Position numbers and translations under genes: made by a program. 64,000 nucleotides of DNA, taken from the NCBI GenBank assembly GCA_002238645.1, contig MPMT01000009.1, positions 1-64,000 of the forward strand, given 5' to 3'. Below are positions 1 to 64,000 of this stretch, piece after piece. Each line of letters begins with the position of its first letter. The first letter of the stretch is position 1. The stretch comes from Alphaproteobacteria bacterium bin52. Its GTDB lineage: Bacteria > Pseudomonadota > Alphaproteobacteria > Thalassobaculales > Thalassobaculaceae. The notes under the pieces are model-generated. The model was not told the DNA's origin and searched no databases. It saw only the letters and a program-made list of their open reading frames with translations.

Positions 1-977
1 TGCTGGTGGGAGACCGCGGGATGCTGACCGAGGCGCGGATCCGCGAAGAGGTGAAACCTGCGGGGCTGGACTGGATCAGTGCTCTCAGGGGACCGGCTAT
101 CCGTGCCCTGGTCGAGGCTGGTGACGTGGAGATGTCGCTGTTCGATGAAACAGACCTGGTGGAGATCACCAGTGACGCATACCCCGGCGAGCGCCTCATG
201 GTCTGTCGCAATCCCCTGCTGGCCGATGACCGGGCCCGCAAGCGCTCGGAACTCCTTGAAGCCACCGAGGCCCTGCTGCAACCCATCGGTGCGGCGATAC
301 GGCGCAACAAGCGCCGTCTCAAGGGAAAGGAGAAGATCGGAGAGAGGGTCGGCAGGGTCATCGGCAGGCACAAGATGGCAAAGCACTTCACATGGTCCAT
401 CGACGACGACGGCGTCTTCACATGGCAGCGTGATGACGTCTCCATCGCTGCCGAGGCCAGGCTCGACGGTCTCTACGTGATCCGCACCAGCCTGCCGGAG
501 ACCGAACTCGACGGACCCGGAACGGTGCAGGCATACAAGAGGTTGAGCTCCGTGGAGCGGGCCTTCCGCAGCTTGAAGACCATGGACCTCAAGGTCCGCC
601 CCGTCTTCCACCGCACCGAACCCCGGGTTCGGGCCCACGTCCTGTTGTGCATGCTCGCCTACTACGTGGAGTGGCACATGCGCCGGAAGCTCAAACCCAT
701 GCTGTTTGACGACGAGGATGCCGAAGGCGCCGAGGCCCGGCGCCCGTCGGTCGTGGTGTCGGCGAAGAGATCAGTGAGTGCTCAGGACAAGGCGGCCACC
801 AGAACAACCACCGACGGTGATCCGGTGCACAGCTTCCGCACCCTCATCGACGATCTTGCCACCATAACCCGCAACACCGTGATGCCCAGGCTGCCAGGCG
901 CCGAACACTTCCAGGTCACCACACGGCCCACGCCGCTTCAGGCCAAGGTACTCGAACTCCTGGAGATCCGGCCATAG
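1..977 (+). mobile_element. IS1634-type transposase, 3' part, cut by window edge
   Basis: The reading frame is open from the left edge, so the true start lies outside the window. The visible 320-odd residues begin at a VGDRGML segment, which carries the second acidic residue of a DDE transposase. The Y-(6)-E-(6)-K signature is seen as YKRLSSVERAFRSLK near residue 180, followed by the family's HVLLCMLAYYVEWHM helix. These fit the C-terminal half of IS1634/IS4-superfamily transposases. The frame ends at a TAG with no internal stop, so this half is intact. The element's right end should lie within the next roughly 100 bases, but I could not identify the terminal repeat because the left end is not in the window. 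Confidence 0.85.
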
Positions 978-1328
978 TGTACCCAGTAAACCACCACTGA
1001 AATCTCATGAATCCCATTCGTATCAACCACTTGCGTTTCAACACTGCTGGAACTTCAGGCTAAGGTTGATCGGTTTGTAGCCGTTCCGCGAAGCCGTGGA
1101 GTCGACCGGCGGGCTGCTATGTTGGATGCGTCCGGGCGACGGATTTCCACGCGCTGCGCGCAGCGGCCACCTCTGGCAGTTCGGGTCAATACGGCCCGAG
1201 GGAACGATTACCGTCGAGATCGGGGGCGCTGGACCGAGGGCCAGGAGTGGAAGCCAGGATGTGACGGCGATATTGCCAAATCCGGATCTGCGGCACGCAC
1301 TTCCCCGGGGCACCCGGCCGGGGCGTCG
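978..1328. other. Non-coding stretch with probable IS right end
   Basis: This lies between the IS1634-type transposase and the convergent sbmA-like gene. The first 80-100 bases are clearly more AT-rich than the chromosome around them and probably hold the terminal repeat of the insertion sequence. From about 1090 the composition returns to the GC-rich background. I see no credible gene; the short frames here are low-complexity Arg/Pro/Gly readings. It also contains the 3' flank of the minus-strand gene that ends at 1329. Confidence 0.5.
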
Positions 1329-2549
1329 TCAGTTGCCGGTCGCCGTCAGACCGCCGGTCTCGAATTCAATGGCCGCGAGACCGTCGCCCCGGATGGCGCG
1401 TTCGAAGGCAGCCAGACGCTTGTAGATTGAGATCAGCTCGACGATCGTCGTCCACGACATCACCAGGAACTGGAACGATGACTGCACGCGTTCGAAGGCC
1501 CGGATGATCTGCTGCATGGCGCCCAGCGTGAACCCGGCGGCGACGATGGTCGGTCCGAGCGCTATGTAGGGAACGAGGACACTGACCTGCAGGTAGGTGT
1601 AACGCGCGATGTTGAAGTAGAGATAGTTGAAGTAGATCCTGAAATAGTTGCGGCGCACGTTGGCAAACAGTTCATTCAGGGCTGGCGGGTGTGCCCGTTC
1701 GTCCGCGTCCTCTCCCATCACGAGTTCCTTGCGGAATGCGGCCTCGACCCGCTGATTGCGAAACTCAAGCCCGGGCAGGCGATAGCCGGCAAGGGCCAGT
1801 AAGCCGGTTCCGAACACCGACCAGACGATGGCCACCCAGACCAGGGCCTGGGCGATCTCGCCGACGACCGGGATCTCCTTGATGGGTTCCGACAGCGCCC
1901 ACAGCACCGGGAGGAAGGCGATGAGGGTCAGCATCGCGTCGATGAACCGTGATCCGAGAGCCTCCATGATCGCGGCGAAGCGCATGGTGTCTTCCTGAAT
2001 GCGCTGGGACGCTCCCTCGATATGGCGGACCTGCTGCCACATGGCGACATACCGGTCGTTCATGGCGGTTCGCCAGCGAAACACGTAGTGGCTGGTGAAG
2101 AAGGCGATGACGACGGAGGTGAAGATGATCACCATCGCGATGGTGGCAAAGGTGATCAGGTGCGAGAAGTACTCCGACAACGAGACCGCACCCGGGTTGC
2201 CAAGCGCCGTCTGGACCGTGTTGTAGAAGACTCTGAACCAGTCGTTGAGCAACAGGTCCATCTGCACCTGGAACCAGCTGACCAGGAGGATCAGGCTGGA
2301 ACCGGCCACCGACCACAGCGCCCACCGGTGCGGCCGACCCCATATCCAGGACAAGACGAACACCGCGGTGCAGGACACTGCGTAGACGTAGAGCCAGATC
2401 GTGTCCCCCGAAACGCCTGCGACCTCGCCGATACCGAGGACCGAGGCCATGTCGGACGCCACCAGCTGCCAGAACAGGTAGGCAGCGAACGTCCATCCCG
2501 CCCCGGTGATTGCGAAGAGGCGGGGACTCGGAAAGAAGCATCCGAACAT
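1329..2549 (-). CDS. sbmA: SbmA/BacA-like peptide antibiotic transporter
   Basis: A 406-residue inner-membrane protein of the SbmA/BacA family, which are proton-driven importers for proline-rich and other antimicrobial peptides, bleomycin-like drugs and, in some species, cobalamin. The N-terminus MFGCFFPSPRLF matches the family's short cytosolic start, followed by about seven or eight hydrophobic segments. Residues 85-115 carry the WFQVQMDLLLNDWFRVFYNTVQ-type loop and residues 150-185 a FRWRTAMNDRY segment typical of the family and of ABC-type peptide exporters. There is no nucleotide-binding domain, as expected. I chose the ATG at 2549 because AAAGGA lies 7-8 bases upstream; a GTG nine codons earlier keeps the frame open but has no such support. 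The next gene upstream on this strand is 200 bp away, so it is probably transcribed alone. Confidence 0.9.
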   Translation of the reverse strand: MFGCFFPSPRLFAITGAGWTFAAYLFWQLVASDMASVLGIGEVAGVSGDTIWLYVYAVSCTAVFVLSWIWGRPHRWALWSVAGSSLILLVSWFQVQMDLLLNDWFRVFYNTVQTALGNPGAVSLSEYFSHLITFATIAMVIIFTSVVIAFFTSHYVFRWRTAMNDRYVAMWQQVRHIEGASQRIQEDTMRFAAIMEALGSRFIDAMLTLIAFLPVLWALSEPIKEIPVVGEIAQALVWVAIVWSVFGTGLLALAGYRLPGLEFRNQRVEAAFRKELVMGEDADERAHPPALNELFANVRRNYFRIYFNYLYFNIARYTYLQVSVLVPYIALGPTIVAAGFTLGAMQQIIRAFERVQSSFQFLVMSWTTIVELISIYKRLAAFERAIRGDGLAAIEFETGGLTATGN

Positions 2550-2750
2550 TCTGCGTTCCTTTCGGTCGGCCGGCACTCCTGAAGGGGTCCGGCGGGCGTG
2601 GAGGACTCTTCCGTTTGGCTGGACACAACGGTGCCGGTGTCATGTGGCAATGCCGAAACACACACCGGTGGCGTGCATCCCGGCAGTTACGAACCGTGGC
2701 GACAGGAAACCGGAAGGGGGTAGTCGTGCGGCTCCCGACACTGCACGGCG

Positions 2751-4055
2751 TTACCGGCGTGTCGCTTCTGCCCGGCTGTCGAGCCTGCGGTAATGGAGCA
2801 GCATGACGCGGGCGGTCGGAACCGCGATCGTGTGGAACGGGATCGGCCGCAGGCTTCGAAGTTCGGTGGGGACCGGGTCGTCCGGACCGATGCCGGACAT
2901 GCACCTGTGTGCCAGGAGCCTCCCCATCGCGGTTGCGAGTGCAACGCCCCGGCCATTGTATCCGAGCGCGGCCCACACTCCCGGCCCCAGTTCCACCGCC
3001 CGCGGCAGCCTGTCCATGGTCATGGCCACCTTGCCGTCCCACACGTGACCGAAGTCGGCTTCGCCGATTTCGGGAAAGGCGGCGGACAGGCGTTTGCGCG
3101 CCACCGAGACCGTTCGTGTCTGTCCTCGCCACGGCAGCAGGATATCGCCGCCTAGCACCATTCGCGCGTCCCGGTCCCAACGGAACGCCCAGAGTATGGT
3201 CCGGCTGTCCGACACGCTGTGTCCGCCTGGAAGCAGCGTGCGTCTCACATTGTCACCCTGGGGAGTCGTCGCTCCCAGAAACAGGCGGAACGGGACGACC
3301 GATTGCCCGAGTCCGGGCCACAGGTGGCCGGTATACGCGTTGGTTGCGAGCACCACCGCTTCCGCACTCACGGTCCCTCCGTCAGTCGCCACCGTCCATC
3401 GGTTGCCGGAACGCACGAGGCCGGTCGCCGGAGACCTGCCGTGGATCGTGGCGCCGGCGTGTATGGCGGCATGCGCAAGGCCGCGGGCGTAGGACAACGG
3501 CTGGATGTTGCCGCCCCAGTCATGCCTGAGCGCCGACTTCCAGTAGTCGCTGCCGGTGACGGCGGATGTCGCGTCGGCGTCGAGGTAGCTGACCGGCATC
3601 TCCCGCTTGGCCCAGGCCTCGGCGCGGCGCTGCACCATGTCCGCGCGTGCCGGGCTGTCAACCGGCAGCAGCCAGCCGACCCTCTGGGCATCGCAATCGA
3701 TGCCGTGGCGTTCGATGAGGTCGAACACCAGCCTGGCCGCTTCGCCGACGAACCGGTTGAACCGCTCACCCGGTTCATCACCGAACCTCCGGGCAATGTC
3801 GTCCGGACCGTATCGCGAGAGCATGGGAACGACCTGGCCGTGGTTCCGGCCGGACGCGCCGAACCCGACATGTTCCGCCTCCAGAACCACCACCCGGGTC
3901 CCGCCTTCTGCAAGATGCAGGGCTGCCGACAGGCCGGTGTACCCGCCACCGATGACGCAGACATCGGCCTGGTGCGAGCCCGACAGCGGTGGCGTATCCG
4001 GTCCGGGTGCGGCCGTCTGCCACCAGAGGCTCGATTGATGCAGGGATGTGTCCAT
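2751..4055 (-). CDS. FAD-dependent amine/amino-acid oxidoreductase, PuuB/DAO type
   Basis: A 434-residue protein of the DAO (D-amino-acid oxidase) fold, closest in architecture to gamma-glutamylputrescine oxidase PuuB and related ORDL oxidoreductases. The dinucleotide-binding motif is seen at about residues 30-45 (DVCVIGGGYTGLSAALHL), preceded by the family's SLWWQTA start. A second FAD contact reads GFGASGRNHGQV at about residue 63, and a C-terminal GYNGRGVALATAMGRLLA segment closes the FAD site. The enzyme should oxidise a C-N bond with release of hydrogen peroxide. The frame stays open 96 codons further upstream, but that extension has no family features, so the ATG at 4055 is preferred. 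Other amine-catabolism genes (puuD-like, copper amine oxidase) lie about 36 kb away. The substrate is not decided by sequence. Confidence 0.82.
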   Translation of the reverse strand: MDTSLHQSSLWWQTAAPGPDTPPLSGSHQADVCVIGGGYTGLSAALHLAEGGTRVVVLEAEHVGFGASGRNHGQVVPMLSRYGPDDIARRFGDEPGERFNRFVGEAARLVFDLIERHGIDCDAQRVGWLLPVDSPARADMVQRRAEAWAKREMPVSYLDADATSAVTGSDYWKSALRHDWGGNIQPLSYARGLAHAAIHAGATIHGRSPATGLVRSGNRWTVATDGGTVSAEAVVLATNAYTGHLWPGLGQSVVPFRLFLGATTPQGDNVRRTLLPGGHSVSDSRTILWAFRWDRDARMVLGGDILLPWRGQTRTVSVARKRLSAAFPEIGEADFGHVWDGKVAMTMDRLPRAVELGPGVWAALGYNGRGVALATAMGRLLAHRCMSGIGPDDPVPTELRSLRPIPFHTIAVPTARVMLLHYRRLDSRAEATRR

Positions 4056-4585
4056 GGCCGGGATGATACTCCGCCGGGATTGCCCCGGAAATGGTGAGAC
4101 TGGCTTGCGGGCTTGCACCCGTGCGGCCGGGCCGGGAACCTGCATGACAGCGCAACCCCGCTGCACATGCACACATCGGGGTTCAAGACGCACCCGTCCC
4201 CGGCCGCGAACGGTTTTGCCGGGCGACTGCGGCAGGAAGAAAAGCCGATGGCCAGGCCGGAGAAACGGACCGGCACTGGACCTCGGAAGGACGACCTTCC
4301 AGAGTGCGGTGTCGAGGCTCTTTCCGCGAATCATGACGCGCATCTGTTCTTCGAGGGTGCGCGTGCCAGCCTGTGCGAGAGCGGCATCGCAGACAGCGCG
4401 GGCGTTGTCTCCATGACACCGGACCAGGCAGCAGCGGTCGGGGCGATGGTGGCCCGGACACGCATCCTGATGCAGGCTTTCTCTTCATCATCTGCGAAAG
4501 TCTCGGAGCATGTTCGCAGCCCGCACTCGATGTCCGCTCCGGCAAGGGGGATCACCTCGCACCTGGGGCCCGCCGGCGCTTCAAC
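4056..4585. other. Intergenic stretch without a recognisable gene
   Basis: About 530 bases separate the PuuB-like gene start from the end of the S41 protease gene; both are on the minus strand. Several frames stay open because of high GC, but none shows a domain, a signal peptide or a good ribosome-binding site. The promoter of the oxidoreductase probably lies within the first 150 bases. I see no inverted repeat or IS end. Confidence 0.4.
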
Positions 4586-6121
4586 CTATCGCAAATGGTC
4601 AACGCCAAAGGTGTTCGCGACAGTGTAGACCGGCTGGTGAAGCAGCGCGGTTCCCGGGATCCCGCCGATGCGCAGGCGCCGGTACAGGTCCTGGTTGGCG
4701 AGCAGCCGGGCAGCCAGTTCTATGTTGAAGTCGGTTCCGGCGGCAGAATTGCAGTCGGAGGAAACCTCGACTCCGCGCGGATGACGGATCTGCTCGAGCG
4801 CAAGGTCGGGATCGCGGTCAAGATCGCCGGTACAGATCGCGGGACGCACGCCGTGGCCGTCGATGGAGCGGCCGTTCGGGCTGTGCATGCGGGCCCAGGT
4901 GACATTGACCTGTCCGGTGTTGGGCAGCTCGTGCAGGCGCTGGACCGTACCCTTGCCCCGCGTCGTGCCCCCGATCAAGACCGCGCGTTGATGGTCGCGG
5001 AGTGCCGCGGCCAGCACTTCGGTCGCCGAGGCCGAGCCGTGATCGATCAGGACCACGAGGGGGATTGCGATATCTGACTCCGCGTCGCGGGCCTCGAACT
5101 GCTGGTGGGCGCCGGGGTGACGGCCCCGGGTGCTGAGGATCGTTCCGTCCGCCAGCAGCCGGTCGGCAATGGTGATGGTCTCGTCAAGCACGCCGCCGGG
5201 GTTTCCGCGCAGGTCGATGACCAGGCCGGAAACGGCCGCGTCCTCGATCGTCTCCATCGCACCGGCAAAGCTCCGCGCGGTCCTGTCGTTGAATCCGCTG
5301 ATCCTTATCAGCCCGTACCGGTCCCTGATCTCGACGAACACGGTCTGCACCACGACGTCCCGGCGGGTTACCGTGACCTCGAACCTGCGGCCGTCCCGGG
5401 ACAGGAGCAGGGTGACGGGTGTGCCGCGCGGACCACGCAGGGTTTCGCCGACCTGGGCGAGCGGCCATTCCGCGACCGGAACGCCGTTGATCTGCACGAT
5501 GATGTCATCCTTCCGGATCCCTGATTGCCGTGCCGGCCCGTTCGCGAAGGCCTCCTTCACGCGGATGAGCCCGTCCTCGCTGTCGATACTGAGCCCGATA
5601 CCCGAATACCCGTGACGACTTGCGCGGTTCGAGCGGGCTTCCCGGGCACTGAGGTAGAGCGTGTAGCGATCGAGGCCGGAGAATGCCGCGTCAAACAGGA
5701 GCTCGTAGACCTGCTCCGCGCGCGCGGCGCGTATCGACGGCGAGACGCTGCGCGCGGCGTCGATCGCCGTAACCGCGAGCCTGCTCCATTCCTCGGCGGT
5801 CACCGCGTTGCTCAGCGGGTACCGCTGCGTCCAGCTGCCTCGCCCGACCACGAGCTGGTCGCGATCCTCGGGAAGGTCGAACCGGAGGTCCCGATCAAGC
5901 GTGGCAAGCCCTTTCAGTCCCCGCAGGACCATCTCGGAAAGCGGCCGGGGTGCCAGGTGATACCGGTCCACGATCCCGAGACCGGCCTTCAGGACCCTTG
6001 TCGTCTCACCGGAAACGTAGGGGCGTTCGGGGTCGACAGGCCCGAGAGTGCACGATGCCAGCGCCAGAAGGGACAGGATCAGGCCGGCGACGTTCCATCC
6101 TCTCCCTGTATGCTGCATCAT
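4586..6121 (-). CDS. Lipoprotein S41 C-terminal processing protease
   Basis: A 511-residue serine protease of the S41/CtpA family. After ATG at 6121 (GAAGGA just upstream; a second ATG follows directly) the N-terminus has a hydrophobic segment ending in a lipobox LALASC, so it is predicted to be lipid-anchored in the periplasm. A PDZ domain covers roughly residues 160-245 (GIGLSIDSEDGLIRVKEA, then KDDIIVQINGVPV). The protease core follows: LVIDLRGNPGG at about 300, the catalytic Ser in GSASATE at about 370, and the general-base Lys in TTRGKGTVQ at about 395. C-terminal processing proteases trim envelope proteins and can regulate peptidoglycan hydrolases. The end is about 120 residues past the catalytic Lys, longer than in minimal CtpA. 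It lies 45 bp downstream of the rnr gene, so co-transcription with it is likely. Confidence 0.9.
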   Translation of the reverse strand: MMQHTGRGWNVAGLILSLLALASCTLGPVDPERPYVSGETTRVLKAGLGIVDRYHLAPRPLSEMVLRGLKGLATLDRDLRFDLPEDRDQLVVGRGSWTQRYPLSNAVTAEEWSRLAVTAIDAARSVSPSIRAARAEQVYELLFDAAFSGLDRYTLYLSAREARSNRASRHGYSGIGLSIDSEDGLIRVKEAFANGPARQSGIRKDDIIVQINGVPVAEWPLAQVGETLRGPRGTPVTLLLSRDGRRFEVTVTRRDVVVQTVFVEIRDRYGLIRISGFNDRTARSFAGAMETIEDAAVSGLVIDLRGNPGGVLDETITIADRLLADGTILSTRGRHPGAHQQFEARDAESDIAIPLVVLIDHGSASATEVLAAALRDHQRAVLIGGTTRGKGTVQRLHELPNTGQVNVTWARMHSPNGRSIDGHGVRPAICTGDLDRDPDLALEQIRHPRGVEVSSDCNSAAGTDFNIELAARLLANQDLYRRLRIGGIPGTALLHQPVYTVANTFGVDHLR

Positions 6122-6166
6122 CCGTCCTTCGCAAGCGCACACCCGGCCTCTCGTGGCCGGGGCCGG

Positions 6167-8128
6167 TCACCGTGCCCGTGAACGGTAACGGCTGACGGGA
6201 GTGCTGCCAACATATGAAACCAGCAGGCGCCCGGTGATCGGGTCCGCCTGCTCCAGTGTAACGGTCACCTCGTCCCCGACGCGGAGCGCGGAATTGCCGG
6301 CCCGTCTGCCGGAACGCCAGACCGGGGCGAGTGCGGGCGGCAGAAGCCGGCCCGGCAACAGGGCATTGGGGCAGCCGTCGGGCATGGCGACGAAAAGTCC
6401 GGCGCGCCCGACGCCGGAAACCGTCGTGACAAGGGAAGTACCGACGTGCTCCTGCATCTGCCGTGCGGCGTAGCGGTCGATGGCGCCGCGTTCGGCTGCG
6501 AGCGACCGGCGTTCCGTCGCCGAGACGTGACGGCACATCTCCCCGAGTTCCTCGCGTCCCGGCCAGGCGCCATCGGTTCCGAGGTTGCAGGCGCCAATCA
6601 GCATCCGGTGAACGAGGAGATCCGCGTACCGGCGAATTGGCGAGGTGAAATGGGTGTAGGAGGCGATCCCCAGTCCGAAGTGACCGGTGTCCGCAGGAGC
6701 ATAGCAAGCCCGGCTCTGGGCACGCAGGACCATGAGGTTGACCGGTACGGCGGTGCCGGCTGAGGCGGCGCGTTCGAGAACCCGGTTCAGGACTTTCGGG
6801 CGGATCACCTGGCCGCGGGCAAGCGGGATACCCATCCCGAGCAGGTCGTTGCGCAGGGTCTCCATCGCCTGTGGTGAAGGCGGGTCGTGGACCCTAAAGA
6901 CGCCCGGGCGCCCCGCCTCGCCGAGGGTCTGCGCGGCAGCACGGTTGGCACAGACCATGAAGGTCTCGATCAGCCGGTGGCTGTCGTATTGCGGGCGCAG
7001 GCCGATGGAGACGGCATTCCCGTCGCTGTCGAGGCTGACCTGCCGTTCGGGCACATCAAGTTCGAGGGTTCCGCGGCGCTGCGCCTCCGCACGCAGGGTC
7101 CGGAAGGCCCCGAGCAGGGGTTCGGCACGGGCCCGGAGGACGCCGTCGTCCATGTCCCCGTCCATCACCCGCTGCACATCCTCGTAGGTGGTGCGCAGGG
7201 TGGAGCGCATCACCGCGCGCAGGAACCTGTGGCGGGTCCGCTGTCCGCCGGCGTCGATGCGCATGTCCGCTACCAGGCACAGCCGGTCCTTGCCCGGAAC
7301 CAGCGAACAGGCGTCGTTCGAGAGCTCCTCGGGAAGCATGGGCACCACGCGGCCGGGCAGGTAGACCGAGTTGCCCCGGAGTCTGGCTTCGCGATCGAGT
7401 GCGTCACCCGCCCGGACGTGGTGCGCGACGTCGGCAATCGCCACCATGAGGTGCCAGCCGCCATCCCGGTCCGGTCCGGCCCAGACCGCGTCGTCGAAGT
7501 CCCGCGCATCGGCGTCATCGATGGTGATGAAGGGGACCTGGGTCAGGTCGACACGATCTGCCGCTTCCGGGAAGCCGCTTGCGGCGAGTGTGAGCGCGTC
7601 GGACGGAAACACATGGGGAATGTCGTGCCCGAGGATGGCGAGCAGGTCGGGCGAGGGCGTGGAACCGGCCGGCTCGAGCACCCGTTCGACACGGGCGTGA
7701 CCCGAAGCATCCGGGCGCGCGGAGACAATGGCGCCCTCGCGGGCATTGCGGGTCCCGGACCGATGGACGGGGATCCGGCGGCCTCCGCGGAGCGGCGCCA
7801 GGAAGAGGCCGCGGTGGTCACGGTCGAGCTGGCCGACGATCGGGCCGGATTCGCCTCGCCCGAACCGCCGGATGACAGATCCCCGCCGCGTGCCGCCGGC
7901 GTGCCTGCGGATTCGCACAAGCACCCGGTCACCGACGGCGAGCGCCGGCACTCCGGCAACCAGTGGCAGGATGATCACCTCCCCGTCCGCGGTCTCGCGT
8001 CGCCTGGTCACCGGGCGCGCGAGCGCATCTCCGTCCTCGTTGATGTCGAGCACCTCGGCCACGAAAACCGAGGGTTCGCGGCGCGGGCCGGTCCCGTCGG
8101 ATCGGTCCTGTCCGTTGGACGGAGTCAT
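6167..8128 (-). CDS. rnr: Ribonuclease R/VacB-type 3'-5' exoribonuclease, short N-terminus
   Basis: A 653-residue RNase II/R family exoribonuclease that degrades structured RNA. The RNB catalytic core begins at about residue 200, with the Mg-binding acidic cluster in FITIDDADARDFDDAVW and the HVRAGDALDREARLRGNSVY and SYTHFTSPIRRYADLLVH segments diagnostic of the family. A cold-shock-like domain precedes it, and an S1 domain ends the protein (about residues 560-645). The usual RNase R N-terminal winged-helix domain is absent: the chosen ATG opens directly into the FVAEVLDINEDGDALARPV segment that normally follows it. The frame remains open to 8224, but the extra 32 residues are Arg-rich and unlike a winged helix. 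Downstream of topA, as in many alphaproteobacteria. Confidence 0.9.
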   Translation of the reverse strand: MTPSNGQDRSDGTGPRREPSVFVAEVLDINEDGDALARPVTRRRETADGEVIILPLVAGVPALAVGDRVLVRIRRHAGGTRRGSVIRRFGRGESGPIVGQLDRDHRGLFLAPLRGGRRIPVHRSGTRNAREGAIVSARPDASGHARVERVLEPAGSTPSPDLLAILGHDIPHVFPSDALTLAASGFPEAADRVDLTQVPFITIDDADARDFDDAVWAGPDRDGGWHLMVAIADVAHHVRAGDALDREARLRGNSVYLPGRVVPMLPEELSNDACSLVPGKDRLCLVADMRIDAGGQRTRHRFLRAVMRSTLRTTYEDVQRVMDGDMDDGVLRARAEPLLGAFRTLRAEAQRRGTLELDVPERQVSLDSDGNAVSIGLRPQYDSHRLIETFMVCANRAAAQTLGEAGRPGVFRVHDPPSPQAMETLRNDLLGMGIPLARGQVIRPKVLNRVLERAASAGTAVPVNLMVLRAQSRACYAPADTGHFGLGIASYTHFTSPIRRYADLLVHRMLIGACNLGTDGAWPGREELGEMCRHVSATERRSLAAERGAIDRYAARQMQEHVGTSLVTTVSGVGRAGLFVAMPDGCPNALLPGRLLPPALAPVWRSGRRAGNSALRVGDEVTVTLEQADPITGRLLVSYVGSTPVSRYRSRAR

Positions 8129-8562
8129 GCCGTTTCCCGAACGCAATCCGGCACTACGCACGGATCGCCCGGGAACCGGGCGGCGGGCATCGTTCCGATT
8201 GGCGAGACGGCACGCCCCGCGCACCGAGGATGCGGGGTTGGTGGATGGTCAAGGCTTTCGAACGCATCTGTCCCCGACGCCTGGTTGACTGCCATGAACG
8301 GCAACACGTCTTCACTCGCTGTCCCGGGGGCCGTGATCAGCACCGTCGCCGCGCGGCCGCACGAATGTGTGCCGTCGACAGGCGCAGGACAGTCGCAGCG
8401 CATCGGTGTTTCCGGCTACGGTGGGACAGACCTTTCAAGGTCGACAACCCGACCCGGAACCGGCGTACCGGCCGGCACGAGCCCGCACTACTCACCGTTC
8501 GGTCTGCTCGTTGCGAGGCGGCCTGTGCCGATCCCGTACCGAACCCTGCGCGGCGCCCGGCA
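8129..8562. other. Long topA-rnr intergenic gap, no gene seen
   Basis: A 434-base gap between the end of topA and the start of rnr on the same strand. In related genomes these genes are usually close and rnr has an extra N-terminal domain. I read all three minus-strand frames here: none encodes a winged-helix domain, and all give Arg/Ala/Gly/Pro-rich translations. It could be a decayed 5' portion of rnr or a normal untranslated region with its own promoter. Confidence 0.4.
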
Positions 8563-11205
8563 TCAGTCTGAACGGGCGGCGGGACTTCGCCGGCTTCGGG
8601 CCCGCGCCGGCGGCTTCCTCGCCGGTTTTCTGCGCGGAGTACTCCCGGACGCCGGCTTCGCCTGCTTCGTCGCGATCAGTTCGAGTGCCTGCTCGAGTGT
8701 CAGGGAGGCGGGATCGGTCGCCTTCGGTATGCTCGCCCGCACCTTCCCGAGTTCGACGTAGGGCCCGTACCGGCCCGAACGCACATGCACGGGGGCGCCG
8801 TCGTGCTCGCCGAGCGTCGTGCTGGCCGTCGATGCCTTGCGGTTGCCCGCGATGAGCTCGAGCGCCTGGTCGAGATCGATCGTGAGCACGCTTGTCGCTG
8901 CCGGAACGGGCGTGTAGGACCGGCCGTGCTTGACGTACGGGCCGTAGCGCCCGATGTCGGCCGTGACCGGTTCACCGGACTCCGGATGCTGGCCGAGGGT
9001 GCGCGGCAACGCCAGCAGCGAGAGCGCGGTTGCAAGATCGACATCACCCGGTGACAGGCCCTTCGGCAGTGATGAGCGTTTCGGCTTGGACTTTGCCTTT
9101 CCCGGCTCCTGGGTTCCGAGCTGGACGTAGGGCCCGTACGGCCCCTTGCGCAGCGTGACCTCCAGTCCGGTCTCCGGGTCCTTGCCAAGATCACGCGGCC
9201 GGTCCAGGGACGTGTCGTCATTGCCGGACCCCTCCTCGGAGGGCGACAGTGACCGCGTGTGCCGGCAATCCGGATACGCCGAGCAGCCGATAAACGGACC
9301 GTGACGACCGAGCTTGAGCGAGAGCCGGCCATCGCTGCACAGCGGACACGCGCGATCCGGCTTGCCGTCGGCGTCCGCCGGAAACAGGAGCGAGCCCAGT
9401 TCCTCGGTCATGCTGTCGAGTACGTTGGTGACGCTCAGATCGCTGGCGTCCCTGACCTCGCGGATGAACTGCTCCCAGAACTGGCGCAACACCTCCTTCC
9501 AGTCACGACGGCCCGCGGCAATGTCATCGAGTTCGGTCTCGAGCCGCGAGGTGAAGTCGAACTCGACGTAGCGGTTGAAGAACCGCACCAGGAAGGCGGT
9601 AACCAGGCGACCCCGATCCTCCGGCAGCAGGCGGCGGCGCTCCATGCGGACGTAGTTGCGATCCCTTAACTTGCGAATGATCGAGGCATAGGTCGACGGG
9701 CGGCCGATCCCGAGTTCCTCCATCCGCTTCACCAGGCTGGCGTCGGTAAACCGGGGAGGGGGCTGGGTCTCGTGGCGCTGTGCGTCAACGCCCTCGCGCG
9801 CCAGGACCTCGTCCCTGGACATCATCGGCATCACGCGCCCTTCCCCCTCGTCCTCGCCGGGGACCGGATCGTCGGATCCTTCCCGGTAGAGCGCGAGAAA
9901 GCCGTCGAAGGTGATGACGGTGCCGACTGCCCGAAGTTCGGCGCTTGCCTCATCGTCCGGCACACCGGCCCGGGTGTGTCCGGCAATGGTGACGGTGGTC
10001 CTCAGGAGACTGGCGGACTGCATCTGGCTTGCGACCGCCCGCTTCCAGATGAGTTCGTAAAGCCGGGCCTGGTCCCGGGCGAGATGGCGTGCCACCTCGT
10101 CCGGATGGCGCATGGCATCGGTCGGGCGAATCGCCTCGTGTGCCTCCTGGGCGTTCTTCGACCTGTTGCGGAAGGCGCGCGGTCGCTCCGGCAGGTACTC
10201 GGCACCCCAGGTCTTCTCGATCGCCTGGCGGATCCGGTTCCGGGCTTCGCTGCTCAGCGTGACGGCGTCGGTGCGCATGTAGGTGATCAGACCCGTGGTG
10301 GTGTCGCCGCCGAGGCCGACGCCTTCGTACAGCTTCTGGGCGATGGACATTGTCCGGTCGGTCGCCATGCCGAGCTTGCGGGATGCCTCCTGTTGCAGGG
10401 TGGAGGTGGTAAAGGGCGGCGGCGGGGTCCTGGTGACCTTCTTGCGTTCGACATCGCGCACCCGGAACGAGCACGCGTTGACCGCCGCCACGGCCCGGTC
10501 GGCATCGTCTTTCGACCCGAGCGAGAACCGGGTGAGCTTCCTGCCGTCGAGATGGGTGAGTCTCGCCGCAAACTCCGCGCCGGCCACGGTTCGCAGCCGC
10601 GCCTCGACGCTCCAGTACTCCCGGGCGCGGAATTGCTCGACTTCGGCTTCGCGGTCGGTGATCAGCCGAAGCGCCACCGACTGCACCCGCCCGGCCGACT
10701 GTCCCCGTCCGTTCGATCCGGAAGGCAGTTTTCGCCACAGCACCGGGGAAAGCGTGAAGCCGACCAGGTAGTCGAGTGCCCGTCGCGCCAGATAGGCGGA
10801 GACCAGCGCCTCGTCGAGTTCCCGGGGATGTTTCATCGCCTCGAGAATCGCCGATCTGGTCACTTCGTTGAACATGACACGCTCGACCTGCTTGCCGTCG
10901 AGCGCCTTCTGGCGGAGCAGTTCGTCGAACAGGTGCCAGGAAATGGCTTCCCCCTCGCGGTCGGGATCGGTTGCGAGGACTAGCCCGTCCGCCTTCTTCA
11001 GGCCGTCCCGGATCTTCCTGATGTGTTCGCGCGACTTCGCCTCGACCGACCAGTCCATCGCGAAGTCCTCGTCGGGACGCACCGAACCCGGTTTCTCGGG
11101 CAGGTCGCGCACGTGCCCGTAGCTGGCGACAACCGTGTAGTCCTTGCCAAGATACTGCTCGATGGTCTTGGCCTTGGCCGGCGATTCGACGACTACCAGT
11201 TTCAT
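8563..11205 (-). CDS. topA: DNA topoisomerase I (type IA)
   Basis: An 880-residue type IA topoisomerase that relaxes negative supercoils by single-strand passage. The start at 11205 opens with MKLVVVESPAKAKTIEQYLG, the TOPRIM domain's conserved beginning; the TOPRIM acidic motif is ATDPDREGEAISWH at about residue 75. The active-site Tyr lies in GLITYMRTDAVTLS at about residue 320. After the core there is one four-Cys zinc finger (CPLCSDGRLS...GCSAYPDC) at about residue 610, then three C-terminal topoisomerase repeats marked by PYGPYVQLG, RYGPYVKHG and RYGPYVELG, and a basic tail rich in Lys and Arg. This is the normal alphaproteobacterial architecture. An in-frame upstream extension to 11316 has no family character. 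Confidence 0.97.
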   Translation of the reverse strand: MKLVVVESPAKAKTIEQYLGKDYTVVASYGHVRDLPEKPGSVRPDEDFAMDWSVEAKSREHIRKIRDGLKKADGLVLATDPDREGEAISWHLFDELLRQKALDGKQVERVMFNEVTRSAILEAMKHPRELDEALVSAYLARRALDYLVGFTLSPVLWRKLPSGSNGRGQSAGRVQSVALRLITDREAEVEQFRAREYWSVEARLRTVAGAEFAARLTHLDGRKLTRFSLGSKDDADRAVAAVNACSFRVRDVERKKVTRTPPPPFTTSTLQQEASRKLGMATDRTMSIAQKLYEGVGLGGDTTTGLITYMRTDAVTLSSEARNRIRQAIEKTWGAEYLPERPRAFRNRSKNAQEAHEAIRPTDAMRHPDEVARHLARDQARLYELIWKRAVASQMQSASLLRTTVTIAGHTRAGVPDDEASAELRAVGTVITFDGFLALYREGSDDPVPGEDEGEGRVMPMMSRDEVLAREGVDAQRHETQPPPRFTDASLVKRMEELGIGRPSTYASIIRKLRDRNYVRMERRRLLPEDRGRLVTAFLVRFFNRYVEFDFTSRLETELDDIAAGRRDWKEVLRQFWEQFIREVRDASDLSVTNVLDSMTEELGSLLFPADADGKPDRACPLCSDGRLSLKLGRHGPFIGCSAYPDCRHTRSLSPSEEGSGNDDTSLDRPRDLGKDPETGLEVTLRKGPYGPYVQLGTQEPGKAKSKPKRSSLPKGLSPGDVDLATALSLLALPRTLGQHPESGEPVTADIGRYGPYVKHGRSYTPVPAATSVLTIDLDQALELIAGNRKASTASTTLGEHDGAPVHVRSGRYGPYVELGKVRASIPKATDPASLTLEQALELIATKQAKPASGSTPRRKPARKPPARARSRRSPAARSD

Positions 11206-11400
11206 GAATGCGCACCGTCCTCGGTTGAAGCTGTGCCGGAAAGGCCGGACCATGGATGATCGCGGCGGGAAGGAAAACCGGCTCCGGGACACGCCCGCCT
11301 GCCGGATGTTCTGCAAATGTACCTGAAATCCGTGCCGGGGGACCGTCTAATCGCACCGCGAAACCTGTTCGTCAACCTGCAAACTGTCGTACGGGTCAGC

Positions 11401-12756
11401 TCAGGCGTCGGACGCAACCTGCGCCACGACATCGTCGACCAGCGCCTCGCACGAGCCGATATAGCCGGCCGGATCGAGCAGCGCGTCGATCCGTGTCGCG
11501 TCGAAATGCCCACTGACGCGTTCGTCGTCAAGAAGCGCCTGGCGGAAAGGTGTTCCGGTTTCGTGAGCCATCATGGCGATGTCGTGGACGACCTCGTGGG
11601 CGGTTTGCTTGCCGATCATCTCGCCCAGCGCCAGCATGACCCGCTCGGACAGCAGCAGGCCTCCCAGCAGGTCGAGGTTCGCGCGCATGCGTGCCGGATA
11701 GACCTCCAGCCCCTCGAGCACGAAGCGCATCTTTGCCAGCAGGGAGCCGGTGTAGACGATCATCTCGGGCACCGCAGCGAGCTCGATGCGCAGCATGGCG
11801 GTATACCGTTCGTTTTCCTGGTGGACCGCGTCCATGATCGCGACCTGCTGGGCCCGGACCAGCCGCTCGAGCGCGATCGCCAGCTCCAGGGTGGCGGGGT
11901 TGCGCTTGTGCGGCATGGTGGAACTGCCGATCTTGGCGTGATGGTGTGGTTCGGCGACCTCGCCGAACTCGACCTGCTGCAGGATGTAGAACTCGCGTGC
12001 AATCTTCGCGAGGGTGGCCGCGATCTGCGTCATGACATGCGCGAGCTCGACCACCCGGTCACGCGACGAGTGCCAGCAGATGGCGGGGGTCGCAAGCCCG
12101 AGCGCATCAAGGGTCCGTCGCTGCATCTCGCGGCCACGCGGACCGAACGACGCCATGGACCCGACTGCGCCGGTGATGTTGCCGGACATGATCCGTGCCT
12201 CGGCTTCACGCATGCGGATCTTCTGGCGCCGGATTTCGTCCACCCACACCGCGCACTTGTAGCCAAAGGTCACGGGCAGCGCCTGCTGGCCGTGGGTCCG
12301 GCCTGCCATCGGAGTGGACCTGTGGGCACGTGCCAGAACCACGAGCGCGTCCTGGCAGGCGTCGAGATCACGACGGAGTACCGGCCAGGCCTGCCTGACC
12401 TGCAGGGTCATGCCGGTATCCATGATGTCCTGGGTGGTGGCGCCGTAGTGGATGAACTCCCCGGCACCGTCCTCGCACAGCGCCTCGACGGCACGGATGG
12501 CCGGGACGATCGGATGGGCAGTCTCCGAGATGCCGCGTCCGATCTCGACGAGGTTGACGTTCTCCACCCGGGCCCGGCGCGCGATCTCGCGGGCGGCGGC
12601 CTCCGGTATCATGCCGAGGTCTGCCTGGACCCGCGCCAGCGCGACCTCAACGTCATACCATTTGCGGACCCGGTTCTCGTCGCTGAAGACGGCGAGGAGT
12701 TCAGGGGTCGCGAAACTCGCGCCGTAGAGGACGGACTCGGTGGCGTGACTCGGCAT
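11401..12756 (-). CDS. Adenylosuccinate lyase / fumarase-superfamily lyase
   Basis: A 451-residue member of the aspartase/fumarase superfamily. The signature loop GSSTMPHKRNP lies at about residue 272 and holds the catalytic Ser. The substrate-binding motifs TTQDIMDT at about residue 107 and GRTHGQQALPVTFGY at about residue 151 are also present. The overall pattern resembles adenylosuccinate lyase (PurB), which acts twice in purine synthesis. The length and C-terminal region also allow 3-carboxy-muconate cycloisomerase-like or other lyases of this group, so I withhold the symbol. It lies 19 bp downstream of plsY and 195 bp upstream of topA, the position I expect dprA to occupy in related genomes. 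The start is the ATG at 12756. Confidence 0.8.
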   Translation of the reverse strand: MPSHATESVLYGASFATPELLAVFSDENRVRKWYDVEVALARVQADLGMIPEAAAREIARRARVENVNLVEIGRGISETAHPIVPAIRAVEALCEDGAGEFIHYGATTQDIMDTGMTLQVRQAWPVLRRDLDACQDALVVLARAHRSTPMAGRTHGQQALPVTFGYKCAVWVDEIRRQKIRMREAEARIMSGNITGAVGSMASFGPRGREMQRRTLDALGLATPAICWHSSRDRVVELAHVMTQIAATLAKIAREFYILQQVEFGEVAEPHHHAKIGSSTMPHKRNPATLELAIALERLVRAQQVAIMDAVHQENERYTAMLRIELAAVPEMIVYTGSLLAKMRFVLEGLEVYPARMRANLDLLGGLLLSERVMLALGEMIGKQTAHEVVHDIAMMAHETGTPFRQALLDDERVSGHFDATRIDALLDPAGYIGSCEALVDDVVAQVASDA

Positions 12757-12774
12757 CGGGCAGTCTCCGGCACG

Positions 12775-13410
12775 CTACTCGGGAGGTGGGGCCGGCTTGC
12801 GTGCCAGGGAAATCCGGCCTTCCTCGCCCCGGACCAGCCGGACGATGTTGCCGGCGTGTCTCGCGATCACCACGACCGCCATGAACCCGCCGAGTTCGGC
12901 ATGCTGAAGGTCCACGAGCCACCAGGCAAGAACGGGAACCGAGGCGAAGGTGCACAGTGCCGCGAGCGAGGAGTAGCGCGCGAGCCCCGCAACCAGGAGC
13001 CATATCGCGCAGGCAACCACTCCCACCAGGGGCTGCAGGCCGAGCAGGGCGCCGAGACCGGTCGCCACTCCCTTGCCGCCGCGAAACCGAAGCCATACCG
13101 GAAAGCAGTGACCCAGCACGACACCGCCCGCGGCAAGGACGCCGGTGTCGGGTCCGTAGTACGCGCCGAGCAGGGCCGCAGCCGCCCCCTTGCCGGCATC
13201 GAGCACCAGGGTGGCCGCGGCCAGACCGCGGCGACCGGTGCGCAGCACGTTAGTCGCCCCGATGTTGCCGGACCCGATCGCTCGGATGTCGCCGAGACCG
13301 GCGAGGCGGGTCAGCAGCACGCCGAACGGGATCGAGCCGATGAGATAGCCGAGGACAGCGGCCGCGTAGAAGGGCCAGGTGTAGGCGAAGCTGCCGAGCG
13401 GATCAGGCAT
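12775..13410 (-). CDS. plsY: Glycerol-3-phosphate acyltransferase PlsY
   Basis: A 211-residue inner-membrane acyltransferase that moves an acyl group from acyl-phosphate to glycerol-3-phosphate, the first step of phospholipid synthesis. The N-terminal membrane segment ends in YLIGSIPFG; the catalytic loops are visible as GSGNIGATNVLRTG at about residue 38, LDAGKGAAAALLG at about residue 59, GHCFPVWLRFRGGKGVATGLG at about residue 90 and ARHAGNIVRLVRGEE at about residue 188. There are five hydrophobic segments, as in the family. The ATG at 13410 lies inside the end of the pyrC-like gene (8-bp overlap), which implies translational coupling. Confidence 0.95.
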   Translation of the reverse strand: MPDPLGSFAYTWPFYAAAVLGYLIGSIPFGVLLTRLAGLGDIRAIGSGNIGATNVLRTGRRGLAAATLVLDAGKGAAAALLGAYYGPDTGVLAAGGVVLGHCFPVWLRFRGGKGVATGLGALLGLQPLVGVVACAIWLLVAGLARYSSLAALCTFASVPVLAWWLVDLQHAELGGFMAVVVIARHAGNIVRLVRGEEGRISLARKPAPPPE

Positions 13411-14746
13411 CCCGGCGCGTCCTCGCGTGCCGCACCCCGCCGTCGAGCGCATCGTAGATCAAACACCCGCCGCGGATTGTCTTCACCACCCGTCCCTGAA
13501 CCGGGCGCCCGTCGAACGGGCTGTTCTTGCACTTGCTGTGAAACTTCGCCGCATCGACCCTGCCGGCACTATCTGCGTCGAAGATCACCAGGTCGGCAGG
13601 CGACCCCGGAGCCAGCGTGCCGGTCTCGAGGCCGAGAATCCGGGCGGGGGTGCAGGTCAGGCAGGACAGCGCGGGGAGCATGTCGAGCGAGCCGTTGTGT
13701 ACCGCTTCGAGCGTGATCACCAGCAGGGTTTCCAGTCCTACCGCACCGTGGGCAGCCTGGTCGAACGGCAGCCGCTTCGAGTCCTGGTCGCGGGGACAGT
13801 GGTCGCTCACGATCGCATCGATCGTACCGTCGGCGATGCCGGCCAGGACGGCGCGCCGGTCCGCATCCGAACGCAGCGGCGGCGAGAGCTTGCTGAAGGT
13901 CCGGTAGTCATGGACCGCGTCTTCGGCGAGTGCGAAGTAGGGCGGAGCGGTATCGCAGGTCACCGGCAGCCCTGCCGCCTTCGCTCCGGAAATCGCATCA
14001 AGTGTGGCTCCGGTCGAGACCCGGGAGACGTGGTAGCGCCCGCCGGTCATGGCCACCAGCCGCAGGTCGCGTTCGACCATCATCACCTCGGCTTCGGCGG
14101 GAATGCCGGCGAGGCCGAGTCGGGTTGCGGTCTCGCCCTCGTTCATCACGCCGTCACCCACCAGGTCCGGCAGTTCGGCGTGCTGGATCACCATCGCGCC
14201 GAAGGCGGTCGCGTAGCCCAGCAGTTGCCGCATTACCCGGGCATTGCCGATGGTGCGCGCACCGTCGGTGAAGCCCTGTGCCCCGGCTGTGTGCAACAGG
14301 CCGATTTCCGACATCTGCACGCCTTCGGTCCCGCGCGTGGCCGCCGCGTAGCTCAGGATCGAGACCAGTGCGGTATCGGCGGCACGGCGCTCGATGAAGT
14401 GCAGGAGTGCAACGTCGTCGATCACCGGGGCGGTATTGGGCAGGCAGACCACGGTGGTGACGCCGCCGGCGGCGGCGGCGTGGGACAGGGTCGCCAGGGT
14501 TTCCAGGTGATCGTTGCCGGGCTCGCCGCTTGTCACCCGCATGTCGATCAGGCCCGGCGCGAGGCAGAGACCGGTGCAGTCCACCACCCTCGCGTCGTCC
14601 TGGACCGCATCGACGAACACGTGGGCTCCCGCATCGACGATGCGGCCGTCCAAGACCAGCAGGTTGCCCTGCACGTCCAGGTGTCTGGACGGATCCAGCA
14701 GCCGTGCGTTGCGATAGAGCGTGCGCGCCGTCACGGTTCGGCTCAC
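13403..14746 (-). CDS. pyrC: Dihydroorotase-like protein lacking the HxH metal motif
   Basis: A 447-residue amidohydrolase of the multifunctional-complex-type dihydroorotase group, encoded directly after pyrB with a 4-bp ATGA overlap. The fold markers are present: APGLID at about residue 65, [12 protein letters not shown] at about residue 93, IVSDHCPRD at about residue 315 and the C-terminal [13 protein letters not shown] return strand. Where active enzymes have D-x-H-x-H this protein reads [12 protein letters not shown], so both metal-binding histidines are missing. It is probably non-catalytic, like the PyrC'/PyrX subunits that support aspartate transcarbamoylase assembly in some bacteria. 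A catalytic dihydroorotase should then be encoded elsewhere. The symbol reflects family and position, not proven activity. Confidence 0.85.
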
Positions 14747-15705
14747 CCGGAACCGGCCAGGGCGGTCAGACAGGCCATGCGCACCGCGACACCCATTTCC
14801 ACCTGCTGGCGGATCACGCTGCGATCGATGTCGTCGGCCACCTCGGAATCGATTTCCACGCCGCGGTTCATCGGGCCCGGATGCATGATCAGCGCGTTCG
14901 GCTTGGCGTATTCGAGCTTCTCGTAGGTCAGGCCGTAGAACCGGTAATACTCGCGCAGCGACGGAACCAGGCCTGCGCTCATTCGTTCGGTCTGCAGCCG
15001 CAGCATCATGACGATGTCGGCACCGGCAAGTCCGCGGGTCATGTCGTGGTAGATCTCGATCCCCAGACGGTCGAGACCGGCCGGGACCAGGGTGGGTGGC
15101 GCGACCACGCGGACCCGTGCCCCCATGATTGCCAGCAGGTGGATGTTGGACCGCGCTACCCTGCTGTGCGCGATGTCGCCGCAGATGGCCACCACCAGTC
15201 CCTCGAGACCGCGCTCCAGGTTGCGCCGGATGGTGAGCGCGTCGAGCAGCGCCTGGGTCGGATGCTCGTGAGTGCCGTCGCCGGCGTTGATCACCGAGCA
15301 GTTCACCTTTTCCGCAAGCAGATGTACCGACCCCGAGGATGCGTGCCGAACCACCAGGACGTCCGGGTGCATGGCGTTGAGCGTCATCGCGGTGTCGATC
15401 AGGGTTTCGCCCTTCTTGATCGAACTCGACCCCACCGACATGTTGATCACGTCCGCGCCGAGCCTCTTGCCGGCGAGTTCGAAGGAGGTACGTGTCCTGG
15501 TCGAGTTCTCGAAGAACAGGTTGATCAGGGTGCGACCGCGCAGGGTCCCGAGCTTCTTGTCTTCCGACCGGTTGCAGTCGACGAACCGGTCCGAGGAGGT
15601 GAGGAGTTCGGTGATGGTCCCGCGATCGAGCCCCTCGATTCCCAGCAGGTGGGCCAGGCGGCGATTTCGTCCGGTGGCCACCGGTTCTGAAGGATCCCGC
15701 ATCAT
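14743..15705 (-). CDS. pyrB: Aspartate carbamoyltransferase catalytic subunit
   Basis: A 320-residue transcarbamoylase that condenses carbamoyl phosphate with aspartate in pyrimidine synthesis. The carbamoyl-phosphate loop [13 protein letters not shown] lies at about residue 65. The [10 protein letters not shown] segment provides the 80s loop, and the [12 protein letters not shown] motif at about residue 148 and [12 protein letters not shown] at about residue 275 are diagnostic. Start choice is uncertain: ATGs occur at 15744, 15738, 15732, 15705 and 15702, and none has a clear ribosome-binding site; I chose 15705 because the residues before it are a Met/Pro repeat not typical of the family. 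The gene leads the pyrB-pyrC-plsY series. Confidence 0.95.
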
Positions 15706-15745
15706 GAGGCCGGAACTATAGGGGCGGGGCATCGGCATCGGCAAG

Positions 15746-16654
15746 CTACCCGAGAAGTCCCACCATGAATGGTACGGTGGCGGCGGCGAGGATGGTCTGG
15801 GTGGTCAGGATGGTCGCCATCATCTCGTGGTCGCCGCCGAACTGGCGGGCCATCACGTAGGCCGATGCCGACGAAGGCAGGGAGGTAAACAGCACCGCGA
15901 TCCCGGTCGCGACGGGGTCGACGCCCTGGACATGACAGAACAGGGCGGCAAGCGCCGGGATGACCAGCAGCTTGCACACCGTACTGCACAGCAGTGACGC
16001 CGGGCTCTTCCAGGCGACCCGGAAGGCAAGCCCGGCGCCGACCGCGAGCAGTCCGAGCGGCAGGGCGGCGCCGGCGAGCAGGTCAAGCGTGGTCACCAGC
16101 ATGTCCGGCATCCGGACCCCGGCCGCGTTGATGCCGAGCCCGATGGCGCAGGCGATGATGATCGGACTGGTCAGCATCCGGACCGCGATCGTTCCGACCC
16201 CCGGGCGTCCGCCGGCGTCCAGGGCCGCGAGCGACCAGACCGAGATCACGTTGACCATGGGGATGACCGCCGCGATCCCCACGGCTGCCAGCGCCAGGCC
16301 GCTGCCGCCGTACAGCGGTTCCGCCGCGGCGAGGCCGATGAACGAGTTCTGGCGAATGGCGCCCTGCAGGATCGAGGTATAGAGCGGCCTGTCGATTCCG
16401 CTCAGTGGCCGTGCGAGGGCAAGGGCGAAGGTGACCACGAGTGTCGCGCCGGCCATCGCGAGCGCCATTGGCCATACGTCGAAGCCGGCAAGGTCGGTGG
16501 TGCCGAGCTTGACCACGAGCAGGGCAGGCAGCAGCACCAGGTAGACAAGGCGTTCGATCCCGGTCCAGACCGGCCCGGGAAACAGGTCGGACTGCTTCAG
16601 GACATATCCGACCAGGATGAGCGCGATGACAGGGACGAGGGCGGAGACAAGCAT
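15746..16654 (-). CDS. AEC-family permease (auxin efflux carrier type)
   Basis: A 302-residue membrane protein with about ten hydrophobic segments arranged as an inverted five-plus-five repeat, as in the bile-acid/AEC transporter fold. Recognisable family elements are the opening [17 protein letters not shown], the [16 protein letters not shown] segment at about residue 100, and the C-terminal [19 protein letters not shown] followed by [16 protein letters not shown], which is typical of bacterial AEC (malonate/auxin-efflux-like) carriers. Bacterial members move small organic acids or amino acids; the substrate cannot be read from the sequence. It is transcribed away from the acylphosphatase gene and ends about 40 bp before the chosen pyrB start. 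Confidence 0.85.
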
Positions 16655-16821
16655 GTGACCGTCCCCTCATCGGCGAGCGAGCAACCGCGGACAGGCTTGA
16701 TTTATAACAGGTGCCGCGAAACGACGGCAGGCGGTTCCGGGTCTTGCCCTGCCGACATGCCCTCGTCCCGGGCGCGGCCCCACGCCCGGGTCCGGCGGTG
16801 GCAGGCTTCGGGTCGGCGGGC

Positions 16822-16827
16822 TATAGT
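16822..16827 (+). promoter_or_regulatory. Possible -10 element for acyP
   Basis: TATAGT lies 34 bases upstream of the acylphosphatase start in an otherwise GC-rich spacer. No convincing -35 hexamer is found at 16-18 bases, so this is a weak call based on the -10 sequence and position alone. Confidence 0.25.
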
Positions 16828-16861
16828 CGACATGTCGTGATCGCGGGAAAGGCGCCGGCGC

Positions 16862-17149
16862 ATGAATTGGGACGAGACCGTCACCCTGCGGATCCGCGGC
16901 CGGGTTCAGGGCGTCGGATTCAGGGCCTGGGCCCTGCGCGAGGCAACCCATCTCGAGCTTGATGGCTGGGTGAGGAACCGCACCGACGGCAGCGTCGAGA
17001 TGGTGCTTTCCGGAACGCCGGCGCAGGTCGCGGCCCTGACCCTGCTCTGCTACCGGGGCCCCGCCCTGGCGCGGGTGCACGAGGTCGAGAGCGAACCGGG
17101 GCCGGACGGCCCCGTTGCCCGGGGATTTCACGCGAAGCCTGACACGTGA
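16862..17149 (+). CDS. acyP: Acylphosphatase
   Basis: A 95-residue small enzyme that hydrolyses the carboxyl-phosphate bond of acyl phosphates. The phosphate-binding loop and catalytic Arg are seen in RIRGRVQGVGFRAWA at residues 9-24, and the substrate-positioning Asn in GWVRNRTDGSVEM at about residue 40. The length and the beta-alpha-beta-beta-alpha-beta order match the family. A purine-rich AAAGG is about 10 bases upstream of the ATG. Its stop overlaps the GTG start of the next gene (GTGA), so the two are translationally coupled. Confidence 0.95.
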   Translation: MNWDETVTLRIRGRVQGVGFRAWALREATHLELDGWVRNRTDGSVEMVLSGTPAQVAALTLLCYRGPALARVHEVESEPGPDGPVARGFHAKPDT

Positions 17150-17559
17150 CACGAAGCGTCAGGGAACACCGGGCGGAGATGGTGCGTCGCCGCTGGGTGC
17201 AGGATCGAATCGTCGAATCCGCCGGAGACGGAGGCCTCGCCGCTGGCCCGCACGCCGAAGCGCTGTTCGCCGAGATGGTCGACGTGTTTGCAGCCGCCGC
17301 CTGGCTTGCAACCGTGATCCTTGCCCACGCCGTGCTCGAGGCCGAGTTCGAGCAGCGCGACCCGACCGGTGCGGCTGTCCTGAATGCGGTGCGACACGGC
17401 CGCGACTATGCGTGGCTGCGCCGAAGGCGCAACAGTCTCCTGCACGCCGACGGGCCGGGCCCGGCGATCACGACGGCCGGCAGGATCCGCGACAGGGCGG
17501 AACTGGAACAGGATGCCCGACGCGCCGTGATGCTGGTGATCAGGGCCCTGGCCGGGTAG
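17146..17559 (+). CDS. Small helical protein with an Rx4H (HEPN-like) motif
   Basis: I do not recognise a named family with certainty. The 137-residue product is predicted almost entirely helical: an amphipathic N-terminal helix, a hydrophobic helix FAAAAWLATVILAHAVLEAEF at about residues 48-68, then a basic stretch and a C-terminal helix. The basic stretch contains LRRRRNSLLHADGPG, where RNSLLH matches the R-N-x3-H (Rx4H) core of HEPN-superfamily RNases and nucleotide-binding proteins. Its GTG start overlaps the acylphosphatase stop by 4 bp, and its 3' end overlaps the convergent DUF6064 gene by 20 bp. The gene is judged real because of this coupling and its non-random composition. A HEPN function is only an inference. 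Confidence 0.6.
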   Translation: MTRSVREHRAEMVRRRWVQDRIVESAGDGGLAAGPHAEALFAEMVDVFAAAAWLATVILAHAVLEAEFEQRDPTGAAVLNAVRHGRDYAWLRRRRNSLLHADGPGPAITTAGRIRDRAELEQDARRAVMLVIRALAG

Positions 17560-18214
17560 GTGAGCCGCGCGGCCGGGCCGCCGCCCAGAGGGCCGCTGCT
17601 CCAAGAACCGCTGTTATCATTCCCTGCCAGGCTCCGATGGTGGTCAGCACGAGGCAGGACACCGCGAGCCACAGGGCCGGAATGACCACGAGCACCAACG
17701 CGTGCCGGCGGGTCAGGGACAGGATCCCGAGGGTTGCGAGCACCGTCGGGTCCGGCGCGATGCCGAAGGCTTCGCTCTCGAGCAGGGACCGCCCGTCAAG
17801 GATCGCGAGACCGGGGTAGAGACAGCAGGCGATGAGAATGACCGCGGCACCGGTCCGTGTCCTGATGTCGCGGATCGGCGCGAACTCCACCCGGTTTGCC
17901 AGGATGCACAGCAGGGCGCCCTGGAGCAGGAACGGCCAGACCAGCCAGTCCCCGGCCCAGTTGAGTGTACCGTAGCGATGCAGAACGAAGTTCCATCCGA
18001 CCCAGATCCAGCACCCGCCAAGCAGCAGCAGGACCGGATAGCCCCAGTGTTCCCCGGGGCTCCTGAGAAGCTTCAGGACCAGCGCCGCCCCGGCCACGGC
18101 GGCGACCAGCGGAACCGGCCAGAACACCAGGTTCTCATGGGCGAAGAGACGCCAGTATGCTTCGGCACCGAACGGGACCAGGTCACTGATCCGGTAGGTC
18201 CACCACTCGGTCAC
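17540..18214 (-). CDS. DUF6064-family membrane protein
   Basis: A 224-residue integral membrane protein with six or seven hydrophobic segments. It begins at the GTG at 18214 with VTEWWTYRISDLVPFGAEAY, the short amphipathic opening typical of the DUF6064 family, and a conserved NxxxWPxPL-type segment (HENLVFWPVPLV) follows. The function of the family is unknown. The start overlaps the stop of the aldo/keto reductase gene (GTGA), so it is the last gene of the BMP transporter series. The frame stays open further upstream, but that part lies inside the reductase gene and is not family-like. Confidence 0.75.
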   Translation of the reverse strand: MTEWWTYRISDLVPFGAEAYWRLFAHENLVFWPVPLVAAVAGAALVLKLLRSPGEHWGYPVLLLLGGCWIWVGWNFVLHRYGTLNWAGDWLVWPFLLQGALLCILANRVEFAPIRDIRTRTGAAVILIACCLYPGLAILDGRSLLESEAFGIAPDPTVLATLGILSLTRRHALVLVVIPALWLAVSCLVLTTIGAWQGMITAVLGAAALWAAARPRGSPTRPGP

Positions 18215-19092
18215 AGGCCCGCGACATGTGCCGCCATGCGCGAACGCATCGTGGCATCGGGCATCGGGCCGTGTTCGGCCGACTTGTTCTCGCGCAGGTG
18301 ATCGACCCTGCTGGTCGCCGGAATCGCCGCGCTGACGGCCGGGTGGCTGATGATGAACTTCAGCAGGAACTGCGGCCAGGTGCTGACGGCGATGTCCGCG
18401 GTCCATTCAGGCAGCGGCTTGCCCTCGAGCCGGTCCGGCAGCCAGCCCCGCCGGAACGGGCGATTGCACAGCACCCGGATCCCCCGCTCGTGCGCGAGCG
18501 GCAGCAGGCGTTCCTCCGCCTCCCGATCGAGGATGTTGTAGGTGAGCTGCACGAAGTCGATGGCGTGGTGTTCCATCACGGTTTCGAGTTCACGGTGCCG
18601 GCGGCCGTGCGAGGTGGTGATCCCGACATGGCCGAGCCTGCCCGCGGCCTTCATCTCGAACAGGATTTCGAGATTCGCCTCCCAGTCGAGCAGGTTGTGG
18701 ACCTGCAGCAGGTCGAAGCGGTCCACACCCCACAGCCGGGTGGTCTCGGCAATCTGTGCCGGGCCGCGGTCGGCGGAGGTCCAGACCTTGTCGGCGGAGA
18801 AGACCGAGGCCGGATGCCCGAGCCGGCCGAGGCCGTCACCGATGACCGCCTGGGCGGAACCGTACATCGGCGAACTGTCGATGACGCCGCCACCTTCCTC
18901 CACGAAGGCGGCCATGACCCGCGCGCACCGGTCGCGCAGCGCCGGGTCGTTGCCGACGTTGAAGGTGATCCAGCTTCCAAGCCCGACCGCGGGTATACCG
19001 GACGAGGGTCGCGCCGTTGTCGGTCTTCCCGATGCCAGCACGCCGAGTGCCGCGGCACCGGTCATCAACAGGTCGCGCCGGCTCGTGCGCAT
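18211..19092 (-). CDS. Tat-exported aldo/keto reductase
   Basis: A 293-residue aldo/keto reductase with an N-terminal twin-arginine signal: TSRRDLLMTGAAALGVLA follows the start Met. The TIM-barrel catalytic tetrad can be placed: Asp and Tyr in GVIDSSPMYGSAQ at about residue 70, Lys in FSADKVWT at about residue 97 and His in LLQVHNLLD at about residue 130. I chose the ATG at 19092 because CGGGAG is 7 bases upstream and the signal then begins at residue 2; a TTG at 19161 overlapping the upstream permease gene would bury the signal. Periplasmic export of an NAD(P)H-dependent fold is unusual, but related Tat-exported reductases exist. It follows the ABC importer genes and precedes the DUF6064 gene. 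Confidence 0.85.
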   Translation of the reverse strand: MRTSRRDLLMTGAAALGVLASGRPTTARPSSGIPAVGLGSWITFNVGNDPALRDRCARVMAAFVEEGGGVIDSSPMYGSAQAVIGDGLGRLGHPASVFSADKVWTSADRGPAQIAETTRLWGVDRFDLLQVHNLLDWEANLEILFEMKAAGRLGHVGITTSHGRRHRELETVMEHHAIDFVQLTYNILDREAEERLLPLAHERGIRVLCNRPFRRGWLPDRLEGKPLPEWTADIAVSTWPQFLLKFIISHPAVSAAIPATSRVDHLRENKSAEHGPMPDATMRSRMAAHVAGL

Positions 19093-19157
19093 CTTCGGCT
19101 CCCGCGCGGGTGAGGACCATCCGACGCTAGCAACCGGCGCGCCCGGCTCCAAGCGGT

Positions 19158-20132
19158 TCAACCTGTCCGTCCCGGTGGCCGGCCCAGCGCTCCCGGCGCC
19201 TCTGCACGGCCGAAGAAACCGGCAAGCAGGACGACGGTCAGCCCGTATGGCAGGACCGAGACCAGGGCGACGGGAACGGTACCAAGCAGTGGAACTTCAA
19301 GCCCGTGCAACCGCGGTGCCGCCGCATCAAGCACCCCGAACAGCAGGCAGGCGAACAGCACCGGCCACGGTTTCCAGCGTCCGAAGATCAGCGCAGCGAG
19401 TGCGAGAAATCCCTTGCCTGCGCTCATGTCGCGCACGAACCCGCCGCCGTGCCCGGTCGACAGGTAGGCCCCGGCGACACCGCACAGCACTCCCGCGATC
19501 AACAGTCCGCGGTAGCGAAGGACGGTGACCGAAACCCCGGCACTCTCGACCGCTTCGGGCAACTCGCCGGCAGCGCGCAGCCTCAGGCCGAACCGGGAGC
19601 GGTAGATGAGCCACCAGACCACCGGGACCGAGGCGAGTGCCAGGTAGACCGGCAGGGTATGGCCGGAGACGAGTTCTCCCCAGAACGGGCCCAGCACCGG
19701 TACCGCTGCAAGGGTCTCGGCGAAGGGCAGGGTGAGGGCGGGGAACCGGTCGTCAGACGCCAGCGGCGGAGTGTGGCCTCCCTGGCGGAACAGCGCGTTA
19801 CCGGCAACCACGGTCAGTCCGGCGGCGACGATGTTGATGGCCACTCCGGAGATGATCTGTTCGCCGCGGTGGGTGATGCAGGCAAATCCGTGCACCATGG
19901 AGAGCATGGTGGCGGCACAGACCGCGGCGGCGAGCCCGACCGCCACCGACCCGGTAAGCGTCACCGCGGCCGCGGCTGTAAAGGCGCCGGTGAGCAACTT
20001 GCCCTCGAGGGCAATGTTGATGACGCCGGAGCGTTCGGAAACCAAGCCCGCCATGGCGCACAGAATCAGTGGAGTGGCCAGTCTGAGTGCGCCGTCGAGC
20101 AGGCGAAGCAGATCAATCCACGTCTCAGCCAT
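19158..20132 (-). CDS. BMP-type ABC importer permease 2
   Basis: A 324-residue permease of the branched-chain-amino-acid/BMP superfamily (YufQ-like), with about nine membrane segments. Family markers are LRLATPLILCAMAGLVSERSG at about residue 17, followed by INIALEGKLL, the cytoplasmic RTHRGEQIISGVAINIVAAG-like loop near residue 90, and FGLRLRAAGELPEAVESAGVSV at about residue 185, the EAA-like ATPase contact. It pairs with the permease encoded just upstream (8-bp overlap). Importers of this type carry nucleosides, purine bases or related lipoprotein-delivered ligands. Confidence 0.9.
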   Translation of the reverse strand: MAETWIDLLRLLDGALRLATPLILCAMAGLVSERSGVINIALEGKLLTGAFTAAAAVTLTGSVAVGLAAAVCAATMLSMVHGFACITHRGEQIISGVAINIVAAGLTVVAGNALFRQGGHTPPLASDDRFPALTLPFAETLAAVPVLGPFWGELVSGHTLPVYLALASVPVVWWLIYRSRFGLRLRAAGELPEAVESAGVSVTVLRYRGLLIAGVLCGVAGAYLSTGHGGGFVRDMSAGKGFLALAALIFGRWKPWPVLFACLLFGVLDAAAPRLHGLEVPLLGTVPVALVSVLPYGLTVVLLAGFFGRAEAPGALGRPPGRTG

Positions 20133-21213
20133 CGCGCACCGCCCGCGCCAGGACCAGCCGTGTCATCCACGGTGTGAACATTCCCGCAAGCGCGCCCGAG
20201 AACAGGATGATCAGTCCCTGGATCACCAGCACGAGGTCGGTGGTGATGGTCTCGAACTCGAAATTGAGCTCGGCTCCGCCCTGGAACAGGGCGCCGAACA
20301 GCAGGCTGGCGGCACAGATGCCGGCCGGGTGATTCCGTCCCATCAGTGCCACCGCGATGCCGGTGAAACCGTACCCGGCCGAGAAATTGAGGATCAGCTT
20401 GTGCTGCACCCCGAGAATCTCGTTGAGCGCCATGCCTCCCGCCAGCGCGCCGGAGATCAGCAGGGTGACCACGATCATCCGTCGGATCGGGATACCCGCG
20501 TAGCGGGCTGCCTCCCTGCTGTGGCCAAGCGCGCGCAGGGCGTAGCCGAACCTGGTGCGCCATACCAGTACCCAGACCCCGGCGGCTGCGAGCAACGCGA
20601 TCACGATCGAGACGTTGAGCGGTGAACGCGCGATGCCGATGGAGCCGAGCAGGTCGTGCAGGTAGGGCAGGGCCGCGTCCTCGGCAAACCGACGTGTCTG
20701 TGGCGAGCCGCGGCCCGGCTCCTTGAGCGGGCCCGACAGCAGCCAGACCATCAGGCCGGATGCGAGAAAGTTGAACATGATGGTCGTGATCACGACATGG
20801 CTGCCGCGCCACGCCTGCAGGACGCCGGGGACCAGCACCCAGGCGGCCCCGAACACCGGCGCCGCAAGACACGCGATCGCCACGACGAGGACGGGCGGGA
20901 GCGTCGGATCGAGCAGCAGGCAGGTGAGGCCCACCCCGAGGCCGCCCAGGGTCGCCTGTCCCTCGGCTCCGATCGAGAACAGGCGGGCCTGGAAGGCGAC
21001 AGCGGCCGCAAGCCCGGTAAACAGCATGTTGGTGGCGTAGTAGAGGGTGTAGCCGAGCGTCTCGGCCGAGAACGCGCCGCTGATCAGGACCCGGAGGACC
21101 CGGAACGGATTCTCGCCGATCAGGACCACCACGATCCCTGCGGTCACCAGTGCGAGCAGCAGGTTGATCGCAGGCAGGAGGCCGATGTCGATCCAGCGCG
21201 GAAGCGGCGTCAC
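20125..21213 (-). CDS. BMP-type ABC importer permease 1
   Basis: A 362-residue permease (YufP-like) with eight to ten membrane segments. It shows the AVAFQARLFSIGAEGQATLGGLG motif near residue 85, the HVVITTIMFNFLASGLMVWLLSGPL segment near residue 145, and the ATPase-contact loop FGYALRALGHSREAARYAGI near residue 225. It starts with a 4-bp ATGA overlap after the ATPase gene and overlaps the second permease gene by 8 bp, so the subunits are translationally coupled. Confidence 0.9.
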   Translation of the reverse strand: MTPLPRWIDIGLLPAINLLLALVTAGIVVVLIGENPFRVLRVLISGAFSAETLGYTLYYATNMLFTGLAAAVAFQARLFSIGAEGQATLGGLGVGLTCLLLDPTLPPVLVVAIACLAAPVFGAAWVLVPGVLQAWRGSHVVITTIMFNFLASGLMVWLLSGPLKEPGRGSPQTRRFAEDAALPYLHDLLGSIGIARSPLNVSIVIALLAAAGVWVLVWRTRFGYALRALGHSREAARYAGIPIRRMIVVTLLISGALAGGMALNEILGVQHKLILNFSAGYGFTGIAVALMGRNHPAGICAASLLFGALFQGGAELNFEFETITTDLVLVIQGLIILFSGALAGMFTPWMTRLVLARAVRDG

Positions 21214-22745
21214 GCTGTGGCCCCGCCGCCAAGGCCGGCCATCATCATCCCCACGACCGACCGGTCGGCGCTCCTGGTTTCAAGCGGGCCGGCGAGCCGT
21301 CCGGAGCACAGTGTGACGATCCGGTCGGACAGCGCGAAGATCTCGTCGAGATCGGCCGAGACCAGCAGCAGGGCGCACCCCCGGTTCCTGAGCTCGATGA
21401 TCCGGGAGTGAATGAGGGCGATGGTCGCGATGTCGACGCCCCGGGTCGGCTGACCGAGCAGGAGGATCGGCGGGTTCTCCGCGGTTTCGCGGGCCACCAC
21501 GACCTTCTGCTGATTACCGCCCGAGAGCACCCCCGCCGGCCGGTCCGCGACAGGCGGGCGGATATCGAAGTCGCCAATCATCGTCTCGGCGCGCGCTTGC
21601 AGGACGGCGGGTCGCACCAGCGTGCCGGGACCGCACCGTTCCAGTCGGCCGAGGACCGCGTTCTCGCGGATGTCGAACGGCAGGACCAGGCCCTGGCGCT
21701 GCCGGTCCTCGGGCACGTGGGAAACACCGAGCGACCGCATCTCGGCCGGGCTTGCGGGATGGGCGTGATCGATCCGACGCCCGCCGACGCTCACGTTGCC
21801 GGCGGAAACCGGCCGCATGCCGGCAAGGACCTCGAGCAGTTCCGACTGGCCGTTGCCGGAAACCCCGGCGAGGCCGAGGATCTCTCCCGCCCGCAACGAG
21901 AAGCTCACGTCCGTCAGCCTGACGCCGCCCGCGTCCCGGACGCCAAGACCGGAGACCTCAAGCACGGTGCGGACCTTGACCGCCGCTTTCTCCTCGCCAT
22001 CCGCCGGCAGGTCATGGCCGACCATCAGGGTCGCGAGCTCGTCCGCACTGGTGTCTTTCACGTCGCGCTCGGCGACGAGCTGTCCCGAACGCATCACCGA
22101 GACCCGGTCGCACACCGTCATGATCTCGTGAAGCTTGTGAGTGATCAGCACGACGGTCGCACCGGACGCGCGCATGCGGTCGAGCAATGTCAGCAGCTGT
22201 TCGGTTTCGTGCGGGGCGAGGGCGCCGGTCGGCTCATCGAGTAACAGGATCCGTGCGCCCCTGTAGAGCGCCTTCAGGATCTCGACCCTCTGACGCACCC
22301 CGACCGGCAGGTCGTCGACGGTGGCATCGGGATCGATGTCGAGACCGTGTTCCCGGCACACCCCGGCGAGGCGGACCCGCGCCCGGGCGAGACCGGGTCC
22401 AAGCCGGAAACCGGCTTCCAGTCCGAGCACGATGTTCTCGAGCGCGCTGAAGCCCGGCACCAGCATGAAGTGCTGGTGCACCATGCCGATGCCGTGGCCG
22501 ATGGCGTCGACCGGACGCAGGTTGTTTACCGGTGCGCCATCGATCTCGATTGTGCCGGAGTCGGGCGTGTGCAGTCCGAAGATGATCGAGGCGAGTGTCG
22601 ACTTGCCGGCTCCGTTCTCGCCGATGATGCCGTGGACGGTCCCCGGCATCACGTCGAGATCGACACCGCGGGCGGCCTGAACGGTCCCGAAGCGTTTGGA
22701 GATGTTGCGCAGGCGCAGCGCCGGGACCGCCACGCCGGGCCTCAC
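21210..22745 (-). CDS. BMP-type ABC importer ATPase, tandem domains
   Basis: A 511-residue double ATPase (YufO/RbsA-like layout). Domain 1 has Walker A GENGAGKST at about residue 42 and Walker B ILLLDEPTGAL at about residue 165. Domain 2 starts at about residue 265; its P-loop is degenerate (GVSGNGQSELLEVL), as is usual for this group, while its signature motif LSGGNQQKVVVAR and Walker B LLLGQPTRGVDI are kept. It energises the two permeases encoded downstream. The start overlaps the stop of the binding-protein gene by 4 bp. Confidence 0.93.
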   Translation of the reverse strand: MRPGVAVPALRLRNISKRFGTVQAARGVDLDVMPGTVHGIIGENGAGKSTLASIIFGLHTPDSGTIEIDGAPVNNLRPVDAIGHGIGMVHQHFMLVPGFSALENIVLGLEAGFRLGPGLARARVRLAGVCREHGLDIDPDATVDDLPVGVRQRVEILKALYRGARILLLDEPTGALAPHETEQLLTLLDRMRASGATVVLITHKLHEIMTVCDRVSVMRSGQLVAERDVKDTSADELATLMVGHDLPADGEEKAAVKVRTVLEVSGLGVRDAGGVRLTDVSFSLRAGEILGLAGVSGNGQSELLEVLAGMRPVSAGNVSVGGRRIDHAHPASPAEMRSLGVSHVPEDRQRQGLVLPFDIRENAVLGRLERCGPGTLVRPAVLQARAETMIGDFDIRPPVADRPAGVLSGGNQQKVVVARETAENPPILLLGQPTRGVDIATIALIHSRIIELRNRGCALLLVSADLDEIFALSDRIVTLCSGRLAGPLETRSADRSVVGMMMAGLGGGATA

Positions 22746-23746
22746 CCGGGGCAGGTGGAGTCCGTGGTGTAGTCGTGAACCCGGGTTGCACCGGAGATGA
22801 TGTCGGCCCGGGCCTTCTCGATCGAGGTGCGCATCTCTTCGCTCACGAGTGGTGTATTGTGTTCGTCGAGTGCCCAGTCAACGCCGCCTTCCGCGAGCCC
22901 CAGTACGTTGACGCCGGCGGTGAAACGCCCGTTCATGGCGTCGACCAGAGTCCGGTAGGTCGCAATGTCGACACGCTTGAGCATCGAGGTGAGCACCGAG
23001 CCCGGCGCCATGCCGTTCTGGTTCGAGTCGACCCCGATCGCAAGCCGGCCGGCCTCCACCGCGGTCTGGATCACCGCGGTGCCGCTTGCGCCGGCCGCGT
23101 GGTAGATGACATCGGCATCGCGATCGAACTGGGAGCGGGCGAGCTCGGTGGCCCGGGTGGGATCGTTCCAGGCCGAGGGGGTGGTCCCGATCATGGCCTG
23201 GAGCACCGTGACATCGCTGCGTGCGGCGCGTACGCCCTGAACGTACCCGCACTGGAACTTGCGGATCAGCGGGATGTCCATTCCGCCGATGAACCCGACG
23301 GTCCCGGTCTTGCTGGCCAGCGCCGCCGCGACCCCGACCAGGTAGCTGCCCTCGTGTTCCTTGAAGGCGTACTGACGCAGGTTTGGCCGGTCGAGCCAGG
23401 ACACGTCGATGATCGCGAACTGCCGGTCGGGATGATCGGCCGCGACGGCATCGATGGCATCGGCCTGGGAGAAACCGACCGCGATCACCAGTGTCGCACC
23501 GCGTTGCACCAGACGTCGCATCGCCTGTTCCCGCTGGGCCTCGTTGGTGATCTGGAACTCGGTAACGGCGATCCCGGTCTCCGCAGTGAACTTCTCGACA
23601 CCGTTCCAGACGCTCTCGTTGAAGCTCTTGTCGAACTTGGTGCCGACGTCGTAGACGACGGCCGGCCTGTACTCCAGGGCCATGCCGGGCGACGCCAGTA
23701 GCGCCAGGGCCAGGCCGAGGACAACTCGGCGGATCAACTGTCGCAT
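22742..23746 (-). CDS. BMP-family periplasmic binding protein
   Basis: A 334-residue substrate-binding protein of the basic membrane protein (Med/PnrA-like) family. It starts at the ATG at 23746, 4 bases after AGGAGG, with a Sec signal peptide RRVVLGLALALLASPGMA cleaved before LEYRPA. There is no lipobox Cys, so it should be free in the periplasm. Family motifs are VGTKFDKSFNESVWNGVEKF, VIAVGFSQADAI, GFIGGMDIPLIRKFQCGYVQG and VIYHAAGASGTAVIQTA. Ligands in the family are purine nucleosides or related compounds. The open frame continues upstream without a stop into a transposase remnant; that fusion is probably a gene-prediction artefact because the signal peptide would become internal. Confidence 0.9.
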   Translation of the reverse strand: MRQLIRRVVLGLALALLASPGMALEYRPAVVYDVGTKFDKSFNESVWNGVEKFTAETGIAVTEFQITNEAQREQAMRRLVQRGATLVIAVGFSQADAIDAVAADHPDRQFAIIDVSWLDRPNLRQYAFKEHEGSYLVGVAAALASKTGTVGFIGGMDIPLIRKFQCGYVQGVRAARSDVTVLQAMIGTTPSAWNDPTRATELARSQFDRDADVIYHAAGASGTAVIQTAVEAGRLAIGVDSNQNGMAPGSVLTSMLKRVDIATYRTLVDAMNGRFTAGVNVLGLAEGGVDWALDEHNTPLVSEEMRTSIEKARADIISGATRVHDYTTDSTCPG

Positions 23747-24442
23747 CGGGCCTCCTGGGCGCTCATCGCCAGCTCGTTGCGGGAGGCGCAAGATATCATT
23801 CCGCCGGAATGTCTTCCACATCTGTCGCCGCGCCCGATTACAGGGCAGCTCGTCACCGCGCATCTGCTCGCCGTAGCGTTCGTCCTCTTCGGCATCGACC
23901 GCGCCCGCGTTGTCCAACAGTCGCCGCATCTCCTCCTTCAGCCGAGCCTCCTCCTTCAATATCCGACCGTAGCTCATCGCCTTGCGCCTGCTCGCATTCG
24001 CTCGCACCTTCGTCCCGTCCACCGACAGCGTCCCGAACCGCACCACCCCCATCTCGCGCGCCACCGGCACCACCTCGACCAACATCCGCTCGAACTCCTC
24101 GAGATGACACCGACGAAACTCACCAATCGTGCGGTGCCGGAGGAAGTTCTCCGCCCCCAGGACCCGAAACGCCACATCCTCCTCGAGCTTCCTCGCAATG
24201 GCTCGCGAGGAGAACACCCCGTCGCATGGGCCCAAATTCAGAACCTTCCCCATCAACGACGGCTCGTAGGGGGCGTTGCGACGACCGTCACCCTCATACG
24301 GCGCATAGAACGCGCACGGGTCGAGCGCATCGACCAGGTCGTTGACGTGATGGGCCAGATGTCCCGACACGAGTCACTCGCGAACGCCGGGCGACAACAC
24401 CAGCAACTGGTCCGGCTGACAGGGACGGAACGTCGTGGGCAT
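23747..24442 (-). pseudogene. IS1182-type transposase remnant with premature stop
   Basis: The remnant starts at the ATG at 24442 with MPTTFRPCQPDQLLVLSPG and reads to VRE before a TGA at 24374-24376. The same frame continues as LVSGHLAHHVNDLVDAL, GVFSSRAIARKLEEDVAFRVLGAENFLRHRTIGEFRR and LSVDGTKVRANASRRKAMSYGRI. These match the N-terminal half of IS1182/IS5-superfamily transposases, where the stop position would be a Trp, so a single TGG-to-TGA change explains it. The C-terminal catalytic half is missing: similarity fades after about residue 220 (GDELPCNRARRQ), and the frame then runs into the BMP binding-protein gene. Confidence 0.85.
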
Positions 24443-24480
24443 CCAACCTATCCTCCATCGGGAACACCGAGATGAGTTCA

Positions 24481-24543
24481 CACTATCGACCCGTTTAGAA
24501 AAAATTCCCTGCGACCGACCACTCCTACGGCGCAGGCTCCCAG
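24481..24543 (+). repeat. 63-bp direct repeat, left copy (probable IS end)
   Basis: This stretch matches 31723-31785 in the same orientation at 51 of 63 positions without a gap, by my hand alignment. It lies upstream of the transposase remnant and should be the outer end of that element. Similarity stops right after CTCCCAG in both copies. It is clearly AT-richer than the neighbouring chromosome (a run of A residues in the middle). See the matching copy after hyuB. Confidence 0.75.
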
Positions 24544-24565
24544 CGACACATGGTTCCGGCGGGAC

Positions 24566-24571
24566 TTGACA
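24566..24571 (+). promoter_or_regulatory. Consensus -35 hexamer upstream of dctP
   Basis: TTGACA occurs 22 bases beyond the end of the left repeat and 124 bases before the dctP start. No good -10 is found at 16-18 bases (best reading TTGCTC or TCGATT), so the promoter call is tentative. The rest of 24572-24694 holds no gene; GGAGGG at 24685-24690 serves as the dctP ribosome-binding site. Confidence 0.3.
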
Positions 24572-24694
24572 AGTTTCGTGACGTGTGCCTTGCTCGATTC
24601 TGGGCGTTCGGCAGCCGGGTGTATGGTGGCCTATGGATGCGCGACGGCAATAACGACGATTGCCACCAAAAGTTAACTTGGTTGGAGGGACGTC

Positions 24695-25723
24695 ATGATG
24701 ATGCGAAGAAGAAGCTTTATCGGGATTCTGTCGACAGTCGCAGTGGGGGCACTCGCGTTTGCCGCGCCGGGTAAAGCGGCGGAGTTTAATTGGCGCATGC
24801 AGAGCAACTTGGCGGCGGGTGAACCCGGCTACGAGTCGGTTAGAATTTACTTTGCCGAGACCCTCGAAAAGATGTCGGCCGGCCGCTTGAAAATCCAGTT
24901 GTTTCCCGTCGGCGCCTTGTTCCCGGTGAAAGAAGGCCTCGAAGCCGTCGGCAGTGGCATCGTCGAAATCGGCATGATGACTGGCGGCTACTTCTCGGGC
25001 AAGCTCGGACCGATCGCTACGCTGGAGTCCGGGGTGCCGGGTGCTGAGCGGAGCCCGATCGAGCGCTATGCATTCTTCTACCGGAAAGGCTTCATCGACC
25101 TGGCACGGGAGGCATACGACAAGTACAATATTCACTACTTGGCGCCGCATCTCTCGCCTTCTTGGGACATCATTTCGAAAAAGCCACTTCGCAGCGCTGC
25201 CGACTTTGACGGTTTAAAAATCCGGACGTTCGGGATCGAAGCCAAGTGGTACGAATCGATGGGTGCATCGGCCGTCTTCCTGGGCGGTGCGGAAGTCTAT
25301 ACTGGTCTTGCCACCGGTGTCGTCGACGCTGTTCGCTGGGGCAGTCCGCATGCCAATCTGAAAAAGTCCTTGCACGAGGTCGGAAAGTTCTACATCCAAC
25401 CGTCTCCAATGCCGGCGCCGAACAACAATTTCCTGATCCATAAAGAGGCTTGGGAATCGTTGCCAGCCGACATTCAGGAAATGATGAGACAGGCGGCAAA
25501 GTTGGCGTCACTGGACTACATGGCACGTGGCGCGCAACTCGACGCGAGTGCGACCAAGACCATGAAAGAGTCGGGCATCGAGTTCGTCCATATCCCGGCC
25601 GATGAATGGAGCAAGATGGAGCAGAACGTCCGCGTACTGTGGGCGGAGTACGCAAAGGAGGATGACCTTTCCGCCCGTGCGGTCGAGATGCTCCAGGAAT
25701 ACCTGATCGAGCTTGGACGCTAG
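24695..25723 (+). CDS. dctP: TRAP transporter solute-binding protein
   Basis: A 342-residue DctP-family periplasmic binding protein. It has a Sec/Tat-like signal (MMMRRRSFIGILSTVAVG) cleaved after about residue 28 (GKAAEFNWRMQ). Family features follow: the ETLEKMSAGRLKIQLFPVGAL segment, LKIRTFGIEAKWYESMGASAVFLGGAEVYTGLATGVVDAVRWG, which contains the conserved Arg that binds a substrate carboxylate, and the C-terminal helix EYLIELG. GGAGGG is 5 bases before the ATG. Codon and base composition are less GC-rich than in the chromosomal genes on either side. It is the first gene of dctP-dctQ-dctM-hyuA-hyuB, so the ligand is likely the substrate of the HyuAB enzyme or its precursor. Confidence 0.93.
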   Translation: MMMRRRSFIGILSTVAVGALAFAAPGKAAEFNWRMQSNLAAGEPGYESVRIYFAETLEKMSAGRLKIQLFPVGALFPVKEGLEAVGSGIVEIGMMTGGYFSGKLGPIATLESGVPGAERSPIERYAFFYRKGFIDLAREAYDKYNIHYLAPHLSPSWDIISKKPLRSAADFDGLKIRTFGIEAKWYESMGASAVFLGGAEVYTGLATGVVDAVRWGSPHANLKKSLHEVGKFYIQPSPMPAPNNNFLIHKEAWESLPADIQEMMRQAAKLASLDYMARGAQLDASATKTMKESGIEFVHIPADEWSKMEQNVRVLWAEYAKEDDLSARAVEMLQEYLIELGR

Positions 25724-25811
25724 GTTTCCCCTAGAATCCGGCCACGGTGGATGCAACCGGCGGGTCCAAATGGCCTGAAGCATGTCGTAGAAACATGTGC
25801 CGGTGGGTCAC

Positions 25812-25900
25812 CGCCTGCTCCGCCTCAAGCGCCTGCTCCGCCTCAAGCGCCTGCTCCGCCTCAAGCGCCTGCTCCGCCTCAAGCGCCTGCTCCGCCTCAT
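25812..25900 (+). repeat. Five tandem 18-bp units upstream of dctQ
   Basis: Four perfect copies of an 18-base unit (CGCCTGCTCCGCCTCAAG) run from 25812 to 25883. A fifth copy, from 25884, is identical until its last two bases, where CAT replaces CAAG. They fill most of the gap between dctP and dctQ. The unit is a multiple of three, and an open frame from 25747 passes through all units into dctQ, giving an Ala-Cys-Ser-Ala-Ser-Ser period. A recent slippage origin is likely because the copies have not diverged. Confidence 0.9.
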
Positions 25901-25941
25901 ATGTGTCGAGGCGTGGTCATGACGAACGGCAGGACCCGGCA

Positions 25942-26478
25942 ATGAGGCGGATTGCTGTCGGCATTGATGCGTGTAACGCCGTGATCGGGCGCAGCATTTC
26001 TTTGCTCATCTTCGTGATGATTGGCGTGATCATGTGGGAGACGATCGCGCGATACTTTTTCAATGCGCCGACGCCGTGGGCGCACGATATCAGCGGTTGG
26101 CTGCAAGTCGGCTATGTCTTTCTCGGTGGCGCCTTCGCCCTGCAGCGCGGGTACCTCGTCCGCGTCGACATCATCTATGCCCAACTACCGCTCCGGGCGC
26201 AGGCACTGATCGATTTGACCGTAAGTACGGTGCTGTTCGGTTTCTTCTCCTATGCCATAATCTGGAAGAGCAGCGAATTCGCCTATCTCGCATTCCAGAT
26301 GGGCGAGGTTTCCTCGACCGGTGTCTGGTCGGGACCGGTGTACCCGGCGAAGTTCATGATTCCGATCGGCATGGTCCTGCTGACAGCATCATGGCTCGCA
26401 CGGTGCATGCGGCAAGTGCTGCGCCTGATCGATCCGACTTCGATCGAGCCCGAAGCCGGCGCACAGGTCGCCGGATAA
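25942..26478 (+). CDS. dctQ: TRAP transporter small membrane subunit
   Basis: A 178-residue DctQ protein with four membrane segments. Diagnostic is the second-segment region IMWETIARYFFNAPTPWAHDISGWLQVGYVFLGGAFALQRG, including the conserved E-x-x-x-R-Y/F-F pattern and the amphipathic loop, and RVDIIY afterward. I chose the ATG at 25942, with AGGA about 8 bases upstream; the same frame is open from 25747 through the tandem repeats, but that reading is low-complexity and lies outside the family alignment. The stop TAA overlaps the ATG of dctM by one base. Confidence 0.9.
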   Translation: MRRIAVGIDACNAVIGRSISLLIFVMIGVIMWETIARYFFNAPTPWAHDISGWLQVGYVFLGGAFALQRGYLVRVDIIYAQLPLRAQALIDLTVSTVLFGFFSYAIIWKSSEFAYLAFQMGEVSSTGVWSGPVYPAKFMIPIGMVLLTASWLARCMRQVLRLIDPTSIEPEAGAQVAG

Positions 26479-27788
26479 TGGATGTCTTCGGCCTCACGGC
26501 CTTGTTTTTCGCCGCGATGTTCGGTTGCTTGGCGATCGGTGTGCCCATCGCCATCGCGTTGGGGGGCCTCAGCGCTGTTCTGGTCCTGATATTCTGGGGA
26601 CCAAACGCGCTCTCCATGATGGTTCTGAAGGCTTTTGGCAATACTTCAAGTTTCGAATTCCTGGCAATTCCGCTGTTCGTCTACATGGCAAACATGCTCG
26701 AGCGTTCGGGCATCGCGGAGGATCTCTATGAAACCATGTACCGGTTCGTCGGATCCCTCCGTGGTGGGCTCGCCGCTGGCACGGTAGCGATCTGCACGAT
26801 CTTCGCTGCGATGGCCGGAATCAGTGGCGCCGCGACGGTATCCATGGGGATCCTTGCCCTGCCAGCGATGTTGTCGCGCGGCTATTCGAAGCAGTTTGCA
26901 CTCGGCAGTGTAGCCGCCGGCGGATCGCTAGGCATCCTGATCCCGCCGAGCGTCACCATGATCATCTACGGCCTCATCGCAAATACCTCGATCGGCAAGT
27001 TGTACGCCGGTGGTGTGCTGCCCGGGCTCCTGCTTGCGTTGCTGTTCATAGCCTACATATTGATACGCGGAAAGCTTCAGCCAGAACTCGCCCCGGCCTT
27101 GCCGGAGGAGGATCGTTTCACCTGGCGCGAGAAACTCGTCTCGCTCACTGGTCTAATCTTCCCGCTTTTGCTAGTCGTTTGCGTGCTCGGTGCAATTCTA
27201 TCGGGCTTCACCAGCGTTTCCGAGGCGGCGGCTGTCGGGGCCTTCGGCAGTATCGTAGCGACCTTGATCAAGCGTGGCTTCAAGTGGCAAATGTTCCGCG
27301 AGGCCGCCGAGACAACGCTGCTGGTCTCTTGCTTGATATTCTGGATCATCATCGGGGCCAGCGCGTTTTCCACGCTGTACACTGCGATGGGTGCGTCCAG
27401 TCTGATCAACGACGCGGTTATCGGGCTCGAGGTCAATCGCTACGTCATCCTGCTCGCCATGCAGGGCCTCCTCATCCTGCTCGGCATGGTAATCGACACC
27501 GTCGGGATCATGATGATCACCATTCCGGTATTCCTGCCGATTATCTTGGCGTTGGGTTTCGACCCGGTTTGGTTCGGGGTCCTGTTCATAATCAATATGG
27601 AGATTGGCTTTCTGACGCCGCCGTTCGGCTACAACCTGTTCTATCTGAGGGGCGTGGCGCCGCCGAATGTGACGATGATCGACATTTATCGGTCGATCAT
27701 ACCGTTTGTCTTTCTCATGTTGCTCGGCTTGGCCATCTGCATATTGTTTCCGGAAATCATATTGACACTCCCGCGGATGTTGTTCTAG
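26478..27788 (+). CDS. dctM: TRAP transporter large membrane subunit
   Basis: A 436-residue DctM-family protein with about twelve membrane segments. It starts MDVFGLTALFFAAMFGCLAIGVPIA. The conserved parts are FEFLAIPLFVYMANMLERSGIAEDLY, the family motif AAMAGISGAATVSMGILALPAMLSRGYSK, the hairpin GGSLGILIPPSVTMIIYG and the C-terminal EIGFLTPPFGYNLFYLRGVAP. It uses a sodium gradient together with DctQ and DctP for import of organic acids. Composition is lower in GC than the flanking chromosome, as for its neighbours. Confidence 0.95.
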   Translation: MDVFGLTALFFAAMFGCLAIGVPIAIALGGLSAVLVLIFWGPNALSMMVLKAFGNTSSFEFLAIPLFVYMANMLERSGIAEDLYETMYRFVGSLRGGLAAGTVAICTIFAAMAGISGAATVSMGILALPAMLSRGYSKQFALGSVAAGGSLGILIPPSVTMIIYGLIANTSIGKLYAGGVLPGLLLALLFIAYILIRGKLQPELAPALPEEDRFTWREKLVSLTGLIFPLLLVVCVLGAILSGFTSVSEAAAVGAFGSIVATLIKRGFKWQMFREAAETTLLVSCLIFWIIIGASAFSTLYTAMGASSLINDAVIGLEVNRYVILLAMQGLLILLGMVIDTVGIMMITIPVFLPIILALGFDPVWFGVLFIINMEIGFLTPPFGYNLFYLRGVAPPNVTMIDIYRSIIPFVFLMLLGLAICILFPEIILTLPRMLF

Positions 27789-27864
27789 TTTCCCGGTAGA
27801 AGCGATATGAAAATGTGCAATTTTACAATACGTGCTTCGTACGATTCAGGGAGAAACCAGACGA

Positions 27865-29907
27865 ATGAGCCAATGGCAGGCCGGAATCGACGTTGGTGGC
27901 ACCAACACCGATTTGCTACTCCTTGAGCCGCAAAGCGGCGAGATCCGAGTAGAGAAAGTATCCTCGACGCCGGAGGACCAATCCAGAGGCGTAATTCGTG
28001 GGTTGGTGGAATCCAGGGTGCCGTTCAATCGGTTGACGGCAATCATTCACGGCACCACGATCGCAACCAACGCCGTACTTGAACGCAAGGGTGCACGGTG
28101 CGGCCTGATTACGACGCGCGGCTTCCGCGACATCCTGGAACTGGGTCGGCGCACCCGACCTCGAAACTATGGAATGATTGGCAGCTTCGAGGCACTGATC
28201 GACCGGTCGTTCCGTTTGGAGGTCGACGAGCGTATGGATGCGGGCGGCAGGGTTCTGACTTCACTCGATGAAGATCAGGTCCGGGATGCCTTGCAGGAGC
28301 TGCTGAAACTGGGCGCCGAGGCGGTTGTCATTCAGTTTCTGCACAGTTACGTCAATCCTACACACGAGCAGCGCGCCACCGAGATCGCGCGTGAGGTCTG
28401 GCCCAACGGATACGTCACGGCCAGCAGCGATGTCCTTCGCGAAGTGCGCGAGTTCGAGCGCGGTAGCACTGCGGCGGTCAATGCGTACGTTCAGCCCGTG
28501 TTGGCGCGATACCTTGGTCGACTATCCGACGAGCTTGCGTCCAACGGTTTCCCGAACCGCCTGTTGGTGATGCAAGGAAACGGGGGGATCATGGCCGCAG
28601 ATTTGGCGGTACGCCAGCCGGTGCAGACCGTGATGTCCGGTCCGGCCGCCGGCGCGATCGCCGCGGCCCACATTGGCCATCAGTCGGATTTTCCAAACCT
28701 GATCGCCTGCGACATGGGCGGCACCAGTTTTGACGTCAGTCTCATCCGCGACGGGATCCCGGTCGTATCGGCGGAAAAGGACCTCGCCTATGGAGTGCCG
28801 GTTCGGGTACCCATGGTCGACATCCATACCATCGGCGCCGGAGGTGGATCGATCGCGCGAGTCGACGCCGGCGGCATCCTGCGGGTCGGTCCGGAAAGTG
28901 CCGGCGCGATGCCGGGCCCCATCTGCTATGGCCGGGGCGGCTGCCGACCGACGGTCACCGACGCCAATGTCATCCTCGGTCGGGTCGATCCTGCGGAATT
29001 TTCCGGCATCGAAAGCAGCGCCGCGATCGAGGCGGTGGAAACGGCGTTGACCGAAAAGGTCGGGCGGCCGCTGGGCCTCGACAGCGTCGAGGCCGCATCG
29101 GCGATCCTGGCAGTGGCCGGCAACCAGCTCGCTTCGGCGATTCGGTTGGTGTCGATCGAGAAGGGAAACGACCCGCGCGACTTCGCACTGTTTCCCTTTG
29201 GCGGGGCAGGCGCCCTGCACGCCGTTGCACTGGCACGGGAGCTCGGCGTGCCGAATGTGCTGGTGCCGCGGTTCCCCGGTATCACATCGGCTCTCGGCTG
29301 CATGCTCGCTGACCTGCGGCACGATTTCTCCCATACGATCTGGAGGTCGCTTGCGGAGGTTGATCCCTCACACGCCGAGGCGGTGTTCGCCGAACAGGAA
29401 AGCAGAGGCCGCGCGATGATTGCCGAGGAAGGCGTGCCGATCGCCGACATCAAGGTAATCTTTGAAGCCGACTTGCTTTATCGAGGCCAGAGCCATGTAT
29501 TTCGCATACCAGTCTTAAGCCCAGGTTTTACACATGACAGTGTCGTCAAGACTCTCCGGGAACATTATCGCGCCCGGTTTGAAATCGAGTTGCACGAGAT
29601 GACCCCAGTTCTGGCAAGTCTGCGCACCACCGTGGTTGGCCGCCGCAAGCAGATCGATCTCGCGCTGTTTGGTGCCAACGCCAGTGCGGAGCGGCATCCC
29701 GACCCCATCGACAAGCGAGCGGTGTATTTTGAAAGCAGCTTTGTCGAAACCGCGATCTATGACCGGGAGATGATCGGCGCGGGCGCAGTGATCGAGGGGC
29801 CGGCAATTGTCCAGCAGGCGGATTCAACGATTGTGTTGGATCCGGGCGCAGTCGCGACGTCGGATCGCCTGGGCAACCTAACGATCGATGTTGGAAATGT
29901 AGTCTGA
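27865..29907 (+). CDS. hyuA: Hydantoinase/oxoprolinase subunit A (HyuA type)
   Basis: A 680-residue ATPase-type subunit of the N-methylhydantoinase, 5-oxoprolinase and acetone carboxylase family. The N-terminal phosphate loop reads GIDVGGTNTDLLLLE at residues 7-22, with HGTTIATNAVLERKG at about residue 67 and GYVTASSDVLREVREFERG at about residue 185. The second phosphate-binding region is IACDMGGTSFDVSLIRDG at about residue 290, followed by GAGGGSIARVDAGGILRVGPESAG. The enzyme uses ATP to open a cyclic amide or to carboxylate a ketone, together with HyuB. The start at 27865 is preferred over a TTG/ATG 11 codons earlier because the domain begins directly. Substrate not decided. Confidence 0.9.
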   Translation: MSQWQAGIDVGGTNTDLLLLEPQSGEIRVEKVSSTPEDQSRGVIRGLVESRVPFNRLTAIIHGTTIATNAVLERKGARCGLITTRGFRDILELGRRTRPRNYGMIGSFEALIDRSFRLEVDERMDAGGRVLTSLDEDQVRDALQELLKLGAEAVVIQFLHSYVNPTHEQRATEIAREVWPNGYVTASSDVLREVREFERGSTAAVNAYVQPVLARYLGRLSDELASNGFPNRLLVMQGNGGIMAADLAVRQPVQTVMSGPAAGAIAAAHIGHQSDFPNLIACDMGGTSFDVSLIRDGIPVVSAEKDLAYGVPVRVPMVDIHTIGAGGGSIARVDAGGILRVGPESAGAMPGPICYGRGGCRPTVTDANVILGRVDPAEFSGIESSAAIEAVETALTEKVGRPLGLDSVEAASAILAVAGNQLASAIRLVSIEKGNDPRDFALFPFGGAGALHAVALARELGVPNVLVPRFPGITSALGCMLADLRHDFSHTIWRSLAEVDPSHAEAVFAEQESRGRAMIAEEGVPIADIKVIFEADLLYRGQSHVFRIPVLSPGFTHDSVVKTLREHYRARFEIELHEMTPVLASLRTTVVGRRKQIDLALFGANASAERHPDPIDKRAVYFESSFVETAIYDREMIGAGAVIEGPAIVQQADSTIVLDPGAVATSDRLGNLTIDVGNVV

Positions 29908-29926
29908 GCGAAAGTGAGTAGTAGCC

Positions 29927-31588
29927 ATGACTCTTGATCCAGTCACGTTGGCTGTTATCGAAAACGGCCTGAACCAGATCTGTAGCGAGATGGACCTGGT
30001 GCACGAAAAGACCTCTTTCTCGCCGGTGATTTCGGAGGGCTTCGACCGATCGAACGGCATCTATGCCCTCGAAAACGGTCAAATGATCGCCCAGGGCGCT
30101 CTCGGTCTACCGATCTTTCTTGGCGTGATGCAGTTCGCGACCGAGGCGGTCATCGAGCTGCGAAACGATCTGGGACCCGGTGACATAGTTATCCAGAACG
30201 ATCCCTATTTGGGCGGCACCCACCTGATGGACGTAAAGATGGTCATGCCGTTCTATTACCGCGGCCGGCCCTGGTGTTACCTTTCCAATACCGGTCACTG
30301 GCCCGATACCGGCGGCATGGTGCCGGGTGGCTTCAACTCGACGGCAACGGAGATCCAGCAAGAGGGCTTGCGCCTGCCCCCGGTGAAGCTGATGGAGGGT
30401 GGCGAACTCTGCCAGGACATCATCGACATCATCCTCACCAACATTCGCGTACCCGAAGAGCGGATCGGCGACATCCGGGCACAAATTGGCGCACTCCGGA
30501 CCGGGGAGAAACGACTAACCGCCTTGCTCGACCGGTACGGAGCGGCGACCGTCGAGGCGGCGATCGCGGAGCTTCGGGCGCGTTCCGAGATGCAGATGCG
30601 CGCCTGCATCGAGGCGCTCGCGGACGGTACCTACAGCTTTACAAGCTACGTCGACAGCGACGGTGTGGTCAACGAACCATTGGCGGTCGCCCTCGACATG
30701 ACCGTGCAAGGCAGCGACATAACCTTCGATTTCTCCCGAGCGAGTCCCCCCTGCCGAGGACCAATGAACTGTGTCTGGGCGACGACACAGTCCGCGGTTT
30801 ACGTCGCCATGAAGCACATCTTTCCGGATGTGCCGATCAATTCCGGCTGCTTCGCGCCGCTTCATATCCCGAAACCCGGGGGCACCTTTCTGTATGCCGA
30901 ATACCCGCGACCGGTCGCCGGCTGCGCGGCAGAGGTTTCGCAACGGATCATGGAGGCGGTCTTTGGCGCCATGGGGCAAATCATTCCGGAACGCATGTTC
31001 GCGGCGCCGGCGGGGACCAGCGGTAACCTTGCACTCGGCGGATATGACCCTGAAGAAGACCAGAACTACATAATGTATCTTTTTTCGGGCGGCGGCTATG
31101 GCGGGTGGTGGGAGACCGATGGCCTGACCAACGGCTGTTCGACTGTCGGCATCTCCAAGACCCAACCGATCGAAATTCTCGAGCAGCACTATCCGTTGGT
31201 GTTCGAGGAATACGCGCTGCGCGAGGGCTCCGGCGGCGCCGGCCGTCATCGTGGCGGCTTCGGCGTGAGCTATCGAATTCGGCTGCTGCGCGGCGAGGGC
31301 AAGGCCTCTTTCCTGATGGACCATGGTCGTTTCGGTCCGCCAGGCCTGATGGGCGGTGAACCGGGCGCCACCAATCAGATCGAGATCTCCCAAGGCGGCA
31401 GTGTGGCGTTGCCCGAGCACATATCGAAAGGCGAAGGCTATACTCTGGAGCCTGGCGACTGGGTGCAGGTGCGAACTCCCGGCGGCGGCGGTTACGGCTT
31501 GCCGAGCGAGCGGCTGCCCGAGACAATTGAACGCGACCTCCGTCGCGGCTACTACTCCTCGGCAGGGCAACCGTCAGTTGCGGCATGA
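29927..31588 (+). CDS. hyuB: Hydantoinase/oxoprolinase subunit B (HyuB type)
   Basis: A 553-residue subunit B of the same family. It begins TLDPVTLAVIENGLNQICSEMDLVHEKTSFSPVISEG and shows DIVIQNDPYLGGTHLMDVKMVMPFYY at about residue 87, a conserved acid/His-rich loop probably involved in metal binding. It ends with the glycine-rich LRTPGGGGYGLP-like motif (VRTPGGGGYG). It starts 19 bases after hyuA and certainly forms the partner subunit. No gene follows in the same direction before the right-hand direct repeat. Confidence 0.92.
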   Translation: MTLDPVTLAVIENGLNQICSEMDLVHEKTSFSPVISEGFDRSNGIYALENGQMIAQGALGLPIFLGVMQFATEAVIELRNDLGPGDIVIQNDPYLGGTHLMDVKMVMPFYYRGRPWCYLSNTGHWPDTGGMVPGGFNSTATEIQQEGLRLPPVKLMEGGELCQDIIDIILTNIRVPEERIGDIRAQIGALRTGEKRLTALLDRYGAATVEAAIAELRARSEMQMRACIEALADGTYSFTSYVDSDGVVNEPLAVALDMTVQGSDITFDFSRASPPCRGPMNCVWATTQSAVYVAMKHIFPDVPINSGCFAPLHIPKPGGTFLYAEYPRPVAGCAAEVSQRIMEAVFGAMGQIIPERMFAAPAGTSGNLALGGYDPEEDQNYIMYLFSGGGYGGWWETDGLTNGCSTVGISKTQPIEILEQHYPLVFEEYALREGSGGAGRHRGGFGVSYRIRLLRGEGKASFLMDHGRFGPPGLMGGEPGATNQIEISQGGSVALPEHISKGEGYTLEPGDWVQVRTPGGGGYGLPSERLPETIERDLRRGYYSSAGQPSVAA

Positions 31589-31722
31589 CGGCAAGCGACT
31601 GCTCCGCGCGTTACCAACGGGCGGAAATGACAATCAAACCAGCCGGGAAACAGCCTGCTGAAGATGCATCGTCACCGCAGGACCGAACGCTTGCTCACGG
31701 AGAACTTCGGGTTAGCAGATCG

Positions 31723-31785
31723 CACAATCGACCCGCTTGAATGAAATCCCGTGCGACTGACCGTTCCTACGGCACAGGCTCCCAG
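31723..31785 (+). repeat. 63-bp direct repeat, right copy (probable IS end)
   Basis: This matches 24481-24543 in the same orientation, 51 of 63 positions, with both copies losing similarity right after CTCCCAG. No transposase gene accompanies this copy; the 134 bases between the hyuB stop and the repeat hold no recognisable coding part. It is read as a solo end left by deletion of an IS1182-type element, or the second end of a composite structure. The dioxygenase gene ending at 31797 begins 12 bases beyond it. Confidence 0.75.
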
Positions 31786-31796
31786 GGGCCGTCCAT

Positions 31797-32813
31797 CTAC
31801 GCCCGCGCTGGGTCGCTGTGACGGGGGCCGGCGCCCCGGGCGAAGCGGGCGTCATTGTAGATCTTGACCGTTGTGGGCGCGTAGAGCGGCGGGTGCCGGG
31901 CATCCACGCAGGTGCCGATGCAGGCGATCTGCGCGTCATAGTTCGGCCGCGTGAAATAGCCGATGGAAAGTCTGCGGGAGCGGGACCTCGCCTCGGCCTC
32001 CGGCACGGCCACCCGGTGCGGCGTCGACACCCAGCGGTCGTTGGTCCAGCGCATCAGCAGGTCGCCGATATTGACGACAAAGGTGTTGTCGATGGCTGGC
32101 GCGTCTATCCAGTCGCTGGCGCGCGGGCGCACCTGCAGGCCGCCGGCCGCCGCCTCGTTGCGCAGGATCGTCATCATGCCGAGGTCGGTGTGGACGCCGC
32201 AGCGCAACTGGCCGGGCTCGAGCTCGCGGTCGGGCGCGGGATAGTGCAGCAGGCGGAGCTGACTCGCATGGCGGTCGAGCTTGTCCAGAAACCAGTCCTC
32301 GGGAAGCCCGAGCGCCAGCGCGAAATACCGGGAGAGCCGGTGCGAAAGCTCTTCGAGCGCCAGGAAATACCCCTTCATCGCGGGTTCAAGGCCCGGTGGG
32401 CGGGCGGGCCAGAGATTGGGCGCGAAGTTCGGGTAGGAAAGCTCGTGCGAATGGTAGCGGTCGTCCGGCCGGCTGAACGGCCCGATGGTAAACACTTCCT
32501 TGTAGTCGGGCGGCGTGTCGCCGCCGTGCATCCGGGCCAGCGTTTCCTCGCCATAGGGGATGTAGCCGCGGTTCTGGTCGTGCTGCGGCCGGCGAACCAT
32601 CATCTTTGTTTCGAGCGGCAGGTCGAAGAATACCTGTGCGGAATCGTAGAGCGCCTGCTGGGCTTCTTCGGGCACGCCGTGATTGCCGACCACGACGAAA
32701 CCGATCTCGCGGCAAATGCCGTCCAGTTCGCGCGCGGCGGCGGCGACCGTCGCGGGGTTTCTGCTCTCGAAGCGCTGCAGGTCCAGTACGGGGATCGTGC
32801 GCGTAGCCATCAT
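31797..32813 (-). CDS. Isopenicillin-N-synthase-like Fe(II) dioxygenase (copy 1)
   Basis: A 338-residue 2OG-Fe(II) oxygenase of the isopenicillin-N-synthase-like group. The N-terminal DIOX_N domain reads IPVLDLQRF, then CREIGFVVVGNHGVPEE and AQVFFDLPLETKMM. The iron triad can be placed as His and Asp in CGVHTDLGMMT at about residue 215 and His in VSTPHRVAV at about residue 272. The co-substrate Arg and Ser lie in RRLSIGYFTRPNYDAQI at about residue 287. Family members catalyse hydroxylation, ring closure or desaturation on varied small molecules; these features do not identify a substrate. A paralogue lies at 37050-38039. It is divergent from the desaturase gene. The start is ATG at 32813, with a second ATG as next codon. 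Confidence 0.87.
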   Translation of the reverse strand: MMATRTIPVLDLQRFESRNPATVAAAARELDGICREIGFVVVGNHGVPEEAQQALYDSAQVFFDLPLETKMMVRRPQHDQNRGYIPYGEETLARMHGGDTPPDYKEVFTIGPFSRPDDRYHSHELSYPNFAPNLWPARPPGLEPAMKGYFLALEELSHRLSRYFALALGLPEDWFLDKLDRHASQLRLLHYPAPDRELEPGQLRCGVHTDLGMMTILRNEAAAGGLQVRPRASDWIDAPAIDNTFVVNIGDLLMRWTNDRWVSTPHRVAVPEAEARSRSRRLSIGYFTRPNYDAQIACIGTCVDARHPPLYAPTTVKIYNDARFARGAGPRHSDPARA

Positions 32814-32979
32814 GCCTCCTCGCTCGCCGGCGGGATGGGGCCGCCCGACGCGGCGATCATGCCACGAAGTGCCCGCATTGTCTTGCGCCGGGGCGGTTTC
32901 CGGGACTGGGCGGCATCTTGTTGTTCCGCGCCGCGCCCGCGATTAAAGTGGCGCGGATCGCGGCCTTGCGGACAATGCC

Positions 32980-34128
32980 ATGCACCCAAAGGCGACAGGA
33001 ATAGCGCCGGATGAATCGCTGCCGCCCGCGGAGTTTCGAAGGAAGCGCCCGCTCCGCTGGTACCGCTGTCCGGTCGAGCCCTCCGAGCTTCGCGCGCTCG
33101 TACAACGCAGCGACACGCGCGGACTGTTTCAGGCGGTCGGGCACCTGGCCATCTGGCTTGTAACCGGCGCGTCGGCCTTACTTTTCTTTCAGCAGGAGAT
33201 CTGGTGGGCGTTCGCCGTCGCCCTGTTCCTTCACGGCACGGTTGCTTCGTTCTTCACCGCGCCCCATCACGAGCTGTGCCACGCCACCGTGTTCCGGACG
33301 CGGTGGCTCAACGAGTTCTTCCTGCGGGTATTCTCCTTCCTCGGCTGGCTGAACTTCCACATCTACAGGTTCAGCCACACCTACCATCACCGCAACACGC
33401 TGTTTCCCGAGGGCGACCGCGAGGAGGTGATGCCGGAGACGCCGTCCCTCCACCCGCTCTACCTGCTTCAGCTCTTCACCGTAAATCTGACGGGCGGATA
33501 CCAGTCGCGAGGCCTGGTCCCCAACCTGAAGCAGTTCGTCAGGATCGCGCTCAACCGGTTCGACAATCCCTTCAATTCATGGGGACCGGAGCTTTACGAG
33601 GGGTTCCCGAAGCAGCGTGCGAAAGCGAAGGCATGGGCCCGGACCGTGCTGGGCCTGCATGCGGTGGTGACCGTCTTCTCGATCGGGATCGGGGAACCCA
33701 TCCTCGCCGTCATCGTTTCCGGCTCGCCGTTCATCGCCAACTGGCTCCGGTACTTCGCCGGTGTGACGCAGCATTGCGGGCTCAGGAGTAATGTCGCCGA
33801 TTTCAGGAAGTGCGTCCGGACCGTCACGCTCGATCCCGTGACGGAGTTCCTCTACTGGCACATGAACTGGCATCTGGAGCACCACATGTTCGTCGTGGTG
33901 CCCTGCTACAACCTGAAGAAGCTGCATCGCACGGTGCGGGAGGACATGCCGCCGCCCCGCACGCTGATCGGCGCATGGCGCGAGATGCGCGAGACCTGGA
34001 AACGCCAGCAGCTGGATCCCGGCTATGCGTTCGATACACCGGTTCCAGCATCCCGGTCCCGGGAACGCGGCGTTGCAGACCCGCTCGCCGCCTCGATGGG
34101 AGGCCTGGCGCCCAGTGAAATCGCCTGA
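32980..34128 (+). CDS. Membrane fatty-acid-desaturase family protein
   Basis: A 382-residue membrane di-iron enzyme. The three histidine boxes are HHELCH at about residue 90, HTYHH at about residue 128 and HLEHH at about residue 290, with further His at GVTQHCG. Four membrane segments are arranged in pairs around residues 50-80 and 205-255. The spacing fits acyl-lipid desaturases and also related hydroxylases or beta-carotene-ketolase-like enzymes, so desaturation is not proven. No ferredoxin or reductase gene is adjacent. It is transcribed divergently from the dioxygenase gene across a 166-base gap. Confidence 0.85.
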   Translation: MHPKATGIAPDESLPPAEFRRKRPLRWYRCPVEPSELRALVQRSDTRGLFQAVGHLAIWLVTGASALLFFQQEIWWAFAVALFLHGTVASFFTAPHHELCHATVFRTRWLNEFFLRVFSFLGWLNFHIYRFSHTYHHRNTLFPEGDREEVMPETPSLHPLYLLQLFTVNLTGGYQSRGLVPNLKQFVRIALNRFDNPFNSWGPELYEGFPKQRAKAKAWARTVLGLHAVVTVFSIGIGEPILAVIVSGSPFIANWLRYFAGVTQHCGLRSNVADFRKCVRTVTLDPVTEFLYWHMNWHLEHHMFVVVPCYNLKKLHRTVREDMPPPRTLIGAWREMRETWKRQQLDPGYAFDTPVPASRSRERGVADPLAASMGGLAPSEIA

Positions 34129-34337
34129 GTTTTCCGGAGTCTTCGCTGCATGCGACCGTCCGCTGGTTTCTGCGCCAGGCGGAAACCCGGACGGCGACCG
34201 GGCTCGTCCCGGGCGTGGGATGGGTGTTTGTCGCCTGGATGACGCTCGATATCTCGTATCCCTTCGTGCGGGCGATGATGCCGCTCGACACCGTCTGGTC
34301 TCCGGAAACGGCGCTGGCCGTTTTCGTCATGCGGGCG

Positions 34338-34662
34338 CGCGAGGTCGGGAAGCGTCGCATCGTTGCGAAGAGCTCCGCGCCCGGCGTACCGGTGTCGGCG
34401 GTGGCGAAGCGCCATGCCATCAGCGCCAATCTGCCTTTCGACTGACGGCGCAGGCCTCGCGAGAACGATGGAGAGATCCGCCCCGGAGCGTTCGTTCCGG
34501 TAGCAGTCGCGTCGCCCCGGGCGAGGTGTTTCGGACGATGGCCTTGGTCCTCAGTCGGACGGGTGGATGGAGATTGTGCCGGACGGTTGCTTGCGGGTAG
34601 TTGTCGACGCGACGGTCAATGCTCCGGCGCTGGCCCGGGTACTGGCGGTTCCGGAACCGCGA
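34338..34662 (+). pseudogene. IS66-family tnpA remnant
   Basis: From 34338 the frame reads REVGKRRIVAKSSAPGVPVS, then AVAKRHAISANLPFD before a TGA at 34443. This matches the helix-turn-helix region of IS66 TnpA, where the stop position is normally the Trp of a FxWRR motif; RRR follows the stop directly. After a frameshift the C-terminal part reappears at 34567 as MEIVPDGCLRVVVDATVNAP, followed by ALARVLAVPEPR and a stop at 34663-34665. The gene is clearly dead. Confidence 0.75.
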
Positions 34663-34795
34663 TGATCCCGGTTCTGGCCGGTGTCCGGCTATGGCTGGCA
34701 ACGGACATGCGGCGTGGCATGAACACCCTGTCCCTCCAGGTCCAGGTGGGTCCTGGGCACGATTCCCATCCGGGAGGCCTTATTTCTTCGCCTGA
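34662..34795 (+). pseudogene. IS66-family tnpB remnant
   Basis: The ATG at 34662 overlaps the tnpA stop as ATGA, the normal IS66 arrangement. It reads MIPVLAGVRLWLATDMRRGM, then NTLSLQVQ, matching the start of IS66 TnpB but missing about three residues (GHT) before DMRRGM. Similarity is lost after roughly 40 codons, near a LISS that should be the LFVFRG motif. No tnpC is present. Confidence 0.75.
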
Positions 34796-34857
34796 TCCCG
34801 GTCTTGCAAGTGGCTTTGCTGTCAATCTCTTGCATCAGGATTTTCTGGCAAAGGGAG

Positions 34858-36003
34858 TCAGGCGAGCGCGGCGTAGAGGGCATCCACCAGAGCGCTGAGG
34901 CGGGGGCTGATGCCGGGGCCGGAATACATGCGGTTGGGCGCGTAGGCGAAGCCGAGGCCCGCATCCGGGTCCGCAAAGCCGATGGCGCCGCCCGCGCCGG
35001 TGTGCCCGAAGGCGCGCGGGCTCGGCCCCATCGCCAGATGCCCCGGCAGGCCGAGCGCGAAGCCAAGTGCCATCCGCCGGGTGTGGCCGAGCAGATCTTC
35101 CCTGCCGTGCCATTGTTCTGTCGTGGCTTCCGCCAGAATGTCCGCGCCCAGCAGGCGCCTGCCGTCCAGCACGCCGCCGGCGGCGAGGCCGTCGAAGAGC
35201 TTCGCTACGCCGCCTGCGGTGCCGATGCCGTTGATCGAAGGGATTTCCGCAGCGCGGAACTGTCCGGTGTTAAAATCCTGCGGCGGCACCTGCGCCATTG
35301 CCCGACACATGAGGGAGTCCGGGTCCGAGCGGTCGAACAGCGTGCCGGCGGTCTCGCCGAAGAATTCCGCGCACCGCCCGTGCAGCGCCGGCGGCAGGCC
35401 GATCCAGTAGTCGATGCCGTGCGGTGCGCAGACCTCCTCGGCGAGGAAACGCCCGAGGCTCCGCCCGTCGGTGCGCCTTATCAGCTCGCCGACCAGGTAG
35501 CCCAGGGTCACGGAATGGTAGGCGCGCGACCTGCCCGGCGCAGACAGCGGCGCCTGCACGGCCAGCGCCCCGGTCATCGAGTCCCAGTCGTATGCAGCAC
35601 CTTCGGGCATGTCCTGCGCGATGGCCGCTAGGCCGGCGCGGTGGTCGAGAACCCATCGCACGGGAATACCGACCTTGCCGGCGGCCGCGAATTCGGGCCA
35701 GTAGCGCGCCACCGGCTCATCCCATGCGATCAGCCCCCGGTCCACGGCCATCGCGGCGCAGAGCGCGGTCACGGCCTTCGCTACCGACATCATGCAGACC
35801 AGTGTGTCCTCCGCCCAGGGGCGGGTGCGGGCGCTATCGGCGAAGCCGCCCCACAGATCGACCGCCGGCTCCCCGTTCAGGGTGACGGCGATGGCCGCGC
35901 CGACTTCGCCGCGGCTGCGGAAATTCTCCGCGAAGGCGTCGGCCACCCCGGCGAAACGCCCCTCGCAATGGCCGTCGACACGCACGCTGTCCGCTACCTG
36001 CAT
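34858..36003 (-). CDS. Serine hydrolase of the beta-lactamase (class C-like) fold
   Basis: A 381-residue soluble protein of the beta-lactamase/EstB esterase family. The nucleophile motif is SVAK (S-x-x-K) at about residue 73 in VCMMSVAKAVTALCA, the Tyr of the second motif is in SRAYHSVTLGYLVGEL at about residue 160, and the third motif is HTGAGGAIGFADP at about residue 335 in place of K-T-G. There is no signal peptide, which argues for a cytosolic esterase or amidase rather than a secreted beta-lactamase. It overlaps the upstream dehydrogenase gene by 10 bp, so the two probably act in one pathway. Confidence 0.87.
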   Translation of the reverse strand: MQVADSVRVDGHCEGRFAGVADAFAENFRSRGEVGAAIAVTLNGEPAVDLWGGFADSARTRPWAEDTLVCMMSVAKAVTALCAAMAVDRGLIAWDEPVARYWPEFAAAGKVGIPVRWVLDHRAGLAAIAQDMPEGAAYDWDSMTGALAVQAPLSAPGRSRAYHSVTLGYLVGELIRRTDGRSLGRFLAEEVCAPHGIDYWIGLPPALHGRCAEFFGETAGTLFDRSDPDSLMCRAMAQVPPQDFNTGQFRAAEIPSINGIGTAGGVAKLFDGLAAGGVLDGRRLLGADILAEATTEQWHGREDLLGHTRRMALGFALGLPGHLAMGPSPRAFGHTGAGGAIGFADPDAGLGFAYAPNRMYSGPGISPRLSALVDALYAALA

Positions 36004-36878
36004 TTCCTGTCCCCGTCGATGACCTCAATCAGCGAGGGCCAATAGGCGTCGCCGAGGCCGGCGGCGACGGCGCGTTGCAGCAGGCCGTGTGTTGCATCCA
36101 TGCCCCCGAGCGTCATCCCCAGCGACTCCTTCAGTTTCATGACATAGTCGAGGTCCTTCAGCATGTAGCGCGTCGGGAACCGGCCTTCGGGAAAGCGGCC
36201 CGGCAGCAGGGCCGTCATGCCGTGCTGGCGGAGCGCAAAGCTGTCGCACCCGTTTCGGAAGGCTTCGAACAGGCGTGCGCCGTCCACGCCCGCGCGGCGG
36301 CCGAGCAGCAGGGCTTCCGCTAGCGCGGTGACGGACTGGGCGAGCACCATGTTCAGCAGCAGCTTGGTGACCGTGCCGCTCCCGCTTCCTCCGCAATGCT
36401 GGACCATCCGGGCCATGCATTCCAGCAGCGGTGCCAGCCGGGCGAATGTCCGCTCGTCGGTTCCGACCATGATGCTGATATCCCGGTCTGCGACCGATCC
36501 GACGGTCCCGGCGACCGGAGCATCGACATAGCGCGCGCCCTTCTCAGCAAAGGCGGCAGCAAGCTCGCGGGTCAGGTCCAGCGGAACCGTGCTGCAATCG
36601 ACGATGACCGCGCCGGTGTCTGCATGGGCCAGCAGCCCGCCCCCGCCCAGGCAGACGAGGCGGACCTCCGCCGCGCCCGGCAGCGACAGGAAGACGATGT
36701 CGCAATCGCGCGCCACCCGCACGGGGTCCGCGGTCGCAACGCACCCCTCTCGGACGCACCGGGAGCGGGCCGCAGGGTCGATATCGTGGACAGTTGCGGG
36801 GAGGCCGGCGCGGCGGACGAGATTCCGGCACATGGGCCCGCCCATGGCGCCGAGCCCGATGAACCCGAGGGTCGTCAA
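35994..36878 (-). CDS. Beta-hydroxyacid dehydrogenase (HIBADH/GarR family)
   Basis: A 294-residue NAD(P)-dependent dehydrogenase. The Rossmann motif GFIGLGAMGGPM starts at residue 5, followed by VHDIDPAARSRC, where an acidic residue suggests NAD preference. The substrate-binding motif is VDAPVAGTVGSVADRDISIMVG at about residue 115; it departs slightly from the usual DAPVSGG. The catalytic Lys is in GTVTKLLLNMVLA at about residue 170, and the C-terminal helix contains YMLKDLDYVMKL. Candidate substrates are 3-hydroxyisobutyrate, tartronate semialdehyde or related short beta-hydroxyacids. It is coupled to the beta-lactamase-fold hydrolase by a 10-bp overlap. Confidence 0.88.
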   Translation of the reverse strand: MTTLGFIGLGAMGGPMCRNLVRRAGLPATVHDIDPAARSRCVREGCVATADPVRVARDCDIVFLSLPGAAEVRLVCLGGGGLLAHADTGAVIVDCSTVPLDLTRELAAAFAEKGARYVDAPVAGTVGSVADRDISIMVGTDERTFARLAPLLECMARMVQHCGGSGSGTVTKLLLNMVLAQSVTALAEALLLGRRAGVDGARLFEAFRNGCDSFALRQHGMTALLPGRFPEGRFPTRYMLKDLDYVMKLKESLGMTLGGMDATHGLLQRAVAAGLGDAYWPSLIEVIDGDRKCR

Positions 36879-36952
36879 CTCGACCGCACTCGCGCCTGCC
36901 CGCCGAGCCGTTCGGATTGAAATGGACTCGTCCGCAGAGCCTCGCCCGTTAC

Positions 36953-36969
36953 CCCGGCTCGGTGCCGGG
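36953..36969. repeat. Short palindrome in an alphaproteobacterial-type intergenic repeat
   Basis: CCCGGC and GCCGGG flank a five-base loop and are followed by GATGACG. The arrangement resembles the abundant intergenic palindromes of alphaproteobacteria built around CCCGG...CCGGGAT. It lies in the 171-base gap between two minus-strand genes and could also act as a weak terminator for the upstream dioxygenase gene, though no T-run follows. Confidence 0.35.
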
Positions 36970-37049
36970 ATGACGAAAAGCAGTGCGGAGACCGGGGTGA
37001 CGATTCTGGGCTCGGACCGGAATATGAGTCCATCAGAAAGAAATCCGCT

Positions 37050-38039
37050 CTAGCCGTCGATCCGGCGTTCCAGCTTTTCGCGCATGTGGTCGCCGGCCAT
37101 GATCCGGGGGTATTTCGCCGGGTTGCCGGGGCCACAGCAGCCTTCCAGGCAGTCGATCTCGGCGTCGTAGTTCGGGTGGAGGAAATAGCCGATGGTCTGG
37201 CGGCGGCTTTCCCCGCGCCGTTCCGCCGGTGGATTGACGACGCGGTGGACGGTGGATTTCCAACGGTCGTTGGTCCAGCGCTGCATCATGTCGCCCAGAT
37301 TGACGACCAGCTGCCCCGGCCCGGGCCGGACATCCAGCCAGGAGCCGTCGGGCATCTGCGCCTGCAGGCCACCCGGCGCATCGTTGAAGGCGAGGATCGT
37401 CAGGCTGCCGAAATCGGTGTGTGCCCCGCAGCGGAGCTGGCCCGGCTGCGGGTCGTCCTGGATGACGGGGTAGTGGTTTGACGGACAGGTGCTGAAATGC
37501 CTGTCGATCTTGTTGTCGAAGAACGCCTCGGGCAGCCCGAGCGCCACAGCGAAAATCCCCATCAGACGCTCTGCGAGGACCTCGAACGCACTGTAGAACT
37601 CCGTGAAGATCTCCCGGTATGCGGCGGGACGAGACGGCCAGATATTCTCCGAGTAGTAGAGCGCGGCCTCCGGAATATGGGCGAGCCGGTCGGCCTGCGG
37701 GACCAGGGGGCCGATGAAGAACTGCTCCCGCAGATCGGGCGGCGTCTCCTGCCCGTAGGTGCGCGCCAGGTTCCGCGTCGCAACGGCGTGGTAGCCGCGC
37801 GGCGCCACGCCGTCTTCCGGCATGAAGCGCGCCTTTTCCTCGACGGGCAGGTCGAAGAACGCCCGCGAGACCGAAAAGGCGCGGTCGATGACCTCCTGCG
37901 GGATGCCGTGGCCCGAGACAATCAGGAAGCCGACGGTCTCGCAGGCCCGAGCGACCTGCCCGGCCACCTCCTGCCGGTCGACGTCAGTGCCGGACCGCCA
38001 GGGGGCGAGATCAATAACCGGAATTGTGCCGATGGCCAT
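37050..38039 (-). CDS. Isopenicillin-N-synthase-like Fe(II) dioxygenase (copy 2)
   Basis: A 329-residue paralogue of the protein at 31797-32813. It starts MAIGTIPVIDLAPWRSG at the ATG at 38039; the frame is open to 38456, but the extra 139 residues show no domain. The iron ligands are His and Asp in CGAHTDFGSLT and His in KSTVHRVVNP; RRQTIGYFLHPNYDAEID carries the co-substrate Arg. Both copies share the unusual RWTNDRW-x-ST stretch just before the last His and a Cys-rich tail (CLEGCCGPGNPAKY here). That points to duplication within this lineage or to a shared subfamily. Substrate unknown. Confidence 0.87.
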   Translation of the reverse strand: MAIGTIPVIDLAPWRSGTDVDRQEVAGQVARACETVGFLIVSGHGIPQEVIDRAFSVSRAFFDLPVEEKARFMPEDGVAPRGYHAVATRNLARTYGQETPPDLREQFFIGPLVPQADRLAHIPEAALYYSENIWPSRPAAYREIFTEFYSAFEVLAERLMGIFAVALGLPEAFFDNKIDRHFSTCPSNHYPVIQDDPQPGQLRCGAHTDFGSLTILAFNDAPGGLQAQMPDGSWLDVRPGPGQLVVNLGDMMQRWTNDRWKSTVHRVVNPPAERRGESRRQTIGYFLHPNYDAEIDCLEGCCGPGNPAKYPRIMAGDHMREKLERRIDG

Positions 38040-38565
38040 GCTTGGGGGAGTCCCTTTCCCGGATGTGCCCGCCGGGACAGTGTAATACCGGCAGTCATCG
38101 ACGCAAACCGATAGCGTCGGCGCCTTTTTCGCCGCTCCCGCGAACACCATCACCCCGGACCTGAACCGGGATCCATCCCTGCCCGCAATGCCGACGCAGT
38201 CGGTGGAGGCAACGCTCGACCGCCGGAGCCTGCTCCGGACCCCGACCCGGGGCTGCCGCGAGAACCGAGGCTGGACTCCGGAACAGGTCCGGCAGACCTT
38301 GGTGACCGGTCCGGACACCGGTGGCAGGATGGCGTGGTTCAGTCCGCCGGGCCGGTGGAACGTGGCCGGAGTCCCCGGGCTTCGTCTCCTGGCCCCGCGG
38401 TCGTGCCGGGGCGACGGGTGCACACAATATCTGGCGTGGTTTTCCGGGGGGTCCACAAGCAGGCCTTGAGAGGCGGCGGCGTGCGGACTATGTTTGCGCG
38501 CAGACTTCGGCTAGAACCACAGGGGCCGGGCGCATCATGGTCAGGTAGCGAATACGAGGAGAGCC
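38040..38565. other. Divergent intergenic region rich in palindromes
   Basis: A 526-base gap between a minus-strand dioxygenase and a plus-strand dehydrogenase. It contains CCCGG (38154-38158) pairing with CCGGG (38166-38170) in an alphaproteobacterial-type repeat. CCGGAG (38223-38228) pairs with CTCCGG (38233-38238) around a four-base loop. A promoter candidate lies near its right end. I see no gene; the open frames are composition-driven. Confidence 0.45.
38466..38494 (+). promoter_or_regulatory. Candidate sigma70 promoter for the D-2-hydroxyacid dehydrogenase
   Basis: TTGAGA (38466-38471) is separated by exactly 17 bases from TATGTT (38489-38494). The -35 matches the consensus at five of six positions, the -10 at four. 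It lies 71 bases before the start codon of the next plus-strand gene. Confidence 0.4.
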
Positions 38566-39507
38566 ATGAAGGTCACGACGGGGCATGACTTCTACCTGCA
38601 GGTTGGCGAAAGGGCCGAGGCGATCGTGCCGGGTATCGAATGGGCGACCGTTGACGGGTCGGGGAACTGGTCGGGCTCACCCGAGGGATCGGACCTGATC
38701 GTCTACGCCGGCGAGGCCTATCGCACGGAATGGGTCGACGCCGTCTGTTCAATGGATCCCGCGCCGCGCTGGGCGCATACCGAGGACGCCGGCATCGACG
38801 GATACTTTTACGACGTGATGCGGGAGAAGAGGGTGCCGGTCACCCACAGCCCGGGCGCCAACGCGCCCGAAGTCGCGGAACTCGCGTTCTCCGGCGTCAT
38901 GTGGGGCGCGAAGCGGCTCGACCGGCTGCATGGCCAGCAGCGGGCGCACGAGTGGAAGAAGTTCGAACTCCAGGCCATGAGCGCCGGGACCGTACTTGTC
39001 GTCGGGCTCGGGGCCATCGGCGCCAGGGTTGCCGGCTACGCGAAGGCCTTCGGCATGCGTGTGCTCGGGATCAGGCGGTCGGGCGGGACGGTGGCCGGGG
39101 TTGACCAGCAGGGGACGCCGGCGGATCTCGACGAGTTCCTTGCGCAGGCGGACTACGTGGTGCTCGCGATTCCGATCAGTGACGAGAGCACGGGAATGAT
39201 CGACGCCGGTGCCTTTGCCCGAATGAAGCCGACCGCAACACTGGTCAATGTCGGTCGTGGCGCGCTGGTTGACCTCGACGCCCTGCGAGACGCGCTTGCA
39301 ACCGGTCAGATTGCCTGCGCCTTCCTTGACGTCCTTCCGGTGGAGCCCTGGCCGGCCGACGATGACCTGTGGGATATCCCCAACCTGTTCATCACACCGC
39401 ATATCGGCTCTTCGTCACCGCTCTACGCGGTGCGGGTCGGCGAGATGTGGCTCGAGAACCTCGCACGCTTCGCTCGCGGCGAGTCGTTCCTCTACCGGGC
39501 ATTTTGA
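38566..39507 (+). CDS. D-isomer-specific 2-hydroxyacid dehydrogenase
   Basis: A 313-residue NAD(P)-dependent dehydrogenase of the GhrA/PGDH superfamily. The cofactor-binding motif is VLVVGLGAIGARVAGYAKAFG at about residue 143, followed by GIRRSGG, where Arg residues suggest NADP use. The catalytic Arg is in VNVGRGALVD at about residue 232, the Glu in LPVEPWPADDDLW at about residue 262 and the His in FITPHIGSSSP at about residue 281. GGAGAG lies 5 bases before the ATG. The adjacent PuuD-like gene starts 27 bases downstream on the same strand, so they may be co-transcribed. Confidence 0.9.
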   Translation: MKVTTGHDFYLQVGERAEAIVPGIEWATVDGSGNWSGSPEGSDLIVYAGEAYRTEWVDAVCSMDPAPRWAHTEDAGIDGYFYDVMREKRVPVTHSPGANAPEVAELAFSGVMWGAKRLDRLHGQQRAHEWKKFELQAMSAGTVLVVGLGAIGARVAGYAKAFGMRVLGIRRSGGTVAGVDQQGTPADLDEFLAQADYVVLAIPISDESTGMIDAGAFARMKPTATLVNVGRGALVDLDALRDALATGQIACAFLDVLPVEPWPADDDLWDIPNLFITPHIGSSSPLYAVRVGEMWLENLARFARGESFLYRAF

Positions 39508-39534
39508 TCTCAAGCGGGTTTCCGGAGTCACTCG

Positions 39535-40332
39535 ATGACACGCCTGTCCCATGCCGTTCCTGCGGTCGGCATCATCTGCAACCTCAGGATCGATGGTGTT
39601 CACCGCCAGCACACCACCGGTGAGCGCAATGCCACCTCGGTGCTCGGGCTCGCCGGCGCGATGCCGCTGCTGGTCCCGGCGCTGGGCGAGCTGATCGATC
39701 CTGACCGGCTGTTCGGGGTCGTTGACGGGATCCTGCTGACCGGCGGTGCCTCCAACATGGAACCGCACCTCTACGGCCAGGACTGCGCACCGGGCGAGGA
39801 CGTGCGTGACCCGGGCCGGGACAGCCTCGCCATTGCGCTCGTGCGCCGCGCGGTCGCGCTTGGCGTCCCGCTGCTCGGAACCTGCCGCGGCATCCAGGAA
39901 ATCAACGTCGCGCTGGGAGGGACCCTGCACCAGCGTCTCCACGAGGTTCCGGGCCGCGACGACCACCGGCGCAACCGCGAGCAGCCGATCGAGATCTCGG
40001 TCGGACCGCGCCAGCGCATCACGCTGCGTGACGGGGGCATCCTCGCCTCGCTCATGGAGGAAGGGGAGGCGATGGTCAATTCCCTGCACGGCCAGGGGAT
40101 CGACCGGCTGGCTCCGGGTCTCGAGATCGAGGCGGTGGCAGATGACGGAACCATCGAGGCGGTCGGGGTGAGGTCGGCCCGTTCGTTTGCCCTCGGCGTG
40201 CAGTGGCACGTCGAGATCGATGCCGAAAACCAGCCGCTGAACCGGGCCATCCTGGAGGCGTTTGGCCGCGCCGTGCGGGAGCGCGCCGCCGAGCGGTCGG
40301 AAGGCGCCTGGAGAGCGATGGCGGCCGAGTAG
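39535..40332 (+). CDS. puuD: Gamma-glutamyl-GABA hydrolase-like class I amidotransferase (PuuD type)
   Basis: A 265-residue peptidase C26 family protein that should hydrolyse a gamma-glutamyl amide such as gamma-glutamyl-GABA from putrescine breakdown. The nucleophile Cys lies in LLGTCRGIQEINVALGG at about residue 120, the catalytic His in GVQWHVEIDAE at about residue 222, and the family's GILLTGGASNMEPHLYG segment at about residue 68. No glutamine synthetase-like puuA is adjacent. The stop lies 5 bases from that of the convergent amine oxidase gene, an arrangement that suggests an amine-degradation locus. Confidence 0.87.
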   Translation: MTRLSHAVPAVGIICNLRIDGVHRQHTTGERNATSVLGLAGAMPLLVPALGELIDPDRLFGVVDGILLTGGASNMEPHLYGQDCAPGEDVRDPGRDSLAIALVRRAVALGVPLLGTCRGIQEINVALGGTLHQRLHEVPGRDDHRRNREQPIEISVGPRQRITLRDGGILASLMEEGEAMVNSLHGQGIDRLAPGLEIEAVADDGTIEAVGVRSARSFALGVQWHVEIDAENQPLNRAILEAFGRAVRERAAERSEGAWRAMAAE

Positions 40333-40337
40333 GAGGT

Positions 40338-42185
40338 TCAGCCCGGCAGGTCGAGACAGGGATTTCGATCGAAGAACCCCGATGGCATCAGCCTGAAGCC
40401 GCAGGGCGCGCAGGGCTGCACCGGAAAATCCTCGGTCCTCGGCTGGTGATGCAGGCCGAACACGTGCCAGAGCACCAGGTCGGCGTTGACCAGCGGCCGG
40501 TCCTGTTCGATCCAGGTTGCAACTCCGTCACTGCCGTCGGACTGGTTGACGAACTCTCCCGCCGGAAAGCGTTCGCTCCGGTCGTGCGCCGTGACCCACA
40601 GATGGTTGCGGGTGAAGGCCGAACGTGTGCCTGACGGCGATCCCGGAAGCACGAACGGCGTGACACAGCTGGTCGGCTCCAGCCGGTAGCCGGTCGGCCT
40701 GCCGACCACGTTCTTCCGGTTGGTGTTCACCACCTTCCAGTATCGCTGGGTGGCGGGATTCGCCCGTCTCGCCGCCACCGTTTCGCTCTCGAGGACCGTC
40801 TCCTCCTCGAAATAGGCGTTGCCCCACGGGTTGCGCTCGGGAGGCTCGACCTGGGTGTTGCACTCGATGGCCGTGTTCGCGTCGCCGTCCACCGCCATGT
40901 CAAGCCGCGCGCAGAAGAGGTGCTGGTGGATCTGGCCGACCACGCCCGGCGCGACTTCCCTGCCATGGCGCGCCGGCTCGCCCGGCACGCAGGCGGTGGT
41001 GTTGATGATGCCGGTTGCCTTCATATCGAACTCGATCGAGCCGTCGAGATGCAGGTACCAGTAGTAGCCGTAGTCGTAGTTTCCGACCGTGATGATGCTC
41101 GATATCACCAGGCGCCGTGCCCGGCGAACTTCGACCTGTCCGCTGCGCTGGTCGCGGTGCTTCCACAGGATGCCGGCGTCTTCCTCGTGGATGCAGATCG
41201 CATTGTCGATCCGAACCAGGTCGCCGTGGATGTCGGTGACCCAGGCGTCGAGGTAGCGGATCGCGCCCAGGCAGTCGCAGCCCAGCCTGAGCGAGTTGGC
41301 GAGCTTGCCGGCGCCGTACTCCCCGACATCGAACACGTTCTTGCGGTAGTGCGCCCGGTCGGGCGAGCCGTAGGGGACCACCATCTCCGCGATCGAGGCA
41401 CGGTAGACCACCGGACGGCCGCCGTACCGGATGTCGTGCAGGGTAACCGCCTCGCGACCGTTGAACCCGATCACCAGTTCCCACTCGTGCCAGGTAATCC
41501 GGTGACCGTCGAGTTCGAAGCTGACGCCGTCGGGCTGGACGATGTCGATCGCCCGCAGGTCGCTGCGCGGCTCACGGGAGCCCGAAGCATACTCGTGGCT
41601 GCCGCCCGGCACGGGAGTGACGCCGTGGTCGTCGACCTGGAGCACCTGGAGCCTGCGGATGTCGACGACGGCGTTGAGCCCCTCGAGCGGGTAGGCGTAG
41701 AAGTTCTCGCCCTCCTCCGGCCTGACCCAGCAGAAGACGTGGCAGACGTGGCGGTTCTCCTCGTCCCCGTGCCCGAACCGGCCGGCGGACCAGGGATCGC
41801 ACATCACCCGGTTCATGTCCGTGATCCCGCGCCTGCCGCAGGCCTCGATGAAGGCGGGATCGGCGCGTACCAGGTCCTCGATTCCGGCAAGCTGTTCCGG
41901 CTGGATCATCGGCCGCGCCGCCGGATAATGGGTGACCGAGAGCACCTCGCCCTCGTCGAGCCCGACCACCACGTGCCATGCACCGATTGTCTCCGCGGGG
42001 AAGACCACGAGGCGCGCCCGCCGGCGTACCGGATCTCCCGGCCGGTGGCTGCGCACCTCCTGCTTCGCCGGCTCCTCGAGCTCCACGGTCTCGAACAACA
42101 GGTTCGGTGGCAGTTCCGGGTACTCCCGGACGACGGCGATCGCCCGATGCATTTCCTGGTCCGACAACGGATGAAGCGGGTGCAT
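40338..42185 (-). CDS. Copper/topaquinone amine oxidase
   Basis: A 615-residue primary-amine oxidase that converts a primary amine to aldehyde, ammonia and hydrogen peroxide. The topaquinone precursor is the Tyr of TVGNYDYGYYWYLHLDG at about residue 378 (consensus N-Y-D/E). The catalytic-base Asp lies in RYLDAWVTDIHGD at about residue 300. Copper ligands are in GQIHQHLFCARLDM at about residue 430 and the later NHLWVTAHD region. No signal peptide is visible, so the enzyme is probably cytosolic, as in other phenethylamine- or histamine-oxidase-type bacterial forms. GGGAG lies 8 bases before the ATG. The symbol tynA is withheld because substrate preference is not visible. Confidence 0.92.
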   Translation of the reverse strand: MHPLHPLSDQEMHRAIAVVREYPELPPNLLFETVELEEPAKQEVRSHRPGDPVRRRARLVVFPAETIGAWHVVVGLDEGEVLSVTHYPAARPMIQPEQLAGIEDLVRADPAFIEACGRRGITDMNRVMCDPWSAGRFGHGDEENRHVCHVFCWVRPEEGENFYAYPLEGLNAVVDIRRLQVLQVDDHGVTPVPGGSHEYASGSREPRSDLRAIDIVQPDGVSFELDGHRITWHEWELVIGFNGREAVTLHDIRYGGRPVVYRASIAEMVVPYGSPDRAHYRKNVFDVGEYGAGKLANSLRLGCDCLGAIRYLDAWVTDIHGDLVRIDNAICIHEEDAGILWKHRDQRSGQVEVRRARRLVISSIITVGNYDYGYYWYLHLDGSIEFDMKATGIINTTACVPGEPARHGREVAPGVVGQIHQHLFCARLDMAVDGDANTAIECNTQVEPPERNPWGNAYFEEETVLESETVAARRANPATQRYWKVVNTNRKNVVGRPTGYRLEPTSCVTPFVLPGSPSGTRSAFTRNHLWVTAHDRSERFPAGEFVNQSDGSDGVATWIEQDRPLVNADLVLWHVFGLHHQPRTEDFPVQPCAPCGFRLMPSGFFDRNPCLDLPG

Positions 42186-42217
42186 TCCAAGGTCTCCCAG
42201 TTCGGAAGAACTGGCCG

Positions 42218-43327
<1,110 letters not shown>

Positions 43328-43383
43328 GAACTTCCCTCCCGCAAGGCAAACGGTTCGCTGCTGCGTGACCGGTCGGAGATCGG

Positions 43384-43983
43384 TCAGAAATTGGACACGA
43401 ATGCGACGAGTGCGACCAGCGCCACACCGGCCGTGACCCAGACCAGCCAGTGGGTCCCGGGATAGACATTCTCCTCGACCTGCTCGTCGCCCGCCATGGC
43501 ATCCTCCCCCGTTGATGCTGAGTGTTCGGCTGTGTCCTCCACCGCGCCCTCAACCACCTCGCCGAAGGTGCGAAAGAAGTCCCCGGCCATCTTCTTGGCC
43601 GTGGAGTCGATCAGTCGTGATCCGATCTGCGCCAGCTTGCCGCCGACCTGGGCGTCGACCGCGTAGCTGAGAGTGGTGCCTTCCGGTGCATCCTGAAGCG
43701 TGACGTCGGCGCCGCCCCTGGCAAACCCGGCGACACCGCCCGATCCCTCCCCGGAAATCCGGTACCCGTTCGGCGCGTCGATGTTGGACAGGGTGACCTG
43801 GCCGGAGAACTTCGCCTTGACCGGCCCCACCTTCGCCATCACCGTCGCCGAGTACTCGGTCTGCGCGGTCTGCTCCACCGACTGGCATCCCGGAATGCAC
43901 TGCCTCAGCACGTCCGGATCGTTGAGTGCGTTCCAGACTGCGTGGCGTGGCGCGGCGATGGTGTATTCGCCCGTCATCTTCAT
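43384..43983 (-). CDS. CoxG-like SRPBCC protein with C-terminal membrane anchor
   Basis: A 199-residue protein. Residues 1-145 form a CoxG/SRPBCC domain starting [20 protein letters not shown], with the family's [21 protein letters not shown] and [37 protein letters not shown]-like region. Then follow an acidic linker and a single membrane segment ([21 protein letters not shown]) at the C-terminus. CoxG proteins help anchor or mature carbon-monoxide-dehydrogenase-type molybdenum enzymes, but no coxLMS-like genes are in the window, so this is a stray paralogue or serves another enzyme. Confidence 0.85.
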
Positions 43984-44115
43984 CGACAGCGTGCTCCCGT
44001 CACCATGTCCCCCGCGATCCTGACACCCGTTGACTGTTTACCACAGTCCCGCCTCCCGGGACTACCGGTGCCCCGAGGCAAGCGTCACCGGGTGACCCCC
44101 CCGCAGGCTGGGCCG

Positions 44116-45888
44116 TCAGGCTGTCGCATAGCTCGCAACAAGTGCAACCAGCAACAGGACAACGATCCAGGCCACGCCGTTGCCGATGCCGATGGTGCGC
44201 CCGAACGTGCCGAGGGAGCCGAAATGGCGGCGGCTGTCGCCGATGACGAAACCCGCCAGGTCCATGAGCCCGGCAACGATCACGACCCGGGCACGCTCCG
44301 TCGAGCGGCCGAGTCGGGGGGCGAGCCCCCCCCCGCCCCGGGCCCGCCCGATCGAGCGGCCGAGCCGGAGCGCGAGCCCCGTCAGGCTCCGGCGCCAGAT
44401 CCAGTCCACGCCGAAGACCGCGGCCGGTTCGCGCGGTGTCTCGAGAAACCTGCGCAGGAACAGGACGAAGACGAGCATGGCCGCCACGATCAGGACCAGC
44501 TGATGCAGCACGCCGTCCAGGTCGCGGGGATCGGTTTCGGGCGGATACGGCAGCAGGGAGTGCAGCATGCCCGGCGCAATACCGATCGCCATGCAGGCGA
44601 CCGCGGCGGCGGCCATGGCCGCCAGCATGGTGGGCGGCGCCTCCGGGACATTCGCTTCGGGAGCATCGGCCCGGAACGCGAGCCAGGGTACCCTGAAGGC
44701 GATGGCCGGGACCGTGAGGGCTGCTCCCGATACCAGCAGGACGCGGGTCCACTCCTGGCCGGCGCCGGATCGAACGGCGTCGATGATCCAGGACTGGGAG
44801 ACAAACCCGGCGAACAGCGGGAAGGCGGCAAGTGATGCCGCTCCGATCACGGTGAGCGCGGCGGTCACCGGCATTGCCGGCCAGAGGAAACCGAGCTCGG
44901 CCGCATTCGACGACCCGGTCCGCAGCAGGATCGCACCGGTTCCCATCAGCAGGATCATCATGGCCAGCGGATAGCTGACCGCGTGCAGCACCACCGCGTT
45001 GACCGCTGCGTCCGACCCGGTCCCGATACCCGCCAGCATGAACCCGACCTGGGTGATGAGGCCGTACATCAGGATCCGGCGCAGGTCATGCTCGAATACG
45101 CTGAATAGCAACGGGTAGACGGCCATGACGGCGCCGATGGCGAGCAGGTACTCGTTTCCCGCGCCATGTCTCAACAGCGCGTGCACCGCGACCAGGGTGA
45201 TGAAGATCGGCAGGATCACCAGTCCGCCCGTCGTGGCTTCGGGACAGGCGTCGGTCATCCAGCTGTGCAGCAGAGGAGCCCCGCAGTAGGCAAGCAGGGC
45301 CAGTCCGACCAGCAGGGTGCCGGGCCCGCCGGAGCCGAGGCTGCCCGGCTGGCCGGAGCCGGCAGCGAGGACGTTCGATGCGAGACCCTCGAGCATGAGC
45401 ACCCCGGCAAGCACCAGGAACACCAGGTAGCGCATGCCGGCGGCCCGGGCCCGTTCGGTCCCCCGCGCCCAGACCAGGAACACCGACGCCGCGACTCCGG
45501 TCTGCAGGAACACGAACAGGGTGACCAGGTCGCCCGCGGTCACGGCGGAGACCGCGCTGCCGGCGAGCAGCGGGAAGGCGACCCTCTCCTTCAGACCGGC
45601 CCCGATGCTCACCGCGTACAGGCCCGCAAGCGCGGTTGCGAACAGCAGGATCGCGGCAAACGGGCGGCTGATCGCGTCGAGGTGATAGAGGCTCACGGTG
45701 TGGCCGAGCAACCTCGCCTGCTGGTGCGAGACCGGGTCGGAGGCGATCACGAGGCCCAGCAGCGCCAGTGGCACGACGATGCCGACAGCCCGCGCGGGAC
45801 GGCCGGGGAAGACCGCGACCACCGTGCCGAGCACGATCAGCAGAAGACCCGGCGGTGTCCGGACAAGCAGGTCAGCGATCGCTGTCAT
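44116..45888 (-). CDS. Mrp-type antiporter D/NuoL-like subunit 3
   Basis: A 590-residue proton-pumping-type membrane subunit with about 14-16 hydrophobic segments. The antiporter region contains LLHSWMTDACPEAT at about residue 235 and EHDLRRILMYGLITQVGFM at about residue 290, with charged residues in membrane segments as in MrpD/NuoL/M/N. It starts at the ATG at 45888, 17 bp inside the preceding small gene. The C-terminal cytosolic linker holds an imperfect repeat LRLGRSIGRAR / PRLGRSTERAR, and its DNA has a run of nine G residues on the coding strand. The protein ends with a lone membrane segment. Most divergent of the three D-like copies. Confidence 0.85.
   Translation of the reverse strand: MTAIADLLVRTPPGLLLIVLGTVVAVFPGRPARAVGIVVPLALLGLVIASDPVSHQQARLLGHTVSLYHLDAISRPFAAILLFATALAGLYAVSIGAGLKERVAFPLLAGSAVSAVTAGDLVTLFVFLQTGVAASVFLVWARGTERARAAGMRYLVFLVLAGVLMLEGLASNVLAAGSGQPGSLGSGGPGTLLVGLALLAYCGAPLLHSWMTDACPEATTGGLVILPIFITLVAVHALLRHGAGNEYLLAIGAVMAVYPLLFSVFEHDLRRILMYGLITQVGFMLAGIGTGSDAAVNAVVLHAVSYPLAMMILLMGTGAILLRTGSSNAAELGFLWPAMPVTAALTVIGAASLAAFPLFAGFVSQSWIIDAVRSGAGQEWTRVLLVSGAALTVPAIAFRVPWLAFRADAPEANVPEAPPTMLAAMAAAAVACMAIGIAPGMLHSLLPYPPETDPRDLDGVLHQLVLIVAAMLVFVLFLRRFLETPREPAAVFGVDWIWRRSLTGLALRLGRSIGRARGGGGLAPRLGRSTERARVVIVAGLMDLAGFVIGDSRRHFGSLGTFGRTIGIGNGVAWIVVLLLVALVASYATA
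44326..44334. repeat. Nine-base C/G homopolymer inside an mrpD-like gene
   Basis: Nine C on the plus strand (nine G in the sense of the gene), next to a six-base G run, in the stretch coding for RGGGGLAPRLG. It is the longest homopolymer I noticed in a coding region of this window. A one-base slip would shift the frame for the last roughly 70 residues. Confidence 0.85.
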
Positions 45889-46147
45889 GGCGTATCTCGC
45901 TGCGGGGCAGAATGATGTCGAGAAGCCTGATTGCCAGTGCAAGTGCCAGGATCGCCAGGAGACCGGTGACGGCGTACACGGCGTCGCCGACCGGGACCGC
46001 CGACCCTGAAACCAGGTGCATGACGGCACTCGCACCGACCAGGAGCACGAGTCCCGCGATCGACCAGGAACGAATGCGCGCGAGTTCCCGGTCCGCCCGC
46101 TCACCCGGTGCGGTTGCCGACCCTGTCCGAGACCCAGCTGGCATCAT
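45872..46147 (-). CDS. Small two-helix membrane protein of the antiporter operon
   Basis: A 91-residue protein, not assigned to a named family by me. It has a soluble charged start (SATAPGERADRELARIRSW), two membrane helices (SIAGLVLLVGASAVMHLVSG and VYAVTGLLAILALALAIRLLDII) and a charged tail. It lies 4 bases after one mrpD-like gene and overlaps the next by 17 bp, so it is very likely a genuine accessory subunit. Start choice between two consecutive ATGs (46147, 46144) is open. Confidence 0.75.
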   Translation of the reverse strand: MMPAGSRTGSATAPGERADRELARIRSWSIAGLVLLVGASAVMHLVSGSAVPVGDAVYAVTGLLAILALALAIRLLDIILPRSEIRHDSDR

Positions 46148-46151
46148 GACG

Positions 46152-47621
46152 TCATTCCATCAGTGGGAGCAGCAGCGCGATCACGCCGTCGCCGTCGAGG
46201 AACAGGTACAGGCACAGGATTGCGGTGATGCACGGTGGCAGGACGCAGAGCCAGGGCACCCTGACGGGTTCGTGCTGCCAGTCGGCCGGTGTGCCGTCGG
46301 GACGGCCGAAGAACCCCAGGACGACGACCGGCATCAGGTAGGCGACATTGAGCAGTGCGCTCGCCATGTAGACCAGCACCGCGATGACCAGCCCGCTCTC
46401 GGCCGCGGCCAGTGACAGGTACCACTTGCTCAGCCCGCCCGCGAGCGGGGGCAGCCCGATGATGCTGAGCGAACCGATGCAGAAGGCGCCGAAGGTGAAC
46501 GGCATGGCGCGACCGAGCCCCTTCATGTCGCTGATCTCGGTCTTGTGGGTGGCGACGTAGATCGCGCCTGCGCACATGAACAGCGTGATCTTGCCCACGG
46601 CGTGGCTGGCGATGTGCAGGGCTCCTCCGAGCACGCCCAGCCCGCTTGCCAAGGCTGCGGCTAGCACGATGTAGGCGAGCTGGCTGACGGTCGAGTAGGC
46701 GAGCCGCGCCTTCAGGTTGTCCTTGGTCATGGCGACAAGCGATGCCGTGACCAGGGTGAAGCTCGCGACCCAGACCAGCCAGTTCGAGGCGCCGGTCTCG
46801 GCCAGCAGGTCGATCCCGAATATGTAAATCACCACCTTGAGCACGGTGAACACGCCGGCCTTGACCACGGCGACCGCGTGCAGCAGCGCGCTGACCGGTG
46901 TCGGGGCCACCATGGCGCTGGGAAGCCAGCGGTGAAACGGCATCAGTGCCGCCTTGCCGATGCCGAACATGTACAGCGCGAGCAGGACCGGCAGGATCGC
47001 CGGCGGCACTGCATCCCGGAGGATGCCGCCCGGTTCGAAGTCGAGTGTTCCCGCCGCAACCCAGGTCCAGATGATGGCGACAAGCTGGAATCCGATCGAC
47101 GTGCCGATCAGCAACCCGATGTAGACCCGGGCGCCGATCTTCGCCTCCTCGTTCTCCTTGTGTGCCACCAGCGGGTAGGTCGATAGCGACAGCATCTCGT
47201 AGAACAGGAACAGCGTGAACATGTTGCCCGCGAACGCAATGCCCATGGCGCTGGCGATCGCGATCGTGAAGCAGATGTAGAACCGAGTCTGCCTGTGCTC
47301 GTTGTTCCCTCGCATGTAGCCGATGGAGTAGAGCGAGTTCACGATCCACAGGCCCGAAGCAATGCAGCCGAACAGGGCCCCGAGCGGCTCGCCCTCGAGC
47401 GCGATCGGCAGGCCGGGCAGCACCTCGACCAGCACCAGCCCGGGCCGCCCGCCGCTTCCGACCTCTTCCATCAGCCGGTAGGCGACCAGGAACAGCAGCA
47501 CCGAGGCCACGAGCGTGACGGCTTCGCGCAGGTTGGGCCATCGCCCGGTGCATGCCACCAGGACCCCGCCTGCGAGCGGGATCGCCAGGATCAGGAGCAG
47601 CGGGTGCTCGAAGAGGCTCAT
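46152..47621 (-). CDS. Mrp-type antiporter D/NuoL-like subunit 2
   Basis: A 489-residue membrane subunit with about 14 hydrophobic segments. It begins MSLFEHPLLLILAIPLAGG at an ATG overlapping the previous stop by 4 bp. The conserved antiporter parts are FTLFLFYEMLSLSTYPLVAH at about residue 125 (Glu of the proton path), KAALMPFHRWLPSAMVAPTPVSALLHAVAVVKAG at about residue 215, and TKDNLKARLAYSTVSQLAYIVL at about residue 295. The HAVAVVKAG segment is closer to NuoL/NuoM than to MrpD of Bacillus. Confidence 0.92.
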   Translation of the reverse strand: MSLFEHPLLLILAIPLAGGVLVACTGRWPNLREAVTLVASVLLFLVAYRLMEEVGSGGRPGLVLVEVLPGLPIALEGEPLGALFGCIASGLWIVNSLYSIGYMRGNNEHRQTRFYICFTIAIASAMGIAFAGNMFTLFLFYEMLSLSTYPLVAHKENEEAKIGARVYIGLLIGTSIGFQLVAIIWTWVAAGTLDFEPGGILRDAVPPAILPVLLALYMFGIGKAALMPFHRWLPSAMVAPTPVSALLHAVAVVKAGVFTVLKVVIYIFGIDLLAETGASNWLVWVASFTLVTASLVAMTKDNLKARLAYSTVSQLAYIVLAAALASGLGVLGGALHIASHAVGKITLFMCAGAIYVATHKTEISDMKGLGRAMPFTFGAFCIGSLSIIGLPPLAGGLSKWYLSLAAAESGLVIAVLVYMASALLNVAYLMPVVVLGFFGRPDGTPADWQHEPVRVPWLCVLPPCITAILCLYLFLDGDGVIALLLPLME

Positions 47622-49108
47622 GACCCGCCCCCGAGGAAGGCGTGGACGACCGTCCCCGCCACCGATGTGGTCAGGCCCGCATCGACGCCGAACCAGATAT
47701 TGGCGAGCGCCAGCACCCATAGCGGGATCAGCATGTCGGGCGGCATGTCGCGCACGCGCTCCCGGTCCTGCGGCGCAGGCTGCAGGTAGGCCGCCTCGAC
47801 GAGCTTCCACACGTAGATGACCGCAAGCAGCGAGGCGGCCGCGATCAGCAGGGCGAGCAGCCACCAGCCCTTCTCGATCGCGGCCAGGATCAGGTACCAC
47901 TTGCTGACGAACCCCACGGTGCCCGGCACGCCGATAAGGCCCAGCCCGCCGATGACGAGGGCGGCGAAGGTCCACGGCATCTCTCGCGCGAGCCCGCGCA
48001 CCGAGGTCAGCGACACCGCTCCGATCCGCAGCATCACGCCTCCAAGGGCCATGAACAGCGCGCCCTTCATGAGCGCGTGGTTGAACAGGTGCAGGACGGT
48101 CGCGGTCAGCCCGGACGCGTTGGCGAGCGCAAGGCCGAGCATCATGTAGCCGATCTGCGCGATGCTCGACCACGCGAACATCCGCTTCAGGTTGTCCTGG
48201 TGGATGGCCACCACGGAGCCCGCCAGCATGGCAATGACCGCAAGTGGCAGGACCAGCCAGGCAAGCACCGGCTCGATGAACGCGAACTCGTGGCCGAAGA
48301 CCGTATAAACGAAGCGCAGCAGGACGTAGACCGACACCTTGGTCGCGGTTGCGGCCAGGAACACGGTCACCAGGGACGGCGCGTAGGCATAGGCGTTCGG
48401 CAGCCACGCGTGCAGCGGGAACAGGGCGAGCTTGAGCCCCATTCCGGCCACCACGAAGGCAAACGCGGCCTGCACCACCCGGCTCTCGGCAAGCGGCGGC
48501 AGCCGTTCGGCCAGGTCGGCGAGGTTGAGCGTGCCGGTCACCATGTAGAGCAGGCCGACCCCGAGCACGAAGAAGGTGGCTCCGACCGTCCCGAGCACGA
48601 GGTAGGTGTAGGCGGCGGACAGTGCCCGGCGATCGAGTCTCGCGCCGGTTGCAACCAGCACGTAGGTCGAAAGCGAGGAAATTTCCAGGAACACGAAGAT
48701 GTTGAAGGCATCGCCGGTGATGGTCACCCCGAGCAGGCCGGTCAGACACAACAGGTAGGCGGTGTAGAACAGCCCGTGCTTGTCCGGTTCGATCTCGTGC
48801 TCGACGCTCGTGCGCGCGTAGGGCAGGGCGATGGCGCTGATGCCGGAAACCACCAGCAGGACGAGCGCATTGATCGCGTCGACCCTGTATTCGATCCCGA
48901 TCGGTGGTGGCCAGTTGCCGAGATGATAGGCAATGCTGCCGCCGGCACTGACCTCGGACAGCAGCACGACGGAGCAGATGAGGGTGAACCAGCTGACCGA
49001 CAGGGTGAGCGCCCACGGCAGGTGCCGGCCCGGCAGCATGACGCAGAGCGGAGCTGCCAGCAGCGGAACCGCAACCTGCAGGATTGCGACGTGATCGAGG
49101 AATGCCAT
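47618..49108 (-). CDS. mrpD: Mrp-type antiporter D/NuoL-like subunit 1
   Basis: A 496-residue membrane subunit, the one most like canonical MrpD. The motifs are NIFVFLEISSLSTYVLVA at about residue 125, KLALFPLHAWLPNAYAYAPSLVT at about residue 215, and AIHQDNLKRMFAWSSIAQIGYMMLGLA at about residue 295; HLFNHALMKGALFM follows. It starts at an ATG sharing one base with the mrpC stop (TGATG). It takes part in cation/proton exchange across the inner membrane. Confidence 0.93.
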   Translation of the reverse strand: MAFLDHVAILQVAVPLLAAPLCVMLPGRHLPWALTLSVSWFTLICSVVLLSEVSAGGSIAYHLGNWPPPIGIEYRVDAINALVLLVVSGISAIALPYARTSVEHEIEPDKHGLFYTAYLLCLTGLLGVTITGDAFNIFVFLEISSLSTYVLVATGARLDRRALSAAYTYLVLGTVGATFFVLGVGLLYMVTGTLNLADLAERLPPLAESRVVQAAFAFVVAGMGLKLALFPLHAWLPNAYAYAPSLVTVFLAATATKVSVYVLLRFVYTVFGHEFAFIEPVLAWLVLPLAVIAMLAGSVVAIHQDNLKRMFAWSSIAQIGYMMLGLALANASGLTATVLHLFNHALMKGALFMALGGVMLRIGAVSLTSVRGLAREMPWTFAALVIGGLGLIGVPGTVGFVSKWYLILAAIEKGWWLLALLIAAASLLAVIYVWKLVEAAYLQPAPQDRERVRDMPPDMLIPLWVLALANIWFGVDAGLTTSVAGTVVHAFLGGGS

Positions 49109-49497
49109 CAACGGCCCTGTTCCGCGGCCGCCCGCAGCTCGTCCTGCCGATCCGCCTCCTGCAGCCGGGCTTCCTCGATCGAGCCGTAGGTCTCGCGAAT
49201 TCGCACCACCAGGGCCAGGCCAAGAGCGGTGGTAGCCACGCCGACCACGATCGCGGTCAGGATCAGCACGTGCGGCAGGGGGTTGGAGAACTGCTCCGGT
49301 TCCCCTGTCAGGATCGGAGCGGTTCCGCCCTCGAGCTTGCCGACGGAGATGTAGAACAGAAAGACGGCGGTCTGGAAGACGTTGAGGCCGACGATCTTCT
49401 TCACGAGGTTGCCGCTCGTCATGGTCACGAACAGCCCGGCCATGAGCAGGAAGATGACCAGCCAGTAGTTGTAGTGATCGGTGATCGCCTCCAGCAT
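49108..49497 (-). CDS. mrpC: Mrp-type antiporter subunit C (NuoK-like)
   Basis: A 129-residue subunit with three membrane segments, homologous to NuoK. Key parts are GLFVTMTSGNLVKKIVGLNVFQTAVFLFYISVG and the PLPHVLILTAIVVGVATTALGLALVVRI segment, where NuoK has its conserved ALVLTAIVI motif. It begins at the ATG at 49497, 2-3 bases after the mrpB stop. The C-terminal tail is charged and coiled. Confidence 0.92.
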   Translation of the reverse strand: MLEAITDHYNYWLVIFLLMAGLFVTMTSGNLVKKIVGLNVFQTAVFLFYISVGKLEGGTAPILTGEPEQFSNPLPHVLILTAIVVGVATTALGLALVVRIRETYGSIEEARLQEADRQDELRAAAEQGR

Positions 49498-49499
49498 GG

Positions 49500-49937
49500 C
49501 TACCAGTCCTCTTCGTCCACGTCCCGGGTGCGGCCGGCATAGGCGAAGAACACCGTCACCATCACGGCACTCACCGTGACGCCGACACCGAACTCGACCA
49601 GCAGGATTCCGAGATGCTGGCCGGCGGTCGGCGTGGAGCCGAGAACGTCGTAGTCGAGGTACTTGCCGCCGAGTACGATGCCGGCGAATCCGGTCAGCGT
49701 GTACAGCGCCAGACCCGCCGGGACCAGATAGCGCAGGACGCGTTCCGGCAGGACCTCCCGCGCGTGGTCGATCCCGAAGACCAGGGCATAGAGAATGAAG
49801 GCGGCGGCGAAGATCACCCCTGCCTGGAACCCGCCGCCCGGACCGAAGTCCCCGTGGAACTGCACGTAGAGCGCGAACAGCAGCATGAACGGGATCAGCA
49901 GCTTGGAGACCACGCGCAGCACCAGGTGGTGTCTCAC
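49500..49937 (-). CDS. mrpB: Mrp-type antiporter subunit B (MnhB domain)
   Basis: A 145-residue subunit with four membrane segments. The MnhB-domain signature is seen as HGDFGPGGGFQAGVIFAAAFILYALVFG at residues 28-55, with GKYLDYDVLGSTPTAGQHLGILLVEFGVGVTV later. It starts at a GTG at 49937 that overlaps the stop of the DUF4040 gene (GTGA). Confidence 0.92.
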   Translation of the reverse strand: MRHHLVLRVVSKLLIPFMLLFALYVQFHGDFGPGGGFQAGVIFAAAFILYALVFGIDHAREVLPERVLRYLVPAGLALYTLTGFAGIVLGGKYLDYDVLGSTPTAGQHLGILLVEFGVGVTVSAVMVTVFFAYAGRTRDVDEEDW

Positions 49938-50521
49938 CCTTCACCTCCCGAATCGGAGCGTCGCGCCTCGTCCTGGATCTCGTCCTCGCGCCGCCGCCCG
50001 AGGAGCAGCAGCACGCCGATACCGGCCGTGAAGATCACCGCGACCTCGCCCAGGGTGTCGTAGCCCCGGTAACTCGCCAGCACCGACGTCACGATGTTCG
50101 GGACCCCGATATCGGTTTCCGAGCCGGAGATGTACTCCGGCACCACGTGCCGGAATCCGGGTGCCCCGGGATCGCCGAAACCGGGCATGTCGGTGGTGGC
50201 GTAGACGAGTGCGCAGCCGGTGAGAATGACCGCGAGCAGTGCGGGTGCGGTCCCGCGCCTGCGGGTCTCCTCGCTGCGCCGCTGGGTGAGCGCCAGGGTG
50301 CCGAGCAACAGGACCGTCGAGACCCCGGCGCCAACCGCGGCCTCGGTAAACGCGACGTCGACGGCATCGAGCGTGACCAGAAGGCCGGCTGACAGCATGC
50401 TGAACGCGCCGGTCAGCATCGCGACCGCAAACAGCTGGCGGACCAGGATGATCGCGATCGCCGTGGCGCACAGCAGGGCGAGCAGGACCAGGTCGATCAC
50501 GGTGACCATGTCGGGCGCCAC
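49934..50521 (-). CDS. DUF4040-domain subunit (MbhD / MrpA C-terminal type)
   Basis: A 195-residue membrane protein. Residues 1-80 match the DUF4040/MbhD domain (AVAMLTGAFSMLSAGLLVTLDAVDVAFTEAAVGAGVSTVLLLGTLAL), which in standard Mrp complexes is the C-terminal part of MrpA. The second half contains VTSVLASYRGYDTLGEVAVIFTAGIGVLLLLG, matching MbhE/the end of MrpA. So one gene encodes both parts that follow the NuoL-like body of MrpA elsewhere. The start is the GTG at 50521 or the ATG at 50509. Confidence 0.88.
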   Translation of the reverse strand: MAPDMVTVIDLVLLALLCATAIAIILVRQLFAVAMLTGAFSMLSAGLLVTLDAVDVAFTEAAVGAGVSTVLLLGTLALTQRRSEETRRRGTAPALLAVILTGCALVYATTDMPGFGDPGAPGFRHVVPEYISGSETDIGVPNIVTSVLASYRGYDTLGEVAVIFTAGIGVLLLLGRRREDEIQDEARRSDSGGEG

Positions 50522-50523
50522 GA

Positions 50524-50868
50524 TCAGTCGTCCCTGGTCCGCAATGTCTCGATATCCGCTTCCGGTACCAGGGCGGGCCTGAGGCCGGTGACCCGCGCCG
50601 CATTGGCGAGCGCGTGGGTGGCCGTCGGGCTGGTGAAGAAGACGAAGAGCGAGATCAGGAGCAGCTTGACGGTCACCAGGCTGAACCCGGCCTGGACCAT
50701 CATGCCGAAGAGCATGAGTTCCGCGCCCAGCGTATCGGTGATGCCCGCACCGTGCAGCCGGGTATAGAAGTCCGGCAGGCGCAGGAGCCCGAGGGTACCG
50801 ATCAGCACGAAGGTCGCGCCCGCGAGCAGCAGGATTCCGGAGACGATGTCCTGGACCAGCGCGATCAC
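50524..50868 (-). CDS. mrpG: Mrp-type antiporter subunit G
   Basis: A 114-residue subunit with three membrane segments. The MnhG signature is ATFVLIGTLGLLRLPDFYTRLHGAGITDTLGAELMLFGMMV at residues 18-58. It starts at the GTG at 50868, which overlaps the mrpF stop by 4 bp. A much longer open frame extends upstream through mrpF and mrpE in another frame and is not the gene. Confidence 0.93.
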   Translation of the reverse strand: MIALVQDIVSGILLLAGATFVLIGTLGLLRLPDFYTRLHGAGITDTLGAELMLFGMMVQAGFSLVTVKLLLISLFVFFTSPTATHALANAARVTGLRPALVPEADIETLRTRDD

Positions 50869-51158
50869 TCCCGGTTCTCCAGGTTTCCGGCCGCCGGACC
50901 GGACAGGCCGAGGTTTCGGTAGCGGAAGAACTTCAGGACCGCGATCGTGCCGATGAAGTTGACCAGTGCGTAGAGCAGGGCAATGTCCATGAACTCCGGC
51001 CGCTCGGTCAGGAAACCGAGGACGCCGATGAGAAGCAGGATCTTGGTTCCGAAGCTGTTGATCGCCAGGATCCGGTCGAACAGGCTCGGGCCTAGGAAGG
51101 CGCGCGCCAGCGCCATCATCATCGCCACGAGCAGGGCAATCGCTGCAGCGGTCCACAT
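50865..51158 (-). CDS. mrpF: Mrp-type antiporter subunit F
   Basis: A 97-residue subunit with three membrane segments. The MrpF signature is ARAFLGPSLFDRILAINSFGTKILLLIGVLG at residues 18-48, then ALLYALVNFIGTIAVLKFFR. It lies 3 bases after mrpE. Confidence 0.93.
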   Translation of the reverse strand: MWTAAAIALLVAMMMALARAFLGPSLFDRILAINSFGTKILLLIGVLGFLTERPEFMDIALLYALVNFIGTIAVLKFFRYRNLGLSGPAAGNLENRE

Positions 51159-51161
51159 GGG

Positions 51162-51635
51162 TCAGTGGGCCTCGATCGCGAGTACCTGGCGATCCATCTC
51201 GCCGTTCAGCACGCCCTCGGCCAGTTCCTCTGTCAGTGCGTGCACGATGATCTCGTCGCCCTCGATCTCGACCGAGACCGTCCCCGGGGTCAGCGTGATC
51301 GAGTTGGCGAGGATCACGTGGCCGAGATCGGTGTGCTGGCTCGAGCGCACACGCACGATCCGCGGAGAAAGCCGCATCCTGCGCGAGAGCACGATGCGTG
51401 CAACGTCGATATTGGCCTTGAACACCTCGCGGGCGAGCCATTTCCAGTAGCCGAAGATGCCGCGGGTCAGGTGGACCGGGAAGGTTTCGTGGTCGTGGAT
51501 GTCCATCCGGTGCGCGATATAGAGCACCAGCGCGACCGAGAGCACGCCGAGCGAAATGATGAGACCGGTGTATACGCCGGACATCACCAGCCAGAACGCA
51601 AGCAGGCTTACACCGAGTCCGACGATATGCTTCAC
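51162..51635 (-). CDS. mrpE: Mrp-type antiporter subunit E
   Basis: A 157-residue subunit with two or three N-terminal membrane segments and a soluble tail. Recognisable parts are LLAFWLVMSGVYTGLIISLGVLS, then YWKWLAREVFKANIDVARIVL and VILANSITLTPGTVSVEIEGDEIIVHAL. The start is the GTG at 51635 preceded by GAGGAG at very short spacing. It is the first gene of the ten-gene operon; the 146-base gap to the divergent isocitrate-lyase-family gene should hold the promoter. Confidence 0.92.
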   Translation of the reverse strand: MKHIVGLGVSLLAFWLVMSGVYTGLIISLGVLSVALVLYIAHRMDIHDHETFPVHLTRGIFGYWKWLAREVFKANIDVARIVLSRRMRLSPRIVRVRSSQHTDLGHVILANSITLTPGTVSVEIEGDEIIVHALTEELAEGVLNGEMDRQVLAIEAH

Positions 51636-51781
51636 TGCTCCTCGCCCATTCCGGCTGCGGCTGGTTGCCACGCCAGGCCGGCCGCCGGGTTGCCCCCGGC
51701 TGCCGTCGGCGCGACCCGTTAATGCCACAGTCTGCCGGACGGGCCAACTGTCGGCTATGGAGCAGTCTGGGGAGAGGGAGG

Positions 51782-52696
51782 ATGACCGCGTTTTCGGCAC
51801 CGGGCAACCGAATCGCACCTGGCGCGGCGCTGGAAGCACTGTGGTCGGGGCCTGCGATCCTGGAGGTCCCGGGGGCTCACAACGCGATTGCCGGCATGCT
51901 GGCGCGCGAGGCCGGGTTCAGGGCGCTCTACCTTTCCGGCGGAGCGGTGTCGGCCAGCCTCGGGTTGCCGGACCTGGGCGTCATGACGGCCGAGGAGCTG
52001 CTGCTGTTCGCGCGCTCGATCGTCAGGGCGAGCGCACTGCCGCTGATCGTGGATGCCGATACCGGGTACGGGGAGGCACTGAACGTGATGCGCCTCGTCC
52101 GCGATCTCGAGGCGGCTGGCGCGGCGGCGGTGCAGCTCGAGGACCAGGTCCTGCCGAAGAAATGCGGTCACCTCTCCGACAAGCGCCTCGCCGAGCCCGA
52201 CGCCATGGCGGCGAGGATCAGCGCGGCACGGGCGGCGCGCACCGATCTGCGCATCATCGCGAGGACCGATGCGGCGGCATCCGAAGGACTGGACGCGGCG
52301 ATCGACCGTGCCCGGCTCTACGTTGACGCCGGCGCCGATGTCATCTTCCCCGAAGCACTGGAATCGGTCGACGACATGGTGCGGTTCAATGCCCGGGTCG
52401 ACGCCCCGACCCTTGCCAACATGACCGAATTCGGTCGCACGCCCTATCTTGCCGCTACGGAATTCCAGTCACTCGGGTTCAGCATCGTGATCTGGCCGGT
52501 GACGTCGCTGCGGTGCGCGGCGGCCGCGGTGCGCGACCTGTATTCCCATCTTGCAGAGCACGGCGGGCAGGGCGACTACCTCGACCGCCTGATGAGCCGC
52601 AAGGACATCTACCGGACCATCGGCTACCACGACTACGAGGCCCTCGACCGGTCAATTGCCCGAAGTGTCGTCCCCGACGACGGGCGCTCCGACTGA
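51782..52696 (+). CDS. Isocitrate lyase / PEP mutase family enzyme (methylisocitrate lyase-like)
   Basis: A 304-residue TIM-barrel lyase. The family motif with the catalytic Cys is LPKKCGHL at about residue 120, metal binding is at LPLIVDADTGYGEALN at about residue 84 and QLEDQVLP at about residue 113, and the substrate loop is GGAVSASLGLPDLGVMT at about residue 53. The pattern is closest to 2-methylisocitrate lyase and carboxyphosphonoenolpyruvate mutase-type enzymes; no prpC or prpD is near, so a propionate role is not supported by context. It is divergent from mrpE, and its last 45 bases overlap the convergent pncC gene. Confidence 0.87.
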   Translation: MTAFSAPGNRIAPGAALEALWSGPAILEVPGAHNAIAGMLAREAGFRALYLSGGAVSASLGLPDLGVMTAEELLLFARSIVRASALPLIVDADTGYGEALNVMRLVRDLEAAGAAAVQLEDQVLPKKCGHLSDKRLAEPDAMAARISAARAARTDLRIIARTDAAASEGLDAAIDRARLYVDAGADVIFPEALESVDDMVRFNARVDAPTLANMTEFGRTPYLAATEFQSLGFSIVIWPVTSLRCAAAAVRDLYSHLAEHGGQGDYLDRLMSRKDIYRTIGYHDYEALDRSIARSVVPDDGRSD

Positions 52697-53179
52697 CGAT
52701 GCGATCATGTCGAGCGCACACAGCACCGCGCTCCGGCGGATCGCGAACCGGTTTCCCTCGAACACCCGCTCCTCCTGCCGGAGCCCGGCGCCCGACGAGG
52801 CGAGCGCGAGGTGCACTAGTCCCACCGGCTTGGTGACGGTGCCCCCGCCCGGACCGGCGATGCCGGTCAGCGCGATTGCCATACTGGCGTCCGACCGGGC
52901 CAGCGCCCCGCGGGCCATCGCGGCCGCGCACCGGGCGCTGACGGCGCCGTGGGTGGCAATCAGGTCGTTCGGGACCCCCAGCATCGCGGCCTTGGCAGCG
53001 TTCGAATAGACGACGAAGCCCCGGTCGACCACGGCCGAGGAGCCTTCGATGGCGGTCAGTGTCGCCGCAAGCAGTCCGCCGGTACAGCTCTCCGCGATCG
53101 CGAGCGTGATCCCGCCGGCCCGGCAGCGCTCGAGCACGTCCCGTGCCCGGGTCTCGAGCGGATCAGTCCGCCCCGTCAC
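52652..53179 (-). CDS. pncC: Nicotinamide-nucleotide amidase (CinA C-terminal domain, PncC)
   Basis: A 175-residue single-domain CinA-C protein that hydrolyses nicotinamide mononucleotide. The active-site motif is TLAIAESCTGGLLAATLTAI at about residue 25, followed by FVVYSNAAKAAMLGV and SMAIALTGIAGPGGGT. The CinA N-terminal molybdopterin-like domain is absent, which is usual in alphaproteobacteria. The start overlaps the pgpA stop by 4 bp. The last 15 codons overlap the convergent lyase gene. Confidence 0.93.
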   Translation of the reverse strand: MTGRTDPLETRARDVLERCRAGGITLAIAESCTGGLLAATLTAIEGSSAVVDRGFVVYSNAAKAAMLGVPNDLIATHGAVSARCAAAMARGALARSDASMAIALTGIAGPGGGTVTKPVGLVHLALASSGAGLRQEERVFEGNRFAIRRSAVLCALDMIASSVGAPVVGDDTSGN

Positions 53180-53661
53180 GGCAATCCTCCGTGTTCCAGG
53201 ATCGCCACGATCACCATCATAACTGCCGCCGCCTGCAGTCCGGCCACCACGTCGTCAAGCATGATCCCGAGACCGCCCGGCACCCGCTGGTCCACCAGGC
53301 CGGCGGGCCAGGGCTTGATGATATCAAACAGTCTGAACATCACGAATCCGCCGGCGAGGAACCAGGGATCAGGGGGGAGTGCGGCAACCACGATCAGCTG
53401 TCCGACCACCTCGTCGATCACACAGCTTCCGGGGTCGTGCTCGCCGGCACGCGCCGCGTACCGTCCGGATGCCCACACCCCGAGCGCGAAGATGGCCACG
53501 ATCGCGGCCAGCAGGCCGGCGACGCCAAGGACATTCACGATCAGCCAGCCGGCCGGGACCGCGGCAAGCGAGCCCCAGGTGCCGGGAGCAATCGGAATCA
53601 GCCCAATGCCGCCGACGGTGGCGACGAGAACGGCCGGGTCAGCCGGGCGTTTCGGCGTCAT
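53176..53661 (-). CDS. pgpA: Phosphatidylglycerophosphatase A
   Basis: A 161-residue membrane phosphatase that makes phosphatidylglycerol. The conserved parts are GLIPIAPGTWGSLAAVP at about residue 19, SCVIDEVVGQLI at about residue 80, and FRLFDIIKPWPAGLVDQRVPGGLGIMLDDVVAG at about residue 105, with the acidic metal ligands. Three or four hydrophobic segments are present. I chose the ATG at 53661, 23 bp inside the ispDF gene; an earlier ATG at 53691 would add ten residues unlike the family. Confidence 0.94.
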   Translation of the reverse strand: MTPKRPADPAVLVATVGGIGLIPIAPGTWGSLAAVPAGWLIVNVLGVAGLLAAIVAIFALGVWASGRYAARAGEHDPGSCVIDEVVGQLIVVAALPPDPWFLAGGFVMFRLFDIIKPWPAGLVDQRVPGGLGIMLDDVVAGLQAAAVMMVIVAILEHGGLP

Positions 53662-54823
53662 CGATGGGCAGGGCAACCGAAACCACGGCACACGCCGCGA
53701 TTCCCTCGGAGCGGCCGGTAAATCCCAGTCCTTCGGTGGTGGTTGCCTTCACGCTGACACGGTTGACCGGAACCGTCATAAGGGTAGCGAGTCTGCGGCG
53801 CATGGCGTCGCGGTGCGGACCAATCTTCGGTCGTTCACAGACCAGTGTCAGGTCGATGTTGACCAGCCTGCCCCGGTGCCGGTGCACCAGTTCGATGGCG
53901 TGGGCGAGGAAGCGGCTTGAATCGGCGCCGCGCCACCGCGCATCGCCCGGTGGGAAGTGGTGGCCGATATCGTCAGCACCGATCGCTCCGAGCAGCGCGT
54001 CGGTCAGCGCGTGCAGGCCGACATCGGCGTCCGAATGCCCTGCCAGTGCGCGGTGGTGCGGAACTGCGATGCCGCACAGCATCACGCGGTCACCTTCGGT
54101 GAACCGGTGCACGTCGTAGCCGATCCCGGTCCTGGTTTCGGTGCCTGTCGACAGGTGACGAGCTGCGCGGACCACGTCCCCGGGCCGGGTAATCTTGAAC
54201 AGTTCCCGGCTGCCTTCGACCGCGATCGCGTCCAGGCCCGCGTGTTCGCCGACCGCGATGTCGTCGGTCAGTGCCCAGCCCTCTGCGGCCCGATGGGCCT
54301 CGAGTATCGGCGTGAAGCGGAACGCCTGCGGGGTCTGTGCGCGCACCGTGGTGTTGCGTTCCACTGTTCCCGTGACCCGGTTCCCGCAGACCTGCTTCAG
54401 CGTGTCATGCATCCGCAGGACCGGCAGGGCAGCCGGCGCCGACCGCAGGGCTTCAAGCAGCCGGTCGATCACGTCGTGGGGAACGAACGGTCTCGCGGCG
54501 TCGTGGATCAACACCCGCTCGGGAGCATGGGCCGAGAGCGCCTCGAGACCGGCCAGGACCGATGCCTGTCGCTCGGAACCGCCCGCGACCGGCGGCAGCA
54601 GCGGCAGGTGGCCGCAGGCTTCGCGAAACGCATCCGTGTGATCGGGCGCAATCACCACGGCGACGGCGTCGATGTCCGGATGCCGCAGCAGTGCCGCGGC
54701 CGAACGGGCGACGACGCTCTCGCCGGCGAGCTTCCTGTACTGTTTGGGGACCGGCCCGCCGGCCCGCTCGCCGCGGCCGGCGGCCACGACGAGACCGACG
54801 GTACGGTACGCCCGGGAACTCAC
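53639..54823 (-). CDS. ispDF: Bifunctional IspD/IspF isoprenoid enzyme
   Basis: A 394-residue fusion acting in the MEP isoprenoid pathway. Residues 1-230 are IspD (MEP cytidylyltransferase): GLVVAAGRGERAGGPVPKQY, VLIHDAARPFVP and TVRAQTPQAFRFT. Residues 235-394 are IspF (MECDP synthase): GIGYDVHRF, LAGHSDADVGLHALTDALLGAIGADDIGHHFPP with zinc ligands, and VSVKATTTEGLGFTGRSEGIAA. The fusion is typical of alphaproteobacteria and some epsilonproteobacteria. The start is the GTG at 54823; the extended frame upstream lies antisense to the next plus-strand gene. Confidence 0.96.
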   Translation of the reverse strand: MSSRAYRTVGLVVAAGRGERAGGPVPKQYRKLAGESVVARSAAALLRHPDIDAVAVVIAPDHTDAFREACGHLPLLPPVAGGSERQASVLAGLEALSAHAPERVLIHDAARPFVPHDVIDRLLEALRSAPAALPVLRMHDTLKQVCGNRVTGTVERNTTVRAQTPQAFRFTPILEAHRAAEGWALTDDIAVGEHAGLDAIAVEGSRELFKITRPGDVVRAARHLSTGTETRTGIGYDVHRFTEGDRVMLCGIAVPHHRALAGHSDADVGLHALTDALLGAIGADDIGHHFPPGDARWRGADSSRFLAHAIELVHRHRGRLVNIDLTLVCERPKIGPHRDAMRRRLATLMTVPVNRVSVKATTTEGLGFTGRSEGIAACAVVSVALPIDDAETPG

Positions 54824-54853
54824 GTCCCCGCCCCGGCGTGGTAGGATGCGGAC

Positions 54854-55654
54854 ATGGAACTGTCGGTCGTGTTCAGCCTGTTGGCGGTCTGTGCCCTGCT
54901 TCCTGCAGCGGCGGTCCCGTACTTCGTGGTGTCGGGGCGGGTACTCGCGGCCAGCGTGGCCGGTGCAGCCAGTGCCGCCGGTGCCCGGTCGGCCGACCTT
55001 GTTGCCAGGGCGGAGGCCAGCGACCTTGCGGGCGCGCTGTGGCTGTCGATCACCGCGACCCTGCTGTTGCTGCTCTGCGCTGTCGCCGTGCGGCGGTCCG
55101 CGCTCATGCTGACACCTCTCCTCGTTCCGTGGCTGATGGTGCTCGGGATGATCACCGTGGCGTTGCCCGCATCCGGTGGCGAGAACCCGGGGCAGGTGGC
55201 GGGCCCGTGGGTGCTGGTTCACGCGACCACGGCGGTGGCGACCTATGGCCTGGTCACCCTGGCAGCGATCGCCGGACTGTCCGTGATTCTCACCCAGCGG
55301 TCACTGAAGCGCAAGACGACCGGACCGCTGGTGAGTCGCCTGCCTGGGGAGATGGAGGCGGAACGCCTGGAGGTCGGGCTTCTCACTGCAGCCGTCGTCA
55401 TCCTTGTTGCAGGCGTGGCAACCGGGATGGTCCTTCAGCTGGCCGAGGCAGGCCAGGTGCTTGTCGCCAACCACAAGACCATCCTCAGCCTCGCTGCCTT
55501 CCTGGTCCTCGGGGCGACGCTCGCAGCCCACCTCTGCTTCGGAACCCGCGGCCGGACGTCGGCCCGGTTCGTGCTGGTGGCGTGGGTGTTGCTCACCCTA
55601 GGGTTCCCCGGGGTCAAGTTCGTGACCGGCTTCCTGCTTGGCGACGCTGTCTGA
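54854..55654 (+). CDS. CcsA/HemX-like cytochrome c biogenesis membrane protein
   Basis: A 266-residue protein with seven or eight membrane segments. Two conserved histidines sit in membrane positions used for haem handling in the CcsA/YpjD (HemX) group: PWVLVHATTAVATYG at about residue 115 and VLVANHKTILSLAAF at about residue 205. There is no WWD domain, so it is not the full CcmC/CcmF-type transporter. It is 30 bp from the divergent ispDF gene and ends 84 bases before ntrB. A dusB gene would be more usual in this slot. Confidence 0.75.
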   Translation: MELSVVFSLLAVCALLPAAAVPYFVVSGRVLAASVAGAASAAGARSADLVARAEASDLAGALWLSITATLLLLLCAVAVRRSALMLTPLLVPWLMVLGMITVALPASGGENPGQVAGPWVLVHATTAVATYGLVTLAAIAGLSVILTQRSLKRKTTGPLVSRLPGEMEAERLEVGLLTAAVVILVAGVATGMVLQLAEAGQVLVANHKTILSLAAFLVLGATLAAHLCFGTRGRTSARFVLVAWVLLTLGFPGVKFVTGFLLGDAV

Positions 55655-55678
55655 ACAAAATGTAATCAATTTTTTCCA

Positions 55679-55717
55679 GTGACTAATATTTGGTCACACG
55701 GTATGGTGTCGGGTCAC
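55679..55717 (+). promoter_or_regulatory. AT-rich patch with GTGAC/GTCAC repeats before ntrB
   Basis: GTGAC (55679-55683) and GTCAC (55693-55697) form an inverted repeat across nine AT-rich bases, which include TAATAT (55684-55689), a good -10 candidate. A second GGTCAC begins at 55712, exactly 20 bases after the first GGTCAC at 55692. Together with the A/T-rich 55656-55677 stretch this is the most AT-rich spacer in the 54-64 kb part. It looks like a promoter overlapped by operator half-sites. No good -35 is seen. Confidence 0.45.
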
Positions 55718-55738
55718 GAAGCAGTCTTGGTCGGGGAC

Positions 55739-56875
55739 ATGGCGGACGGCAAGGCGGAACACGGACGCGGAACTGCGGGCATCCTGAATGCGCTCACGAC
55801 ACCGGTGCTCGTCATTGATGCCGACAACCGGCTCGTGTTCCTGAACTCGGCCGCCGAGATTTTTCTCGATGGAAGTGCCGCGGTGCTGCGCGGACACGCG
55901 CTGTCCGTGCTGGTGCCCGACGACAGTCCGGTCTTCCGGTTGATCGAACAGGTCCGGCGGACCGGCAGCAGCCTGTCCGACTACAACCTGCTGCTCGACA
56001 GTCCCCGCTTCGGGACGCGGACGGTCACCCTCGGGATCGCGCCGCTTGGCGAGAGCGAGGGCGATCTGGTCATCACGCTGGCGGAACTGACGATCGCAAA
56101 CCGGATGCACCACCAGCTCCTCCATCGCGGCGCCGCCCGTTCGGTCACCGCGATGGCGGCGATGCTCGCGCACGAGGTCAAGAACCCGTTGTCCGGCATT
56201 CGCGGTGCGGCGCAGTTGCTCGAACAGACCGTGGGTGAGGATGACATCCAGCTCACGCGGCTGATCTGCAACGAGACCGACCGGATCTGTTCTCTCGTCG
56301 ATCGCATGGAGGTGTTCTCCGACGAACGGCCGCTCGAGCGGGGGCCGGTCAACCTGCACGAGGTACTCAATCACTGTCACAGGGTGGCGGCGACCGGTTT
56401 CGGCCGTCACGTCAGGTTCGTCGAGAACTACGACCCGTCATTGCCGCCGGTGCTCGGCAATCGCGACATCCTCATCCAGGCGTTCCTGAACCTGCTGAAG
56501 AACGCCTGCGAGGCGGTCCCCGGGACCGGTGGCGAGGTCACTTTGGCGACCGCCTACCGGCACGGGGTACGGGTGGCAACCGGAGGGACCGACCGTCCGG
56601 TCAATCTGCCGTTCCTCGTGACGATCCAGGACAACGGTTCCGGGGTCCCGGCCGATGTGCGCGGCACCATGTTCGATCCGTTCGTCTCCTCGAAGCCGTC
56701 GGGAACCGGTCTTGGACTCGCCTTCGTCGCCAAGGCGGTGGCCGACCATGGCGGCATCATCGAGGTTGACAGTGTTCCGCGCCGCACCGTCGTGCGGGTC
56801 ACACTGCCGATTGCCGATCCGGCCCCGCAGAGGACGCATGACAGATCCGCGCGCACCGAGACCCGTCCGTCATAG
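55739..56875 (+). CDS. ntrB: Nitrogen regulation sensor kinase NtrB
   Basis: A 378-residue soluble histidine kinase/phosphatase that sets the phosphorylation of NtrC in response to PII. A PAS domain covers about residues 12-110 ([29 protein letters not shown]). The phosphorylated His is in [24 protein letters not shown] at about residue 145. The ATPase has [11 protein letters not shown] (N box), [31 protein letters not shown] chose the ATG at 55739 (GGGG just upstream); a GTG at 55679 is inside the operator-like repeat. It overlaps ntrC by 38 bp. Confidence 0.93.
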
Positions 56876-58340
56876 TACCGGGCCGCTCGACGGCCCCGGG
56901 GAGACGGAGCGGGCGTCGATCCTGATCGCCGACGACGATCCGGCAATCCGGACCGTGCTCGGCCAGGCCCTGACCCGCCTTGGCTACGGGGTGCGCACGA
57001 CCGCAACGGCCGCCGGCCTGTGGCAGTGGGTCGAGCAGGGCGAGGGCGATCTCGTCATTGCCGACGTGGTGATGCCGGACGAGAACGGTCTCGACCTGGT
57101 CACGAGGATCCGGCGCTCCCGACCCGACCTGCGCGTCGTGGTCATGAGTGCGCGCAACACCCTGCTGACCGCGGTGCAGGCGAGCGAACGCGGTGCCTTC
57201 GACTACCTCGCCAAGCCGTTCGACCTCGAGAAACTGACCGAGGTGGTCCGCACAGCCCTTTCGAACCCGGTGCAGACCCAGGGCGCCGCGCAGTCGGTGG
57301 TCGACGATGAACCGATGCCGCTCATCGGTCGCTCGGCCCCGATGCAGGAGATCTACCGGGTGCTGGCTCGGCTGATGGGGACCGACCTGACGGTGCTGGT
57401 CACCGGTGAGTCGGGTACCGGCAAGGAACTGGTGGTCAGGGCGCTGCACGACTACGGCAAGCGCAGGGCCGGCCCCTTCGTGGCCCTCAACATGGCGGCG
57501 ATCCCGCGCGACCTGATCGAGAGCGAACTGTTCGGACACGAGAAGGGAGCGTTTACCGGAGCCGCGACGAGGTCAGCGGGGCGGTTCGCCCAGGCTCAGC
57601 ACGGAACCCTGTTCCTGGACGAGATCGGTGACATGCCGCCGGAGGCCCAGACCCGGCTGCTGCGGGTCCTGCAGGAAGGCGAATACACCACCGTGGGCGG
57701 ACGGACCCCGATCCGCGCTGACGTGCGGATCATCGCCGCCACCCATCGCGACCTCACGCGGCTCATCCGCCAGGGCCTGTTCAGGGAGGACCTCTACTAC
57801 CGGTTGAACGTCGTTCCGATCCGGGTGCCGCCACTGCGCGAGCGCAGGTCGGACATCCCTGATCTAGTTCGGCATTTTCTCAAGCAGGCGATGGATGCGG
57901 GTCTGCCGGCGAAGAATGTCGACGCCGAGGCCATGGAGGTGCTTCGCAAACATTCCTGGCCCGGCAACGTGCGGGAACTGGAAAACCTGGTGAAGCGCCT
58001 GGTCGTCCTCTATTCCGAGGAGATCATCGGGGCACGCGCCGTCGGTCAGGAACTGGCCGAGCAGAGCCGCGTGATGGTGGGCGAATTCACCGCAGCGCCG
58101 GACACGCTGTCCGACGCGGTCGAACGGCACGTTCAGGCGCTGGTTGCCGACGGGGACGGGATCGGTGTACGCGGGCTGTACCATCGGGTCCTGCGCGAGA
58201 TCGAACGCCCGCTCATCGTTTGCACCCTTGCAGTGACCAACGGCAACCAGCTGCGCGCGGCGGAACTGCTCGGGCTCAATCGCAACACGTTGCGCAAGAA
58301 GATCCGGGATCTCTCGATTCCGGTGATCCGCGGGTCCTGA
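56838..58340 (+). CDS. ntrC: Nitrogen regulation response regulator NtrC
   Basis: A 500-residue sigma54-dependent activator. The receiver domain carries the phosphoacceptor Asp in [13 protein letters not shown] at about residue 73. The AAA+ domain shows Walker A GESGTGKE at about residue 190, the intact sigma54-contact loop GAFTGA in [15 protein letters not shown] at about residue 237 and Walker [14 protein letters not shown] at about residue 258. The Fis-type helix-turn-helix ends the protein ([22 protein letters not shown]). It overlaps ntrB. All key residues are present. Confidence 0.96.
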
Positions 58341-58429
58341 GACGCCCGGTACCGTGCGAGTCTGTGCCCGCCGTGCGTCGAGCGCGCGCCGTGACGACAT
58401 GACGAGCGCATGGCAGGAGACATGACACC

Positions 58430-59632
58430 ATGGAAGCGGCGGATGACCTGAGGCTGCACCTGAATGCCCGCAGCACCCGCGACCGGTCCTACGGTCCTGC
58501 CCAGAGACGGGTGATGTCACGCGAGACGCGCGCGCAGGCACGCGACGCCATCTCGCGCTGGCCGGGCTACGCACCGACCCCGCTGGTCGACCTTGCGGGA
58601 CTTGCCGCCCGCCTCGGGATCGCGGGGCTGCGCATCAAGCACGAACGCCACCGGTTCGATCTCGGCAGCTTCAAGGCCCTGGGTGGCGCCTACGGCGTGC
58701 TCAGGGTACTCGCGGGCCGGACCGGAGGTTCGATGGACGACATCATTGCCGGACGGGCCGCGGATGCGGTGCGCGACGTCACGGTATGCTGTGCGACTGA
58801 CGGCAATCACGGTCGCGCCGTCGCTTGGGGCGCAACCCTCGCCGGCGCACGTTCGGTGATCTACCTGCACGAGCACGTAAGCCGGGGCCGGGAGGAGGCG
58901 ATCGCAGCCCGGGGTGCGCGGATCGTCAGGGTCCCGGGCACCTATGACGACTCGGTGCGCATGGTCGCGGAGGATGCGCGGCGACGGGGCTGGATCGTGG
59001 TGTCGGATACCTCCTGGCCCGGCTACGAGGAGATTCCGGCCTGGGTCATGCAGGGCTACTCGGTCATGACCGACGAGATGATGGGGCAGATGGGAGGAAG
59101 GCGCCCGACCCACCTCTTCGTCCAGGCCGGTGTCGGGGGCCTGGCGGCCGCCGCAATCGCGCCGTTGTGGGAGGAACTCGGGACCGAGCGGCCGTATTGC
59201 GTCGTTGTCGAACCCCACGCTGCCGACTGTGTCTACCGCAGCGCGGTCCGCGGTGCGCTTGCCGACGCGACCGGCTCGCTGGAGACCGTCATGGCCTGTC
59301 TTGCGGCCGGGAAGACTTCCCCGCTTGCCTGGGCAATCCTGCAGCACGGAGCGGACGCCTTCATCACCATCGCCGAGCGTTTTGCGCCCGAGGCCATGAC
59401 CATGCTGGCACGCGATCCCGGCACACCGCTGGTGGCGGGCGAATCGGGCGCCGCGGGTCTCGCCGGACTGCTTGCAACACTCGCCGCCTCCCCGGCGCGC
59501 AGTGCAATCGGGCTCGATGCCTCCTCTGACGTGCTGCTCGTTGCCAGCGAAGGCGCGACCGATCCCGAGATCTACAGCCGGATCGTCGGATCCCGCCCCG
59601 AAGACATCGGCGAAGCTGTGGTCGATCGCTGA
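58430..59632 (+). CDS. Diaminopropionate ammonia-lyase-like PLP enzyme
   Basis: A 400-residue PLP enzyme of fold type II, matching DpaL/YgeX, which converts 2,3-diaminopropionate to pyruvate and ammonia. The Schiff-base Lys is in GSFKALGGAYGVLRVL at about residue 78. The substrate and PLP contacts are CCATDGNHGRAVAWGA at about residue 121 and VQAGVGGLAAAAIAPLW at about residue 225; the C-terminal LLVASEGATDPEIYSRIVG is diagnostic. It stands between ntrC and ntrY, 89 bases after ntrC. That position suggests transcription with the nitrogen-regulation genes, or a promoter of its own. The ATG at 58430 gives the family length. Confidence 0.87.
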   Translation: MEAADDLRLHLNARSTRDRSYGPAQRRVMSRETRAQARDAISRWPGYAPTPLVDLAGLAARLGIAGLRIKHERHRFDLGSFKALGGAYGVLRVLAGRTGGSMDDIIAGRAADAVRDVTVCCATDGNHGRAVAWGATLAGARSVIYLHEHVSRGREEAIAARGARIVRVPGTYDDSVRMVAEDARRRGWIVVSDTSWPGYEEIPAWVMQGYSVMTDEMMGQMGGRRPTHLFVQAGVGGLAAAAIAPLWEELGTERPYCVVVEPHAADCVYRSAVRGALADATGSLETVMACLAAGKTSPLAWAILQHGADAFITIAERFAPEAMTMLARDPGTPLVAGESGAAGLAGLLATLAASPARSAIGLDASSDVLLVASEGATDPEIYSRIVGSRPEDIGEAVVDR

Positions 59633-59925
59633 GCCTGCATCCCGCGGAACTGCAGGGCATCATGCAGCTCGTGACACGGCGCAGGCGGGCGCACGAAGAC
59701 CGCGGGCGAGGTGGGGAGAAAGGCAGGTTCGGCACCGGACTCCCGGCCCGGCACGAACGTGATCCCCGATCCCCGGCGGGAACCGGAGCGAACCAGGTCA
59801 GCGCGCTGGCCAATTCGTGATTGTCACGAACGCGATACGCCCGAGAAGCACCGTGCTACATTGGCCGGGACGGGCCCCGTGCCTGCTGGCAGGCATCGGT
59901 TAACGCGCTCCGCTCCGGAGTTGTC

Positions 59926-62190
59926 ATGACCCAGTCGAGTGTTGCGGGAACTGGAGAGAGTGCCGAACGCCCTTCGGCGGGTCCCCTGCTGCGCCTGGTC
60001 GAGTTCGTCAACCGGCCGCTGCTGATTCGGACCCTGACCTTCGGGCTGACCTGCCTGGCCATTGCGGCCGGGATCGGCACCTACCTGACCTTTGCCGACG
60101 CGGGGCTGGAGGGACCCGATCCCGGGGTCGTTCTCGGTTTCCTGTATCTCGACCTGTCGCTTCTGCTCCTGCTCGCGGCTCTGATCGGTCAGCAGCTGGT
60201 CGGACTGTGGCTGCGTCGACGCCAACGGCAGGCCGGGTCGGGCCTGCAGACGCGACTCGTGGTCATGTTCAGCCTGGTGGCTGTCACCCCGACCATCGTG
60301 GTCGCCATTTTCGCGCTGGTCGTGTTCGAATTTGCGATGAGGTCGTGGTTCAGCGAACGGATCTCGACCGCGGTCACCTCGTCACGCACCGTCGCCGAGG
60401 CCTACCTGGAGGAGCACAAGCGCCACGTGATCGGTGACACGCTGGCGATCGCCGTCGACCTCAACCGACTGGCGCGTTCGCAGCTGACCGACAGCAAGAC
60501 CTTTGCCCGCATCCTCGAGGACCAGGCCGAACTCCGCAACGTTTCCGAAATCGTGGTTTTCGACGGAACCACCCGGGTGCTGTTCCGGACCGGTATCGGG
60601 CTCGGGTTCGAGAGCTACCCGATTCCTCGCCACGCGATCGACCAGGCGAGAGAGGGCCATGCGGTCATCCTGGAAGGCGATGTGGACCGGGTGCGTGCCG
60701 TCGTGCGGCTGGAGGACTTTCCCGATGTCTTCGTCTATGCGAGCCGGTACCTGAACCCCGACATCCTGGGTGCGGTCGACCAGACGGTCGAGGCCTCGGA
60801 TGAATTCCAGCAGATCGAGGACCGGCTGTTCGTTATCCGGATCACGTTTGCGATGATCTTTGCGATCGGTGCGCTGCTGATGCTGTTCGCCGCGGTCTGG
60901 GTCGGGCTCTACTTCGCCGGCTGGTTTGCCCGGCCGGTCGGGGACCTGATCGAGGCCTCGGGCCGGGTCAGTTCCGGCGACCTCGACGCCGAGGTGCCGG
61001 AGTTCAAGGTCAGTGCGTTCAGCACGCTGAGCCAGTCTTTCAATACCATGACACGACAACTCCGGGCCCAGAGAGACGACCTGGTCGAGGCGCATCGCAA
61101 CCAGGAGACGCGCCGGCGATTCACCGAGGCCGTGCTCGGCGGTGTCTCCTCGGGTGTGATCAGGCTTGATGCCGACGGCAGGATCGAACTGCCGAACCGG
61201 GCGGCGGCCGCACTTCTCGACATGGAACTGGTCGAACTGGTCGCCCGCCGCTTCACGGAACTGCTGCCGGAAATGACGGATCTTCTCGCCGCCGCCAGAA
61301 AGGCACCCTCGCTGCGCGCGGAAGGCCAGGTTCAGCATGCGAGGAATGATCGGTACCGGGTCCTGCTGGCGAGAATTGTCGCCGAGCGCTCCGAAGGAGA
61401 TATCTCGGGGTTCGTGGTCACCTTCGATGACATCACCGATCTGCAGACGGCCCAGCGTCAGGCGGCCTGGGCCGACGTCGCGCGACGCGTTGCCCACGAG
61501 ATCGCCAACCCGCTCACGCCGATCCAACTGGCGGCGGACCGGCTGAAGAACAAGTTTGCCGACGGGGTCGCCCCGCAGGACCGGACCGGCTTCGAGCACC
61601 TGGTGGACTTGATCCAGCGTCAGGTTGCCGACATCTCGAGCCTGCTCAGGGAATTCTCGGCCTTTGCCCGCATGCCCGAGGCGGTCATGGAAGACGTGGA
61701 TCTCGCCGACCTGCTCGATCGGCAGACCGAGTTCCATCAGACGGCGAACACCGAAATAAACTACGAAGTGGCGCTGCCGGACGGGCCGTTGCAGGTACGC
61801 TGCGACGAACGCCAGATACGGCAGGCCGTCACCAACCTGCTGCAGAATGCCGCCGATTCCATCGAGGGTCGGCAGGAACCGTACCCGGAACAGGGCCGGA
61901 TCGAGGTAAGCGCCGGCATCGAGGCCGGCAAGGCGGTGGTCAGCGTGTCCGACAACGGTCGAGGCCTGCCGGAGAGGGAACGACATCGACTGACGGAGCC
62001 CTACGTGACGACCAGGAAACAGGGGACCGGCCTGGGACTCGCCATTGTGCGGCAGATCATGGAGGATCATGATGGTTCCATCCGGATGTCCGACCGGCCG
62101 GGTGGAGGTGCCACCGTGTCACTCGAGTTTCCCGTCCGGGTGGACAGGTCCGACCCGACGCGGGAACATGGACCGGAATTTGACGGGTAG
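59926..62190 (+). CDS. ntrY: Membrane sensor kinase NtrY
   Basis: A 754-residue membrane histidine kinase, partner of NtrX. The N-terminus has three membrane helices (LTFGLTCLAIAAGIGTY, LDLSLLLLLAALIGQQLVGL, VVMFSLVAVTPTIVVAIFALVVFEF), a periplasmic sensor region (about 150-300) and a fourth helix. A HAMP domain (PVGDLIEASGRVSSGDLDAEVP), a PAS domain (about 395-500) and the HisKA/ATPase part follow. The phosphorylated His is in VARRVAHEIANPLTPIQLAADRL at about residue 525; VTNLLQNAADSIEG and TRKQGTGLGLAIVRQI follow. Start ATG at 59926 has CGGAG at proper spacing; the longer frame from 59821 lacks this. Confidence 0.95.
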   Translation: MTQSSVAGTGESAERPSAGPLLRLVEFVNRPLLIRTLTFGLTCLAIAAGIGTYLTFADAGLEGPDPGVVLGFLYLDLSLLLLLAALIGQQLVGLWLRRRQRQAGSGLQTRLVVMFSLVAVTPTIVVAIFALVVFEFAMRSWFSERISTAVTSSRTVAEAYLEEHKRHVIGDTLAIAVDLNRLARSQLTDSKTFARILEDQAELRNVSEIVVFDGTTRVLFRTGIGLGFESYPIPRHAIDQAREGHAVILEGDVDRVRAVVRLEDFPDVFVYASRYLNPDILGAVDQTVEASDEFQQIEDRLFVIRITFAMIFAIGALLMLFAAVWVGLYFAGWFARPVGDLIEASGRVSSGDLDAEVPEFKVSAFSTLSQSFNTMTRQLRAQRDDLVEAHRNQETRRRFTEAVLGGVSSGVIRLDADGRIELPNRAAAALLDMELVELVARRFTELLPEMTDLLAAARKAPSLRAEGQVQHARNDRYRVLLARIVAERSEGDISGFVVTFDDITDLQTAQRQAAWADVARRVAHEIANPLTPIQLAADRLKNKFADGVAPQDRTGFEHLVDLIQRQVADISSLLREFSAFARMPEAVMEDVDLADLLDRQTEFHQTANTEINYEVALPDGPLQVRCDERQIRQAVTNLLQNAADSIEGRQEPYPEQGRIEVSAGIEAGKAVVSVSDNGRGLPERERHRLTEPYVTTRKQGTGLGLAIVRQIMEDHDGSIRMSDRPGGGATVSLEFPVRVDRSDPTREHGPEFDG

Positions 62191-62196
62191 ATCGAG

Positions 62197-63609
62197 ATGG
62201 GCACAGACATTCTTGTTGTCGACGACGAGGCGGACATCCGCTTCATGCTTGCCAGCATTCTCGAGGATGAAGGGTTCGACGTCCGGCAGGCGTCCGGGTA
62301 TGCGGAGGCACTCGACGAGATCAGGAGCCGTGCCCCCGGGCTGATCATCCTTGATATCTGGCTTGGCAGCGGGGACGACGGGGGGCTGCAGATCCTGGAC
62401 ATCGTCAAGCAGACCCACCCGGACCTGCCGGTCGTCATGATCAGCGGGCACGGGACCATCGAGTCGGCGATCGACGCCATTCGCCGTGGCGCATACGACT
62501 TCATCGAGAAACCGTTCAAGTCGGACCGGCTGATCCCGCTGGTCAATCGCGCGATGCGCGCCATCGAGGCTGCGCGCCTGAAACGCGAGAACGAGGAACT
62601 GCGTCGCAAGGTTGGCCAGGTCGAGAATCTCGTGGGAACCTCGTCCGGAATCACGCAGCTGCGTTCGGCCATCAAGAAGGTCGCTCCGACCAACAGCCGC
62701 GTTCTGGTCACCGGTCCGCCGGGTGTGGGCAAGGAGATCGTCGCCGGCATGATTCACGCAGCGTCAGGGCGCAATGCCGCTTCGATGGTGGTGCTCAACT
62801 GCGCAACCATGAACCCGGAACGACTGGAGGCCGAACTGTTCGGAACCGGAGGGCCGGAGGCCGAGCATCCGCAGATGCACAGCGTCGGCGTGTTCGAACG
62901 CGCGCACAATGGCACACTGTTCCTCGACGAGGTGGCCGATATGCCGCTGGAGACCCAGGGCAAGATCGTCCGCGTGCTCCAGGAACAGCGATTCCGTCCT
63001 GTCGGTGGCGAGAGCGAGGTTGCCGTGGACGTGCGGGTCATCGCATCCACCAATCGTGACCTGCGCGAGGAGATCTCTTCGGGCCGGTTCCGCGAGGATC
63101 TCTACTATCGTCTCAATGTGGTGCCGGTGTCCGTTCCGGCACTGCGTGAGCGTCGCGAGGACATCCCGCTGCTGGTGCAGCATTTCCTGGAGCAGTCGTC
63201 GGTGACGTCGAGCATCCCCACGCGCCGGATTGCGGATGATGCCATGGCGGCCCTGCAGACCTACGACTGGCCCGGAAACGTGCGCCAGCTGCGTAACGTG
63301 ATCGACTGGCTTCTGATCATGGCGCCGGGATCGACGAGGGAACGGATCAGCGCCGAGATGCTGCCGCCGGAGATAACCGCGGTCGGTCCGGCCTGCATGC
63401 GCGCCGAACACGGGGTCGAGACCATGGCCATGCCGCTGCGAGATGCGCGAGAGACATTCGAGCGGGAATACCTGCGGGCCCAGGTCAACCGGTTCGGAGG
63501 CAACATCTCCCGCACGGCGAGCTTCGTCGGCATGGAGCGCTCGGCGCTGCATCGCAAGCTGAAATCTCTCGGGATCAAGCAGGACGAACGGTCCTCCCGG
63601 TCCGCGTGA
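62197..63609 (+). CDS. ntrX: Response regulator NtrX, without GAFTGA loop
   Basis: A 470-residue regulator with receiver, AAA+ and Fis-type DNA-binding domains. The phosphoacceptor Asp is in GLIILDIWLGSGDDGG at about residue 53. Walker A reads GPPGVGKEIVAG at about residue 173, Walker B GTLFLDEVADMPLE at about residue 242. Between them the region after ELFG reads TGGPEAEHPQMHSVGVFERA, so the GAFTGA loop that contacts sigma54 is absent, as recalled for NtrX of several alphaproteobacteria. It may therefore act independently of sigma54. The C-terminal NISRTASFVGMERSALHRKL is the helix-turn-helix. Separated from ntrY by six bases. Confidence 0.95.
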   Translation: MGTDILVVDDEADIRFMLASILEDEGFDVRQASGYAEALDEIRSRAPGLIILDIWLGSGDDGGLQILDIVKQTHPDLPVVMISGHGTIESAIDAIRRGAYDFIEKPFKSDRLIPLVNRAMRAIEAARLKRENEELRRKVGQVENLVGTSSGITQLRSAIKKVAPTNSRVLVTGPPGVGKEIVAGMIHAASGRNAASMVVLNCATMNPERLEAELFGTGGPEAEHPQMHSVGVFERAHNGTLFLDEVADMPLETQGKIVRVLQEQRFRPVGGESEVAVDVRVIASTNRDLREEISSGRFREDLYYRLNVVPVSVPALRERREDIPLLVQHFLEQSSVTSSIPTRRIADDAMAALQTYDWPGNVRQLRNVIDWLLIMAPGSTRERISAEMLPPEITAVGPACMRAEHGVETMAMPLRDARETFEREYLRAQVNRFGGNISRTASFVGMERSALHRKLKSLGIKQDERSSRSA

Positions 63610-63618
63610 GGTCCCGCC

Positions 63619-64000
63619 ATGAAGGTGGTGATCTGCGGAGCCGGCCAGGTGGGCACCAGCATTGCCCGCCACCTCGCGGGCGAGAACAACGACGTAACCG
63701 TGATCGACCATGATCCGGCGCTGGTCCGCAAGATTACCGAGACTCTGGATGTCCGTGGCGTCGAGGGTTGGGCATCGCACCCGCAGGTCCTGGAGCACAG
63801 TGGCGCGGCGGACGCCGACATGCTGATCGCGGTGACCCATTCCGACGAAGTCAACATGGTGGCCTGCCAGGTCAGTCACTCGCTGTTCGATGTTCCGACC
63901 AAGATCGCGCGGATTCGCCAGCAGCAGTACCTGCAGCCGATCTGGGGTGACCTGTTCAGCCGGGACCACATGCCGATCGACGTGATCATTTCGCCCGAGT
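63619..64000 (+). CDS. trkA: Trk potassium uptake regulator TrkA, partial
   Basis: The start of a gene cut by the right window edge; 127 codons are visible. It begins with GTG-free MKVVICGAGQVGTSIARHLAG, a Rossmann motif of the RCK (TrkA-N) domain, followed by VTVIDHDPALVRKI, where the acidic residue contacts NAD. ADMLIAVTHSDEVNMVACQVSH and KIARIRQQQY are typical of TrkA. GAGG lies 7 bases before the ATG, 9 bases after the ntrX stop. The order ntrX-trkA is common in alphaproteobacteria. Confidence 0.93.
   Translation, partial: MKVVICGAGQVGTSIARHLAGENNDVTVIDHDPALVRKITETLDVRGVEGWASHPQVLEHSGAADADMLIAVTHSDEVNMVACQVSHSLFDVPTKIARIRQQQYLQPIWGDLFSRDHMPIDVIISPE

Follow-up and report, generated by a model that had tools for sequence, protein, structure and literature searches.

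The closest described relatives of the enzymes considered here come from three groups. Among the bacterial and fungal 2-oxoglutarate (2OG)/Fe(II) oxygenases with a DIOX_N domain there are thymine dioxygenase (5c3p), a structural-genomics protein (3oox) and a protein named EFE (9ovh). The family VIII carboxylesterases of the EstA/EstB type include 5gmx, 5gkv and 7y3z, and the beta-hydroxyacid dehydrogenases include 3-hydroxyisobutyrate dehydrogenase, tartronate semialdehyde reductase and 3pdu. In addition, an arrangement of NMT1 genes with pcbC-like dioxygenases has been described at xanthine riboswitches, and the precise functions of these dioxygenases are not established according to PMC7373994.

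Here, we analysed a 64,000-nucleotide stretch of contig MPMT01000009.1 of Alphaproteobacteria bacterium bin52 (the window), in which members of all three enzyme groups lie side by side (Table 1). A sequence-only reading had described this patch as two isopenicillin N synthase (IPNS)-like oxygenases bracketing a desaturase, a hydrolase and a dehydrogenase, and its gene positions were confirmed exactly, its family assignments by Pfam. We found no paper on this gene combination in open-access full text; the families are known, while their combination is apparently undescribed. The patch is composed of two unrelated pieces. OxyA and the desaturase accompany the trio of OxyB, dehydrogenase and hydrolase in this genus only, and the two oxygenases belong to separate clades.

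Table 1. Features of the patch and its borders (window coordinates); all Pfam domains named score above cut-off.
Feature	Position	Strand	Basis or remark
Left rearrangement boundary of the block	31600..31783		Comparison with sister species G001
OxyA, second 2OG/Fe(II) oxygenase	31797..32813	-	ORF at exact position; DIOX_N and 2OG-FeII_Oxy; clade separate from OxyB
Desaturase/hydroxylase-like membrane protein	32980..34128	+	FA_desaturase; three His boxes
Desaturase/hydrolase spacer	34129..34857		Transposase-like remnants (IS66-type by eye)
Serine hydrolase, family-VIII-carboxylesterase-like, beta-lactamase fold	34858..36003	-	Pfam Beta-lactamase
Dehydrogenase/hydrolase frame overlap, 10 bp	35994..36003	-	ORF coordinates
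Beta-hydroxyacid dehydrogenase, 3-hydroxyisobutyrate dehydrogenase-like	35994..36878	-	TTG start; NAD_binding_2/11
OxyB, 2OG/Fe(II) oxygenase, operon gene 1	37050..38039	-	DIOX_N and 2OG-FeII_Oxy; mechanical ORF extends to 38456
Right rearrangement boundary of the block	38155..38170		Comparison with sister species G001
D-2-hydroxyacid dehydrogenase	38566..39507	+	2-Hacid_dh_C; part of flanking d2hdh-PuuD-like-amine oxidase-FDH block

The trio of OxyB, dehydrogenase and hydrolase

We regard OxyB, the dehydrogenase and the hydrolase (34858-38039, minus strand) as a small, conserved and translationally coupled operon of catabolic function, and we put the probability of this explanation as a whole, its chemistry included, at roughly two in three. 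The trio is supported by its gene order, the overlapping frames and joint conservation, and by catalytic residues that are all intact and genes under purifying selection. The hydrolase was found at an identity of at least 76% in 12 loci. The dehydrogenase lies directly upstream of it in all 10 readable loci, and OxyB precedes the dehydrogenase in 8 of 8, where readable means that the relevant side is on the contig (L015 and L047 end inside the hydrolase); the trio is adjacent in ten genomes. At L062, L063 and L070-L072 the neighbours were judged by tblastn with window proteins only, and G016:C326, another OxyB homologue of 53% identity, was left out of the locus comparison. Hydrolase homologues at 63, 52 and 51% identity have neither OxyB nor the dehydrogenase nearby. 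OxyB is absent at all 32 homologues of 28-46% identity, which show only two dehydrogenase-like genes, both distant.

The overlap of the dehydrogenase and hydrolase frames, read correctly from the sequence, recurs as 10 or 4 bp in 6 of the 7 other readable junctions. All three genes are under purifying selection (dN/dS 0.12-0.30, six pairs per gene). OxyB is separated from the dehydrogenase by 171 bp in the window, while in several other loci the gap measures about 17 bp or the two genes overlap by 4 bp; given the wide gap, OxyB could have its own control in the window. No regulator gene lies inside the operon. Within the class sampled, the cassette is restricted to two families, and with so narrow a distribution common descent accounts for part of the conserved gene order. 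The cassette is adjoined by LIV-type ABC and CoA-transferase genes at L010, by peptide-type ABC genes at L051, and by MFS and molybdenum hydroxylase genes at L012; no transporter or further catabolic gene is common to all cassette loci.

OxyA, the desaturase and the rearranged surroundings

OxyA and the desaturase are chance neighbours of the operon, found with it in this genus only, in a rearranged and insertion-rich stretch. The sequence-only reading had instead joined OxyA, desaturase, hydrolase, dehydrogenase and OxyB into one possible degradation or tailoring pathway. In agreement with such a pathway, the sister species G001 has block 31784-38170 in one piece, although inverted (about 93% DNA identity), and the genomes with desaturase homologues are largely those with OxyA orthologues (8 genomes each, 7 of them in common). 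However, the five-gene arrangement is confined to this genus: neither desaturase nor cassette is near OxyA at 6 of 6 loci outside it (in G007 the orthologue adjoins luciferase-like oxidoreductases), and the cassette elsewhere lacks both OxyA and the desaturase alongside. Moreover, the desaturase is encoded on the opposite strand and differing inserts part the two halves, as the sister species carries another insert in the desaturase-hydrolase spacer. We thus consider a common pathway of all five genes improbable. One fragment of the spacer matches HTH_Tnp_1 below cut-off (E=0.0067) and a second gave no match; an IS66 remnant is a weak reading.

In the sister species the D-2-hydroxyacid dehydrogenase is found on the OxyA side of the inverted block and not on the OxyB side, and the TRAP-hyuAB (hydantoinase) block of the window is on another contig, therefore neither hyuAB nor the D-2-hydroxyacid dehydrogenase, which had been noted as following the patch, is a member. 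A functional link to hyuAB (hydantoinase/oxoprolinase) as a stable partner was considered, since such genes lie close to the cassette not only in the window but also at L013 and L014; it was rejected, as these are different paralogues and there are 11-25 hyuB copies per genome in the four genomes examined. A mobile unit with terminal repeats was likewise rejected, as the 16-bp stretch common to both alignment ends is no real inverted repeat; no mobile element boundary was shown for the block, though it is rearranged.

The RWTNDRW motif and the Cys-containing tail, on which the link between the two oxygenases had been built, are indeed present in both, but judging from the alignment they are subfamily-wide and mark no special OxyA-OxyB relation. 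Of 21 oxygenase ORFs picked from the loci by HTD/HRV patterns, 19 have RWTNDRW without any change; a few of these rows repeat one gene under two locus ids. A 21-row alignment, which reaches down to 37% identity, shows no variation in the R, W, N, D and R of the motif, and both tail Cys are conserved at 90% or more. OxyA and OxyB fall into separate clades, the OxyB clade being that of the cassette, and IPNS-like 2OG oxygenases are found at six places in this genome. Co-occurrence across genomes, the check proposed earlier, bears out the trio, while OxyA and desaturase homologues stand apart in other genera. The lack of co-occurrence and the separate units that were to speak against the pathway apply to the remaining genes and not to these three.

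Properties of the three enzymes

OxyB, taken as 37050-38039, resembles 5c3p, 3oox and 9ovh in its fold domains, the H-x-D...H and R-x-S/T motifs and the region before the last His; however, the full-length similarity is low and OxyB, together with its cassette, makes up a separate clade. Its Pfam domains and iron triad (H207-x-D209...H265, invariant in the 21-row alignment) place it among the 2OG/Fe(II) oxygenases, and the conserved Y190 and R280-x-T/S would agree with the use of 2-oxoglutarate. The predicted structure has a mean pLDDT of 55.6 (shallow alignment, 9 rows).

The dehydrogenase shares with its characterised relatives the Gly-rich Rossmann motif, DAPV and the catalytic Lys and Asn, and thus belongs to the beta-hydroxyacid dehydrogenase superfamily; DAPV, K172 and N176 are invariant in the alignment. 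D32 suggests NAD as the cofactor. In contrast to 3-hydroxyisobutyrate dehydrogenase and tartronate semialdehyde reductase proper, it scores below every NCBIfam equivalog cut-off (175-177 bits against 292-397) and is therefore assigned no known substrate.

The hydrolase aligns over its full length with the family VIII carboxylesterases and has their S-x-x-K, Tyr and W/H-x-G elements, with S73-x-x-K76, Y162 and G333-H334-x-G336 invariant; we take it to be of this type. Unlike those enzymes, it is genomically coupled to a dehydrogenase and an oxygenase. Its beta-lactamase fold without a signal peptide (judged by eye) was correctly recognised from the sequence. The fold, and similarity at this level only, would agree with a beta-lactamase acting beside true isopenicillin N synthases in beta-lactam biosynthesis or resistance. 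However, carboxylesterases/EstA are far better relatives (E 1e-81) than AmpC (1e-15), the best AmpC-type score is 54 bits against class C cut-offs of at least 415 bits, and a signal peptide is missing by eye. IPNS matches the oxygenases at E of about 1e-9 to 1e-11, where other 2OG oxygenases reach 1e-44 to 1e-46, and is thus not the closest characterised relative; there is no NCBIfam hit, and ACV synthetase is absent among those neighbouring genes that were scanned for their families. A beta-lactam role is extremely improbable.

Proposed chemistry and its meaning

The trio probably breaks down a small molecule in a common pathway; a tailoring role is possible. In the catabolic scheme, with its presumed order of steps, OxyB would hydroxylate a small substrate by 2OG/Fe(II) chemistry, the NAD-dependent dehydrogenase would oxidise the resulting alcohol, and the cytosolic hydrolase would attack the product, or a neighbouring intermediate, at an ester, amide or lactone/lactam bond and cleave it.

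The substrate of OxyB might be a purine or related N-heterocycle, which would make the cassette a purine-derived catabolic module. The sister clade of OxyB lies directly behind NMT1-like substrate-binding genes in 7 of 9 readable loci (Pfam-confirmed in 5 of 5 tested), as do the pcbC-like dioxygenases described at xanthine riboswitches (PMC7373994). Thymine dioxygenase is among the best solved relatives of OxyB, and the molybdenum hydroxylase stands beside one cassette locus, L012. OxyB itself, however, has neither an NMT1 gene nor a riboswitch, and is tied to the dehydrogenase and hydrolase instead. An Rfam scan for the xanthine riboswitch RF03054 found none in the window or in ten homologue loci (cassette loci L007-L014 and L051 were outside the scan); 41 related genomes also gave no match, although the controls were silent too. 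RF03054 was found in 1 of 385 class genomes, where the linked oxygenase is only 27-33% identical and lies outside the OxyB clade. NMT1-like proteins, moreover, serve many ligands, and ester/lactam-type hydrolases are not known from purine pathways. A purine substrate therefore appears unlikely.

More speculatively, and with a similarly low chance of being right, the cassette may be a new minimal catabolic pathway of one group of uncultured Alphaproteobacteria, in which OxyB would activate an N-heterocycle or cyclic amide, the dehydrogenase oxidise it and the hydrolase open the ring. If so, the OxyB subfamily, the sister group of the NMT1-linked 'pcbC' oxygenases, would gain its first function, and the ring would be opened by a hydrolase that is not one of the usual amidohydrolases. 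These bacteria have many IPNS-like 2OG oxygenases, and their functions are largely not established. For the catabolic operon proposed here, the trio narrows the chemistry to an alcohol fit for the dehydrogenase and a bond cleavable by a family VIII esterase, and thereby makes a metabolite screen with the three purified proteins practical.

Gene families and extent of the trio

The window is contig C88 of G000, an alphaproteobacterial genome of 4.2 Mb in 120 contigs. The five patch genes and the D-2-hydroxyacid dehydrogenase named by the sequence-only reading proved real and correctly placed, with strong GC3 coding bias. Pfam assigned DIOX_N and 2OG-FeII_Oxy to both oxygenases (OxyA and OxyB), FA_desaturase to the desaturase, Beta-lactamase to the hydrolase, 3-hydroxyisobutyrate dehydrogenase domains to the beta-hydroxyacid dehydrogenase (below, the dehydrogenase) and 2-Hacid_dh_C to the D-2-hydroxyacid dehydrogenase. 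None of the patch genes reached an NCBIfam equivalog cut-off, so family membership gives no substrate.

Features of the window and of related loci (positions are those of the window unless a locus is named)
Position	Strand	Feature
22742-24370	-	one ORF: IS1182-family transposase fragment (N-terminal part) plus BMP-type ABC substrate-binding protein; insertion-sequence remnant ahead of ABC transporter operon
24565-31599		TRAP transporter and hyuAB (hydantoinase/oxoprolinase pair); lower GC (57-62%)
31784-38170		inverted relative to 38155-59632, compared with sister species G001
31797-32813	-	OxyA
32980-34128	+	desaturase
34858-36003	-	family-VIII-like serine hydrolase
35994-36878	-	beta-hydroxyacid dehydrogenase
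37050-38039	-	OxyB
38566-43983		D-2-hydroxyacid dehydrogenase, gamma-Glu-GABA-hydrolase-like C26 peptidase, copper amine oxidase, glutathione-dependent formaldehyde dehydrogenase, CoxG-like protein; conserved in sister species
L055 (G000:C30) 5185-7157		OxyA paralogue (57%), then directly another 3-hydroxyisobutyrate-dehydrogenase-like gene
L006 (G000:C103) ~1450-1830		second OxyB-like gene, decayed; readable remnant is the C-terminal third (~127 aa, 65% identity)
L007 9793-10814 and L049 17324-18950		TacA-type antitoxin + GNAT; AbiEii-type toxin genes; edges of inverted block, sister species

Each patch protein was searched for in 41 related genomes, and the hydrolase also in 84,980 species genomes; the window proteins were then mapped onto the fetched loci to read gene neighbourhoods. 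Ten loci with a hydrolase of at least 76% identity were readable: the window, L007 (G001), L008, L009, L010 (G387), L011, L012, L013, L014 (G007) and L051 (G005). The hydrolase directly follows the dehydrogenase in all ten, and the dehydrogenase follows OxyB in 8/8, L008 and L009 being left out of this count as their contigs end at the dehydrogenase (L015 and L047, ending within the hydrolase, were left out of all counts). In a draw of 385 class genomes, five including the window's own held the hydrolase above E 1e-110; the trio was present in G387 (hydrolase 89%) and absent, when the loci were checked for window proteins, with the hydrolases of G077 (63%), G183 (52%) and G378 (51%). OxyB was near none of 32 further homologues at 28-46% (L016-L046, L048). 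Found at the loci of at least 76% but missing with more distant hydrolases, the unit is thus tight but narrow.

The reading frame of the dehydrogenase runs into that of the hydrolase, with a 10-bp overlap in the window, G001 and L012 and a 4-bp one in L009, L010, L013 and L014; L051 has an ambiguous start. OxyB and the dehydrogenase overlap by 4 bp in L014, whereas a 171-bp gap separates them in the window. Pairwise dN/dS, from six comparisons per gene, ranged over 0.12-0.28 (OxyB), 0.23-0.30 (dehydrogenase) and 0.13-0.22 (hydrolase). Invariant catalytic residues in the alignments are H207, D209, H265 and R280, plus Y190, in OxyB; S73, K76, Y162, H334 and G336 in the hydrolase; and D119-A-P-V, K172 and N176 in the dehydrogenase, whose acidic D32 presumably points to NAD.

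OxyA, the desaturase and the flanking blocks

OxyA orthologues of at least 67% occur in 8 of the 41 relatives, and none of six such loci in other genera has the desaturase or the cassette nearby. Desaturase homologues outside the genus (51-54% identity) are located elsewhere, OxyA is absent from four fetched loci of such homologues, and G001 holds a second copy of the 51-54% type. A maximum-likelihood tree unites OxyB and its cassette partners in one supported clade (8 rows, 99/99), within a wider group that takes in NMT1-linked oxygenases; OxyA falls with its orthologues and a further paralogue from G000. Both RWTNDRW and the Cys tail, which the sequence-only reading noted as shared by the two oxygenases, are subfamily features. 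That the whole patch forms one pathway, as first proposed, retains a small chance: both species of the genus retain the block, and homologues of OxyA and of the desaturase have a similar spread across genomes (7 shared of 8 each). We conclude that OxyA and the desaturase are accidental neighbours of the trio. The L055 oxygenase-dehydrogenase pair recurs in G001 (L075), a second such pairing; by eye, the L006 remnant adjoins a proline-racemase-like gene.

Given the inversion and the placement of the TRAP-hyuAB block on a separate contig in G001, adjacency to the D-2-hydroxyacid dehydrogenase and hyuAB is recent or labile. The desaturase-hydrolase spacer also differs in sequence between the two species. 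The nearest NCBIfam models to this hyuAB, below cut-off, are caprolactamase alpha/beta; hydantoinase-B genes number 11-25 per genome in G000, G001, G005 and G007, a marked expansion. The 38566-43983 block looks like an amine/aldehyde catabolism patch.

Possible function of the trio

In the OxyB sister clade, 7/9 readable loci have the oxygenase gene immediately downstream of one for an NMT1-like substrate-binding protein (L056-L060, L065 and L066, not L053 or L061; five confirmed by Pfam, two judged by eye). Yu and Breaker (PMC7373994) describe xanthine riboswitches that govern NMT1 genes and IPNS-like genes, and they expect purine substrates. Rfam found no xanthine riboswitch in the window or ten homologue loci, nor in 41 relatives, where controls were silent too. 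One of 385 class genomes carries one beside an oxygenase, which is only 27-33% identical to the oxygenases discussed here and outside their clade. Purine-like substrates for OxyB are possible, and not supported.

Cassette neighbours differ between lineages: a LIV-type ABC transporter and CoA-transferase in L010 (inspection by eye and tblastn place them close to L008 and L013 as well); a peptide-type ABC transporter in L051; an MFS transporter and xanthine-dehydrogenase-family molybdenum hydroxylase in L012; and an aminotransferase and hyuAB in L014. These lineage-specific transport and catabolic neighbours favour catabolism of an imported compound, and name no substrate.

The combination was not described in the open-access text searched. 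The trio is a conserved three-gene operon built from ordinary enzyme families, in an apparently previously undescribed combination, and is most likely catabolic.
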